A stretch of 64,000 bases of DNA from Cinnamomum chago (lineage: Eukaryota > Streptophyta > Magnoliopsida > Laurales > Lauraceae). Below, piece by piece: positions 1 to 64,000 of this stretch (position 1 is the stretch's first letter; each line of letters opens with the position of its first letter). The stretch lies in contig CP142460.1 of NCBI GenBank assembly GCA_038049695.1, positions 25,452,001-25,516,000 on the forward strand, written 5' to 3'. Below the pieces are notes generated by a model, which ran no database searches, was not told where the DNA came from, and saw only the letters and a list, made by a program, of their open reading frames with translations. The position numbers and the translations under genes were made by a program.

Positions 1-1640
1 ACCTAAGCGTGGATTTTGTCTTGGGCTTACCAAAGACTGCAAGAATGATAGATTCTATTTTTGTTGTGGTGGACAAGTTTTTCAAAATGGCACACTTTAT
101 CCCTTGTGCAAACACAACAAATGCAAGAAAGGTTGCCACCTTTTTCTTTAAAGAGATTGTTCGCCTTCATGGCCTACCCAAGACTATAGTGTCGGACAGA
201 GATACTAAGTTCATGAACTTCTTCTGGAAAACTTTATGGCATATGATGAAGACAAAGCTCCAGTCATAGTTTTCAAAATCGGAATCGTATCGCAAATCGT
301 TCATACCCATGAATTGAATCGTATCGCGAATTGTAGGATTTTTTATTTTTATTATTTGTCTAATAAAAATGAAAAAGAAAACGAAAAAAGTAATTATTCA
401 TTACCAGCCATTTTTCCGTTTATAATAGTATAAATATAGTAACAAGTGAGTCTTTCATACAATCATATCAAGAACATCATGACATACATTATTATATATA
501 TATATATATGAAATAAATGATGTGTAAATAGTTAAACAAGTTTAAAATATCATTTTTTTATTATCTTTAAATCAAAATATAAAAATAAAATAAAATCCAA
601 ACCATCAATCTTACACGGTAGGATATCTGTTAAAGTTAAGAAAGTGCTCATGAAGGAAAAAGCCAAAATAGATTAAAAAAGAAGAAGATATAAACAAGCA
701 CCATACATACACTCGAATGCTTTAGTTAAATGCATGTTCTTTATTATTCTTTAAAACCTTATCAAAGCCGTAAAAAATTCTTACGAGGTTTCATTAACTA
801 CTAAATACCCTTTTAAAAATACAGGCGATAAAAGAAAGAGAGAATAAAGAAAGAAAAAAGGTGAAAGATTATTAATATTAGCTTATTGGTTATAGCCATT
901 CTTGCTTAGTCAAATCGGTTGAATCGTAAGATTCAATGAAATGAGTATCGATTCATAAGATTCTTGTAAATGAGATTCATTACATAGATACGAATCGTTT
1001 TCCTTAAGATTCGGGATACGAATTGTAGGGTTCTGTTAACTATGACTCCAGTACTCTAGTGCCTACCATCCTCAGACTGATGGCTAGACTGAGGTCGTCA
1101 ATCGTAGCTTGGGTAATCTTCTTCGATGTCTCGTCGGAGAACACATTGGTTCATGGGATCTTATCTTACCCAAGGATGATCACCATTTGAAGTTGTCACA
1201 AGAATTCAGCCGCGTCTTCCGATTGACTGAGTCCTTTACCAACTGAAGCCAAGCCTAGCCAAGAAGCTGAACAATTTGCCCAGCACATGAAGGACGTTCA
1301 TGAGGCGGTCCACCAACCGATTGCCAAAAGTAATGAGACTTACAAACAGCACGTGGACACTCGAAGGCGCCATGTTGTATTTAATGAAGGAGACATGGTC
1401 ATGGTGTGAATTAAGCCAGAACGGATATATCTGAAGCTACTTGGATCACTGCCACAGACTTTCATAGACTCAATCCGGATTTGTACGAGAAGTACCAAGC
1501 TAACAACTCGCCGGAGTTGAGTTTCTCCAAGCCGAGGAGTGCTGATGCAGGCCTTACTAATGTGCCCCATTTGAAAGTCTATCTAAGAAAGCCCACAAGC
1601 CCAACAACGGCTGATTCTTCCCCAAGGTTCTCCAACGGCT
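1..1640 (+). pseudogene. Decayed Ty3/Gypsy integrase and C-terminal region (window-edge fragment)
   Basis: The first 255 bases encode a Gypsy integrase core ([42 protein letters not shown]), including two of the D residues of the DDE triad. The reading frame resumes after an inserted element at about 1053 with the SSAYHPQTDG motif and then TEVVNRSLGNLLR, broken by a stop where the family normally has Q. Downstream, 1270-1400 encodes EQFAQHMKDVHEAV and VDTRRRHVVFNEGDMVMV, the usual region before the chromodomain, followed by several stops. About 100 codons expected between the two blocks are missing. The element runs off the left edge. It is clearly Gypsy (Reina/CRM-like is an inference) and clearly dead. 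Confidence 0.85.
265..1044. mobile_element. hAT-like nonautonomous element inserted in the Gypsy integrase
   Basis: A 780-bp AT-rich block interrupts the integrase reading frame cleanly: the codons before 264 and after 1052 join into a normal integrase sequence. The ends are CATAGTT and AACTATG (a 7-bp inverted repeat). The flanks are GCTCCAGT (257-264) and ACTCCAGT (1045-1052), an 8-bp target duplication with one mismatch, as expected for hAT. Both ends carry subterminal motifs of the form GAATCGTATC / GATACGAATC in several copies. No transposase is visible. Confidence 0.7.
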
Positions 1641-1960
1641 GTTTCCAATTTTAAATCTTCTAGAGGATTTTCTAGATTTAGTAGATTTCGTATAATTGAT
1701 ATGATTTAGCAGAATTAGGGAGTTTCTAATTTTATATAGCTTGATTGCTAAGTTATTGCTTAGACTTTATTATATAATGATGTAATCCCTTCTCTTGGGA
1801 TATTCAAAAATTGAATGAAAATTGAGATTTCTCAAACGTGTGAGTGTCTTGTCTTTGGTGTGAGACCTAGACATCCTACCCTAAGCCTTTTGTCTTGGAG
1901 TTTAGCTTGTTGGCTATCCTCCTTCCCTACGCTGCTTCACGAACCAATAAAAAAAAGAAA
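1605..1960 (+). repeat. Probable 3' LTR remnant of the left-edge Gypsy element
   Basis: Directly downstream of the decayed pol lies LTR-like sequence: short AT-rich blocks around CTAGAGGATTTTCTAG, then a TATA-like/R region (TTATATAATGATGTAATCCC, TTGAATGAAAATTGAG) typical of the 3' part of many plant Gypsy LTRs. The exact ends and a target duplication could not be fixed, so the boundaries are approximate. Confidence 0.45.
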
Positions 1961-2289
1961 TCTTAAAACATGCACGTCTAACTAGGTAGGATTCAGCAAA
2001 GTGGTGCGGACTCTAGGTCCCAAGTCAAAAAGTCGAGCTCATAGTTATGAGATTCGTTTTGGTTTAGCTGAAATCTTCGAACAATTTCAGTTCAGCAATG
2101 AAGCCGAGCCGAATTACCCCTTCAAACAACACTCGGTCCTTTATTTCAGACAATTCATTTGAAATTTTGAATTTTGGTCAAAAGTTCCAAATTTGGCTAA
2201 GCTGTCGAAATCTAGTGGTTTTGAGAGATTCTTTTTATTTTTAAATGATTGGAAAGGCTGCCCACTGGTTGCAAGAAAAAAAAAAAAAA

Positions 2290-2640
2290 AGAGGAAGTGA
2301 GAGAAAGGAAGGATGGACGAGATGGGAGAGAGAGAGAGTGAAGGAGAGTACCTACCTGGCTTTGTAGCCATTGCCACTTGCTAGACCAGACCGAAGTCAA
2401 AGCTGCTACTGTTCGCCATTCAAAGCCGAAGCAACTGCCGCTTGCCATCACCATTGTGATCGCCATCATCGACCTCTCTCTCTCTCCCCTAAAAAAAATA
2501 GAGGAAGTGAGAGAAAGGAAGGATGGACGAGATGGGGGAGAGATAGAGAGTACCTACCTGGCTTTGTAGCCATTGCCGCTTGCTAGACTAGACCGAAGTC
2601 AAAGCTGCTGCCACTTACCATCGCCATCATCGACCTCTCT
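2290..2640. repeat. Tandem duplication of about 210 bp
   Basis: The block starting GAGGAAGTGAGAGAAAGGAA at 2291 is repeated at 2501 (offset 210). Both copies run through the same AGTACCTACCTGGCTTTGTAGCC stretch and end in CATCATCGACCTCTC followed by a CT tract. The second copy lacks about 50 bp internally. Short open frames here come from CT/AG-rich sequence and are not genes. Confidence 0.8.
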
Positions 2641-2950
2641 CTCTCTCCCTCCCCTCTTCTTCTTCCTTGTTTTCCTTTCGTTTGTTCAGTCACCTTGCCT
2701 TGAAAACTTATTCGGGCGATGCTTAGAGAAAAGGCACTTTTGCTTCTTTTTTTTTTTCATTTGGTGAGTTGGGCTTGGCCAACGATTCGAAAGGCCCACG
2801 AGAAGCACACCTCGTGAAATATAAAATGGGCGACAACTGGTCCTAGCCTAGTGTAGGGAAAAATAAATAAATGGACCTAAAAAATATATATTTCTTAGCA
2901 AATATATATATATATATATGAAGTGGTTCTAGCCATATTTTATAGAATAT

Positions 2951-3205
2951 ATTAAGAGGATTTTACCTAAAAAAACAGATTAGGCGACCACCATACCGAA
3001 AAGGTAATTTTAAGTGCAGAAGCATTAAGAATAGCAGAGGCAAAATCATATAATAGCGGAAGCAATAAGAGGTATCACAAATCATAATGCAAATGTAGTA
3101 GGGCTGAAGTCCAGCCTAAATCTCAAAGTAGAATATTAAGAGGATTTTACAAAAAAAAAAAAAACAGATTAGGTGACCACCATACCGAAAAGGTAATTTT
3201 AAGTG
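2951..3205. repeat. Direct repeat, ~70 bp, two copies 184 bp apart
   Basis: ATTAAGAGGATTTTAC followed by an A-run and CAGATTAGG(C/T)GACCACCATACCG occurs at 2951-3018 and again at 3135-3204. Differences are few and mostly in the A-run. The stretch between about 2650 and 4096 otherwise shows no gene; it contains TA microsatellite tracts near 2903-2920 and homopolymers. Confidence 0.75.
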
Positions 3206-3960
3206 CCCTTGCACCAAATCAGTCATTTTGCTCGAAAACATAATTTTTTTTTTTTTTTTTTTACATTCTCTACTAAAGTCCCTATCGACCTTTTTTTTAT
3301 GTTAAGGGTCCCAGCCACCTTGCGTTCGACCCGTTGTACATTTTAGGGTTTAGAAGCCTGATATTCTCTCTTTTTTGTTTCCTTCTTCCTCTATATTGAC
3401 TGCGACTTCACATCAGCTGCCATTCGTATTCACAGTGGTTCCTAGCGGTCCTCCATCGAGCCATGGTAACATGGAACTAGGAATTATGGAAAGGATTTCT
3501 GAAAAGTAAAAAATCATGTTTTGGGGCAAAGTACAAACTCCACATTTCCATTGGTCTGCCCCAAACAATAGCATATGCACTTTAATGTTCTCCACCTAAC
3601 AACGGGATTTGTAGTGTATCTTTTGTACTATATATATATCCTTTAGAAATCACAATTTTTTCACTTATATGCTTAGGTCAATTGTTGTAGACGAATCTAC
3701 CTTTGTGAAAATGTTGTACAATGCTTGTGGGCCATGTTTTATACCTTCTTTCTATTTTGTCCTTTGTTTCCTTTTTTAAGGTAATCATACTTCATGCATG
3801 ACAGTGCTAAGCTGTTATCTTTCTAAAAAAAAATTGTTTTAAGCCATTGTTATAATGTATTGCATATGAAATTTATTTATGTATTGTTTGAAAATTGAAA
3901 TTTAAATCCTAATTTTTAGTCTTCAATCTATTCTCTTGCTTATATCCTCTTCTTTTGACT

Positions 3961-4020
3961 AGTTGATGCTTGTTGAAATCATGTTCCAAAGGGACCACAA
4001 ATTGGCCTACATGTATGTTA
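3961..4020 (+). pseudogene. Degenerate copy of the GMI1 exon just upstream of the real one
   Basis: The sequence after the AG at about 3961 (TTGATGCTTGTTGAAATCAT, then GTTCCAAAGGGACC) resembles the start of the real exon at 4097 (TTTGATGCTTATGGAAACCA, then TGTTGAGAAGGGA) at roughly four of five bases over the first 40, then fades. It has in-frame disruptions and no usable donor. It looks like a decayed local duplicate of the exon. The match is short, so chance is not fully excluded. Confidence 0.45.
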
Positions 4021-4096
4021 ATTTTGTTTCCATAATCTTACTAATTCAACCCATAATGTGCAATAATTTCTGTGGTGCCCTTCCTTTTTTTTCCAG

Positions 4097-4195
4097 TTAT
4101 TTGATGCTTATGGAAACCATGTTGAGAAGGGATTAGAAGTTCATGTAGATGGAGATGGATTTTGTTTTCAAGATTATGCACGTCATAGGCTTAAG
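4097..4195 (+). CDS. GMI1: GMI1 exon: FDAYGNHV segment (33 codons)
   Basis: The acceptor TTTTTTTTCCAG ends at 4096 and the donor AAG/GTACCT begins at 4196. The exon is phase 0 to 0 and encodes [20 protein letters not shown] and 13 more residues. It is the most upstream GMI1 exon that I can find; the residues normally preceding it are not encoded in 1-4096 as far as I can see. Its partner exon lies 9.4 kb downstream. Confidence 0.8.
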
Positions 4196-7100
4196 GTACC
4201 TCTCTCTCTCTCTCTCTCTGCGTACATCCATGCCTCTAACCATAATATGGTGAGGGATAACTTGATGGGCACATACTAATCACGAGACTGGGGTGGATGG
4301 AAAGTGACATTTTGGAGGGGCCCGGATATCAAGTTTGGCTTCAATCACATGCCTCTAACACTTTCATCCGTGTCCCGCAAGCTTAACGATTTTATATTAA
4401 AGATATTTTTTACCCTTTATCCAATGGTCCAATCCATTCGAATCAGTGAAAACTCGATGGATCCGGTCTAATTCAAGGGGTCCTGTGTGTGTGGAGGGTT
4501 TGGATGGATAATAAAGTTAGCCCAACTATGTCTCTCTAACCCTATGGTGAGGGATGAATGCACATGAACTCCCTATGTTAACCCCAAACTTGATATCTGG
4601 GCCCATCCAAAATGTCTCTTTCCACCCACACACTACCAAGATCCCTAACCAGCAAAGACAAAACCATGGATTGGTCCATGGTTGTTTCTATATATAGGGA
4701 GATGCCTCGGCATTGAATTATTAGTGGATTACAATCTGGATTATCTTGGATAGCAACTACCTTTGAATGTAGAATCTAATCTCTATAATGAATGCAATCT
4801 TCCTCTAACATGCAATCAAAACGGGTGCTAAAACAGATAATAAGGCAGAAATCTTCATAAAAAATCTTGCTTACCATATGGTATCCTATGTGACAGAACC
4901 GGAGAATTCAAATGGAGAGAATAATTTTGGAATATTGGATGATCTCAACGATCAGTCCTTTGCTTTACTTATAGATTTAATGGCCTTAATCAAGGCAAAT
5001 TACAATCTCTATGAGAGGAAAGAATATAAAGAATATTGATACAGTTTGTATACATGGAAAGAGATTTAAATAGATTGATGAGTCACAGTCAACTAATCCA
5101 CAGGATGTATGAGAATGGGCCAGTGGGCCTATTGTACATGGGTCTTGGATCAGCTATTGTTAACATCCCCCCTCAAATTGATGCTGGTCAAACAGGAGCA
5201 ATTTGCGAATCAGGAACTCATGACGTGGCCGAGGCAGTCCTTTGGTGAAGATGTCTGGGAGTTGAAGTTCACTTGAAACATGTGGAAGACTAATGACCTT
5301 GCGATCATATGCATCGCGAATGAAGTGACAATCTACCTCAATATGTTTTGTACGTTCATGAAAAACTGGATTCTCAGTGATACGGATGGAACTAGTATTG
5401 TCTGCATGAAGTGGGGTAGCTGATGTTTGAGAAAAACCAAGATCTGCAAGTAAGCCACGAAGCCAAAGGATTTCAGAACAGGCAGCGGACATAGCACGAT
5501 ATTCAGATTCAGTGGAAGATCTGGAGACCCTTTCCTGCTTTTTGCATTTCCAAGAAATGAGTGATTCACCCAAATACATACACCAGCCCGTGGTGGATCT
5601 GCGAGTATCCGGGCATCCTGCCCAGTCGGCATCAGAATATGCAGTAAGTGTCAGAGGTGTGCCAACTGGAAAAAACAATCCTCAAGTCGGAGAACCAAGA
5701 ATGTACCAAATGATCCGTTTGACTGCAGCCATATGATGATGCCTTGGAGCTGTCATGAATTGACTAACAACATTTACCGCATAGGAGATGTCTGGTCTAG
5801 TGATGGTTAAGTAGATTAGACTGCCGACCAATCGTCTGTAGAATGTGGGATCGGAGAGGAGATCCCCATCATCTTTCTTGAGTTTCACATTGACTTCTAA
5901 TGGAGTGTCCACAGGGGTGGCATCTGTTAAGCCAGCAAGGTCATGAAGGTCAGTAGCATACTTATGTTGATGTACAAACAGTCCATTCTGAGACTGTTGG
6001 ACCTCAAGTCCCAAGAAGTATGTTAATGGACCCAGATCTTTCATATGGAATGCAGCTTGAAGTGAGGATTGAAGATTTTGAATCATGTTACTGTGAGTGC
6101 CTGTGATGATGATATCATCCACATAGACAAGAAGTATAGTGGTAGCTTGAGCAGTTTTATTCAAGAATAATGAAGGATCATAGGGACTTTGAGTAAAACC
6201 AAGGTTCAGCAGAGTAGAGCTAAAATTTTCAAACCAAGCTCTGGGTGCTTGTTTAAGTCCAACGAGCGACGGAGTCATGCCACTTCATTTTTAGATGAAG
6301 ACTCATATCCTTGAGGAAGACGCATGTATACTTCCTCGTGAAGATCCCCGTGGAGGAAGGCATTCTTCACATCCATCTGATACAGTGGCCAAGAGCTTGA
6401 TGCTGCAATAGCAAGAATAGTACGCACGGTTGTCATCTTGGCGACCGGAGAGAATGTTTCATCATAGTCGATACCATACTCCTGACGGTTGCCAAGAGCC
6501 ACTAACCGAGCCTTATGACGTGCCAGAGTACCATCAGGATGCAGCTTGATAGAGTAAACCCACTTACAGCCAATGGGTTTGATGGACGGAGGACATTGAA
6601 CAACATCCCATGTGTGATTCTCTTTTAGTGCGTCAAGTTCTTCCTGCATGGCCTGCCGCCAACACTCATGTTGCACTGCTTGGGAAAAGTGATTAGGTAT
6701 ATGAACAGAAGACAAGGTAGCAAGTAATAATGTATGAGTAAATCCAAACCTATCAGGGGAGCGGGAAAGCCGAGATGATCGACGAAGATGAACTGGTTGG
6801 GAAATGTCAGGAGCAGGAGCGGGGTCAAGTGCCGAGGAAGTTGACAAATCAGGAGGCTCAGATGCAACCGTGTTTTCCCGTCTACGCCTTTCATACACAA
6901 TAATAGGCTTGGTATTTTGCATAGGTAGATCCGAAGGATCACCAAAAGCAGGAACAAGAGAAACCATAGGAGATGGATCATGATCTAGATGATGATGGAA
7001 AAAATATTGATTTTCAAAAAACACAACATTACGAGAAATCCGGATACGTTTTACCTTGGGATCATAACAGAGAAATCCTTTTTGGTCATTCGCATAACCT

Positions 7101-10100
7101 AAAAAGGCACACTTTGAAGATTGAGCCGATAGTTTTGTTCGTTCAACCGGTGGAAGAAGAACAAAACAAACACACCCAAAAACATGGAGATGGGAAAAAG
7201 TAGGATGCTTATTAAATAAACGAAAATAAGGTGTTTCATGGTTAATGCGTGGTGAGGGTAGCCGATTTATAACATGAACTGCTGTGGACAGAGCTTCTGG
7301 CCAAAATTTTGGTGGAACAGATGATGTTAAGAGGAGTGAACGAACAATGTCCAAAAGATGTCTGTTTTTCCTCTCAGACACACCATTTTGTTGGGGTGTA
7401 TAAGGACATGATTTTTGAGAAATTATCCCTTTGTTTTGCAAAAAGGTTTGAAACTCATTAGAAACATATTCACCACCTGAATCTGTACGAAGTGTTTTAA
7501 TGGATGTGGAGAAATGATTTTCCACATAGGCTAAAAAAATTTTAAACGAAGCAAACACCTCAGATTTTGAATGCAAGAAATATATCCATGTAAAGCGACT
7601 ATAGTCATCAATGAATGTAACAAAATATTTAAATTGAGAATGGGATATGATAGGTGCTATACCCCATACATCACTATGAACAAGATCAAAACATTTCAAT
7701 GATAAGGAAGTACTGATGGGAAAAGGAAGAGTCTTGCTCTTGCCCATTTTACAACTAAAGCAATTAAAAGAAACATCCTTAAGAGAAATTTTATCATGTA
7801 GCAATCCAGATTTAAACAAAGATAACAAAGTACGAGAATTAGGATGGCCTAATCTTTTGTGCCATAAGTGGCTCTTATTGGAACTAGAAGCAGAAAACAA
7901 GGCAGAAGCAACCAAAGTCCTATCCTGTGTAGATAGTTGTAGCGGAAAAAGACGACCACACTTAGGTCCCTTCGCTATCACCTTCCCCGATGCTTGATCC
8001 TGTATAACACAACCAGAACGAGAAAAAGAGACAGAACAGTGATTATCAACTAGTTGGCCAACAGATAATAAATTGGTAGATAACTGAGGAGAAAGGAAAA
8101 CATGACTCAAAGGTAAGGGATGTGAGATCTCACCGATGGCAATAATGGGTATACTGCCACCATCTGCTGTATTGATTCGGAGACTTCCATCATAAGGTTT
8201 TATTTTAGAGAGATTTTCAGACGAGTGGGTCATATGATTAGAAGCCCTCGAATCCATATACCAGGTAGAGGTTGGTTGTTTAGATTTACCTGAGAGGCCA
8301 AGGGCAGAAAAAGCATTTACGATCATTTGTTGAACTATTTCCGGGGTAAGAGAGGATGAAGAAGCAGTTGGAGCAGGCATCATTGTAGGGGCAGCAGGAC
8401 TTAATGTAGGAGTAGACACATCCAGAGTTGCCAAATTTGCTTTCTGAGAAGAGCTCTAAGCGCGGCGCCGACATTCAGGAAGAACATGGCCCTTGCGTTT
8501 GCAGTAAGAGCAGTATTTTTTATTGCATTGGGTGGCAACATGTCCATATTTCTGACACAAGTAACACTGTACTTTAGTCATGTCTCTATTTTGCTGGTGG
8601 GAACGGGCAACATAAGCAGTAGTTAATGGACCGGTGGAAACTGCATTTTGAAGAGTAACCTGGGTTGTTAAACGCTGTTCCTCACGAAGAAGCTCTCCGA
8701 AGCAAGAATCAATAGATGGGGAGGGCACCCTGCTCATCAGATTTGAACGAAGTTGTTCAAATTCAGGCCTAAGTTTCATCAGGAACTGATCTCTCTGACT
8801 AGTAGAATGGATATTTTGAACCACTGCAATCGAGGCTTCAGGGAGATTGGAGTAAATGATCTCAGTATAGTCCGTCCATAAACGAATAAAATTAGAGTAA
8901 TATTCTTGAATGGACATAGTTGTTCCCTACGTAAATTGAGAAAGCTCATGTTCCAGGTGGAACCGCCGGGCAGAGTTATTCTGTTGATATACCTGTTTGA
9001 GGTATTCCCACATGCCTTTGGCTGTTTTGTAAGGTCTGAGATTCATGATGTATTGGGGATCCACTGATTCCAGAAGCCAAGTCATGATTTTGGCATCTTT
9101 AGTTTCCCATTTTGAGCCTGCCTTTACATCTTCTAAAGGCTTTGGATTAGTCCCATCTATATGACCCCATAGTTCTTTTCCTTTAAGGTAGATCTGAAAC
9201 TGGAAGGCCCAAGATGTGTAATTTGTCCCATTGAACTTAATCAGTGAAAGTTCACTTTTGTCCATGATTTATTACTCTAAATATGGCTCCAGATTAACCA
9301 GCAGAGTATAATAGAGGAATCAGATCAACTCAGGATACTTGAAAAGAGTGCAGGAATTACAAAAAAAATTGTCTGTGAGCAATTTCACCAAAAAAGAACC
9401 CCAGGCGACCTTGATTTTATTTGTTGGTTCCCTGTGTGTGGCCCACTGTTTGATCTGAGTGAGGATCAGATCCACTAGATGCAAGGAGGATCAATTTATC
9501 TTTCCAGTGGTACAAGATTTATTGAAATCCATCCATAATCCAAGATTTTGTACAGCTGAGATCAAAACTATCTTAGAAAACTTGGAAATCACAAGATGGA
9601 GTAAATGGCCTACCTCTGATCTTGGAAAAATGCTGAAAAAATCTCCAAAAATACCAGTATAGTTGGTCGACCACTGCTGCAGGGGTTGCTGAAGATGCTA
9701 TGATGATCGCAGGTGGGCCACTGTTGATCAGATCACTGTAGAAGACTGATCAGCTGTCGATGAACACAGATCCCTGATCTGGTTGTTGCTATGGTTACAG
9801 ATCTTTGATCTGTTTCCCTCTGAGACACAAGATTGTATTTCCCTTTGAGCAGCAGGACTGATCACAAGTGGTCCCAGTGATCAGATTTCAAGAACTATGT
9901 CAAAAGTGCACGAACAATCACAAGGAATGACTGTTTTCACCAAGATTCAAAAGAAATTGAAGAGTGAAAGCTCTGATACCATGACAGAACCAGAGAATTC
10001 AAATGGAGAGAATAATTTTGGAATATTGGATGATCTCAACGATCAGTCCTTTGCTTTACTTATAGATTTAATGGCCTTAATCAAGGCAAATTACAATCTC

Positions 10101-13100
10101 TATGAGAGGAAAGAATATAAAGAATATTGATACAGTTTGTATACATGGAAAGAGATTTAAATAGATTGATGAGTCACAGTCAACTAATCCACGTGATGTA
10201 TGAGAATGGGCCAGTGGGCCTATTGTACATGGGTCTTGGATCAGCTATTGTTAACACTATGGTTGTCAATTTCGATCCAGACCCTGTTTCATTTTGGCCC
10301 CAAACCAAAATATTTCTACCAATTTTACATTTTGGTTCTAAATTTAGAAATTTGTTTCCAAAAATATTTAAATGTGTAAAATTAAAAAATATTTATATAA
10401 AAATAGATAATTTGAAAAATGTTAAAAAGTGAAAATAATATATATAAGTACATATACTTAATTCATTTTACTAAATTAATAATTCAACATTTGATGTCAA
10501 TTATCTCCATTAAGGACTACATATTGCTAATATGCAGTCCAGCTCCTGGGGGCCAGATAGATGCATGGCCTATCAACAGAGGAGTGCAGATGGATATGTC
10601 ACCTTATGGACAAAGGGAAGCTAAGAAGTAGCTCTTGATTTAACAGACTTAAAGTTCAGTGACATCTTGACTGTAGTGTTTTTTTTTTTGTGGCATTAGG
10701 CTCAGTTTTAATCTCAGTGAACCTTCACTCACCAGATTATGGGATGGTAAGAGTATTAAAGGGGCTGGAATGATCAATGGTGGGACTAAGTGGGCCCCAC
10801 CAAGCTGGACTGTACAAGCAGTCTGCTCGTGGAACATTTTCCAATAAAAATGTTCCATCAACTGAGCATCATTATCATCATTATGATCTTCTGCACCTCT
10901 CAATTTCTCTCTTGCAAGGACCTTCACTTATTTCACGTGTGGTGGCTGCTCCACAGATGTCCAACCACGTAAATCATTCTTGGACAGTAGATGCACAGTG
11001 ACCCACTCATCCAGGATTTCAATGATCTCCAAATTAATAGGGTCGGATTGTGTTTCTATTTGTTTTTAGCAAGTTCCTACAATTTGCATAAATTAAACGA
11101 CAGCTATATGTATCAACCATTATATTTTATGAATTACATGTAGATATTAAATAAATTGAGTAGTTAACATATCTTTCACAAAGCTTTGAATTGTAACGCA
11201 CAAAGACTTCCTTATTCAACCTTTGATGTTCTTGCTTATTCCTCTTAGGAGAGTGGATATGTTCGAAGATCGTCCAGTTTCTCTCATAGTCGTTGGAACT
11301 ACAACACCGATTTTATATTCACTACGAAACCTATGGGCCGTTTGGCATTGTTCTTGTGTTCCTAATTTTGTGCTCATATCAGGTTGTGTCAAGATTGGAT
11401 TGTGCCGAGACTATATGGTGCAAAACTTATTTGGCAACCTTATGTTAAATTATTCTCCTGAGAATATATTGTGCAGCACTTGTTTGGTAACATTATAAAA
11501 ATTTTATTCTAAGAAACAAAAGCAAGTGAATTATAAGATTTACAATACAAGACCCACCTTTTTATTGTCTGCAGCACTATTATTCTCAGACATGAGACCC
11601 ACCTTTAAAAATTAGAACGTGTGGCCTACATTCATTGGATTTATAATGTGGCCCAGCTTTTGGTTATTGTGACCATGTGACTCACATTTAGGAATTACAA
11701 AGTGGGGCCACCTTTTTTGTGTTTTGTGAGCAATGGAACTCACCTTTAAAAACTAGAGCATGGGGCCCAAGTTTTTAGGAATTATAATGTGGGGTACCTT
11801 TTTGTGATTTTACCATACCCACCTTTAGAAATTACAGCGTGATGCTTGCGTTTAGAAATTAGAATTTTGGGCCCACATTTGTAAGATTTACAATGTGGGT
11901 CCACCTTTTGTGATTGTTTGTGGCCATGTGACCCACCTTTAGGAATTACAAAGTGGGGTCACCTTTTTTTGTGATTGTGGACATGAGACTCACCTTTTGA
12001 AATTACAACGTGGTGCTCACTTTTAGAAATTAGAACATGAGGCCCACATTCATACGATTTACAATGTGGTCCCACCTTTATATGATTTCTAATTTGGGCC
12101 CACCTTTTGTGATTGTGACCATGTGACCCAGCTTTAGAAATTACAAAATGGAGTCACCTTCTTTGAGATTGTGAACACAGGGCCTACCTTTAGGATGAGT
12201 AATAGAATTTGGAGTCCTCTCTAAATGGGCTTCTTTTAGATGGCATGAGATAAGTAGGAAACACGTGTCCTTCCAGCCCGTTTATCTCAGCTTTTTGAGG
12301 TTTGGAAGTTGGAGGTGGGTCATAGTAGGGGTCGCATCTTATGGAGGACTTCTTTCATGGCTACTATTTGGGAAATTTGGCAAGAAAGGAACAATAGATA
12401 ATTCATTAGCTGAGGATCTTCTTAGGGATAAGGTGAAATTCCTTACTACTTCTTGGGCCTCCCTCTACCTACTTTCAAAGGGATCTCTGTTGATGTTATT
12501 TTGAGAAAATGGAAAGAAGTGGCTTTCTCTTCTCCGGCCTCTCCTTCTAGCGTTCAAAGATGGACTCCTGCCCCCCTACATGGCTTCAAGTTAAATTTCG
12601 ATGGTAGTGCCATTGCTAGTCCGGGTTTGGCTGGGTTGGGTGGTATCATCTGCAATTCTTTGGGATCCCATGTTCTTTCCTTCTCAGGGCCTGTTGGGGT
12701 ATGCTCTGCCAATGAGGCGGAATTATTGGCAATCAAAACTGGCTTTAAAGAAGCTCTCCGTCTGAAGCTCCCTAACCTTATTGTGGAGGGGGACTCATTT
12801 TGTGCAATCCAATGGGCCAAAGCTTCAGCTAAAAGCCCCTTGGAAGCTGGCTGTTGTATACTGGATCTTGCTAGAAGCCTCCAAGTTACCTTTTCCCACG
12901 TTTTTCTGAGTGCTAATTCTGAAGCGGACCGTCTTGCAAGATGATGAGATGTAAGATTGAAACTAAGTTCATGATCTATGGCACCTGAAACAATAAATCA
13001 GGTTGGAGTAGACAAGGAAGAAGTCGTTGCAGCAGGACTAAGAAGAAAGTGTTCCTATTCAAACATTATTCAAAATCCCAACTCACTTAAATCTCTAACC

Positions 13101-16100
13101 AACCTAATTCTAATTTCATTTCTCTGAGAAGATAGTATTCTTATTATCTCTGATAGATTAGGGTGTGATTTAATCATGCTCTGTTTCTGGGGAGCACACA
13201 GCTCAGTAACCATCTTGCTTTTAAGAAAAAGGAGGAAAAGTGTGTAATTTTAAGAACCTGAAAGTTGAAAACAATTAAGCTTGTAATGGAGTTAGTGTGA
13301 TTTGTCCTATTTAATTTAATATAATGTATATGTACATATTCATGAGTATGCTTGTAATGGACTTAGTGTGATTTGTTCTATTTAATTTAATATAATTTAT
13401 ATGTTATGTAATAATTTGTTTAATGAATTATGAAAGGTTTACTAGTTAATATGTATTGTATTATGGAAATTTAGTTTTTTTTTTCTTGGCATTTTTGGCA
13501 TTATCAGTATATAATCATAGAGTATTTGTCTGGATGCATTTTATTTTTTCCATCCAATCATAATGTTTGGTGTGATGCCTCAACAGTATTTTCAATCAAT
13601 GTAGGTGGATGATCATGGCTGTGTCAATCTTAGTGGCCTTCTAAAAGTCACTGGGGGTTACGGAAAACTTGGTAAGTTCCTCCTATACTTTTCTTTATTT
13701 TATGCTGCAATATTCACATTCCATCTCTTAGGATTTGAAGAATCTGAGCTGCAGGTGTTCCAAATTCTAGTATTTGAAGAGTTCCAAAGGTCAGAAAAGC
13801 GATTATTTCATTGGAGGGGAGTTTAGTCTATGGATTCTCCCCATTAAATATTGATATTTTTGACAACTTAGGAGAGGATCTCGAATTCCCAAAAGTCTAT
13901 AAAGAGCAGCTGGCAGCTGAAATCCTCCACAATAAAAAAAGGCCATTTAGTGTTATCTATTTATTAGTAAAGTTATTTAACATTGCTTGGAGATTTGAAT
14001 ATAAACACTACATCATACTTTGAGTGATAATTGAAATTACCCAAGACTAAGATACCATACTTAGAAGTATTTTGTATATTTGTTTTGTCCCTCATATGAT
14101 ATTATTTGCCATTTGGATCATAAAGAATTTTCATGGAGTAAATATGAGTTAAATATATGCTAGAAATGTTTTTATTTGTTCATGGTAGTCAATTTTAGTA
14201 CTTTGTGTTAGTAATTGTCAAGGCTATTTTCTAAGTGTGCCCCCCTCCATAGTGTATCTGTCAGTTCATTTTGATGGAAAACTGTTCTTCAAGAAAGAGT
14301 TTCAAGTCGTTCAAAGGGAACTGAGAATTGCATCTATGGTGAGTAAATGCTTTGTTCTTGTTTCTCTTACATCGTTGTTTCCTGAAAGTATTATCTTGAT
14401 TTCTTCTCAAAATTTTACCAGCCATACCTTACTGAAACCTGTTTTATTCCAGATACCTGGCTATTGTGTTGCAGGTTCACAACTTGAAAATATCATCTTT
14501 GAAGTTACTGATTCTGAGGGAGTAATTGATGAAGGAATACATGATGAACCCATACAGGGTCACTTTCATACACTTTTGATGTCATCAGAATCATCAGCAA
14601 TTGATAACACTATTCGGTACACTTTCCATCATGGGAGGTGCACTGTACCTGTTATTCCTGTTCCTAGGGAAGAAGGGACTTTCCACTTTGTGGCTTCTCA
14701 TTCTCATCGTTCTGAGCTCCACATTGGTGTTGAGGTTGTGAACTTTTCAGAATATGTATATTTGCAATCACAAACCACTGATTGCTGACTGGGAAATCTT
14801 GTTGACTAGGTTTCTATTATTCGAGCTCCCAAACTGGAGTTGGTCACTGTAACTCAGCCATATCCTGATGTTGCCCTTTGCAATTCTTCAAATGACAACA
14901 TCTTCCTCCTCCCAGATGCATCTGTCCATGATCCTAGTCGCATGCAAACCTTTGTGGAGTCAGTTGTTGATGACCAGAAGGTAAATTGGTAGATTTGATC
15001 GTATGTAAATACTATTTTACTAATAGTTACGTGTACTTGAACTCGGGTGGACTATTTTCCTGCATTGAATTTATCAACCATTTTCTAATTTTTTTTTCAT
15101 GAACCCAATATGTCCTTGTATTTCATTAAAATTGAAATTTCAAGCAGTTATTGTCATTGCCACTTGTGCGGCATATTCATTGGCCTTAATTGGGATGGTG
15201 CCTTATTCGATGGAAGCATCTGAAACAGAGGCATTTTGGCTTTAAAGTTTCACCAACTAATATTGCAGCGTAGGTGAATTGAATTATTTACTTTAGAAAA
15301 ACTGTCTTGGATTGTAACCAATACTTAGGAGTTTTTTGGGATAGCTCCAATGCTCTAATATTGGTTACTGATCTTAATTTATTTGTTGTTGTGGCAACTA
15401 CGATTTTCTGTTCATGCTCATAACAGAAACTAGAGAATACTCTTGCTGAAGCTGCATTGCAGATAGGAAGGCATGAGAAACAACTTAAAGTGCTTGAAGA
15501 TCAAATGACAGAAATTTATCAAGAAATATATAATTTGCAAGGTCATTAAACTGTTTACAAGATCTCTTAACTGTCTTCATTTCTCACTCTGATGATAATA
15601 TATTATACTGCTAGAGAAAATTACATTTGTACTCCCAAATTTTGATACACTTGCATAGATATTTCTTCATGAAAACAGATGTGTTTAATAGAATCTCAAT
15701 AATTAATTCCATGTGTATGGATGGTGTATTTCTGTGTTCATGGATAGTGTGTCTTTGTTCTATAAAAGACCACTATATAACTCTTGCTTTGATGTAAATA
15801 TTTACTTTTCAGATGTGTGAGTTTATTTGTTTTCCGCTTCGCCCTCATGTAATCTTGTTTCAGCATATTTTTTTATGCCAACTTTTCTTGTAACCATTCT
15901 TTCCTTTTAATGAAATCACAAGTTCACAATACAAGGGAGAAAAAAGGTGGCCCTAATGAATCTGCACTCTGTTGTCTATTTTAGTTTGTTTGGAAGAAGT
16001 ATTGGGTCAGAAGGTCCCGTATTTCAGGATCCATATTGTTCATCCCTTCGGTTCTGTGGTAATCCTTTAATGGAGCTAAGCAAGGATCAAAAAAGCAGTT

Positions 16101-19100
16101 GCAGAGGGGTGTATTGGTTGGACCCCAAAATGATACATATCAATTATCGGTGTGAATTTAAATTAGGTTAAAAAGTCCGATAAAATTTCCAACAAAATTA
16201 GAATATAGGGAATGTTAGATTTTAATGTTTGTTTTATTAAAATAAACTAAAATAAATGGAAGTGTTGGACCCTTCAGTATTATATAGGTCTTGTATCACT
16301 TATTGTTTTAAATAAAAGTATGATGTATTTATTTACCTATATTTATGTTGCTCAATTGTATTAAGCCCTAATAAAATGTAATAGTAAAAGATCATTATTT
16401 AATACTTACTATGTACATAGCATGTGGTATCATGACATCATCAATCATGTAGTATGTACTAATTTACTAGTACTTAGGTACAACTTGTTACTTATTTGAT
16501 ACTTACCATTAGCTACTTACTAGTGAATAATTACATTCAGATCCAAGGGATTGATAAATCGATGCGGATAGTAATAATTCATGTGAAGCTTCCATGATAG
16601 GGCAGGCAATGGCTTACGTGGAGGCATATGACCGAGCACATGGGGTCCAACCCATGTGTAATTGTTCAGATTGAATATGTTTTCAACACAAGGAAATGCT
16701 GGAAAACCAAGTGCTGTCCTTTAGACTGGTCCTTTCTTATATTAACTTTGTAGCTTATTACAGTAAGGTATGCCCTTGATTGGGGTGATGACCTGGTCAA
16801 ATCGTATCCTAACTAATCAACATAAATTATGTGAGTCAACATAATTTGGTTACGCACTTATCAATGTGTCAGCAAGATTTGGTGAACCCTAGCGAAGGAA
16901 GCAGCGTAGCCATAGATCTCAGAGCATGTAGATGATAGAGATATTCAGCCTTTGTGGAAGATTTGGAAACACGATCTTGCTTATTGCATTCCAAGAGATT
17001 AAAGAACTACCCAAAAGGACACCAACCTATCGTGGAACGCCTAATGTCTGGACACCCAGGCTAAGCCGTATCATAATAAGCAGTAAGATGTAGTCGAAAG
17101 TATGAGGAAAGAAGATGCTCCATTCTTTTGTACCAAGAAGATAATGGATAATCGTTTTGACTGCATTGAAATGAAGATGTGTGGGTTGTGTTATGAGCGA
17201 ACTAACAAGGTTGACTGCATAAGATATATTGCAACGAGTAATCGTCAAGCAAAGTAGACTTCTTGGTGAATAATCCTTTCAGCTGAAATCATGGGTCAAA
17301 ATAGCGCCCGCATTATCGGCCGTAGCGGTCGAGGCCGCTACGCTATTTTGAAAATAGTAGCGCTACAGTCTAAAACCTAATAGAGCCAAGTAATTTTAAT
17401 TTTAAACACTGTTTTTCCTATTTCTTCTCCTCATTAGTCTTTCCTAAAGTCATCTCTACCCTTATATAGTTTCAAATCACTAAAGAAATACAATATTGTT
17501 TGCTATACAAGATTCAAAAAAATTTGACCATTTAAACAATTCACACCGCTACGTATCACCGCAACCGCTATGTATCACCCGCTACGTAGCGTTTTGGTCA
17601 CTGATCGCTACGCCTTCGGCAACCGCTATTTTGATCCTTGGCTGAAACGAAATAGACCCTAAAACATTTCGGTCTAAATTCATCCCATTTTGGCGGAAAA
17701 TTGGAATTTCATCCGAAATGAAACATTTCAACTGGTATGCCCGAAACTGACGAAATCTCCGTTCTTTTTTCTTTTTTCTTTTTTTGAGTTTTTTGTATAT
17801 ACCTCACTGAGGTTTCTAGGATTTGTAAATAGGCCCTTGTTGTTTTAGTATTTGTATATACCCCTCGCCTTTTCATTTTAATGCCTTCCATGTCCCAAAA
17901 TCAGTACCTTACAACCATTTTTTAGAGTAAAATGACATCTTTGCCCATCTCTTCATCCATATATGCATAAATTCAAAAGCTTGATTTTATTTTTCTTTAA
18001 AGCTTTAACATTGTCAGTTATTATGAAACATTTAGTGGGAGTGAGCAATTGTACATAAATCCATTTTTATCAATGTGGGGCCCATTTAATTAAATCCAAA
18101 TCGATCATGACCTATATTTATAATTGGTTATAATTGACCCCAACCATGCATGACCCATTGTTGGTTGATGAAATTTTCGAAAAACATGATTAGGCTTCAT
18201 GTGCATGAGAGAGTTATTGAAAGAGAAACCATTGGGATAAAATAATATTACTTTTTGTAAATAATGACAGTCATTTTTGTTTAATGGATGTAAGGGTAAA
18301 GTTGTCATTTTAATAAATATTCAACACGAACCTCTTGGTGGTTGCCCGTTCTCTTTTTGAGTATTGATTTTGGGTATATCGAAGGTATTAAAATGAAAAG
18401 GCGGACGCAGTGGCGGGGCGGGGCGGAGGGTATATACTAATTTTGAAACCACAAGGGCCTATTTACAAATTCTATAATCTTAAGGGGGGTATATACAAAA
18501 AAACTCTTTTTTAGGGATTTTTTTAAAAAAAAAATAGAGGGGGAGCTTTTTGAAAATTCAAGAATTTTATACCCTATTCGTGCCTTTCTCCAAAAGTGCT
18601 GCAACAACAAGAATCACTCCTAATTTCTTTTAAAAAGTTGTATTTTTTTTCAGAAAAATTAATGTATAGATTATGGTTCAGAATCTTAGATCCTAGGTGA
18701 AAAAATTAGAAAAAGAAAAAAAGGAGCAGGAGAAGAACCTGAAATCGCTTCCAGGGGTTGCCGTTGCGGAACACATGCAAGCAACCGCCTCCCTCCTCCT
18801 CTTTTTCCTTCCCCTCTCCCTCTTCCATTTCTTGTTTTCTCTCTCTTCTGAGAAGACGAAAATATCACGTGATGTACTCTAGAAGGCTATAGAGTCCAAC
18901 TCCAGTTTCGAAAGTTTATTTTATATTCAAGTGGCAGAGATTGTGGTCCTACAATGGGGTTTAGATCATGGTCCTCAGAGTGGGGCCCACCGTTAAAGGG
19001 CTAAACCAAAAACAAAAGTCTTGACCATTTCAATCTTATAGGAAGTTGACCTTATACATTTATATATTATTTTAAGTTTAAGTATTTATATGATATTTTA

Positions 19101-22100
19101 TAGATTTTTTTTTTCTGAAAAAAGTTGGTCTGAAAAGTTTTGCTGAAAATTCTAGAACTCCAAATTACTATATTTTGGAGGCCGGATGCAAACGAAATTG
19201 ACTACTATGATCCAAATACCAGACAGGTGTTGGATGACTTACCTGACTGACCGAGAGCAGATTACACAAATTGGATCATTTGCTACATATACTGACCCAT
19301 TTCAAGGGTTATAATATCGGAAGGCTGTGGACGCACCACTTTGGCAATATTGGAAGATCTTGCTTCTGTGGTTGCATGATATCTTTAGTGTCATGATTGT
19401 GATCGCTTGCAACATTCGAAGATGGCATGCCCCACCTTATTGCAATAGTTACAAAATTTCTTCTTGAACTGAGTTGCTATATGTCTATATTCTTTGCACT
19501 ATAATAGAGTTTTACCGAGATCACGACCCTTAGTTTGGCAGCATAGGCATATCATGAGCATTATATGATATTCCTTTTTCTTCTAAAGAAGCTTGGGTGA
19601 TGCAATGCTGCTTTTCCTGAAGCAACTCTCCAGAACAATCATCTAAGGATGGAGCAAGAACACAGCTCATCAAATTGAGTTGAATTTGTTCAAATTCATT
19701 TCAGAATTTCATACGAAACTGATCCCAGTGACTTGCATTTTTGAAATCTTTGTAGGGCAGGTAATACCTTCAATCAGCACTTTGGTAAACACTAGTTCCA
19801 TATTTTGGTCCAGTGATTTATAATCTTTCTTTTTACAAAATAATACAGAAACGAGAGGCTTTTGGCTTCAAAGTCATTGTAAATTCACCCGATTCATCTC
19901 CCAATACACTTGTGAACACAGAGAAATTGAAAAAAGCAAAGCAGTTTCAATAGATACGATCGATTTATCAGCTGATTTGTATATTTTGATCCATGGAACA
20001 GAGAATTTGTCCCTGTATCAATCATCTGCCTGGTGGGTTTTGTAGTTGGGTATGGCTGTTGACTGTTTTCATTAAAATTGTCCATTTGCAAACCAATTGT
20101 TAAATGGATGCAATTGCCCATTTTAGGCCTTTGGTGCATAAACTATTTATGGTGGTTGTCACTAGATGAACAATCTAGATTCATGAAGTCGGGAGAATTC
20201 TTTGCCGCATTCTTCAGAGTTAGCCTAGAAGTTTTTTGCTAACCAATGTGTTGGAAATTGATTTTATGCAATGGTAAAAGTCTCGGTGCCATGCGTGATA
20301 ATGCTGGTTCGAGACCTGCAAGCAGCCACTCTGTGCAAATTTACCAAAGGTTAGGTCTGTCTCCATTCTAGACCTTCCCAGGACCCTGCTTCGGCGGGAC
20401 CCGCACTGGGTAATGACCTCTTTTTTATGCATTGGAAATTATTCAACGAAACTTGCACTTGAAAAGTTCCTCCTTATTTCACCTCCTAATTCTGTCTGAT
20501 GCCTAATTGGCTCAGTCGGAATTTGTCGTTTCTAGCTGTTATGAACCTTAAATGGTAATTGTTGGTACTCATTTCCTTTCAGTCAAGACATCTTTCAATC
20601 AAATCAGGGTCCATCAATGGGTGCAACTAGTCATTTGAATGGTGCTTTTAAAATGGCACACCCTTTCACAACATGTGCAACCTCCCCAAACAGCCACCAG
20701 TCACACCCTTTTGAAGCCATTTTCCTTGACATACAATAAGGGGCCTCCACCCTATATGACACAAAACACAATCCCTTTAAAGCCTTTTTCAAGTCATTCT
20801 AAGCTCATTTTGCCTTATGTTGCGGCTGCACAAGCCATGGTGTTCAGGGTTGCTTCAGTCCTGCAAACCACAGCCCTTTCACAACATGTGCACCATCTCC
20901 GAACAGACACCAGTCACATCCTTATGAAGCTCTTTTCCTTGACATCATACAATAAGGAGCCTCCACCCATTCCGTGACACAAAACAAAATCCCTTTAGAG
21001 CGCTTTTCAATCATTCTATGCTCATTTTGCCAGATGTTCTCGCTGCACAAGTTGTGGTGTTCAGGGTGGCTTCGGTCCTGCAAACCGCAGTCCAAAATAC
21101 AGAGTTCTAGACCAAAGTATTGGATACAATATGACATGATACGTTGCCCATTTTGAAGTATCTGTGCATCATAGCTTTCAGCGACTTACGTGATCCATCT
21201 CAAGTTCTCAACAGTCTGTTTCCAGCATAATGCTATATTAAAATATTTTTCTTTTTCTTATAGACATCCAGTTATGCAATTAACTTTCCAATCCATTTGG
21301 TAAGCTGAGTCAAACTGAACTTGGAACTTTGATGAACACCCCAGCCTCAATGGATCCTGAATCACCGACTCTATTGGACTACCTAACGAATGCAAAAGAA
21401 GAAATAGTAAAAAGGATTGAGGGGAAGGGTGATAATGCTGCTGCTGTTTTCTGCAATCTGTCAAAGGGTATCCAGCTTCCAGCGTCACAGAAACACATCA
21501 TCAATGATATGCTGGGCCTTGTTGCTCTTCTTGGATCAGTCAATAACAGTAGGCTTAGCAGGTAATTCATTCTGCTATTTTACTTTCATAAATGTACCTG
21601 CTTTCCACGAAGTGATGTGATCTGCTCTTGCATCTGATTTTTCAAATTCTGTTCATATTTGTGCAGAATATTTGCAGAGTATTTGGGGGAAGATTATATG
21701 CTTGCAGTAGTCACCAAGTCCTATGAAACTGCAAGGGTTTTGGAAAGTTATAGTGAAAATGGAGAAGTCAATCGCAACCTTGCTTTTCATGAAGCAGCGG
21801 TTACTCTGGGGAAAACAATTAATGGCCGGTTCCTTGTAATATGTCTTGAGGAGATAAGGTAGCATGGGAGGCATCTTGCATACTAAGCTACTACTACCAG
21901 AAAAGATCTTTCTTCCTTATCATGAGTGTTAAACTAGCATCTAGGGTAAATTTGGATGTCTTGTATGTATGGCGGGGCTCTTTTCCTCCCGGAGGCCTGA
22001 TTGCTTGACATTTGTTTGGCATCTTTTTTTAGGCAGGAAATGGAAGAAATGAGAAACTCATCTTAAGAACTTTTCTGATGACGAGTCAGAGTTCACAATG

Positions 22101-23367
22101 AGACCAAGTTAATATGTTTTTGTTATGACTCAAACAAGTTTGTGACTCAGCTGAATCAGCTCAGATTTGATGGTGAGCAAATCACTCAAGTTATCACCAC
22201 CACCACAATGCTGAGCTGAATCAAATTATCAGGCAGTCCCTATACCGCTATACCAATTGTAGGTTGTACATCCAAATTCATAGTTGTAGAGCCCTCATGT
22301 ACACAAGGTTTTGGATTGCCTGACTTGTCATTCTTAGTTGCTGCTTGTAGTTTTCTTAATCAATTAGTTTGCACAGTACATACCCAGTATTGTTGCTGAT
22401 AACTATTTTTTAATGTTAGGCCTTACAGTGGATGGACTGAAGGCAATGATCCCCAGAAGAAACTGTCCCTGCCAGATCCACTCTTGCCGTCTGGCAAGGT
22501 CCCTCCCGGATTCTTGGGTTATGCTGTAAATATGATCAATATAGACCTCTGCCATTTGCATATAAAGACCTCTACGGGCCATGGCCTGCGGGAGACCTTA
22601 TTTTATCTTCTTTTTGGTGAACTACAAGTTTACAAAACCAGGGAAGACATGCAACGAGCTAATGTCTGTATAAAATCTGGGGCTGTCTCTTTGGATGGTG
22701 GAATTATGAAAGGGAATGGAGTTATTGCCCTTGGGGAATGGTAAGTGCATGGGATGGTGATTATTATGTTTCGTAATTTCATGCTATTATATTTCGTTTT
22801 GCTTTGAATATGTCTATATTTTTCATGCATCTATTCATCTTTTATATTACTCAAACCTTGGGCTTAACTTTTGAGTCATGTGTTAGCAAATAAGATGTGA
22901 ACTGATGAGGCCTATATCTTAGTTAAGGTACAGTCTTAAATGGTTTGGTGCATGGCTCAAGTCAACAAGATTGATGCCTCGAATCTTTCTTATGTATTCA
23001 TGTATTCAAATGTCATGGTGTTTAGTAATGATGTGATGAGGTTTCCATTTTTTTGATTTGTTGTATTTTACTTTGGTTTTCAATTCTGATCGGTGGCTAT
23101 CTTTGTATTTTGGATGGCATCTGTCCATTTTTCAGGGAACCAGAAGTAAGATTTCCAGTGGAGCCAGGAAAGTATCTGTCAAAGCATACCATTGATGTGA
23201 TGAAGAAGATTCAGGAGAAGAAAGCCAAGGCAGAGGCCTTAACTGAGGAATTAGCAAAGGAGTTCCAGGCCCATGCCCATGCCCTGGACAAATTTGGGAA
23301 GAGAAAAGAGGAGTTATGCAAGTACATGGCCTTGATAAAGGGCGTTGTCAATATAAAAAAGAAATAG
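4097..23367 (+). CDS. GMI1: GMI1/SMCHD1-like SMC flexible-hinge protein, C-terminal exons (5' part outside window)
   Basis: This is a spliced gene whose visible exons are 4097-4195, 13605-13671, 14253-14338, 14453-14734, 14810-14980, 15427-15541, about 21297-21561, 21667-21858, 22420-22740 and 23136-23367 (stop). GT-AG sites and phases agree at every junction except 15541/21.3 kb. The product contains an Ig-like stretch ([14 protein letters not shown]), a coiled coil ([19 protein letters not shown]) and a complete SMC hinge ([59 protein letters not shown]), then a charged helical tail. In Arabidopsis, GMI1 belongs to the SMCHD1-type GHKL-ATPase/hinge proteins linked to DNA repair; DMS3 is the short hinge-only relative. 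The Ig-like part upstream of the hinge favours GMI1 over DMS3. The N-terminal ATPase is not in this window, so intactness cannot be judged. About 19 kb of mostly transposon-filled introns separate the exons. Confidence 0.78.
4201..4640. repeat. CT microsatellite and inverted-repeat (MITE-like) element
   Basis: A (CT)n tract (4201-4219) is followed by an inverted repeat. The arm at 4291-4340 (GACATTTTGGAGGGGCCCGG, ATATCAAGTTTGG) is the reverse complement, with a few changes, of 4583-4628. The CCCTATGGTGAGGGATGAAT motif near 4540 recurs in the MITE at 58273-58459, so the two may be relatives. The ends and a target duplication were not determined. Confidence 0.6.
4891..5165 (-). repeat. 3' LTR of the Copia element (left end)
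   Basis: This 275-bp LTR matches 9982-10256 except for three bases. In the element's sense it starts TGTTAACAATAGC and ends in TGTCA. The purine tract lies just inside it at 5166-5175. Confidence 0.95.
5163..6278 (-). pseudogene. Copia pol, second part: RT active site and RNase H
   Basis: After the frameshift the frame continues with [13 protein letters not shown], the RT active-site motif [22 protein letters not shown] and the connection [17 protein letters not shown]. An in-frame TGA at about 5680 (CGA to TGA would explain it) separates this from RNase H ([42 protein letters not shown]). The reading frame ends at the stop TGA near 5160, inside the LTR boundary. Confidence 0.92.
6275..8434 (-). 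pseudogene. Copia pol, first part: protease, integrase, N-terminal RT
   Basis: The 719-codon frame holds the protease start near residue 58 as [14 protein letters not shown]; the catalytic D-S/T-G triad reads D-S-R, so the protease is probably inactive. The integrase zinc finger (HKRLGHPN ... CFSCKMGKS) and DDE core ([26 protein letters not shown]) follow, then the RT start ([32 protein letters not shown]). The frame ends at 6275 because the stretch before GLKQAPRAW has lost about four bases relative to the usual Copia sequence there. Confidence 0.92.
8456..9265 (-). pseudogene. Copia gag region (two zinc knuckles, one in-frame stop)
   Basis: Translation begins at 9265 with [20 protein letters not shown], the usual start of a Copia gag, and continues to the stop codon at 8927-8929 (TAG, where Q would fit). 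The same frame resumes with [20 protein letters not shown] and runs to a TAG at 8456. Near the C-terminus there are two CCHC knuckles, [14 protein letters not shown] and [14 protein letters not shown]. Gag packages element RNA into virus-like particles. The single stop would yield a truncated capsid protein. Confidence 0.9.
9982..10256 (-). repeat. 5' LTR of the Copia element (right end)
   Basis: This is the 275-bp partner of 4891-5165. The primer binding site occupies 9970-9981 immediately inside it. About 700 bases of untranslated leader separate the site from the gag start at 9265. Confidence 0.95.
10257..11330. other. GMI1 intron sequence without recognisable gene
   Basis: An AT-rich stretch (10290-10500) is followed by ordinary unique-looking sequence. 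The short open frames have no family resemblance. Around 11333 the motif GGGCCGTTTGGCATTGTTC resembles the first bases of many hAT-type elements, and may mark the left end of the repeat-rich block that follows; no matching right end was found. Confidence 0.4.
11540..12190. repeat. Degenerate tandem array of short transposon-like subrepeats
   Basis: About 650 bp consist of repeated variants of two phrases, GTGGG(T/C)CCACCTTT(T)GTGATTG and TTTAG(A/G)AATTACAA(A/C)GTGG, alternating at irregular spacings of roughly 40-60 bp. GTGACCATGTGACCCA-type phrases recur near 11669, 11920 and 12116. Such dense short repeats are typical of subterminal regions of DNA transposons, but no transposase or clear TIR pair is visible. 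Confidence 0.6.
12200..12944 (+). pseudogene. 5'-truncated LINE: C-terminal RNase H-like domain of ORF2
   Basis: The open frame ending at 12944 (stop TGA) encodes a plant LINE-type RNase H domain: [52 protein letters not shown] and ...[11 protein letters not shown], with D, E, D and D in the expected catalytic positions. Upstream, in other frames, come [11 protein letters not shown] and SWASL, the usual ORF2 linker before RNase H, so frameshifts exist near 12400-12470. Reverse transcriptase and endonuclease are absent, consistent with the 5' truncation common in LINEs. No poly(A) tail or target duplication was identified. A host RVT_3-type protein is less likely because of the ORF2 linker. 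Confidence 0.75.
13280..13405. repeat. Tandem duplication, 71-bp period
   Basis: CTTGTAATGGAGTTAGTGTG followed by ATTTGTCCTATTTAATTTAA starts at 13280 and is repeated at 13351 with two or three changes. It lies in the GMI1 intron 200 bp upstream of the exon at 13605. Confidence 0.8.
13605..15541 (+). CDS. GMI1: GMI1 exon cluster: Ig-like region to coiled coil
   Basis: Six exons (13605-13671, 14253-14338, 14453-14734, 14810-14980, 15427-15541 with the preceding one) join in frame: [100 protein letters not shown], then the coiled coil [20 protein letters not shown]. Phase at 13671/14253 is 1 and the other internal junctions are phase 0; the last exon ends in phase 1. Counting exactly, five exons are certain. 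The next coding sequence lies 5.7 kb downstream. Confidence 0.82.
15542..16870. other. GMI1 intron sequence, no gene seen
   Basis: Unique-looking, moderately AT-rich intron DNA. The 74-codon open frame near 15947 has no recognisable domain and no splice context. Confidence 0.4.
16870..17280 (-). pseudogene. Decayed Copia RT/RNase H fragment
   Basis: On the minus strand 17027-17248 encodes [20 protein letters not shown], the Copia RT-RNase H connection, and 16900-17020 encodes a mutated RNase H ([19 protein letters not shown]). Stops and shifts are frequent. The hAT-type MITE at 17290 lies directly beside it. Confidence 0.75.
17290..17640 (+). mobile_element. GTAGCGG-type hAT MITE, copy A (351 bp)
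   Basis: The ends are CATGGGTCAAAATAGCGC and, reversed, CAAGGATCAAAATAGCGG. The target duplication is GCTGAAAT (17282-17289) / GCTGAAAC (17641-17648), 8 bp with one change. Both subterminal regions are dense in GTAGCGG/CCGCTAC and GGCCG motifs, while the middle is AT-rich. It matches copy B at 26674 over its length. There is no coding capacity. Confidence 0.88.
17780..18510. mobile_element. Long-TIR MITE with GTATATACC arms
   Basis: The left arm 17780-17885 (GTTTTTTGTATATACC, ATTTGTAAATAGGCCCTTG, CCTTTTCATTTTAATGCC) is the reverse complement of 18380-18510 with modest divergence and a GC-rich insertion in the right arm. The loop is unrelated AT-rich DNA. Exact ends are blurred by flanking T and A runs, so no target duplication is claimed. 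Confidence 0.7.
19190..19830 (-). pseudogene. Decayed Copia gag fragment
   Basis: Reading the minus strand, 19640-19740 resembles Copia gag ([19 protein letters not shown]), 19590-19640 gives [16 protein letters not shown], and 19430-19480 gives the second knuckle with [15 protein letters not shown]. The pattern parallels the intact gag at 8456-9265 but with many substitutions, shifts and stops. Together with 16870-17280 it may be what is left of one old Copia element in the same orientation. Confidence 0.65.
20265..20436 (+). mobile_element. Plant tRNA-derived SINE
   Basis: The block has a box B-like motif GGTTCGAGACC (20306-20316) with a weak box A-like TGGTAAAAGTC about 35 bp upstream. 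It continues with a body common in plant SINEs (CCAAAGGTTAGG, CTAGACCTTCCCAGGACCC, CGGCGGGACC, GCACTGGGTA) and ends with a short T-rich tail (20430s). It is non-coding and sits in a GMI1 intron. No target duplication was confirmed. Confidence 0.65.
20661..21090. repeat. Tandem duplication, ~213-bp unit, two copies
   Basis: CCCTTTCACAACATGTGCA begins at 20661 and again at 20874. Each unit continues through CCTTGACAT...CAATAAGG, GACACAAAACA and GTGTTCAGGGT(T/G)GCTTC to GTCCTGCAAACC. Divergence is about 10 percent by eye. Open frames cross both copies but have stops in different places. Confidence 0.8.
21297..23367 (+). CDS. GMI1: GMI1 exon cluster: SMC hinge and C-terminus
   Basis: Exons about 21297-21561, 21667-21858, 22420-22740 and 23136-23367 join in frame (phase 2 at each junction). 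They encode [136 protein letters not shown], then a lysine-rich helical tail ending NIKKK. The glycine-rich strand and the [10 protein letters not shown] block are hallmarks of the SMC hinge used for dimerisation. The 5' boundary of the first exon is unclear: the reading frame is open only back to a TAA at about 21281, and the obvious acceptor at 21264 gives the wrong frame. A 3' UTR probably extends to about 23640. Confidence 0.85.
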
Positions 23368-25119
23368 GTGACATGTTTCATTGGAAGTTAGGCCTTGTGT
23401 ACATATAATATGGTTCTGGAACTGGGTTTTTCCCCCTAATTATTGGTACATGTCTGCAGTTTTGGACCAGCTTATTTTGTAGATGTCTGATGTAGAACTT
23501 TTTTTCTCCCTCCACTTGTTTTGGCGTGGGGGGATTTAGGATACCTTCTAGATAGCAGTTGATTTCTTTTTGTACATCTCTGGAGATGAGCTTTTTGTAG
23601 ATACATGGGGTTTTGAAGTTAATATGAAGTTACGACATATTTGGCAGCCATAAGAACTCCTTTGCAACTTTGACATTTTTAATTTGTATTTGAGAACCTG
23701 TAAAAATACTCATATGCTACAGAGAACCTGTCATAATCCCATTATTTGTGCTCTTGCTACGGTTAAATGATATTTTCCAGTGTAATTAGCCCAACCCAAG
23801 GATTACCATAATGTCTCGAGTGCTGGTTGTCACCAATGGGATTATGACATGTGGCCCTTGTTAGTCTTTTTGGAAACTTTAATTTGTTCTGCCTTCCTAG
23901 AGAGAGCATGTATTCCTTTATTAGGGCGTGTTTGGATGTGTGTTGAAGTGAGGTGATGTGAGGTAAAACCTCCATTATCCAAACAATAAAAGATAATGGG
24001 TCATATCAAAAGTACATAATTTCAAAATTTTCTCTATTTTTTTCAAAAAAAGTCAAAAAAACCTCCTTCCACTAAAAGACAAAAAAGTCCTACTTTTCTA
24101 TACAAAAATTCAAAATGATTCCATATCAAACAACTAAAAACAAAACACTATCATAACACCTTATATTTTATTCTCTTTTAATTTGATGTTTCACCTTACT
24201 ATACTTATGATCATTTGATTGTCTTTCGTCTCTATTTATTCGTTCTTAGAGATAGGAGTCTTAGAATTCCTAACAGATGGGCCCTTTGAGCATCACAGAT
24301 TTTGGGCATGATGCATCTCAATGATCCCTTTGGTTAGCACGGCAGCCAAAGGTAAGTCTCAACTGGATGGATAGGTGAAGACTTGAACCCTGCTAACCGG
24401 CACCTGCCATGTGAGGTCCTACCAGAGTTCCTATGTGCAACTAACTACTTTGAATTAGCAGATTTATCACTAATTCTATCCTAGTCTGGTCAAAGGTCAC
24501 AAAGGCAGCCCAACAGATGGACAAATCAGACAGAGCATTGTCAAAATAATGGGCATTTTTCAATAGGCATCCTCTAAATTTCAACATTAATCTAGTGGGT
24601 TAAACAATTTTAAGAGTAAATAGGAAAAGATGGTTTATGACTGGACGCGGGTCTCCCAGTGGTGATCCAGAATTATAAACCTCAATGGTGGGAAATGGGA
24701 TTGAGCCTGATCTAACAGCATATGAGGAAGAAGGCAGCTGCACCAGTAAACATGACACTACAAAGTTCACTTTATGGAAAAGGAGGTTCAATTGGGCTTG
24801 TTGGAATACTTCATGATGCCCAATTATTAATTTAAAGGTGAAATTAGACGAAAAGCTCGAAACACCAACACAAGCTGGTGCCAGAAGTGAATGTCTGGTG
24901 AGTGCCAAAAATCCACCTGAAATTGTGTAGTGCTCACATGAAGCATGCTTCATTCAACATTTTTACACATGGAAGACTACTTTCACCAAAAGAAACCAAC
25001 ACCATGTCAATTCAATCCTAGGCCCTCGTCGCTGCAAGGGACAATTTCATATTTCAATGTTCAACATAACAGGGTTTAAAGTTTCTGGGTTTAGGCAGCA
25101 GCATAGCTCATTTCATGAT
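23368..25119. other. Intergenic region between the convergent GMI1 and KELP genes
   Basis: This holds the probable GMI1 3' UTR (to about 23640) and the KELP 3' UTR (right part, minus strand). The phrase TTAGGGCGTGTTTGGATG at about 23921 resembles a hAT-type element end, without a matching partner found. No gene or clear terminator was seen. Confidence 0.45.
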
Positions 25120-25214
25120 TTAGTTCAACCTTGACTCCAGCTTCTTAATGGCAGCCTCTATCGCAGGCACAGATTTCTTGAACGCCGCCCACTGATCAGT
25201 CGTCAAGCTTATCC
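25120..25214 (-). CDS. KELP: KELP exon 3 (end of PC4 domain)
   Basis: The acceptor TTTTCAG precedes GGATAAGC on the minus strand at 25214. The exon completes a Gly codon split after its first base and encodes ISLTTDQWAAFKKSVPAIEA to the stop TAA at 25120. It supplies the last helix of PC4, without which the fold is incomplete, so splicing across 15.4 kb should be required. Confidence 0.93.
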
Positions 25215-28200
25215 CTGAAAACCAGAGCAAAAGGTGGGTTCAAAGCATGTCCTTGGAATAGACGGTCTGAAAAAATATCTTTAAAAATTAGATGAGAACA
25301 GGATCTCACGTAAACAAAGAACGCATTTGGATTTATGTTGGCCGGATGTTTGGTTATTCAAGAGTTTTTCTATAAAAATCATACAGAAGGAAGAATTCAA
25401 GGAAGTTCATTACTTAAAATTTGGTGAACTTTGCAGCACTCATCATCTCTCCTAGCTTGCAGAGTGTTTTTATGCCTATTCCTCCTTTTTAATCATGTCT
25501 GCACCGCGGAAAAATGGAGCCCTAATCTAAACTCGGGTGGGTTTATGTCAAAAGGCATTAACTTTTCTGAAACTTCATGGGGTTTTATAAACGTTTCAGG
25601 GTTGGCTCCCTGGTTCCACCCATGTTTTCAGGGAAGAAGAAAAATACAGAGGCGGTGGAAAATAGCAGACAGCATAAAACACAAATAGGTAAGCAAAAAT
25701 AAAGATGCAAATAGAAATGTTCTAATAACTCCCTTCGCTAGTGTATCTGCTTCAGATAAATTAGCCTGAGAACTGGCATTTTAACTGAAACCCTTATATC
25801 TAAGTTCCATCAAAACAGTAAGCAGCCTTCGAGTGATAGAATCTAGGATAAGCCCACCAGATTGGCACACAAGGAATTCACCCTCAACTTCATTACAACC
25901 TTAAAGCCAAAATGCCACTTCATTAGCTCTATAACCCAAACTAGTGTGAAAATTATATAACGAACACGTACATGACACTTGTGAGTACATCAATACATGC
26001 CTCATTTGCCCCTCATTTGATACTACAATCAAATTTGACTTGGAGCACCCAATGTCAGATGATTCCAATTAACAATTTGGCCATTGGGATGACCATCATG
26101 AGAGAAACAAACTAGGAGTATCTTAATAGTTATAGTAATCAAAATTCCTATTAACTTTCAATGCCACTGCCCATGAAAAGTCCACTTTCATGCAAACAAA
26201 CCAAAAACCTTATCGCCATTAAAAAAAAAAGACCTTAGCCATCTTAAAACCAGGAGTTTTATTGCCTCTCCAAATGGAATAACCAACCCTCGAAGAAAAG
26301 GCATAGCATCTCCAAGAGGACAACAAACCTTTCAGAGAATTCAGCATAACCGATTGCATTGTTTAAAGGCTTAGGAAGGGAGTCCTAGGAGCCATCACCT
26401 TGGAGGCTCGCATGATATGCAACGAAATAGTCAAAAAAAAAAAAAATTATTTTATTCAGAACTGCCACAGCCTTACAAATACTAAGGCAGGAGAAAGGTA
26501 GTTAGACAAAATAGCACCTCCTGGGATATAAAGATGGGGCTCATAAGGGAAGATCAGCAAGGAATGGTCGCTGAAGAAAGGAGTCGCTGGAGAAAGTTCC
26601 AGATGACAATCAGTGACAGTGAGTCCTGAGGAAGTAACAAATGAGATGAAGGCTCAATATCATGAGAGTGGAGCATGGTTCAAAATAGCTACGTAGCGGC
26701 CGCATTATCGGCCGTAGCGGTCGAGGCCGCTACACAATATTGAAAATAGCGGCACTAAAATCTAAAACCTAGTAGAGCCAAGTAAATTTTAGTTTCAAAC
26801 ATTGTTTTTCCTATTTCTTCTCCTCAATACCCTTTACTGAAGTTGTCTGCCCTTAAATGGTTTTAAATCACTTAAAAAAACACAATATTGGTTACTATAC
26901 AAGATTCAAAAAAAAATAAAAAAATACCATTTTAAAAATCCACACCGCTACACCGTTATGTATCGGCCACTACGTAGCATTTTGGCGACTAACCGCTATG
27001 CCCGCTGCAACCGCTATTTTGATTCTTGGAGTGGAGTCATATCCCTACATCTCAACTGAGCTAACAGTTTTGTTTATTGGCCTAGTCGCATGAGTGCCAT
27101 GGACCCCTTGTGGCACAACCCAAATCTGCGATTGAGTAGATCAACGCCTCAAATGGGGTTAATCGAATCCAACAAAGGGATTCCAAACAAGAAAATGCCC
27201 ATGATAAGGAAAAACGCCACAATTGGAGAGAAAACTCAGAACTCTTGATTAATTGATAATAAGCATAAATTACAATGATGATGTCCATGCATTAAGAGAA
27301 GGATCAGTCCTCTCCATAGCTCAGACACCAAGACCTTCCTAAACATGTAGTTTAAAATAAATAGGAAATAGCAATCCTAATTAACTAATAATCAGAAAAT
27401 AGAAAAAGGGATAAAATTAGAATCCCATAGTAGCTATCGGTCCCAATTAGGCCTATGGGCTGAACCCAATGATATGGTTGACCTATGGGTCAATGGCTGG
27501 CCCAATTGACTTCTTAGGCCTGGTTTGCACTACACCAACTCTCCCAAGTTTAGAAAAACTCAACAACAGGGAGTTAGTAGCTTGGTAATGCTTATAGAGT
27601 TTTGAAGTCACGTGCTAGAGTTCAGAAGCAGTAATCCATGTAGCATTAGAGTGTGTATGGTTCTTCCATCAGGGCCGACCAATTGTTTGGCCTGCATTAG
27701 TTCCCTCAATCATGAAGAGAACTTGAAATCCACGTTTGGTGAATGTCTCGTTGGGTTGAAGATCAATCAAAAAAACTTCTGATTTTTCTTCGTATATATT
27801 GAAAGCTTAATGCAAGCTTTTCCTGCAATGCAAAGGTAAGTCGGAGGTGTCGCTTCTTTTGATGGCTGAATTTAGCTTGAATGTGTGATTTGCCCATTAG
27901 ATACTTCAACCATAGAATCTTCCATATTTGAGCGCAATATTCAAGTTTTCCATCGTCAATCCCCACAGATAAAATCAATGTGGGGGACCTCAACTATTGG
28001 TTTTTATTTTGATGCCTTTTGAATAATGTAATTGTTCTTCGATGATCTAATGGGGAATTTCTGGAAGTGGCATTACAATCGGATCCATCAGATGTTCAAT
28101 CTCCTTGCTGGCCATATCCATGTCTTCAATATTTGCCTAAGGTTCCTTTACTGCTTGCATCTTTTGATCACCACTATCCATAGCTAAGTCGGGCCCTTTT

Positions 28201-31200
28201 TCTTCTAATGCCTCTGATGTATTATCCATCTCTAACTTCATTTTGTTATCATGCTTCTCAACGTTAGCGATTTATTTTTTCTTCTGTTTTGCTCACATTT
28301 TTTTCTTCTGGTTCTTTAATTGAAGGTGATGATGTAGACGAAAATGCCAAAGTAGCGTGTGGCAAGGGATTCTCCGTAGGTCACAACTGGATTCTCCATC
28401 CATTCCATTTAAAAGTGTATGTATTAGATGCATGGTAAATGATGACCTTAACGCATTGGAGCCAAGGCTAACCAAATAAGATGTGGGCGACATTCAATCC
28501 ATCCATTTAAAAGTGTATGTATTAGCTGCATAGTCAATGATGACCTTAACGCATTGGAGCCAAGGCTAACCAAATAAGATGTGGGCGACATTCATGGGAA
28601 TAACATCACACTTAACACTATCTTCGACTTTAACGCATTGGAGCCAAGGCTAACCAAATAAGATGTGGGCGACATTCATGGGAATAACATCACACTTAAC
28701 ACTATCTTCGACTTCTTCGTATGAGCCATGTTTACCACTATCTTCATATGATCCATGTTTTAAAGGAACAATGCATTGTCAGTTGACAGAAAAGAATAAT
28801 CATCTACCCACGCAACTCTATACGGCTTTGGGTGTTTCTCAATTGGCAATTGAAGTTTCTCAACTGCTTATTTGAATATGAATGTCATAGCATTACCCAT
28901 GGATGAAAATATCGGCCGCTACACATCGGCCGTAGCGGTGGTCACCGCCACGCTACGGCCAATTTATCGCTCGTCGCACCCATAGCGGCCGCTACGTGGC
29001 CGCTACAAGGTGAGAAAAAATCATGCTTTCCAAATTTTTTTATAATGTATAATAAGACTTATTTCTTTTAATCTTCTCTCCAAATAATATTTCTACACAA
29101 CTTTTCTACCATTTTATGTTTAAAAGAATACCAAAAAGCACATGATCTTGCCGAATTACAATTGGTACAGAGGGTTCTTCTCAAGGATTCTTCTCTAAGT
29201 ACATCCAATTAGACACCCCCTTTGGTAGATGTATTTTTTTCTCTAGGTATTCTTTGACTTCATGAGTCATGACATAGTTTTTTCTTCTATGAGCCTTTTA
29301 TTAGTTTCTAAGTTAGCATAACTAAGCAACATGAACACATGGGAAAAAAATATGATCATTACTATTATTTTCTACTTATATTATACAGCGATACAGGACC
29401 TCATCCAATTAGACGCCCCCTTATCTTAGTTATTTTTGCAAAAAAAAAAAAAAAATACATTTTCTCTCATTTTCCAATATTCTAGATTTTCTACAATTTT
29501 TTCATATTTTTTTGACGATTTTTTCAAATCGCACCGCTACGCCTGACGCTACCGCTAATTTCATCCTTGGCATTACCACCATCAATAATTACATTGCAAG
29601 CCTTCTCTTTACAACTTACTCTTGAGTCTTGTCCGAAAAATAGGGGCTTGATTCTCATTATCTTCCTCCGTGCCATCTGCGACTAAAAGGCATCGGTGAA
29701 GGATAAGTAATGGGCTTTCATCAACATTTGTAACCTTTAGTGGTAGCTTTGTCTCAGATTGTGGTATTATGTCAGGTTACTACATCTCTATGTGCTCATC
29801 ATATTGCTCAACTCGTCGTGCCTTGGAATAGATTTCATCAATATTGGCAAAGTCAGACATTATCATCTCACGCTTTGTATCTGACCGCAATTTTTCCCGA
29901 TAAAGGTTGACAGTGAGGCGATCTGTCTCATTAACCTTGCAATGAATACAAAGCTAATGGAATTTATCAGTGTATTCATCTATGTACATTGAACCTTGTT
30001 GAAAATTGATGAGCTCTCTTTGAAATGAGTCGAGATAATCTGATGGCGAATATTTGTCCTCCAATCTTTTCTTCATAACTTCCCATCGAGTGATAGGAGG
30101 TGACCCATATTTTCATTGTGATCATCAATATTTTTCCACCAAATTCTAACAGGACATTACAGCTTCATATTGACAAAACTCGTTGAGAATCTTCCATGTG
30201 GTACCAAGTGAAATAATCCTCAAGCAAAGTCGGTCAATCAAGGAAGGCTATAGAATCAAGTAGCCCGGACAAATTAGAAACCTCTAATTTGACTTTCATT
30301 AACGTTCCTTGACTGTGGTATATCATTAACGTTCCTCTCATTAAAGAGAAGTTGAAAGAACTCTTAGACCAATTCACAGGGACCAATATTCAACTGAAGT
30401 CCCTACTTTTGTGCAACGAAAGAGCCGAAAGACTCACGAACGATGGCTTCTAAAGCTTGTACCCGTAGCGCTAATTATTATCGGTGAGTCTACCGCAAAA
30501 AAAAATGGTTGTTAAGGTTTTTTTTTCATTCTTTTGTTGTTGGTATTTCGGGTCAAGTTCAAACCAGAACCTAATCTCAGGCCCAATAGGCAATTGATGG
30601 CTCAGCGCGTGTGCAACACATCAAGCCTCTTTCTTTTTCTTACGACTTGAACAATGTGCAGAGAAGATAATAAAAAAAGGGAGGGCTTCTTACTTGCTGA
30701 GTTGAACTTCAAAGGAAGAGGAGATTGAAGGGGTTTGTGAGACTTCTTCAAAGAGGGGGAACTATACTCTAGCATTCAATGAAGTGAGACGATGGACCTG
30801 CAGTGCATCGAAGACGCTGGTGATGTGGTCACGACCAAGCTCTGGCAGTGGACTCGACAGTGGAGCACGACGGAGAATCCAAAAGCAATAGCCCAATACA
30901 TTTGGTCATAAAAAGATGATAAGGGGAGAGGTTTGAAATAGGAAGCTTTGTTCAGAGGTCGTGTTCCCTGAGATTAGGAATATCCCCTCAAGGAATTGTG
31001 CTAATGAGGTCCAGGTCTAGCACTAACTCGTGAGGGCACCATGCAAAATCCATCAATGAAGTGAGACGATGGAGCTGCAGTGCCTCGAAGACGCTGTGAT
31101 GTGGTCATGACAAAGCTCTGGCAGTGGACTCAACAGTGGAGCGCGACAGAGAATTCAAAAGCAATAGCCCAATACATTTGGTCATAAAAAGAGGATAAGG

Positions 31201-31738
31201 GGAGAGGTTTGAAATAGGAAGCTCTGTTCAGAGGTCGTGTTCCCTGAGAATAGGAATATCCCCTCAAGGAATTGTGCTAATGAGGTCCAGGTCTAGCACT
31301 AACTCGTGAGGGCACCATGCAAAATCCATCAATGAAGTGAGATGATGGAGCTGCAGTGCCTCGAAGACGCTGGTGATGTAGTCACGACGAAGCTCTGGTA
31401 GTGGACTCGACAGTGGAGCGCGACGGAGAGTCCAAAAGCAATAGCCCAATACATTTGGTCATAAAAAGAGGATAAGGGGAGAGGTTTGAAATAGGAAGCT
31501 CTATTAAGAGGTCGTGTTCCTTGAGATTAGGAATATCCCCACAAGGAATTGTGCTAATGAGGTCTAGGTCTAGCACTAACTCGTGAGGGCACCATGCAAA
31601 ATCCAGCCATGGAATTTGTGTTTCTGCAAATGCCATGGAATCTGTTTAGGTATAGTTGAGTCAAGTCTAACTCCCGACTCGGATTATTATTATTATTATT
31701 ATTATTATAAGAAGAAGAAGAAGAGTGGAGCAGAGATT

Positions 31739-31771
<33 letters not shown>

Positions 31772-34700
31772 AAGGAGATATTGTAGGAGGGGAAATGGGA
31801 ACAAAAGGAATTATTAGTGTGAGTGCCTAAAAGTTAAGGACTCGGGTTAGGTCAGTGTGAGACTTGTGATTTGTTGTTTAAGCTTCTTTGGAGAAGATAG
31901 ATCGCCTTTGGACCTGAAAGGAAAGGAGAAATAGAGATCAAAGACCCTGGCTGCCGTCAGCCGAAGGCTCTCCAATGCCTGAGTTAGTGCTATCACTGAA
32001 CAAAGGATGGAGATGAGAGGCAAGTATGCCCTTATGCAAGGCGTTCTGTAACACGCTATGCAATGTGTAATAATGCATGTTCAAGTATCGCGTACCTGAG
32101 AAGGAATTGGTATCCCTCTATATGTAGAGGTTTCACCTGGCGCACCCTTAGTAGGGGTAGGTGGAGATACTGTCAGGTCGAATCAAGAGATGACTCCTGG
32201 TATTAATGTGGATGCGATTGATTAAGACGGCACCTGATCACTATCCGGCGCCTGTCTTGTCTGTCAGCACGTTTTGCAACGTAGTCGTAACTTCATGGAA
32301 GTACAATCATGGCCTAGTAGTCATCTATGTGGGCGGACCAAGCTGGAGATGGTACTAAGGCCAGATTCGGATGCATCCTGGCACTATTACCGAGGTGCCT
32401 TATACCGAGACCGAGATGAGCCCAGTCGGTACTCTTACCAAGGCTGACTCAACTTGGCCCTGGCTGACACTGTTTGCCGAGCTAAGATGAGATGTCTAGT
32501 TTGTACCGTTACCGAACTAAATGGATCTTGGCACTGTGGCCGAACTTGGATACCAAGATCGGGATAAGCTGAGCTGGTACTGCTACCGAGGCTAGTGTAA
32601 TCCTACTCTTAGGAAAATACCCCACACAATTGCCCCCTAGCTCGTGACCTCTTAGAGTTCTCAACTTTTTGAGGTCGAGAGCTGAGCATCATGTAGAGAG
32701 GATCTGAGGTATCAATTTTGAAATTCATCTCAGTGTTTGGCTGGTGACATCCGATCTTTATCATGAAGTATGTCTGCCTCTCCGAGACAATAAATATCAC
32801 GCCGGTGACACTTCGTCTACCCGAGGTGATAAATATTAGGTAGGTGACGCTTTCTCAGCTCGAGGCAATAAATAGCACGCTGATGTTTCGCCTTCCCAAG
32901 GCAATAAATGTAGCGTCTGAATCACTGTGCGAGATTAACTGGCAGTGCCACGTGTCTCCATCTGGTTGGTCGTTCAACGAAATTGAAGCGACGCATGCCT
33001 TTAGGAATTGGAACGGGCGCCATACCGTTTATAAATAGAGCTTTTCTTCCTTCGTCTCTTTCACTTTGGCATTTTATCAGAGAAAGTTCTGCTGCAAGAG
33101 AGAAGAGAACCCTGCCGGAGCTTTGCTGGAAGTTTGACTCAGCGAATCGGAGCCCGGAATCCGTTTCCTTTTCTGTGAGTTTTCTTCCATGTCCCTGTCT
33201 TTGCGCACCGCCTTTCTCTGTTTTTAAGGGTTTTGCTCTAGGGTTTAGGGTTTTTGTCTCTGCCCCTTTTCCGGTATCACCACCCGTAGGAGAATGGGAT
33301 CTTATAGGAGTTGGGTGGAGACCCCTGAGGCCATGGACTGCTTTAGGGAGATGTATGGGATCCTAGAGGACGTCCCAACGAAAATGGATGACCCGAAAGA
33401 TCTTTTCGAGGGTCGATCCTTCCGGGATGGCTGGATGTCATTTCCGCTAGTCTCAATAATAGAGGGAGGGGTTAGGTTCCACGTCCACCCTCTGCTTAGG
33501 GCCTGCTTGGCGACATGGCACCTCGGCCCATGCCAGCTGATGCCCAATGGCTTCAAAGTCATAATGGGCGTTGCTGAGCTCAATAAGATACTGGGCATAA
33601 ACCTCGGTGTCCATGACATCGAGGACGTATATGACCTATGTAAGACCGCCGGGGACGGTCACAGTTATTATCTCCGAGGGACGCCGAAGATGGAGCCCTT
33701 CGTCCATGATCTGGAGGGCTCAAACAAACACGCCGGGGACGATTGCCTGCTCGTCTCTGGCAACTGGGAGTTCGGCACGGACGAAACCGAGGCAGAGAAA
33801 TTGTACAGGATTCCTCGACACTTCGGGGTTCCTCTAAGTAATTACCGAGCTCAGAGTGTTGTTTCTTCCTTCTGTTGTCTTGCCGAGCTGATGTCATCTT
33901 CTGTCGTGCAGAGATCGGCCAGAGGAAGCTAGTAGCTAAGCGTGCCGGCTGGAAGCGGAACGACAGCTGGCTGAAACTCGTACGCGAGTATCAAGGCCAC
34001 AACAGGCGAGCTGCCTGGTCCCTGCTCGGATACGAGCCGAGGTACCACACGTACATCAAGAGGAAGGAGCTCGTGCCCGCCAGCTCGGAGGCTGTTGATT
34101 TGGCCCAGCTCGTTGAGAGCTACTCGTCTCCCTCCAATCGTGAAGAAAGGGGAGAGAAGATGGAGAAAAGGTGGCCTGTTGTGAAGATAAAAGACCTGGG
34201 GGCGAAACTTTTTGGAGGTCGAACTCCCTCTTCCTCAGCAGTCTCAAGGAGAGTCGAGGAGGTTGTAGAGGATTTTGCTGCTACTACTGGTGTTGCTGCT
34301 GGCGCTAGTGGTGTCGTTATTGTCAAGGATGAAAATAGCGGCGGGCAATACGTAGCGTAGCGGGGATACGTAGCGGCGTAGCGGAGCGATTTGAAAAAAT
34401 CGCCAAAAAAATCTGAAAAAATTCCAGAAAATCCAAAAAATTGTAAAATGAAAGAAAATGTATTTTTTTGCAAAAGTAAAAAATGTATTTTTTTTGCAAA
34501 AGTAACTAAGGTAAGGGGGCATAGCGGTCCCCTCACTGTATGAGGTCTTGTATCGCTGTATAAATAGAAAATAATAGTAATGATCATTTTTTTCACGTGT
34601 ATTCATATTGCTTAGTTATACTGACTTAGAAGCTAATGAAAGGCTTATAAAAGAAAAAACTATGTCATGAAGTCAAGACTTAAAAGTACCTAGAGAAAAA

Positions 34701-37700
34701 AATATATCTACCAAAGGGGGTGTCAAATAGGATGTACTTAGAGAAGAATCATTGAGAAGAACTCTCTATATCGACTGTAATTCGGCAAGATCATATGTTT
34801 TTTGATGTTCTTTTAAACATAAAAGGGTAGAAGAGTTGTGTAGAAATGTTATTTGGAGAGAAGAAAAGAAATAAGTCTTATTATGCATTTAAAAAAAAAT
34901 TGGAAAGTATGAATTTTTCTCACCCCGTAGCGGTCCCGTAGCAGACATAGCGGCCGCTACGGCCGATATATCGCGTAGTGGCCGCTATTTTCATCCATGG
35001 CTATTGCCACCGGCACTGCTGCTAGAACTACTGTTGCTGGTGTTGGTGCTGCTCGGCATCATTCCGCCGAGATCCCTAGAGAGGGAGGCCGAGCTGAAAA
35101 GAGGCCGCGGTTTGAGGGTCGCGGCTCGGCAGCAGCCTGCTGAAGGGGCTAAAGAGAAGGCCCTGAGGGAGAAGAGGCACCGGGGCAAGGGCTCATCAGA
35201 GAAAGGCCATGGGCAAGCCTTGGTCCCTCAGCTTGCGGGGGCGACTCTATGGAGGCCAAGCCTTCAGCTCGGGCCTAGGAGGCCCATGACGGTGGAAGAC
35301 CGTCTAACCAGCAGTCCGTCGGTCGTTGCCGCCCTTGCCAACGCGTGCGCCCTGCCACTCGACATGCAGAGGCACAAGGGAGCGGACGACGTGACATTGT
35401 TGTCTGCATCTCTACAGTCGATCTTCTCGATAAGTGTCCGATGCAGATCTTCGAGTAGTATTAGTTTCTGTTAACTTTCCTCTGACACTTGTTTTCTTTC
35501 TCAGACTGCGCAGAGGGTTCAGGTGGTCCTGGAGAGGGCCCGTGAAAGTGGCTCCAAGGTCGAGAAGCTAGAAGAAGAGAGGAAGAGACTCGCTGCGACC
35601 TTGGAGGGGAGTAGCCGGGAGCTAAAGGCGGCGGAGGAGAAAATAAGCAGCCAGGAGGCAGAGAGGGATTTTGCACTCCAAGAGCTTAGTAATGTGAAGG
35701 TTGAGACCCACGAGCTGAGAGGTGTAGTCGCGGTCAAGGAAAAGAAGATTCTCGCACTTGAGGCCGAGCTGGTAAAGCGGGATGCCCAGCTCGAAATGGA
35801 GCACAAGGAGAAAGCCGCTCTCAAAGCCTCGCTCCAAGCTGAAATCGAGACATGTTTCCAGGACGGGGTGGATGCGGCTACAAAAGCATATGAGGCCCAA
35901 GTCGAGAACATCAACTCGACGCTGTTCGAGCTCAGGTGCCGAGTTGCGCTGAAAAAGGCAGGTATCCCAGATGATCATCCTGTCTACCAGAACCTGCCAA
36001 AGTTCACTCGTCCCGAGCCTAAGTCGAGTTCTGCCCCCACTACAGAAGTTGCTGCGGAAGCTGTTCCAACTCCGCCTGAGGATGCTCCCCAAGCCACCAA
36101 GACTGAGCCTTTTGACATCAACGTCGAGGCTACTGAATCCTGAAGTTTTTGTATTTTTGTTTTTTCTATGTAAAGAACTGACTCTGTAATGATTCTTTCA
36201 TAAATGAAGAGAATTTTTACATCCATACTTGCCCTCTTTTCTTCTGATAACAATGTGTGCTCTTGACTTTCGTTCCATAACTAGGCTCTTAGCACGAACG
36301 CCCGGTTTTTTGACCAAGTAGTTAAGTCCGGTTCAGTAACCGGAACTGAGTGACTATTGGGTGAGAATAACTTTGGTTCCTTAACCAGAAATAACTTAGG
36401 CTAGTCGAACTCGGTTCAACAACTAGAATTCTAATTACGCTGAAGTTTAAATAACTTTAAGAAGTACCTGCACCTTTATGGTAGGAAACTCTTAGTTGGT
36501 TCCGCAACCGAACTAGAATAGCCGCCGAGTTCCAAAACTTGGCATGTTCCAAAACTAGAATAGTAACCAGGTTGGCTGGTTCTGTAACCGAGTCGAGATT
36601 TTGGCCGAGTTCCATAACTACGACACTTTGCAGCTGATTCTGTAACCAAGTTGCGGTCTCTTCTGCGCTGGTGGTGCTATCACCGAGCTGAGACCTTTTC
36701 CGAGTTCCATAACTGCAGCGCTTTGCAGCTAGTTATGTAACCGATCTGTGGTCTCTTCCATGCTGGTGCTGTCACCGAGATTTTGGCAGAGTTCCATAAC
36801 TGCGGCGCTTTGCAGCTGGTTCTGTAACCGAGTTGTAGTCTCTTTCGTGCTGGTGCTGTCACCGAGCTGAGACTTTTGCCGAGTTTCATAACCGCGGCAC
36901 TTTGCAGCTGGTTCTGTAACCGAGTTGTAGTTTCTTTTGTGCTGGTGCTGTCACCGAGCTAAGACTTTTGCTGAGTTTCATAACTGCGGCACTTTGCAGC
37001 TAATTCTGTAACCGAGCTGTAGTCTCTTCTGTGCTGGTGCTGTCACCGAGCTGAGACTTTTGTCGAGTTCCATAACTGCGGCGCTTTGCAGCTGGTTCTG
37101 TGACCGAGTCGTGGTCTCTTTCATGCTGGCGTTGTCACCGAGCTGAGACCATTGCGGAGTTCCATAACTGCGGCGAGGGAACAGAGTTGTTGTAAGTGAA
37201 GTTGTCCGGGTCATGGCTGGTGCTATCACCGAGGTCATTGCCGGGACTGTATAAGTCGAGGTTGGTGTTGCCACCGAGGCCCGACGTTGAAGCTGTGAAG
37301 ACTGGAACTATCCGAGCTGTGGCTGGTGCTATCACCGAGGCCGTTGCTGGAGCTATCAACTGAAGTAGCTGAGTTGTGGTCAGTGTCGTCACCGAGGTCG
37401 CAGCTGAAACTCCTGTTGGGTTGTGCTTTTATCCGAGTCGTGGTTGGTGATATTGCCGGGACCGCTGCTGGAGCTGTCGCGATTGGAACTGTTCAAGCTG
37501 TGGCTAGTGCTATCTCCGAACCGGGACTTGAGGATGAAGATTACATGGCTAGTCAAGGAACTGTTTCTGAGATTGCCATTTCTTTTCTAGGGGGAGGGTC
37601 CCACCAGAGGTTGAAACTCTTGTGAGCTCGAGCTCGAGCTTCGTCCCAGTTCGCCCTGTCGACCAGTGCTTTCACAGTGACTATGGGGAACCGGACGAGG

Positions 37701-40537
37701 TCCCTTTGAAGCTTTGATGCCTGGCAGCGGAGCTTGTTCGAAAGATGCGAGGGTCGCGGCTGCAGGCCCTGGTATCAGCAAGGGACAGATCTTCATCATT
37801 ATCGCTGTTGCGATCCACCTGGTGGAGGAATCGACGAGACCCGGCTACTGCTGGAACTTTTGCTCCGCGGGGGAGTCTCCAGCAAAGCAGCACTCTGTTG
37901 GAGGTGCTCCGGTGGAGGAGCGCTTTGTTGGGGAGGTGCTGTCACCGCCTCTGCTGATGAACCTGTCTAAGTTACAGGTCATCCCGCGCCTGTTGCGTTA
38001 GACTTTCCATGGATCTGTTTCGACAGGGGGTTGTCGATGATGGTGGCCAGGCTTTGCAGATCCTTTGCCGCTGCTAGAGGCATGGCTTTGTCGATCTTTT
38101 CCCACAGACGGCGCCAATTGTGAGTGCCTAAAAGTTAAGGACTCAAGTTAGTGTGAGACTTATGATTTGTTGTTTAAACTTCTTTGGGGAAGATAGATCG
38201 CCTTTGGACCTGAAAGGAAAGGACAAATAGAGATCAGAGACCCTGACTGTTGTCGGCCGAAGGCTCTCCGATGCCTGAGTTAGTGCTATCACTGAACAAA
38301 GGATGGAGATGAGAGGCAAGTATGCCCTTATGCAAGGCGTTCTGTAACGCGCTATGCAATGTGTAATAATGCATGTTCAGGCATCGCATACCTAAGAAGG
38401 GATTAGTATCCCTCTATATGTAAAGGTTTCACCTGGCACACCCTTAGTGGGGGTAGGTGGAGATACTGTCAAGTCGAATCAAGAGATGACCCCTGATATT
38501 AATGTGGATGCGATTGATCAAGACGACACATGATCACTATCCGGCACCTGTCTTGTCTGTCAGCACGTTTTGCAACGTAGCCATAACTTCATGGAAGTAC
38601 AATCATGGCCTAGTAGTCATCTATGTGGGCGGACCAAGCTGAAGATGGTACTGAGGCCAGATTCGGATGCATCCTGGCACTATTGTCGATGTGCCTTATA
38701 CCAAGACCGAGATGAGCCCAGTCGGTACTCTTACCAAGGCTGGCTCAAGCTTGGCGCTGGTTGGCACTGTTTGCCGAGCTGAGATGAAATGTCTAGTTGG
38801 TACCGTTACCGAACCAGATGGATCTTGGCACTGTGGCTGCACTTGGATACCGAGATCGGGATAAGCTGAGCCGGTACTGCTACTGAGGCTAGCATAATCC
38901 TACTCTTAAGAAAATACCCCACACAATTAGGATTGGGGGTTTTGATGGATGTGGATTTGGAGTTTTGATGAGGTGCAGATTTTGGGGTTTTAAAACGGAT
39001 TTGGGACAAGAAGAAAAAGAAGAGGGAGAATGAAAAAGAAACATAATAATAAGAAGCAGCAGCTCCCCCAAGTCTGGTAAAACCTGACTCAATCACGGCC
39101 AAGTCCCAGTCGACTCAAGCTCAACAGAAATTTAAACACTGCATAAGACCCAAAGAGGTCTAGGATTTTTTCTTTATTTATTACTTAATGAATTGTCAGT
39201 AGGATTAGTTTCCTAGTTTGTTCACTACTCTTTGATTTTAGGGTTTGTTTTCCTATATATATGAGCATTGTTGAACATTAGAATCACCTTTGAAGGCTAA
39301 TAAAATTTTCCTTTGTGCACCGAGTTTTCCCTTTTAGGTTTGTTACTCTTCACGAGAGTCTCTTGGAATCATATTTTCCATACTTCGGCACTTTGCAAAC
39401 ATTAATCCAAAACCTTCCTGCAGGTCGCATCAGTTTCACAATCACCACATAAAGCAAGCTCATCCACAGAGACACATAACAGCTATTGGCATGCCAGTAG
39501 GCCCCCACTGAAGTCTGAAACCAATTGGAAGTCTACAAGGCTTCAAAGTACTTCTTGCATATGCAATTAACACTTCCCAGACAGTAGCACTCAGGACCTT
39601 TAATTAATGAACCTCCATTGGCAGACTATTCTACATTCATAACTTCAGAAAGATCAATCAAGATTAGAGCATTCTTGTGCGCATTCCACAATTTTGTTTG
39701 CAGGTTGGTTTCATTTTCCAGGTTAACTGAAAAGTTAAGGATTCATTCTTGCAGTTTTACTTTCCCGGTTTTGATGTGGCAAAACAATTCTGCCACTTGT
39801 GTGAGATACAAAGTAAATGGTTATCTATCTCTTGGGTCCAAATCTGGTTTCTGGAGAAATCATGCGAAATTTCATTACTTCCGATAATGAAACCACAGAA
39901 AATGTCAACCTCAAGCAACAGAGGAAACCATTTTTATTTCTACGGAAAAGATGCAGCATGAGCATACCCTTAGGGCTTGTTAGTGTAACACCGCAAAACT
40001 GAAGCCCAAAGGGGGAGGGTCAGACATTGATTTCCTTTCTTGGTATAGAAAAATCCCAGAAAAGCAGGAATTTTAGAACCCACCGAAACCACACTTCCCT
40101 TAAGTGGAAATTAAATTGCACAAACATGCCCATAAAGTTGACAGTGCACTCCGTAAAAAGTCATGCAAAGAAATTCATGGCAGTCTACTACAATGTTTCA
40201 ATGGCATTCTATTTCCACAATGATTTCATTCTCTGAGGAAAATAAAAATCTGAAGACATCCTTTAATATAGTTTCAGTCTCTACTGTTTCGCGCACAGAA
40301 ACATTTTCCCGCAGTGACATGTATTTCTATAAAGAAATCATAAAATGGTTTTTTGAATCAATTCCCCATAAAAATGCTTATCTCTCAGAATATAAACTAG
40401 ATAATTAGTTACCCTGGAAAAACCATTCTCCTTCAAAAACCATTTTCACTTTCACAGAAAATTCTAGTCAAATGTACACGCATACCCATTAAACACATCC
40501 ACAAATGAAGTTCAGCTCAGATAGATACACAAATAAA

Positions 40538-40592
<55 letters not shown>

Positions 40593-41156
40593 GGAGACCT
40601 TTCGAAGATGGCAGCTCTTTTCCATCTTTTTGATAGAATTCTCTAATCGACACCAACGTCTTCCCTCTAAACTCCTGAATCGTGACCCTTCTCTTCTTCG
40701 TTAGCTGCGGCGAAAACCCAAACACATCAAGGGCATAAAAAAATACCCCAACACAGGAAAATGTATAATAACCAGCATCATCTCATCTCAAACAGAAGGA
40801 ATCAAAACAAAATTAGGGTGGTTCGGTATTCTGTAAACTGGTCTCACCCTGCAAATGATAAGATCTCCATTGTCGTCATACTCTCTGTCACCTTTCTTTT
40901 TGGAATCGTCATCTTCTTCTTCCTGTTCTTCTTCTTCTTGAGCCTCCTCCTCATTGGGCGTCTCATCCTTTCTGGAAAGGAGAAAGGACTCGACTACACC
41001 TCGGACGAATTTCTTGTATTGGGGGAGTGAGAGATCGATGTCGAGCTTCTCTGAGGCCATGTTTCGGACCTTGAATTCCGTCATCTCTTCCATGTTTGAG
41101 CTTTTCAAGATCTCCACCACAGTCTCCTCGATTTTGGTTTGGGTTTCAGGATCCAT
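25120..41156 (-). CDS. KELP: Transcriptional coactivator KELP (DEK_C + PC4 domains), three exons
   Basis: Coding exons on the minus strand are 41156-40848, 40704-40599 and 25214-25120, with GT-AG introns of 143 bp and 15,384 bp. They join into a 169-aa protein close to the size of plant KELP (about 165 aa). Residues 1-60 form a DEK_C-like helical domain (IEETVVEILKSSNMEEMTEF, SLPQYKKFVRGVVESFLL). Residues 68-90 are an acidic linker (EEEEQEEEDDDSKKK). Residues 95-169 are the PC4 single-stranded-DNA-binding fold (RVTIQEFRGKTLVSIREFYQ, KELPSSKGISLTTDQWAAFK, VPAIEAAIKKL). PC4-type coactivators act in the nucleus in Pol II transcription. All key parts are present with no stop, so the gene looks functional despite the large transposon-filled second intron. 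The gene converges on GMI1. Confidence 0.93.
25215..26673. other. KELP intron 2, 3' part without recognisable elements
   Basis: Ordinary AT-rich intronic sequence. The 85-codon open frame at 25431 is uncharacterised and has no domain signature. An A-run lies at about 26433-26446. Confidence 0.4.
26674..27028 (+). mobile_element. GTAGCGG-type hAT MITE, copy B (355 bp)
   Basis: A perfect 8-bp target duplication GAGTGGAG flanks it (26666-26673 and 27029-27036). The ends are CATGGTTCAAAATAGC and, reversed, CAAGAATCAAAATAGCGG. The interior matches copy A (AAAACCTAGTAGAGCCAAG, CCTATTTCTTCTCCTCA), and the subterminal regions are rich in GCGGCCGC-like and GTAGCGG motifs. Confidence 0.92.
27071..27534 (-). 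repeat. Probable 3' LTR of a decayed Gypsy element
   Basis: In minus sense the block starts TGTAGTGCAAACC and ends CCAATAAACA (TG...CA, 464 bp). It contains an R-like stretch TTGTAATTTATGCTTATTAT and is preceded by a purine-leaning tract (AACTTGGGAGAGTTGG), as expected for a polypurine tract. The orientation agrees with the gag/protease pieces at 28.4-30.3 kb. A matching 5' LTR was not found. Confidence 0.5.
28449..28690. repeat. Three tandem copies of a protease-region segment
   Basis: TAACGCATTGGAGCCAAGGC followed by TAACCAAATAAGATGTGGGC starts at 28449, 28547 and 28631 (offsets 98 and 84). Copies two and three also share the stretch CATGGGAATAACATCACAC. The copies are nearly identical, so the expansion is recent compared with the decay of the surrounding element. 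Confidence 0.85.
28898..29569 (+). mobile_element. GTAGCGG-type hAT MITE, copy C (672 bp)
   Basis: A perfect 8-bp target duplication GCATTACC (28890-28897 and 29570-29577) flanks it. The ends are CATGGATGAAAATATCGG and, reversed, CAAGGATGAAATTAGCGG. The left subterminal region is packed with CGGCCGCTAC, GTAGCGG and CGCTACGG motifs. The middle (GTATAATAAGACTTATTTCT) matches copy D in inverted orientation. No open frame of note. Confidence 0.93.
30777..31610. repeat. 276-bp tandem repeat, three copies
   Basis: Units start with CAATGAAGTGAGA at 30777, 31054 and 31330 (offsets 277 and 276). Each includes GCAGTG(C/G)(A/C)TCGAAGACGCT, AGCAATAGCCCAATACATTT and GTGAGGGCACCATGCAAAAT. The copies are about 95 percent alike by eye. 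The minus-strand open frames at 31264-31636 merely read through the units. Confidence 0.9.
31683..31768. repeat. Compound microsatellite (TTA)n, (AAG)n, (GA)n
   Basis: A run of TTA/TAT triplets (31683-31709) passes into AAG triplets (31710-31725) and, after 17 bases, a pure (GA)n/(AG)n tract (31742-31768). It ends 50 bp before the LTR element at 31818. Confidence 0.95.
31818..32628 (-). repeat. 3' LTR (left) of the LARD-like element
   Basis: This 811-bp LTR reads TGTGTGGGG...CACTCACA in the minus sense. It contains internal degenerate repeats around ACCGAG and GGTACT. Its copies in the window are 38119-38925, the solo LTR at 59437 and a diverged version at 62976. Confidence 0.92.
32782..32905. 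repeat. 39-bp minisatellite upstream of the antisense gene
   Basis: CCGAGG(C/T)AATAAATA-type phrases recur at 32782, 32821, 32861 and 32897 (spacing 37-40 bp) with GGTGACGCTTCGTCT-like intervals. The same array with the same 39-bp spacing occurs in the related element at the right edge (63836, 63875, 63914). Confidence 0.8.
32945..33293 (+). promoter_or_regulatory. Pol II-type promoter and leader of the antisense gene
   Basis: A G-box-like GCCACGTGTC lies at about 32946-32955 and a TATA box TATAAATA at 33030-33037. About 255 bp of pyrimidine-rich leader follow, up to the ATG at 33294. The arrangement and spacing are those of an ordinary plant promoter. The equivalent block is conserved in the right-edge element (CACCATGTGTC, TTGGTCGTCCAA at 63957-63990). 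Confidence 0.65.
33294..36143 (+). CDS. Spliced 'putative gypsy type transposon' (Transposase_28-like) gene, antisense within the LTR element
   Basis: Exon 1 runs 33294-33837 and encodes VRFHVHPLLRACLATWHLGP, CQLMPNGFKVIMGVAEL and AEKLYRIPRHFGVPL, the conserved block of the plant family annotated as putative gypsy-type transposon (PF04195-like). A 74-nt GT-AG intron (33838-33911) joins in frame to IGQRKLVAKRAGWKRNDSWL. This exon is interrupted by MITE copy D (34324-34999). Beyond it, 35000-35440 encodes WRPSLQLGPRRPMTVEDRL and SLQS, with a frame change near 35140. After an acceptor at 35504 the last exon (35505-36143) is a long coiled coil (LERARESGSKVEKLEEERKR ... AELVKRDAQLEMEHKEKAAL) with a Pro/acidic tail and stop TGA. 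Biochemical function is unknown. The MITE and frame change suggest this copy is damaged. Confidence 0.72.
34324..34999 (-). mobile_element. GTAGCGG-type hAT MITE, copy D (676 bp)
   Basis: The ends are CAAGGATGAAAATAGCGG (left) and, reversed, CATGGATGAAAATAGCGG (right), so it is inverted relative to copies A-C. The target duplication is GTTATTGT (34316-34323) / GCTATTGC (35000-35007), 8 bp with two changes. Both ends carry TAGCGG arrays and the middle is the reverse complement of copy C. It sits inside a coding exon of the antisense gene; insert plus duplication is 684 bp, a multiple of three. Confidence 0.9.
36590..37190. repeat. 92-bp tandem repeat, about seven copies
   Basis: TT(C/T)CATAAC occurs at 36610, 36705, 36792, 36884, 36976, 37068 and 37160, mostly 92 bp apart. 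Each unit carries GCGGC(G/A)CTTTGCAGCTGG, TGTAACCGAG and GCTGGTGCTGTCACCGAGCT. Because 92 is not a multiple of three, no continuous protein is encoded. Between 37200 and 37530 similar but more degenerate repeats (GGCTGGTGCTATCACCGAGG) continue. Confidence 0.92.
38119..38925 (-). repeat. 5' LTR (right) of the LARD-like element, with adjacent primer binding site
   Basis: This 807-bp partner of 31818-32628 has the same termini. The minus strand immediately inside it (38118 downward) reads ATTGGCGCCGTCTGTGGGAA. Beyond that a degenerate short frame MPLAAAKDLQSLATIID may be the remains of a gag start. Confidence 0.92.
38931..40540. other. KELP intron 2, 5' part: possible old LTR fragment, no gene
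   Basis: At 39160-39360 the sequence (TTTATTTATTACTTAATGAA, TTTTCCTATATATATGAGCA, then an AATAAAATTTTC) looks like the U3-R part of an LTR with TATA and polyadenylation signals, on the plus strand, but no ends were found. The rest has short uninformative open frames. Confidence 0.4.
40540..40590. repeat. (TA)n(CA)n microsatellite next to the KELP exon 2 donor
   Basis: About 36 bases of TA repeat run into about 16 bases of CA repeat, ending at 40589. In KELP sense the intron begins GTCTCCCTCT and goes straight into (TG)n(TA)n within 10 bases of the 5' splice site. Confidence 0.97.
40599..41156 (-). CDS. KELP: KELP exons 1 and 2
   Basis: Exon 1 (41156-40848) starts at the ATG of MDPETQTKIEE and ends ...DLIICR with donor GTGAGACC. 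Exon 2 (40704-40599) starts at LTKKRRVTIQEF after acceptor CGCCGCAG and ends in phase 1 at SSK/G with donor GTCTCCC. Upstream of the ATG is a CT/GA-rich leader, and no in-frame upstream ATG is nearby. Confidence 0.95.
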
Positions 41157-41345
41157 TTTTTCAAAAACGAAAGACTCAGACAAACACGAGAGAGAGAATT
41201 GTATAATTCTGCGGGGAATTTTATCGAACAGGTATTGGTGAATAGGAAAAGTGCGGAGACGCACGTGCGCGATAGCTTTGACACTGCATTTTACCCTCTA
41301 CACGCGGTCAGATAAGGTAGATGAAGAAGTGGGACGTGTCACTTG
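41157..41345 (-). promoter_or_regulatory. KELP: KELP leader and proximal promoter with G-box-type sites
   Basis: Upstream of the ATG at 41156 (minus sense) there is a CT/GA-rich stretch (41185-41200) suited to a 5' UTR. A palindromic G-box GCACGTGC lies at 41261-41268, and a GACGTGTC (ABRE/G-box-like) at 41333-41340. No convincing TATA box was seen. The role of the sites is inferred only from their core sequence. Confidence 0.4.
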
Positions 41346-42010
41346 TGACCCATCTCAAAGAATGGGACAGTCGGTGCACATTTATTGAAGAATGCTTTTC
41401 CTCGGTCTTCTGTCCTGTGATATCGGATTTTTCCTTTTTGAAACTGTTACTCTCTCTTGGAGGTAGATAGGGGAATTCATTTTTGCCATAACGTTTTTCA
41501 TTTTGGATATGGAGGACTTATCTAGGCTCCCTATTAGAGGAGGGGAAGATGGTTTGATTCACACTGTTAGAGAGTTGCTACAAAGGCTCCGAATTATGGA
41601 TTTCCAATCTATTTTTTTTAAAGATGCTAGTTTTATCTTTTGCAATCTTATATTAAAGATTTTGAAACCAAATAATATCTTTTTATCACTTTGCATTTCC
41701 ATCTTTATGAAATTGTGAAGCGTATAAGCAGCAATTACAATTTGTTTCTACCTGAGTAACGGGTAAGGCGGCATGAGCTGCAAAATTAGAAATTTCACCT
41801 TTAGCACACAAAAACACCCCTTAATGACACTTTGCTATTAGGAATGGTGATAATTAAATAACTCTTTCTTCCCTATAGGCCTTCATCCACTTCTCCTTTA
41901 GTGTGATAAATGATATCACTCCCTTTATATGACATAAGATAAACTGAAATGCTGGTGTATCCAATGTCAACAATATAGTATTTACCTACAACAATATTTT
42001 AACTATTATT
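41346..42010. other. Intergenic stretch without recognised gene
   Basis: A 71-codon open frame at 41503 shows no family signature. The region is otherwise AT-rich and unremarkable. Confidence 0.35.
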
Positions 42011-42017
42011 TTTATAG

Positions 42018-42122
42018 CTCACCTTACTATGAGAGACAGGGTAGGGGCCCTCACATTCATATCAAATGCCAACAAGTTAAATGTGAGGGCCCCCACCTTT
42101 ATCTCTCATAGTAAGATGAGAG
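42018..42122. repeat. Small foldback MITE/hairpin
   Basis: CACCTTACTATGAGAGA and GGGGCCCTCACATT on the left are mirrored by AATGTGAGGGCCCCC and TCTCTCATAGTAAGATG on the right, giving a hairpin of about 100 bp with a stem near 40 bp and few mismatches. No coding capacity. Confidence 0.8.
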
Positions 42123-42254
42123 ATGCTCTCACAAGAGCATCTCCCTGTTTTTATTATTATTTAAAAGTAATATATGGCCACATGTCATATATATATATAT
42201 ATATATAAAAGAAATACAAACATGTGGGATGTAAAAAATGCAATTCAAGATTAG

Positions 42255-42460
42255 TTATAGCTTCTAAAAAGCTCGAGAATCATTCGTTGTTCCTTCTCAA
42301 CTAGCATATACAAAAATAAATTGCACGTCAGAAGAACATGCGCACATAACATTTTGTGTGGTTAAAATATTTCGGCCTCGATATGGAATTTCTTTTAAAG
42401 GGATTGATGCGCTCACATATGTTCCATCAATGGTCCCAACGTAATCCTTCATGGGATGGT
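42255..42460 (-). pseudogene. PIF/Harbinger transposase fragment (DDE_Tnp_4)
   Basis: The minus strand encodes DYVGTIDGTYVSASIP, EIPYRGRNILTTQNVMCACS and EGTTNDS, matching the Harbinger nuclease pattern (GxIDGTHV, YRGRK, TQNVLAxC, GxxHDS) with a stop before EGTTND. Only about 65 codons remain and no flanking TIRs were identified. Confidence 0.75.
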
Positions 42461-42479
42461 AAAAGTTTATAATTAATCA

Positions 42480-43302
42480 TTGAAGGAAATCTCACATTGA
42501 TTAAAAAGAATGGAGAGTGGTATAACAACAAAAATATACTTTAAACCATGGGTACTATTTAGGTTTGTGTGCATTAAACCATAGGCATTGCATTGTTTGG
42601 ACAGTGGTTATTACTAGTATGTTAGGATTTCCTGTTATTGTTTCTGGTTATTTATTCATGCTTTATGCCTAGCTTCAATTCATTGTATTCTCTTGATTAT
42701 CATGCATGTCATTACTCTTATACTTGATGCATGTCATGATTATTTATATCTTGCTTATCTATTGCTCAACATGTCGTTGACTCTGTTCCTTGGTGTGCAG
42801 ACACCTCAGGTGAGTACTACTATGAGGAACAGGCAGGTGAGGAGATCCCAGAGGATCTCCAACCGGTTGAGGAGGAACGAGAGTGGCGTGCCGATGACGT
42901 AGAGTAGCGTCATCATTCCCGGCACAAGAGAGATTCATTGAGACTTCTTTATATTCTTTTATTCTTTATCTCTCGTTGAAACTTTCACTATTGACTTCTT
43001 TATTGTTTAAATGGCCTTGATTAGTGGGACGACCATTGTAATAAATTAATTTCTTTGTTTAAGTTTTATTTTACTCCTTGTTCAACTTTAACTATTAATG
43101 AGATTTGTTATTCATTGCTTTGAAATTTAATATGCCTCAAATTGTATGAATTCCGCAATTTTATATTACTTGAGGTTTGAAATGCAATATCGTCACAGCG
43201 AACTTACGATCCTTGGGCTTAAAGGGCAAAATTTTTTAATTAGCCCTAAATCTCACTCCCCAGATCCGGTTTATTCTCTAATCGGGTTCGAGGGACGTGA
43301 CA
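42480..43302 (+). repeat. Long Gypsy LTR remnant 1 (3' part)
   Basis: The block ends in CGGGTTCGAGGGACGTGACA, like the end of the long LTR at 57470 (GGGGGCGTGACA). It has the same internal layout as that LTR: an AT-rich stretch, a short acidic reading tail (42801-42905, DTSGEYYYEEQAGEEIPEDL ... ADDVE stop), then 350-400 bp of AT-rich sequence. The 5' limit is uncertain. Confidence 0.5.
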
Positions 43303-46096
43303 CTTAATACTATATTAATTATAATTAATTGGTTATTAGTTAATTAAGTGTGTTTAGAGTCTTAGCGAGTCAGGTTTGACGTGTGGATCACGCGTGCAAA
43401 GTCTCGAGCGATTTCGAGTGCGTTTGGGCATAATAGGCGGTTTGTTTGCAATTTCGGAAAGTTTTTAGGGGGTTTTATGAGATTATGAGTTTTTGTGAGT
43501 TTGGGTGCATCGCGTAGGTCTCAACGTTTAATGAACTTTAGCCTTCCGTCATGTTTTGATTCGACGCGTCGGAGGGGCCCAAATAATCGCTTTAGGGGAC
43601 CGGAGAACTAAATTGTAATTCCCACAATTGCCTAACCTAATATAACCAATGACTTACCTCTTCATTCCTCTCTTCCATCTCTTTCTCTCTTTCTCCCATT
43701 CACCCATCTCCCTCACTCCTCACCATTTCCGGCCACCGGAGCTCCGACGTCACCAGTGAACACTTCTATCTTCTTCACCAAGCCTTCAAGACAACAACCA
43801 TCTCCCTTTCAAAGTCCCTCCCTTACCAACCATTGATAGGTAAGCTCCCAAAGCTTTTAGGTTTAGCTTTTCTTCCTTCCTTTGATTAGAAATGGAATAG
43901 CCTAGCTCACATCAACCCATTGCATTCATTTATAGGATTGATTTTGGGTTGAGAGTGGCTTTCTTCAAGTTTGAGCTCAAAGTGGGAATTTCCCCAATTT
44001 TCCTTGTTTTAGTGAAGCTCTTCATCAAGGCAAGTAGATATCTACATTTATGTTTAGATATGTTTGTCTCTCTTGATTTGGATGATTGATAATGGTTTAG
44101 ATGTCCACATGCTCATTTGATGCTTAGGATCCTTGAAATATGTTAATTAGGTTAACGTATGAATGGAATACGTATGGAATGGTTGAGGAGGGTGTTTACC
44201 TCATTTGGAGAGGGCTAGGCTTTATTGTTTTGTGTTTACAGGTGTGGATGTGAAATGGGAGATGTGTTTCCCAAATTAGAACCAGAAACAGAGTTTTGAA
44301 GGTGATTCTGTAGCTTCACGGTTAGCTGAAAATTGGTAGCTGCTAGCCGTGAATGCCTCGCGTGGCTAACTGTGAGGTAGCCGTGGAGGTTATGTCTTTA
44401 GCCTTTTGGTCCACGGTCAGGTGACCTGGCAGCCACATTTCCAGAGAGCACCCTTTTTGGGCCTTTTGCACAAGCAGTCACCTCCGCGGCTAACCCAATT
44501 GGTTGGTTAACCGCCAGTGCTGTTTATTTTTAGTTTGAATCCATTTTTGGGATAGGGATCTCTAACCTAGTTTGGATGGACCTAGGTGGATCTTTGGCTA
44601 CCCTTTTTGAACTCATTGACTATTTGTGAAGATGTTTTGAGCCGACGTTCTTCACGATTATTCCGGTTGTATCAGGATTTGACCTACCTCAATCGTGAAC
44701 GGTTTGGGACAATGGGATACCCTCCCTTGTATCTATGCATGAAAATTAATTGTTCGGGTATCGCGAACCCTAACTCCTTTCGTTGACTGAGTATGGATGT
44801 ACGAGACTTCAGGAATGACATTTGACTTATGATTTGGATTGTTATCGATTCTGATTCCAAATTGTATCGTTTGGTACTTGTCTACATATAACGAATATGT
44901 TCATTAGCTTGCTTTACTTTGTTTTGTTTGGGATCACATGAAGAACTTAGATGATGGACTTAGGATCCCCTTTGATGTTTTGTTTGTTCTAAAGTTCTAT
45001 TGAAGTGTTGATGCTAGGTGGCTTTGATCGTAAAGGCTCGATGAGGACTACTTATGGTATTGATGTTTTGAAGTAAGTTTGCTCATTTTAGTCTTGATTT
45101 GATGATGAAAAAGTAGTCTCTTTTGTTAATGAATCTTGTTCACACAGTCTAGCCCTTCACTATTGTATGCTTAGGACTCTTAGTGTCAGGCACCACTCAG
45201 TTGTTAACATTCAACACAGCTGGGGCACCACCATGTGTGAGGGCTTTGAAATTTTGGGCTGTCTGCAGTACGGATTTTTATATTTTAGATGGATGTACAC
45301 CATCGGATACCCTTTTGAAAAGAAGTAATGAAGATTGGTTTTGAATGGTATCATTTTGCTTGCTTACCGGGTTTTTATCCCGTGCCTATTGATATCTCTA
45401 CCACAGCTTAGTGAGAGTAGGGAGGGCAATGACATTATCCCGTGGTAATTAGCATGTGTGGACTGCATATCTTACTAGATGTTTATGTTAGATTATTTTG
45501 ATTCAAATGCTATACATTTTCTATGATCTTGTCTATCATTTACTCTGATTTGTACTGCATATCTATGAATGTGATATATATTGCCTGCCAACCGTCGTGT
45601 TTGATGATGATGCTCATGGTGCATAGGTACCGAGCCCTTCTACACCGAGGAGGAGACAATGGAGGAAGTTCAGGTAGATCTGTCTGATGACCTCCAAGAC
45701 TACTGTACGGACAACGTTGTATAGCCGTACTGTCCCCGTACTTGAGAGCCTTCACGCTGGCTATATCAAGGATTAGATGTATTTTTATTAGGCCCGAGTT
45801 TTAGTGTTGCCTTTTATGGTAAATAATATTTTTGGTTTAATTGTTTCAAACTTGAACTCTAGTTAATACATCTCAGTATTTGCTCATTTGCTCTTAACTA
45901 TACATCTTCTTAAGATACCACTTGTATTTATGAGCTTCCGCTATGGTTTTATGTGTCCGAGGAAATGTTTGTACCTCACAGTGGTCTTCAATCCATGAGA
46001 CATGATTGGAGCCACGTGTCGTTTGTTAATGTTGGAAAATTTTAAATGGCCCTAATCTCAAGCATAATCCCTGGTTTAACGATTGAGGGCGTGACA
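43303..46096 (+). repeat. Long Gypsy LTR remnant 2 (~2.8 kb, possible solo LTR)
   Basis: The start (CTTAATACTATATTAATTAT) resembles the U3 start of the LTR at 49215 in layout. A leader-like segment around 43640-43860 is CT-rich. CAACCGTCGTGTTTGATGA near 45590 parallels GACCGTCGTGTCTGATACT at 51760, and the end is GAGGGCGTGACA. Between these a short acidic tail ends ...LQDYCTDNVV stop (45625-45724). It has no internal genes. A target duplication was not found. Confidence 0.5.
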
Positions 46097-47366
46097 CCGG
46101 ATGTCGTGATTTGAAATCTCAATGTATAAATAATTATAGAATCATTTCATTTTTTTTGCCTTGAAATAAAAAACAAGAAAATTAAAACACAATGGAACGA
46201 TTTCATCTTCTAAGGATCGCAATAGCACAGAGGTAAAGACCAATAATTGTGTAACTCACGGGTAGAGAATGATATCTATAACTTGACAGAATGGAGAATA
46301 GCGTAAGAGATGTTAATGTATTTCATATTTGGCTCAATGGTGAGCAAATGTATATGTAGCATCTTACGAGTGTAGGATGTTACTGAGATAAGAGAGAAGT
46401 AGATCTTACAAGTGTAAGTTGTTATAGAGATAAGAGATAAAAAGTTACAAGGATAAGGTAGAATGAGTTAGAGAAGGTTGTTTGTTGAGAGAGATCCGAT
46501 GGTAGGTGAATAATGATGTTTGTTGAGAGATATCAAATGGTGGGCCTGTGCATCATGTAATAGTTTTGAAAAGAATGATGTTTGTTGAGAGACAACTATT
46601 GTTCTGTTGCATTTTGACACCTATTATTCCAAGTGAGAACTGAAAATCTATAGTTTCGATATTTTTGTGCTTACAGAGTAAAATTCCATAAGAAAATTTT
46701 GAGGGAACAGGCTTGTATGTATATCCAAATACCGTTTCTTGTTTTCTATTCCGTAGAAATGGGAAAATGCTCCCACAAAAGGATGTCAAACGGGCCATAA
46801 GGATCTCCTTGAGGACTTTTGCTTAATTCTTGGACAATTAATAAGCTTTTAATAAATCAGTAGCTTACTTCTGCAAACGTACTTGTACTTAAAGACATTA
46901 AGCCCTAGCCAATATATTAAGAGCTAGGCTTTCGGAGAATAATGAGAAATATCTAGGGAATCCTCTAATTTTCAATAGGAATAAAATTGTTTCTTTGATG
47001 CTCTAGTCACCAAGACTAAAAAAAATCTCGCTTTTCTTCCTTTAGGTAAGTGATAGATACAGGGAATCTTCAATCATCAAGAGAGTTACCCAAGGATCTA
47101 TTTATAGACCCAAAAACCCTAAATCCCTCCTCCCATCAAGGAGTGTAAATCTCCCTGATTTTATTTTCATCCCTTAATCTTTAGCATAAATGGCGACTCT
47201 ATTAAAACTATTGGTTGGCCCAAAGAAAAACCGCAAATGGAAATGCAAATGGGAAGGATCAAGCTTACCATTTATGCGGTCATGTGGGCAACATTAGAAT
47301 AATCGGTCCAACACTTGTGCTAAATGTTGATAATTAACAAGCAAGCATACGTTCAAAGTTAACGAT
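46097..47366. other. Unassigned AT-rich sequence
   Basis: Repeated phrases such as TGATGTTTGTTGAGAGA (46480-46590, three times) and TTACGAGTGTAGG(A)TGTTA/TTACAAGTGTAAGTTGTTA (46360-46430) suggest small local duplications. No gene or complete element was recognised. Confidence 0.4.
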
Positions 47367-47601
47367 TAGGGGTGTCAATTCAGCCCTTTAACGAGGGGCT
47401 CAGCCCGCAAAAGCCCTCAAAGCGAGGGTTTCTTTTTTTGTCCTAAAGCCCGAGGGTAGGGTAGGTTCTTATTTGGAAAAACCCGCAATCTTGAGGGCCG
47501 AGCTAGAACTTGACTTATCTGACCCGAGGGGGCCCAGCCTGTCCTTAGTTTATTAAATATATAAATCTTTGAAGATTTTTTATGAAGCTACTTTAAAATT
47601 T

Positions 47602-48652
47602 GGGATTTTTACGTAAAAATTAATTTTAAATCTTAATTCAATGGTTTTATGAAGAAAAATCATAAAATGACAAGGGAGTTGTTCGTACATTTTTTATGAC
47701 AAAACTACCCCAATTGACGATATCATCAACTTACATTGCAAAAAACTATGTGTTGCTTTATCTTTCTCTATCTAGTGATGGAAAGTTTGTGAAAACTATT
47801 GCATTTTGTGTCCCGGATGTCTTATTTAGGTGTGTGGATCCCATGCTTGATTTTCGCTCATTTCTCGCCCCTTATTAAAGTGTATTCTTATGACTTTGGA
47901 GGGTGTAAATTTGGAGTACAAGGTGTTCGATGAAATGCCGAAATGAGGATTTTCTCTCTATTTAGTCGGTGGCTTTGAGTGAGGTTAAAGTGGATGGATT
48001 TGGGTATTCTCATATCTATTTGTATTTTTCAAGAGAGTTCTGTGCTCACAAAGCATACCCAAATCCATCTCCTCCAACCTCACTCAAAGCCACTAACTAA
48101 ATCGAGAGAAAATCCTCATTTCGAAATTTCATTGAACACCTGTACTCAAATTCACACCCTCAAAAGTCATGAGAATACACTTTAACAAGGGGTGAGAAAT
48201 GAGACCCAAATCCATCTCCTCTAACCTCACTCAAAGCCACTAACTAAATCAAGAGAAAATCCTCATTTCGGCATTTCATCAAATACCTTGTACTCCAAAT
48301 TCACACCCTAAAAAGTCATGAGAATACACTTTAATAAGGGGTGAGAAATGAGTGGAAATCAAGCATGGGATATCCACACACCTAAGGAAGATTGCCAAGA
48401 CCACCTAAATAAGACAACCGAGACACAAAATGCAATAGTTTTCACAAAATTTCCATCACTAGATAGAGAAAGATTAAGCAACACAGTTTTTTGCAATGGA
48501 AGTTGACAATATCGTCAACTGGGTTGATGATATCGTCAACTGGGGTAGTTTTGTTACAAAAAAGTGTGCAAACAACTCTCTTATCATTTTATGATTTTTC
48601 TTCATAAAACCGTTGAATTAAGATTTAAAATTAATTTTTTCGTGAAAATCCC
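47602..48652. mobile_element. Mutator-type foldback element with long TIRs
   Basis: The ends are GGGATTTTTACG and CGTGAAAATCCC, flanked by a perfect 9-bp duplication TTAAAATTT (47593-47601 and 48653-48661), the size typical of Mutator-like elements. The left arm (47602 to about 48030) is the reverse complement of the right arm. The right arm also contains an internal duplication (about 48050-48200 and 48205-48352, starting ACCCAAATCCATCTCCTC). The 60-68-codon open frames are arm sequence. It sits within the hAT element. Confidence 0.88.
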
Positions 48653-48989
48653 TTAAAATTTTTAAGAAGTATCCACCTATTCAATTATCTTTACTAGAAG
48701 TGATTAAAATACATAGTTTATTGGTACAAAAGTTAGATAGTATAGATATATTTTGTAGAAATATGACTTAAAAATGGTGGAAGATTTTGATAAATATTTA
48801 GAGAAAAATAATAACGTATTTGAAATGGTCATACAAAGAGTATTGTGTGATTTATAATACACCAACAACAACATTGTCAAATGTGCATAAAATTAATTTA
48901 GTAAAAAAAGTTACTAAGTTTGAAGATGATTCTTTAATGTTTGAGGAACAAATGATCAAACAACTATTTTAGAGGAAAAATCTAAATTA

Positions 48990-49214
48990 GACTGTTATTT
49001 GGAGGCCTCAAGGGATAAATCTACAAATTTCAATAGAATGGATTGGTGGAAAGTTCATTAAGAAAAATATTCAATTATTTCAAGAATGGCTTGTGACATT
49101 TTAGCAATTCCAGTTTCAATGAAATCTTCTGAATCAGCATTTAGTACAGAAGGAAGAGTGCATGACAGGTTTAGGAGTTGTATAAAATCTAAGATCGTAG
49201 AAGTTTTAATTTGT
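48990..49214 (+). pseudogene. hAT transposase dimerisation domain, truncated by the Gypsy insertion
   Basis: FNRMDWWKVH precedes a stop and then MACDILAIPVSMKSSESAFS leads into TEGRVHDRFRSCIKSKIVEV, the usual hAT C-terminal signature. The LTR of the Gypsy element begins in the codon after VLIC. Upstream pieces (48780-48980) are too degenerate to align. Confidence 0.85.
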
Positions 49215-52200
49215 GTCAGGTCCCGACTCAGGTTTAGTATATTTTATTACTATTTTAACTGTGATTAGTCTCTAAGTGGGAGTAGAGGACGATTAGCTTA
49301 GATTTTTAGTTAGATAGAATTTTGAATAGTTTTGGGGAATTTTGAGCGCGTTGAGTCTGATCTGACCGGGCCCGGGGTGGCTTGTGTCACACGTGTTAGC
49401 ACGGGAATTTGATTTATTTGATTTTGAAAAACATTGATTTTGATATTTTTGAATTTTTTATTTCGATCCCGACAACTTTCATGTTCGCTCCATTTGCATT
49501 TGAAACCCAGAAATCGCGGTTTTCGATAAAAAGGGGCAAATTCGTCTTTTTACACTAAATCTGTGCATAAATTTCGAAATTTGTAAACCATGAGGAAAAT
49601 ATACTTTTTGAAAACTAAATTCTTCGACGATCATTTTTCTCTACTTCGTTGACTTCATTTGGGACCCACAAAAGGGAGTTTTAAAGCCTCAAAGCATTAA
49701 GACTATTGGGACCCGCACTACCCATTTAAAAGTCAAACCCATGATGGGTTCTTCATCTTCTTCACCCTTCATTTGTTTCTTGCAGCAGCTGAAACCAGAG
49801 AGTTTTCTCTCTTTCTTCTCAACCTCTTTTTCTTCTTGCATGTCTAGGAAGCTCAACCCAAATTGAAATTCTGACCCCGACCATGCATCATCTTCCTCAT
49901 GCAATGAGCAACCCAAAGACTCGATTTGTGCAAAATTCCTGCTGAAACCAACTTCATTTCTTATGCTTTTGTCGCTGGTTTTTTTTACACCTACAGTTAA
50001 GGTTTGTTTCTCCTTTTAGAGATGGGTTTTTCACACCCTTTGGAAGCTTTTTTTCTTGCATGCAAAGAAGCTCTTTGAGAGCTCCTTCTCCTTTCAAAAT
50101 ATTGAGTTTTTGAATGGGTTTTTCCCATGGGTTTTGGTGTAGGTTTGCAGCTGATTGTGTAGAGATTTTGGATGGTTGTAGTGACCCATTTTGTCTCAAG
50201 CAAGTGAATAATCAGGTCTCTTGATGCAAGTCATAAGGAAATTGATTTTCTGTTAAAGTGTGGTTTGAAAATGCTATTCAATTCATTAACTATTTTGAGC
50301 TATGGAAGTTGTGGTTTCAGGATGATTTTCTTATGTTTAGACTACTCTCAACTCTCTGCATATTCTGTTTTAATAGCATGGCATTACAATTTTTTTCTAT
50401 GGTTCAAACTGATGTGGAAAACTCAGTTGTTGATTTCTGCATTTACCTTTGTTAAACACTGACTTTGGTTCATGTTTATGGGAAACGAATGTGATTGAGA
50501 GATTGTTGGTGATTAAAGGGAGTTTGATGGAAGTTAAATGGAAGCGATTGACATTCAGTTTAGTGTCAAAAGGGAAGTGAATAAAGTTGTAAGAAGGAAG
50601 GAAGAGGGAAAAGATTCAAAGGAATGGGTGCAGATTCAATCGGACAGGGCAGAAGCCATGGCCGCTTGAGCGGACCAAGCTCTGCCTGGTAGTAGGGCAG
50701 GCCAGAGAGCTGGCCACTCGAGCGACCCAGTTATTGGATGGGCTCTGCTCGAGCGGACCCATTACCGCCCTGCCCAGGCCTATTTTTTGGGCCATTTCCT
50801 AGGTTGTTTTCAAGCCCATTTCAGGCCCTTTTTCCAGCCCATTTCCCCCATTATTTGAAGCCCATTTAACCCCTATTGGTGCATAGGGGTCTGGAATGAA
50901 TACATTGGATCGAATTATTTTGAATCGTGAAATTTAAATGGAAAAAGTGATGGATTTGCTTGATGTTAGAATTACCTAGGAATTTATTTAAGTCTTAATA
51001 TACATACACTTTATATCCTTAATTGTTGGAGATCTTCATTGGCACCAAGGTCCTCATATATTATCGACATTAGGAGCCTAAGTGTATATCGAGACGACCC
51101 GTGGTAAGCCATTGGACCATTATACACTAATTCATTCCAAGTGATAAAACTTATTTTTTTTTCTTTTGTAAATTGATTTGAAATGGATTGAATGATTCTC
51201 CACGTTTGAAAATATCAATAAGACTACTCATTTGATTTGTTCGCTATTGTTCGATTGTTATTATTCAAGAGTAGTCATTTTTATCGATGAAAATGTATTG
51301 AAATGATTTGATATATTGATTTAAATTTTGAAATGCACCACTAAGCTTAGGTTACCTTGTTGGGCTGATCACCTGGCTTGGGATCTTTAAATTATCTGCC
51401 AAGTGCAGTTTGAACTCTGTCTGCTCTGGCCATGGCAACGGTTCTGTATTCTGGTCCCACGGGTACTGGCAACGGTTTCTGTTTGTCTGTTCCGACCATC
51501 TCATATGGCCACGGTTATTTGTTTGTGTGCTCTTGTTACTTCGGTAATAGGATAATATAGTTAAATGTGGTTTGCCAATATTTTTTTTATGTGTCAGTTA
51601 GTCCGAAATACTTAAATCATGAAATTCTTTTATTTGCACATAAATGGTTCATTTGATTTATTCCTTATATATGTTTCGTTTTAACTGCATTTTTATGACT
51701 CTAAACATGATATTTATAAAACTTGCATATCTTATCTGTTTTATTCACCTGTCAGACCGTCGTGTCTGATACTTTTTGTTTGGTGTCAGATGTCGGACCC
51801 GCAGCCTTTGAGGCGGAGCGCGCGGAGGAGGCAATAGGGCCTCCAGTGGAGCACAGATGGCAACCAAATGATGTCATGTAGACGTCATGTTGGGTCTGGA
51901 GTTTGATAACATCTTTTGGGGAATGACTTTTATTTTGGGAACTTTGTTTTTGGCCTCTGTTGGCCTTGTTGGGTTGTATAACTTTAATATACTTTTGTGA
52001 TCCTCACAACTCGAATTAACCTTGGGTTATGCTCTTGTATATATTTCTCTTTTGATATAAAGCTTGTGTTGTTATCTTATGTTTCAATTTGTTTTTATTT
52101 TTCTACATGCTTCCGCACATTACTATTTGTTGTCTATTGATTGATTGGTTGTGATGGATCGTCTGGAATCCTCACCGCAGAATCCTGTGGGAAAATAATT

Positions 52201-52289
52201 AGCGCGTGCGGGAGGAATTTTCAGACCCGTCGCGCCGCGTCCCCCGGATTAAGGACTTGATTATCAGGGCCTCAGTCCTAGGTCGAGAC
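49215..52289 (+). repeat. 5' LTR of the Gypsy element (~3.07 kb)
   Basis: It starts TGTCAGGTCCCGACTCAGG. Open frames in it (49.7-50.2 kb, 50.26-50.46 kb) are conserved in the right LTR only because the LTRs are copies, and they carry no known domain. A short acidic tail (DVGPAAFEAERAEEAIGPPV ... WQPNDVM stop) lies at 51789-51881 after an intron-like TTTGGTGTCAG acceptor. The LTR is unusually long but within the Tekay/Del range. Confidence 0.9.
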
Positions 52290-52386
52290 TTGGTATCAGA
52301 GCGAGAAATATGTCGGGCAATTAAAAGACATTAGAAACATAGGGACGTGGAGAGGATCCGTTAGAATTCTCATTAGTTAGTATCGC

Positions 52387-53516
52387 ATGAGGGATTGTGG
52401 ATGCATTTTCCTTGATGTAATTTATTGTACTAACAAATGGTTTTGCAGCAAAGTTCCTCCACGCAGGGACCACTCAAACACAAATCCTTCTTCCAGCAAT
52501 GCTCATACTGCAGGCTCCTCTGAAGATAATCAATTTCAAAACTTTATGCAAATGATGATTGAACAGCAACAGAAAACAAATGAGATGATCATGGAACAAC
52601 AAAGAAAAGCCAATGAGAATCAAGCCAAATTGGAGGAGCAGATGGCCAGGAAAGATGAGGAATTAACACAAGTGAAGAGGCAGTCGTTGGAAGTGTTGGG
52701 CAGGAGACTAGAACATGTACAACCTCAACACATGGGTCCTCATATTGTTATCAATAACCGTGACGACAACTCGACTACATTATTCGAACGCTTCCAAACA
52801 AGAGGTCCAAAAGAATTCACCGAAAATGAGGATCCTTTGACAGCATATGACTGGTTAGTCCATCCAAAGAATATCTTCGACCTTTTCAGTGCACAGGCAG
52901 ACAGCGAGTTCTTCTAGCAGCCTCTATGTTTATCGGCTTGGCTGACATTTAGTGGAAAACACTCAAGGAAAGCTATTAGGACATTGCTAATGATATCGCT
53001 TGAGCTACTTTCAAGAAACAGTTCACTAAGAAGTATGTACCCGCTCATATCAAGAGACAGATGGCGGTGGATTCCAGCTACTCACACAAGGAGACATGAC
53101 AGTCCTCGAATATGTTACAAAGTTTGAGAGACTGTCTCAGTATGCACCAGAGCTCGTCAATACCGAGGAGGAAAAGATTATCAAATTCCTTGCGGGACGT
53201 AACCCTATTATTGAAAGAGATGCTTTAGGTGTTGTCCTACCAGCCACATTCCAAGAGGCAGTCAAGCGAGCTTATAAATTTGAAAACATCAATAACAAGA
53301 ATATTAAGGATGCCCAGAGGAAACGTCAGCAGCAAGGACAAAAATCCTATCAAGGCAAAAGGTCAAGGCCAAATCAAAACACTGAAAAGACAAGGTGGAT
53401 GTGAACATTGTGGCAAAAACCATCCTTCCCACCTATGTTACAGAGTCACTGGTGGATGCTTTAAGTGTGGCCTTACAGATCATTTGATGAAAGATTGTCT
53501 AAACAATAGGAACTAG
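52387..53516 (+). pseudogene. Gypsy gag with zinc knuckle
   Basis: The first frame (to 52917) has a Gln/Lys-rich helical start (IEQQQKTNEMIMEQQRKANE) and the capsid start FQTRGPKEFTENEDPLTAYDWL, ending at a stop. A second piece (53096-53404, MTVLEYVTKFERLSQYAPEL, GRNPIIERDALGVVLPATFQ) is the capsid C-terminal half, and a shifted frame gives CEHCGKNHPSHLCYRVTGGC FKCG...HLMKDC-type knuckles by 53516. Stops and shifts show it is inactive. Confidence 0.85.
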
Positions 53517-53699
53517 GGCAACATGCCACCTGAGCAGAACCAACAAGCAGCTCAGAACCAACCCAAGCAGCCACAACAACAGAACCAGCAACAACAGCCC
53601 CGCCAACAACCTTAGAATCAGCACGCTCGTCCACCTCAACAGAACAGGAATGTGCAACAAAGGAGACAGAACTAGAATAAAAACAGACCTTAACAACAA

Positions 53700-54110
53700 G
53701 GACGCATGTATCATCTGAATCAAGCGGGCGTGGATGCAGCGGGCAATGTAGTTGAAGGTATACTTTTTGTCTGTGGAATAGAAGCTAAAGTATTGTTTGA
53801 TCTTGGATCCACACATTCATTTCTATCTCCCATGTTTGCTAAGTTGATTGATGTGCCTGTTTGCGAACTAGACTTTATTCTAACTGTTACAACACCAGTA
53901 GGAAAACAAGTCGTGTGTACTATATTTTACCCTAGTTGTACAGTTGAGATAGGTGATGTCACATTCCCAGCAGACCTTATCCTACTAAACATGCATGACT
54001 TCGATGTCATTTTGGGGATGGATTAGTTGTTTGGACACCATGCTAGTATGGATTGTTTTAACAAAACTATTTCCTTCAAATTGGATGGAGCATCATCAGA
54101 GGTGGAATTT
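53700..54110 (+). pseudogene. Gypsy protease
   Basis: The frame reads GILFVCGIEAKVLFDLGSTH SFLS, then PVGKQVVCTIFYPSCTVEIG and LILLNMHDFDVILGMD followed by a TAG where W is usual. The active-site D-S-G reads D-L-G here. The Q-rich linker upstream (53517-53700) contains several stops. Confidence 0.85.
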
Positions 54111-54159
54111 CAGGGAGAGAAGGGTTTCATAGGCTGGTGTTATTTTAGCATTATCAGCA

Positions 54160-54757
54160 GTTAAACTATTGAGAAGTGGATGCGAGGGATTCATAGCATT
54201 TATTACAAAGGACAAACAGTCCCAAGGGGTGGAGCAAATCCCCATAGTGTGCGAATTTTTAGATGTATTTTCTAAAGAAATTTCAGGTTTACTGTCAGTC
54301 AGGGAAGTGGAATTTACCATAGAGCTTATGCCAGGAGCAGGTCCAATTTCCATCGCACCGTATAGAATGGCTCCGACAGAATTGGGTGAATTAAAACTTC
54401 AGTTACAATAGTTGGTGGAAAAATGTTTTATCAGACCAAGATATCACCGTGGGGAGCTCCGGTGTTGTTTGTCAAGAAGAAAGATGGAAGCTTGAGAATG
54501 TGCATAGATTACAGAAGATTGAACCAAGTGACCATAAAAAATAAATATCTGTTGCCAAGAATAGACGAGTTATTTGATCAATTGCAGGGAGAAGAGTATT
54601 TCTCGAAGATAGACTTGAGGTCCGGATATTATCAGCTGAGGGTAAGAGGGTCGGATGTACCGAAGACCGCCTTCCGGACAAGATACGGGCACTATGAATT
54701 TTTAGTAATGCCCTTTGGACTGGCGAACGCACCAGCTGTGTATACTCGTCTTTTTAC
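54160..54757 (+). pseudogene. Gypsy reverse transcriptase, N-terminal part only
   Basis: VCEFLDVFSKEISGLL, VEFTIELMPGAGPISIAPYR and, after a stop and frame change near 54411, [56 protein letters not shown] and ANAPAV are present. The sequence breaks off just before the region that would carry the YxDD active site, at the deletion junction near 54757. Confidence 0.9.
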
Positions 54758-57482
54758 AAATTCGTCTTTTTACACTAAATCTGTGCATAAATCTTGAAAT
54801 TTGAAAACCATGAGGAAATATACTTTTTGAAAACTAGATTCTTCGATGATCATTTTTCTCTACTTCGTTGACTTCATTCGGGACCCACAAAAGGGAGTTT
54901 TAAAGCCTTAAAGCATTAAGACTACTGGGACCCGCACTACCCATTTAAAAGTCAAACCCATGATGAGTTCTTCATCTTCCCCACCCTTCATTTGTTTCCT
55001 ATAGCAGCTAAAACCAAAGAGTTTTCTCTCTTTCTTCTCAACCTCTTTTTCTTCTTGCATGTCTAGGAAGCTCAACCCAAATTGAAATTCTAACCCTACC
55101 ATCATCCTCCTCATGCAATGAGCAACCCAAAGACTCGATTTGTGCAAAATTCCTGCTGAAACCAACTTTATTTCTTAAGCTTTTGTCGCTGGTTCTTTTT
55201 ACACCTACAGTTAAGGTTTGTTTCTCCTTTTAGAGATGGGTTTTTTCACACCCTTTGGAAGCTTTTCTTCTTGCATGCAAGGAGGCTCTATGAGAGCTCC
55301 TTTTCCTTTCAAAATATTGAGTTTTTGAATGGGTTTTTCCCTTGGGTTTTGGTGTAGGTTTGCAGCTGATTGTGTAGAGATTTTGGACGGTTTTAGTGAC
55401 CCATTTTGTCTCAGGCAAGTGAATAATCAGGTCTCTTGATGCAAGTCATAAGGAAATTGATTTTCTGTTAAAGTGTGGTTTGAAAATGCTATTCAATTCA
55501 TTAACTGTTTTGAGCTATGGAAGTTGTGGTTTCAGGATGATTTTCTTATGTTTAGACTACTCTCAACTCTCTGCAGATTCTGTTTTAATAGCATGGCATT
55601 TCAAATTTTTTCTATGGTTCGAACTGATGTGGAAAACTCAGTTGTTGATTTCTGCATTTACTCTTGTTAAACACTGACTTTGGTTTATGTTTATGGGAAT
55701 GTAATGTGATTGGAATTATTGAGTGATTGTTGGTGATTAAAGGGAGTTTGATGGAAGTTAATTGGAAGCGATTTACATTCAGTTTAGTGTCAAAAGGGAA
55801 GTGAATAAAGTTGTAAGAAGGAAGGAAGAGGGAAAAGATTCAAAGGAATGGCTGCAGATTCAATCGGACAAGGCAGAAGCCAAGGCTGCTCGAGCGGTCT
55901 AGGCTCTACCTGGCAGCAGGGCGGGCCAGAGAGCTGGCCGCTCAAGTGACCCAGTTCTGGATGGGCTCCGCTCGAGTGGACCCATTACCGCTCGAGCGGG
56001 CCTGGGCCATTTCCTGGGCGGTTTTCAAGCCCATATCAGGCATTTTTTCCTGCCCATTTCCCCCATTATTTGAAGCTCATTTAACCCCTATTGGTGCATA
56101 GGAGTCTGGAATGAATACATTGAATCGAATTATTTTGAATCGTGATATTTAAATGGAAAAAGTGATGGAATTGCTTGATGTTAGAATTACCCGGGAATTT
56201 ATTTAAGTCTTAATATACACTTTATATCCTTAATTGTCGGAGATCTTCAGTGGCACCAAGGTCCTCATATATTATCGACATTAGGAGCCTAAGTGTATAT
56301 CGAGACGACCCGTGGTAAGCCATTGGACCATTATACACTAATTCATTCCAAGTGATAAAATTTATTTATTTTTGTTTTGTAAACTAATTTGAAATGAATT
56401 GAATGATTCTCCACGTTTTAAAATATCAATAAGACTACTCATTTGATTTGTTCGCTATTGTTTGATTGTTATTATTCAAGAGTAGTCATTTTTATCGGTG
56501 AAAATGTATTGAAATAATTTGATATATTGATTTAAATTTTGAACGGCATCACTAAGCTTAGGTTACCTTGTTGGGCTGATCACCCGGCTTAGAGTCTTTA
56601 AATTATCTGCCAACTGCAGTTTGGACTCTGTCTGCTCCGGCCATGACAACGGTTCTGTATTCCGGTCCCACAGGTAGTGGCAATGGTTTCTGTTTGTCTG
56701 TTCCGGCCATCCCATATGGCAACTGTTATTTGTTTGTGTGCTCTTGTTACTTCGGTAATAGGATAATATAGTTAAATGTGGTTTGCCAATATTTTGTTTA
56801 CGCGTCAGTTAGTCCGAAATACTTAAATCATAAAATTCTTTTATTTGCACAGAAATGGTTCATTTGATTTATTCCTTATATATGTTTCGTTTTAACTGCA
56901 TTTTTATGACTCTAAACATGATATTTATAAAACTGGCATATCTTATCTGTTTTATTCACTTGCCAAACCGTCGTGTCTGATACTTTTTGTTTGGTGTCAG
57001 ATGTCGGACCCGCAGCCTTTGAGGCGGAGTGCGCGGAGGAGGCAATAGGGCCTCCGGTGGAGCACGAATGGCAGCCAAATGATGTCATGTTGGGTCTGGA
57101 GTTCGATAACATCTTTTAGGGAATGACTTTTATTTTGGGAACTTTGCTTATGGCCTCTATTGGCCTTGTATCACTTTAATATACTTTTATGATCCTCACA
57201 ACTCTAATTAACCTTGGGTTATGCTCTTGTATATATTTCTCTTTTGATATAAAGCTTGTGCAATTATCTTATCTTTCGTTTTGTTTTTATTTTGCTACAT
57301 GCTTCTGCACATTACTATTTGTTGTATATTGATTGATTGGTTGTGATGGATCGTCTGGAATCCTCACCGCGGAATCCTATGGGAAAATAATTAGCGCGTG
57401 CGGGAGGAATTTTTAGACCCGTCGCGCCGCGTCCCTCGGATTAAGGACTTGATTATCAGGGCCTCGGTCCGGGGGCGTGACA
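54757..57482 (+). repeat. 3' LTR of the Gypsy element, lacking its first ~320 bp
   Basis: From AAATTCGTCTTTTTACACTA onward it follows 49540-52289 to the end GGGGGCGTGACA at 57482. The short direct repeat CGTCTTTTTACA occurs on both sides of the junction (about 54747 and 54761). Confidence 0.93.
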
Positions 57483-57975
57483 ATTTGTGCACAAAATTGG
57501 ATACATTCGCAACTATACAATGCATTAAGTTGGAAGTAGGTGGTGGCATATGAAAGATTTATTTTCTTTAAAGAAAAAGAATATTCCTTTCTTTAAGCCT
57601 GGCCTGACCCTTGCCCTTGAGGGTTGGGTAAGGGCCTCAAAATTATAGGTCCGCTGTAAAAGTCGACTTTTGCTAGCTTAGGCCCGGCCCGTGTCCGTCC
57701 CTTTGACAACCCTATTAACTATGTGTAACAAAATGTATTATATATATGAGAAATTCTAAAAAAAACTCCCCTATCTCAAAAAGGGGAGTTTCTGCCCTTT
57801 CTAATATAGCGTAGGAGAATGTTTAGGAGGGAGAATCAGATATATGTAGCATAGAAATTCTATAAAAGACCCACCCTTGCAAGAGAATGTCTAGGAGGGA
57901 GAATCCTATATGTGTATCATTGATGACATGTGTCACACTTTCATTGGCTAAAAAAGAAGCATTATATATATAGAG

Positions 57976-58212
57976 AAAGGCTCTCTCTCTCTCTCTCAGC
58001 TTCAACTTATGTTATCTTAAGTTGAAACAGTGCCCGTCCCACAAATCAAAGTCGACTATCTCTAGTTTTGGCATAATGGAACTAGAAGATTCAGTTCTAA
58101 TTGGATTTATCTTGATTTTAGAGACGATGATTTGAGGTAGTTTATGACGGAGATGCTTTTACAAACAATTTTAACTTAAGATAACGTAAGTTGCAGCTTA
58201 AGAGAGCCCCTT
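57976..58212. repeat. Inverted-repeat MITE 1 (GGCTCTCTTAAG type)
   Basis: GGCTCTCTCTCTCTCTC AGCTTCAACTTATGTTATCT-like sequence at the left is the reverse complement of AACTTAAGATAACGTAAGTT GCAGCTTAAGAGAGCC at 58171-58208, apart from a CT expansion. About 235 bp long, without coding potential. Confidence 0.75.
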
Positions 58213-58272
58213 TCATATGTATATATATGTATATATACGTATACACACACATATATATACACACATATATGG

Positions 58273-58459
58273 AGACATTCATGTGCATCCATCCCTCACC
58301 ATAGGGTGTGGGACACTTACATGGCTTTCCCTCTTTGCACATGAACATTCTTTTTATGCATATGACCATATATGGCTTTTCCTCTTTTGCACATAAATAT
58401 TTCCAATTACGTAAGTGTCTCTCACCCTATGGTGAGGGGTGGATGCACATGAATATTCT
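58273..58459. repeat. Inverted-repeat MITE 2 (CACCATAGGGTG type)
   Basis: GACATTCATGTGCATCCATC then CCTCACCATAGGGTGTGGGA (58273-58320) mirrors 58410-58459 (CACCCTATGGTGAGGGGTGG ATGCACATGAATATTC) with few changes. It is flanked on both sides by TA/CA/TATG microsatellites. Confidence 0.85.
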
Positions 58460-58464
58460 TCATA

Positions 58465-58942
58465 TACATATATATATATATATGTATGTATGTCTGTATG
58501 TATATACATATATACATATATATATGGGGTCAACTCTCTTAAACTCAAGCTTAGGATAAGGTAAGCTCAAGTGTGTGGTGGGGCTCACCTGGGGACCCAC
58601 ATGGGGATGGGGGTGGGGGTGGGGGGGATTTCAAGGACTCCCTGGGTTCTTCTTCTCTATAAAAAATCAGCCCCAAATGCGATTTCTATCATCTCCATAT
58701 GGGCCCAAAAGTTTAACGGCCAACAGTCCATTTAGATTGATACATAGTCGATCCAATGGTCCAGTAAATTTGGATCTGACCGAAAGTTGGTGGACATGTG
58801 TAATTTAGGGAAGCCATGTGTTTGATCCATTTGGATGGACCAAAGGTGGGCCCCACAAGCATGAGCTTATGAATTTTTTTCCTAAGCTTGAGCTTAAGAG
58901 AGCCTTGCTCCATACATATATATATATATATGTATATGTATG

Positions 58943-58973
<31 letters not shown>

Positions 58974-58976
58974 GGG
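58465..58976. repeat. TA/TATG/TGTA microsatellites around MITE 3
   Basis: Tracts at about 58465-58527 and 58913-58975 consist of TATA and TATGTATG units and end in ATATATGGGG at both sites. Minus-strand open frames rich in I and Y here are microsatellite translation. Confidence 0.9.
58530..58905. repeat. Inverted-repeat MITE 3 (CTCTCTTAAxCTCAAGCTTAGG type)
   Basis: CTCTCTTAAACTCAAGCTTA at about 58537 is mirrored by TAAGCTTGAGCTTAAGAGAG at about 58882-58901. The centre holds GGGGGTGGGGGTGGGGGG and a TGGTCCAGTAAATTTGGATC stretch. TATG microsatellites flank it; a further half-site TCTCTTAAGGCTGAGCATG lies at 58981. Confidence 0.8.
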
Positions 58977-59099
58977 GCCTCTCTTAAGGCTGAGCATGTC
59001 GTCCGCTCATGCACGTGTGTACTATAAAAGAGGTCCAAAATTTTGAAAGCATGCCCATTTGAAAACCCCATTTCGTTTGGAGGCTCGCCCATTTATGAA

Positions 59100-59436
59100 C
59101 CCTATTTCAAGGGACTATCTCATTCACTCTCTATCTTCTCTCCTCCGTCCCCGTCTCCCTCTCATGGCCGAGGTTCGATCTTCGTAGCGTCTGCCGTACC
59201 ATCTTCCGATTCATTTCCAAGCCGTCTGCAGTAGAGCCCGACACGTCCTCACCTGAACGAAAGGTTCCAGAGACGTTCACGAAAGAGTTTGAGACTGGTC
59301 GCGCTTAATCATGCTCGAGACTGGGAAAATCGCAAGCTTCGCCAATGGTGCTATCGTTATGGGGATGGGAGATACGAGGGTTCTTTCGACCATCGAAGGG
59401 CAATGGAGTTCGAGACGTCTTGCCTCTTATAGTATG
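59100..59436 (+). pseudogene. Mitochondrial-type PNPase N-terminal fragment, broken
   Basis: SPERKVPETFTKEFETG and, after a one-base loss near 59300, RLIMLETGKIASFANGAIVM and GMGDTRVLSTI match the start of the first RNase PH domain of plant polynucleotide phosphorylase (an exoribonuclease of RNA decay in organelles). Upstream, a presequence-like stretch (VCRTIFRFISKPSAVEP) is open, but the frame that begins at the nearest ATG (59165) stops after seven codons. Past TRVLSTI the sequence no longer resembles PNPase, and a solo LTR begins at 59437. About 60 codons remain of a gene normally near 900, so this is a fragment. Whether it was a retrocopy cannot be told. Confidence 0.6.
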
Positions 59437-60246
59437 TGTGTGGGGTGTTTTCCTAAGGGTAGGATTATGCTAATCTTGGTAACAGTACTGATTTAGTTTA
59501 TCTCGATCTCGGTGTCTAAGTTCGGCAATAATGCCAAGACATATCTAGCTCGGTAATAATACCACCTAGGCATCTCATTCCAGCTCGGCAACAGTGCCAG
59601 CTAGCACCAAGCTTGAACTAGCCTCGGTAAGAGTACTGGCTATGCTCACCTCGGTCTCGGTATAAGGCACATCAGCAATAGTGCCAGGTGCGTCCAAATC
59701 TGATCTCAATATCATCTTCAGCTCGGTATGTCCACAGAGATGAGTACTAGACTATGATTGTACTTCCATAAAGTTACAGCTACGTTACAGAACGTGCTGA
59801 CAAACAAGATGAGCGCTGGATAATGATCAGGTGTCGTCTTTATCAATCACATCCACATTGATACAAGAGGTCATCTCTTGATTCGACCAGACAATATCTC
59901 CACCTACCCCCACTAAGGGAGTGCCAGGTAAAACCTATATATATACAGGGAATACAAATCCCTCCAGAGGTCCGCCCAACACAACGCAATATCACGCATT
60001 ATGCAACGCGTTACAGAACGCCATGCAATGCTAGCATACTTGCCTCTCTTCTCCATCATTTGTTCAGTGATAGCACTAACTCATGCATCAGAGAGCTTTC
60101 GGCTGACGGTAGCCAGGGTCTTTGATCTCTTTTCCTCCTTCCCTTTCAGGTTCTAAGGCGATCAATCTTCCCCAAAGAAGCTTAAATAACATTACTATGA
60201 GTTTTACACTCACCTAATCTAAGTCCATAATTTTTAGGCACTCACA
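59437..60246 (+). repeat. Solo LTR of the LARD-like family
   Basis: This 810-bp block reads TGTGTGGGG...GGCACTCACA and is the reverse complement of the LTRs at 31818 and 38119. A perfect 5-bp duplication GTATG flanks it (59432-59436 and 60247-60251), with no internal element sequence. It is what LTR-LTR recombination leaves. Confidence 0.93.
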
Positions 60247-60251
60247 GTATG

Positions 60252-62195
60252 CATATGAACCCCAGTTTTTCCTATTTGAGATTTCTCTGATTTTGGAGAA
60301 TGGTGGAGTGGTTTTTGAAACTAGCATTTGTGCTACATTGAGATGGGCGTGAAAGCCCATTTTTTATTTAAATTTATGGGAGCTTATATGAAAAATTGCA
60401 TCTGTTTTATGCTTGAATGTCTTTTCCAAAATTCTAGCCTCTAACAGTATGCATATTAACGACAGTTCAGAATAGAAGGAGGTTTTGTTTCTTTCTCTTT
60501 TTTTTTAACTGATAGTGATCTGCTTCTTTGTTTTTGGATCAGACTAGGCTATTTGATTGTGTCTGCGTTAATTTAGGTCTTGGTCTATTTTATTTAATAC
60601 AATTCTAAATGACCACCAATAAATAGATGGCATGTTGTCCCTCCTCACTTTTCATCTTCTTGCAGTTAATACCAATCCTAAAGAGCAACGTATGGATGGA
60701 GGACATGAACAGAGAAAAAGCTCATTCTCGTTCTCAAAAGAAATTAAAGATTTGATTCTGGAAGGCAGACTTATAGAATTATTATTCTAACTGTACTTTT
60801 GTTTTGGGCATGTTGTTGTGGGTTAGATGTGTTTTAAAATGTAACTAGGCCAATTCTGAAACCTGTTTTGTTCCTGCTTAGAGCCTTTTGTGCACTTTGC
60901 TATTTTGCAAGGTTTTTTTTTTTAGACCCAAAGATGGGGTTGTAGTTTGATACAAATGTAAAACAATTGATTATGTTTGAAGTGATGAAATGAAATAGAT
61001 GTAACGGGAGCGTTTTATTTCCTTCATTGGTTAGGACAATCCAGCACACTGAATTTTCTCGTTCTTCACATGGATCTATTGTGTTTTGCTACGAGGATGA
61101 TTGCTAAATTTTTTGTCCTGCATTTGAATTGTAACATTCATGGATCTATTATTTTGTATGTCCAGCATAAAATAATGTTTTGTATTTGAATACATGTTTA
61201 TTTGTATTGCCTAGACTGCTGATGGAATTTGTGTTGTTTGAACAAAGGTGTGTGAGGATCAGGACTAGTTAAAAGTCTCCCAGTATAGACATAATGTACC
61301 CAAGTAGAAATTTATAAGTTGCTAGTCCATCAACTTCATCAAGAGTATAACGGAACGATCCCAACTCAGGATCAATACTTGTTTTGTGTTGAAAAATATT
61401 TTTCTCATATGCACTTCTACTTTTGGAAGTGTGGAATTTTCCTTGATAAAAATGGATGTGATTGTTTTACAAGTTCCAGGTCGATGTACGGACTTTCGAA
61501 GAAGCATGAGCTTTGAAGGTTCATCCAATTTTTTTTTTTTTCATTTTGAAGAGTTACAGGTGTAAACATTACAATCTTGGTGTTTGAATATACGTTTCAT
61601 AGTGTTGATGATACATGCTGATGTAATGACACTTGGGGATGTTTGAGGACATGTTAGTGGCAGAATGGGTTCCATGTTATTCAAAATTTTGAAACTCCAA
61701 CTATATAATTTCAATCACCAATTTTCCTAAACTATATAAATGGTTGAATGAGGTGCATATTATCCAATTTTATGAAATTGCTATTCAAAAGAATGCAAGT
61801 TATTGCAATTTGTCGTCCTCAACTTAAAACACCTCCAGAAACAGGTCACATGAAAACAAATGAGTAGAGAAACATGTCACACGTCACATAATCAACCATT
61901 TACCCTTTATTCATATTCCTTTTACTCAAAATTATTGATTTAGTTTTCATTAGTCTTGCCAAGAAGCCTCCATTTCCTTGCCTAAGATGGAGCATTGAAG
62001 AGGCCCAGATCTGTGTTGGTTGGCTTGATAGATGGCCTTCGACCCTTCACTATTGTTTGTTAATGACCTCTCCCATATTCTCTGGAGGCTCATAGATAAC
62101 TCTGCTAAGAGTGAAGACCTGTTAATGTAAGAAATTAATGGAAGTAAGTAACTCAAATATCTACAATGTATCTTACAATAGGTAGTATTGGTAGG
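60252..62195. other. Unassigned region
   Basis: The bases flanking the solo LTR (GCCTCTTATAGTATG / GCATATGAACC) are echoed at 60440 (GCCTCTAACAGTATGCATAT), suggesting an older local duplication. At 60666-60785 an AG acceptor is followed by an open stretch (NPKEQRMDGGHEQRKSSFSF, KEIKDLILEGRLIELLF) that I cannot assign. Nothing else is recognisable. Confidence 0.4.
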
Positions 62196-62593
62196 TAGGG
62201 CTGTCAATTGTGTCATGTTAACGAATTCAGATTACAGGTTAACAAATTATTGTTAAAATCACCTCAACCCGTATACGACCAGTTAACTTAACGGGTCAAA
62301 AAATCCAACCTGAACACGACCCGTTAATTTAAAGGGTTACACAACCCAACCCGTTAAATAATTAAGTCATTTTGAAAATTAAAAGAAAATCCATACAAAA
62401 ATATATAAGGAGAAAAATATATAAGCCACACGAAACTGTAAGTGAGGATCTCGAGTGGATCCCACCTATAATCCTACTATAAAACAATAAATTTCAATTA
62501 ATGACCCGAACCCATTAAGAGCCCACCCAAACCCGTTAATAACGTGTGGGTTCACATCGTGTTAACGGGTCATGTGGCATTTTGACAGCCCTA
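62196..62593. mobile_element. hAT-type MITE with TAGGGCTGTCAA ends
   Basis: It begins TAGGGCTGTCAATTGTG and ends, reversed, TAGGGCTGTCAAAATGCC. The interior has at least six ACCCGTTAA/TTAACGGGT motifs, a typical hAT subterminal repeat. The flanks are only partly similar, so the 8-bp duplication is not secure. About 398 bp, non-coding. Confidence 0.8.
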
Positions 62594-62975
62594 CTGTTGG
62601 GTGGGTTTTGGTACATGAATCTGCCTTTTACTAATAGAAGAGGACTAATTATCAACTATAACATCCATCTTGTAAGCTATAGATTGGAGTTTTCAAGTCT
62701 TACATGATTCACTTTCATTGAACAATCCTAGCCATTTGTTTGAATGTTAAAATATGGAATGGTTGGACAGATTTTCAAGGCCCAGTTAAGATTCTAGATT
62801 GTCCATCTCAATCCTCAAGCTGCATTTGAGGTGAACCTATCCATTAGATCAATGGTAAGACATTTTATTTCAATTTGGATGTAGAACCTCTAAAGCCCCT
62901 CCAACTTGCCACTGACCTAAAGATTACAATCCTTGAATCTGGTACTAACTTTGGATGTTGAAAATGAGTAGAGAT

Positions 62976-64000
62976 TGTAAGTGCCTAAATATTTACAGGC
63001 TTGACTATATGGATATAGAACTTCTTAGGAAGGATCAAATGCCTGATACCTGAAAGGGAAGGAGAAACAAAGGTCAGAGACCCTGGCTGCAATCAACCAA
63101 AGGCACTCCGATGCCTTAGTTAGTTCAACAACTAGACAAAGGATGAGTGAATGGAGAAGGAGGAGTTTTAGAGCATGGGTATAAGACGTTGCATGTAAGT
63201 GTTGCGTTATACATACCTTCTCTGGATTTGCTCCTTGTATATATAGGCCAAGAGTTTACTTTTGGAGGTAGGGTCCCATCAAACCTTACCCTGAAGTCTT
63301 GGGAATAGAGCCCCATTGGACCTTACCCTGGTTGACCTTAGAGGCAGAGTCCCATTGGACCTTACCTTGATGTAGATGTGGCCGTCGGATAATGATAACT
63401 TCTTATCTCGATTCGAGGCATATCACCATCAATCAACACGTTCTGTAACATAGTTGAGTCTTCTTTGTAGGAGTACAGTTGCAGCTGACTAAGAGTTAGT
63501 GCCCATCTCGATTAACCAAACTGAAGATGATATCGAGGTCAGATGTGACCTCGTTAATGAAGCATTCTGGCATTGTTGCCAAGATGGAAAAGGCTGAGAT
63601 CAAGATATGCCTAGCTGGTACCCTTACCAAAACCAACATAATCTCGGTATTAGGAAAATGTCCCACATAATTGCCCCTAGCTTCCTACTTCTTAGAGTTC
63701 TGCAACTCTTTGAGGTCGGGAGCTAAGTAGTATGATGGGAGAATCTTCTGGATATTAGGCTTGAAGCTCGCATTATATTGCATCTCCGTGTCAGTTAATG
63801 ACATCTGATCTCTATCACGATGTCGTTTCATCTACCTGAGATAATTAATAGCACGTCGATGTCGCTTCGTCTGCCCGAGGCAATTAATAGCATGTCGGTG
63901 TCGCTTCATCTACCCGAGGTGATTAATAGCGCATCGATGCAGGAGGCGTATTGGTGGCACCATGTGTCAACGCCTGATTGGTCGTCCAATCATTTCGAAG
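62976..64000 (-). mobile_element. Second LARD-like LTR element, left end only (runs off the window)
   Basis: An LTR (62976-63669, TGTAAGTGCC ... CCCACATA) related to 31818-32628 is followed, inside, by ATTGCCCCTAGC (polypurine tract in minus sense). The 39-bp minisatellite (63836-63914) and the promoter block with CACCATGTGTC and TTGGTCGTCCAA come next, in the same order as 32629-32990. The orientation is the same as the 31818 element. The antisense gene should begin just beyond the right edge. Confidence 0.8.

Follow-up and report, generated by a model that had tools for sequence, protein, structure and literature searches.

Dasheng/RIRE2-type elements and large retrotransposon derivatives (LARDs), the latter with a non-coding internal region, are LTR elements that carry no gag-pol and are presumably moved in trans. 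Retand elements carry pol, and a survey that found them through reverse transcriptase (RT) describes an antisense ORF of the TRP28 type (PF04195) between pol and the 3' LTR (Vicient 2025, PMC11963269). The parts of that survey available to us report that 97% of the recently active Retand clusters have this ORF and that about half of the elements carry tandem repeats between pol and the 3' LTR (PMC11963269). For gene23, the antisense gene of maize Grande, nuclear localisation and transcription have been reported (PMC7264820). In the portions of both papers that we drew on, the function of the Retand antisense gene is stated as unknown (PMC11963269, PMC7264820).

Here we describe an LTR element at 31818-38925, oriented on the minus strand, in a 64,000-nucleotide stretch of Cinnamomum chago contig CP142460.1 (hereafter the window). 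Sequence and alignment place the 3' LTR, in the sense of the element, on the left (31818-32628) and the 5' LTR on the right (38119-38925), both on the minus strand and with TG...CA ends. The ATTAG target site duplication is present on either side (31813-31817 and 38926-38930), as the original prediction had proposed. A TGGCGCC-type primer-binding-site stretch adjoins the right LTR (38116 down to 38099, minus strand), and a short purine stretch resembling a polypurine tract adjoins the left one (32629-32643, minus strand). The leader side of the internal region (37176-38098, minus strand) was recognised because short segments of it match the gag side of a relative. Across 809 aligned sites, the two LTRs are 92.6% identical, with 48 transitions and 6 transversions (K2P 0.071). 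A search of Rfam with positions 31000-40000 returned no matches.

The relative is a diverged element starting at 62974 (loci L045/L046). It has a similar purine stretch and the same primer-binding-site stretch (in L046), and pieces of its RT, RNase H and integrase lie on the minus strand, matching RVT_1, RVT_3 and Integrase_H2C2 above the Pfam cut-offs. These matches were absent from the first set of minus-strand ORFs scanned and present in other pieces; for the gag piece, Pfam returned no gag domain. On its plus strand, the relative carries a homologous antisense gene, whose exon 1 is 61% identical to that of the window copy and whose introns lie at the same places as in the family without gag-pol. 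Because the pol pieces of the relative are on the minus strand and this gene is on the plus strand, the minus sense originally read from the primer-binding site and polypurine tract is confirmed, and the assignment is not reversed. Integrase was found beside the antisense gene in 7 of the 10 relative-type copies examined, out of 40 places. Between the two families dN is 0.24 and dS 1.45, the latter near saturation.

Compared with the pieces of the relative, the element at 31818-38925 has no match to gag or pol, in agreement with the original prediction, and nor did these pieces match anywhere in 45 partly overlapping loci of its family. Among 20 antisense-gene copies checked downstream, out of more than 50 known, none shows pol; 15 run into the repeat or leader of the family and 5 match nothing. 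Leader loci usually continue into the repeat or the gene (24/30). Those lacking the repeat (L041-L044 and L047) were considered as carriers of gag-pol and rejected, having no pol match; L041 and L047 have the repeat and the gene further along, and L042-L044 look like other inserts. Candidate genomic places number 2186 for the gene type of the window copy and 1850 for that of the relative. A by-eye comparison of 40 scored LTR places (out of 3182 candidates) with 150 scored RT places (out of 13207) revealed no close LTR-RT pair of the kind that an autonomous partner with the same LTRs would form. With its LTRs, duplication, primer-binding site and polypurine tract present and gag-pol absent, the element is a non-autonomous LTR retrotransposon.

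Its antisense gene occupies the plus strand. A G-box, CCACGTGTC (32948-32956), which 5 of 10 family copies share exactly, and a TATA box, TATAAATA (33030-33037), precede exon 1 (33294-33837), which begins with the ATG at 33294 and is followed by a 74-nt GT-AG intron (33838-33911); the TATA box, the ATG and this intron lie where they had been predicted. The gene had been described as a single substantial reading frame, a description we revise, as reading frames, the relative and family alignments define three exons. Exon 2 (33912-35429) is split by a MITE-like insert of 675 bp with terminal inverted repeats (34325-34999), absent from all 8 copies compared. This insert is flanked by an imperfect 9-bp duplication (34316-34324 and 35000-35008, 7 of 9 positions alike), and its start brings an in-frame stop into exon 2. 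Intron 2 (35430-35504, 75 nt) was placed by alignment with family copies and has a non-canonical donor here. Consequently, with exon 2 interrupted and the second donor altered, the window copy of the gene is not intact. Exon 3 (35505-36143) encodes the C-terminal part and the stop. For the proposed coiled coil, exon 3 gives matches to coiled-coil types, all of them below the Pfam cut-offs; the proposed PF04195 likeness in exon 1 likewise stays below, at 16.1 bits (relative, 18.2) against a cut-off of 26.2. Structure prediction of exon 1 alone was uninformative (mean pLDDT 36.4).

The gene frame, the introns and the TATA box recur in related copies more than chance would allow. Among 390 upstream 8-mers, TATAAATA is the only one kept in all 9 other aligned copies, and it is found in the diverged relative too. 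The intron 1 donor is GT in 11 of 11 alignment rows, with AG at the place of the window copy in 10; of 9 other copies, 8 have a canonical intron 2 donor and the ninth is unreadable.

As far as the Retand survey could be consulted, the family resembles Retand in LTR size range, in its tandem repeats and in having, in the 3' internal region, an antisense gene with a TRP28-like exon 1. Unlike Retand, it has no gag-pol, its domain match stays below the cut-off, its gene has introns, and its internal region measures about 5.5 kb, compared with 7.4-12.9 kb (PMC11963269). The position and strand of the gene fit the Retand ORF, and the repeats, a 92-bp unit in 6.6 copies (36575-37175), fit as well, the place that pol would occupy being inferred. 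As gag-pol pieces are present in the relative and absent here, we call the element a derivative of Retand and not a member, a probable kinship that draws on the RVT_1, RVT_3 and Integrase_H2C2 pieces and the homologous gene of the relative. In Grande, too, the accessory gene is antisense and has a promoter of its own, but Grande, in contrast to this family, carries pol (PMC7264820, as far as seen).

A signal of purifying selection across copies, one expectation of the original prediction, was detected in exon 1, and within the family no signal was found in exons 2 and 3. With mutation classes stratified, the exon 1 test on 51 copies, 40 of them picked for similarity to the window copy, gave an odds ratio of 3.2 (p=2.9e-4). 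Unstratified p values of 4e-4 and 3e-10 were discarded as inflated, since they mix mutation classes and singletons are largely transversions. For CpG changes alone the exon 1 difference was non-significant (p=0.16), and transversions showed none. The minus frame sharing third positions with exon 1 gave a like signal (OR 3.06, p=5.8e-4), which we set aside only because the 51 copies hold 271 stops in that frame versus 51 in the plus frame. The whole-gene test was weak (p=0.037), and frame +1 gave p=0.046 in the opposite direction. Variants common to at least six copies without gag-pol are the ones with few amino-acid changes. Exon 1 looks to have been kept by selection in many copies devoid of gag-pol. 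It is open in 14 of the 51 copies, including the window copy, so the internal region is not non-coding as in LARDs. Like LARDs and the Dasheng/RIRE2 type, the family lacks gag-pol; here, however, a gene with a selection signal is kept.

Downstream of the gene, a motif scan identified 11 inverted-repeat sites with the core GTTCNNTAAC (36272-37168, plus strand), and such sites, with matching arms, follow the gene in both families. As the motif was picked after viewing both families, the L045 enrichment is no independent evidence, and ten additional copies in the scan belong to L045's own family. The motif scored 0.945 and the remainder of the 92-bp unit 0.897, a non-significant difference (p=0.10; 224 units, some places entering twice via overlapping loci, with L001, L009, L012, L045, L046 and L048-L087 excluded). 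G-U counts at the sites did not separate a DNA dyad from an RNA hairpin. We treat them as a candidate protein-binding or RNA-hairpin array. VANC, an accessory protein of VANDAL transposons, offers an analogy, its short motifs often lying in the tandem repeats of the element (PMC5735166, seen in part); VANDAL is a DNA transposon with a different protein, and what is observed here is the motif array alone. It is distinctly unlikely, in our assessment, that the antisense gene encodes a sequence-specific regulator that recognises this array, either an activator or a VANC-like anti-silencer, with protein and array forming a self-activating module retained to keep the element transcribed while reverse transcription is borrowed from others.

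We consider it likely that the element is an old member of a high-copy, non-autonomous family that derives from Retand-type elements (Ty3/gypsy, Tat), has no gag-pol and keeps the antisense accessory gene of its lineage, together with the LTRs, primer-binding site, polypurine tract, part of the leader and the tandem-repeat region. Its sense RNA would start in the LTR, and a pol-bearing element would supply the proteins that copy and integrate it, mobilising it in trans. Transcription of the accessory gene would run in the opposite direction, driven by the gene's TATA promoter within the 3' internal region. Being antisense to the genomic RNA, the two introns of the gene would not be lost on reverse transcription. 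We hypothesize that the encoded protein plays a nuclear regulatory role, perhaps by way of the array of inverted repeats that directly follows the gene.

Alternatively, the family could be a relic in which gag-pol was deleted and the 3' internal region was carried along with its gene, the exon 1 signal dating from pol-bearing ancestors. This would agree with the decay of every copy, with the 37 of 51 exon 1 copies that are not open without indels and with the lack of constraint on exons 2 and 3. However, the amino-acid-poor shared variants and the absence of pol from all 20 sampled gene copies imply that the shared changes probably postdate the loss of gag-pol, and the TATA box is the best-kept upstream 8-mer; we regard the relic as unlikely. 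The postdating argument would be weaker had gag-pol been lost several times independently, from pol-bearing ancestors of varied kinds.

The antisense transcript itself might matter instead, pairing with sense RNA and feeding small-RNA silencing or regulation, an idea raised in PMC7264820 (as far as seen) and compatible with the promoter and antisense position of the gene. Yet the codon-register signal on exon 1, the recurring introns and the amino-acid conservation in the relative all point to a protein, making this very unlikely. The original prediction also allowed for a passenger, which would be a recently captured host gene with its introns and promoter, riding antisense to the element. 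That origin is extremely improbable, as a diverged pol-bearing element has this gene too, with matching intron positions, both gene types have about two thousand candidate places, and the type is characteristic of Retand elements, being reported from eudicots and monocots (PMC11963269, in the parts consulted).

The antisense gene type is thus already known from related elements, and what is unusual is its survival without gag-pol. Purifying selection on exon 1 and the GTTCNNTAAC sites in both families go beyond what the consulted portions of PMC11963269 and PMC7264820 describe. A large family that keeps the gene without gag-pol separates the role of the gene from gag-pol, and the gene seems to benefit an element that encodes no replication proteins itself. 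Found next to the gene in both diverged families, the GTTCNNTAAC array provides a concrete candidate binding target. If the self-activating module did exist, this would be a retrotransposon cut down to its ends and that module, borrowing reverse transcription from others.

The LTR element at 31818-38925, whose ends are marked by an ATTAG duplication at either side, is minus in sense according to its PBS and PPT. The two LTRs, 811 bp and 807 bp long, share 92.6% identity, with 48 transitions and 6 transversions (K2P 0.071), and the window copy is therefore old and decayed. At the substitution rate derived from grasses, 1.3e-8 per site per year, its age is near 2.7 million years, and would be greater in a slowly evolving plant. 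In two other family copies (L039 and L040), partial LTR pairs gave K2P values of 0.076 and 0.092. A solo LTR at 59437-60246 (minus), with GTATG flanks on both sides, belongs to this family as well and shares 80.7% identity with the LTRs of the element. Immediately left of the element's insertion site, a 277-bp unit is repeated three times in tandem (30757-31609).

The antisense gene lies on the plus strand. The TATA box TATAAATA at 33030, the ATG at 33294 and the 74-nt GT-AG intron of the original prediction were all present, and this intron, directly after exon 1 (33294-33837), recurs among 11 aligned rows, with GT in 11/11 and AG at the same place in 10/11. The predicted sole long frame is indeed spliced and on the plus strand, but it comprises three exons: exon 2, which extends to 35429 and is broken in the window copy by a 675-bp insert, is followed by intron 2 (35430-35504, 75 nt) and exon 3 (35505-36143). 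This insert, absent from all 8 copies compared, is probably Mutator-like, judging by its terminal inverted repeats and imperfect 9-bp duplication. A second, related MITE-like insert lies in the opposite orientation at 28890-29543 (~83% identity). The intron 2 donor is non-canonical in the window copy and canonical in 8 of the 9 other copies (the ninth is unreadable there). Exon 1 is open without indels in 14 of 51 copies, the window copy counted.

A diverged Retand-type relative, recognized by Pfam and homology, starts at 62974, runs to 64000 and continues in the fetched loci L045 and L046. Above cut-off, its minus-strand pieces include RVT_1 (63.9 and 32.2 bits), RVT_3 (28.6) and Integrase_H2C2 (38.6); rve (27.8), RT_RNaseH_2 and RVP_2 scored below it, and the gag-side piece had no gag match in Pfam. 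The plus-strand gene of the relative is homologous to the antisense gene over all exons, with 61% identity in exon 1 (family versus relative, dN 0.24 and dS 1.45, the latter near saturation). The minus sense originally assigned to the element is borne out by this arrangement, pol pieces on minus and antisense gene on plus; a PBS stretch identical to the element's adjoins the relative's LTR. The relative's own sequence is interrupted by stops, and integrase adjoins the gene in 7 of 10 further relative-type copies. Its right LTR carries a further insert of ~5 kb. The element family's leader retains short stretches matching the relative's gag side, the expected outcome of internal deletion.

Searching the genome (1.06 Gb, 14 contigs) gave 2186 candidate places for the antisense gene, 560 for the leader and 3182 for the LTR, of which 40 each were scored, the unscored ones being unconfirmed as copies. 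At 24 of 30 leader loci (window's own counted), the leader continues into tandem repeat or gene sequence. Downstream of 20 fetched gene copies we found repeat or leader in 15, no match in 5 and pol in none. The relative's pol and gag pieces matched none of 45 loci, several overlapping, and their sole match in the window was 54456-54758, inside another element.

That RT-like stretch lies between LTR-like direct repeats of ~2.7 kb (49597-57465; 92-97% identity in blocks). At 4891-10256, 275-bp direct repeats with 99% identity, 5.1 kb apart, flank minus-strand ORFs of 726, 200 and 173 aa, the last without a Pfam match; by eye, this looks like a young, Copia-like element. The window also holds an RVT_3 (RNase H-like) ORF at 12432-12944 (plus, 54.4 bits), a DEK_C domain ORF at 40788-41297 (minus, 48.2 bits) that is part of a host gene, and an inverted repeat at 47830-48379 (176-nt arms, 89% complementary, 198-nt spacer).

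For selection, we took private changes as mostly post-insertion decay and widely shared ones as passed through replicating elements, comparing private variants with those present in at least 6 copies, with CpG, CHG, other transitions and transversions as separate strata. Across 51 copies of exon 1, amino-acid changes were commoner among private variants (odds ratio 3.2, p=2.9e-4), mainly through non-CpG, non-CHG transitions (52:15 vs 5:12), and the other two plus frames gave p=0.13 and 0.66. The minus frame with third positions in common gave a similar result (odds ratio 3.06, p=5.8e-4), the remaining two being flat (p=0.15 and 0.54). As stops number 271 over the 51 copies in this competing frame versus 51 in the gene's frame, the plus-strand gene is the likely cause of the signal. 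A sign of the purifying selection envisaged for the antisense frame was thus seen in exon 1, but exons 2 and 3 gave no signal in 10-11 copies; the whole-gene test was weak (p=0.037), with frame +1 at p=0.046 in the opposite direction. Upstream, TATAAATA is the sole 8-mer among 390 retained in all 9 other aligned copies, a comparison giving a full chance only to 8-mers downstream of ~33000 because the L039 row is non-homologous upstream of there. The relative has TATAAATA too; of 10 family copies, 5 carry an exact G-box.

A motif count placed 11 GTTCNNTAAC sites, all plus, at 36272-37168, in the stretch that separates the stop of the gene from the leader. The window holds 19 (1.9 expected), 18 of them in the element, its solo LTR or the neighbour's LTR. 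L045 has 8 (0.23 expected), five of them at L045:3566-3863, immediately 3' of its gene; 8 of the 10 further relative-type copies carry 29 in total, a number that 0 of 300 letter-shuffled motifs reached (mean 0.18). The sites are inverted repeats around this core, with arms that differ between sites but match each other, because complementarity exceeds that of shuffled arms: 0.75 vs 0.45 for the 4-base arms of 33 relative-type sites (0/2000 shuffles; unchanged with 15 distinct sites only) and 0.45 vs 0.32 for 11 window sites (p=0.017). Such a form would suit either an RNA hairpin or a stretch of DNA bound by a two-fold protein. G-U counts do not discriminate between the two, and sense-strand folding exceeds shuffles (z -3.37 with 20, z -3.95 with 100). 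Motif conservation was not significantly higher than in the remainder of the 92-bp repeat unit. We hypothesize that the array has a functional role.

Of the recently active Retand clusters, 97% are reported to carry antisense TRP28 ORFs, with TRP28 predicted to bind DNA, tandem repeats occurring in about half of Retand and some clusters lacking part of gag-pol (PMC11963269); gene23 of Grande is reported to have its own promoter and a nuclear product (PMC7264820). The words 'intron' and 'purifying' are absent from both main texts. Among titles and abstract openings, mostly of non-subscription literature, none was titled for a gag-pol-less Retand family retaining the antisense gene. Thus, the kind of gene is known, and the variant of element carrying it is new. 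Our model suggests that Retand gag-pol would copy the element in trans, while the antisense gene would be expressed separately, its product being a putative nuclear regulatory protein that aids its own kind. In the boldest reading, a rather unlikely one, this protein would act via the adjoining GTTCNNTAAC array, by analogy with the VANC proteins (PMC5735166).
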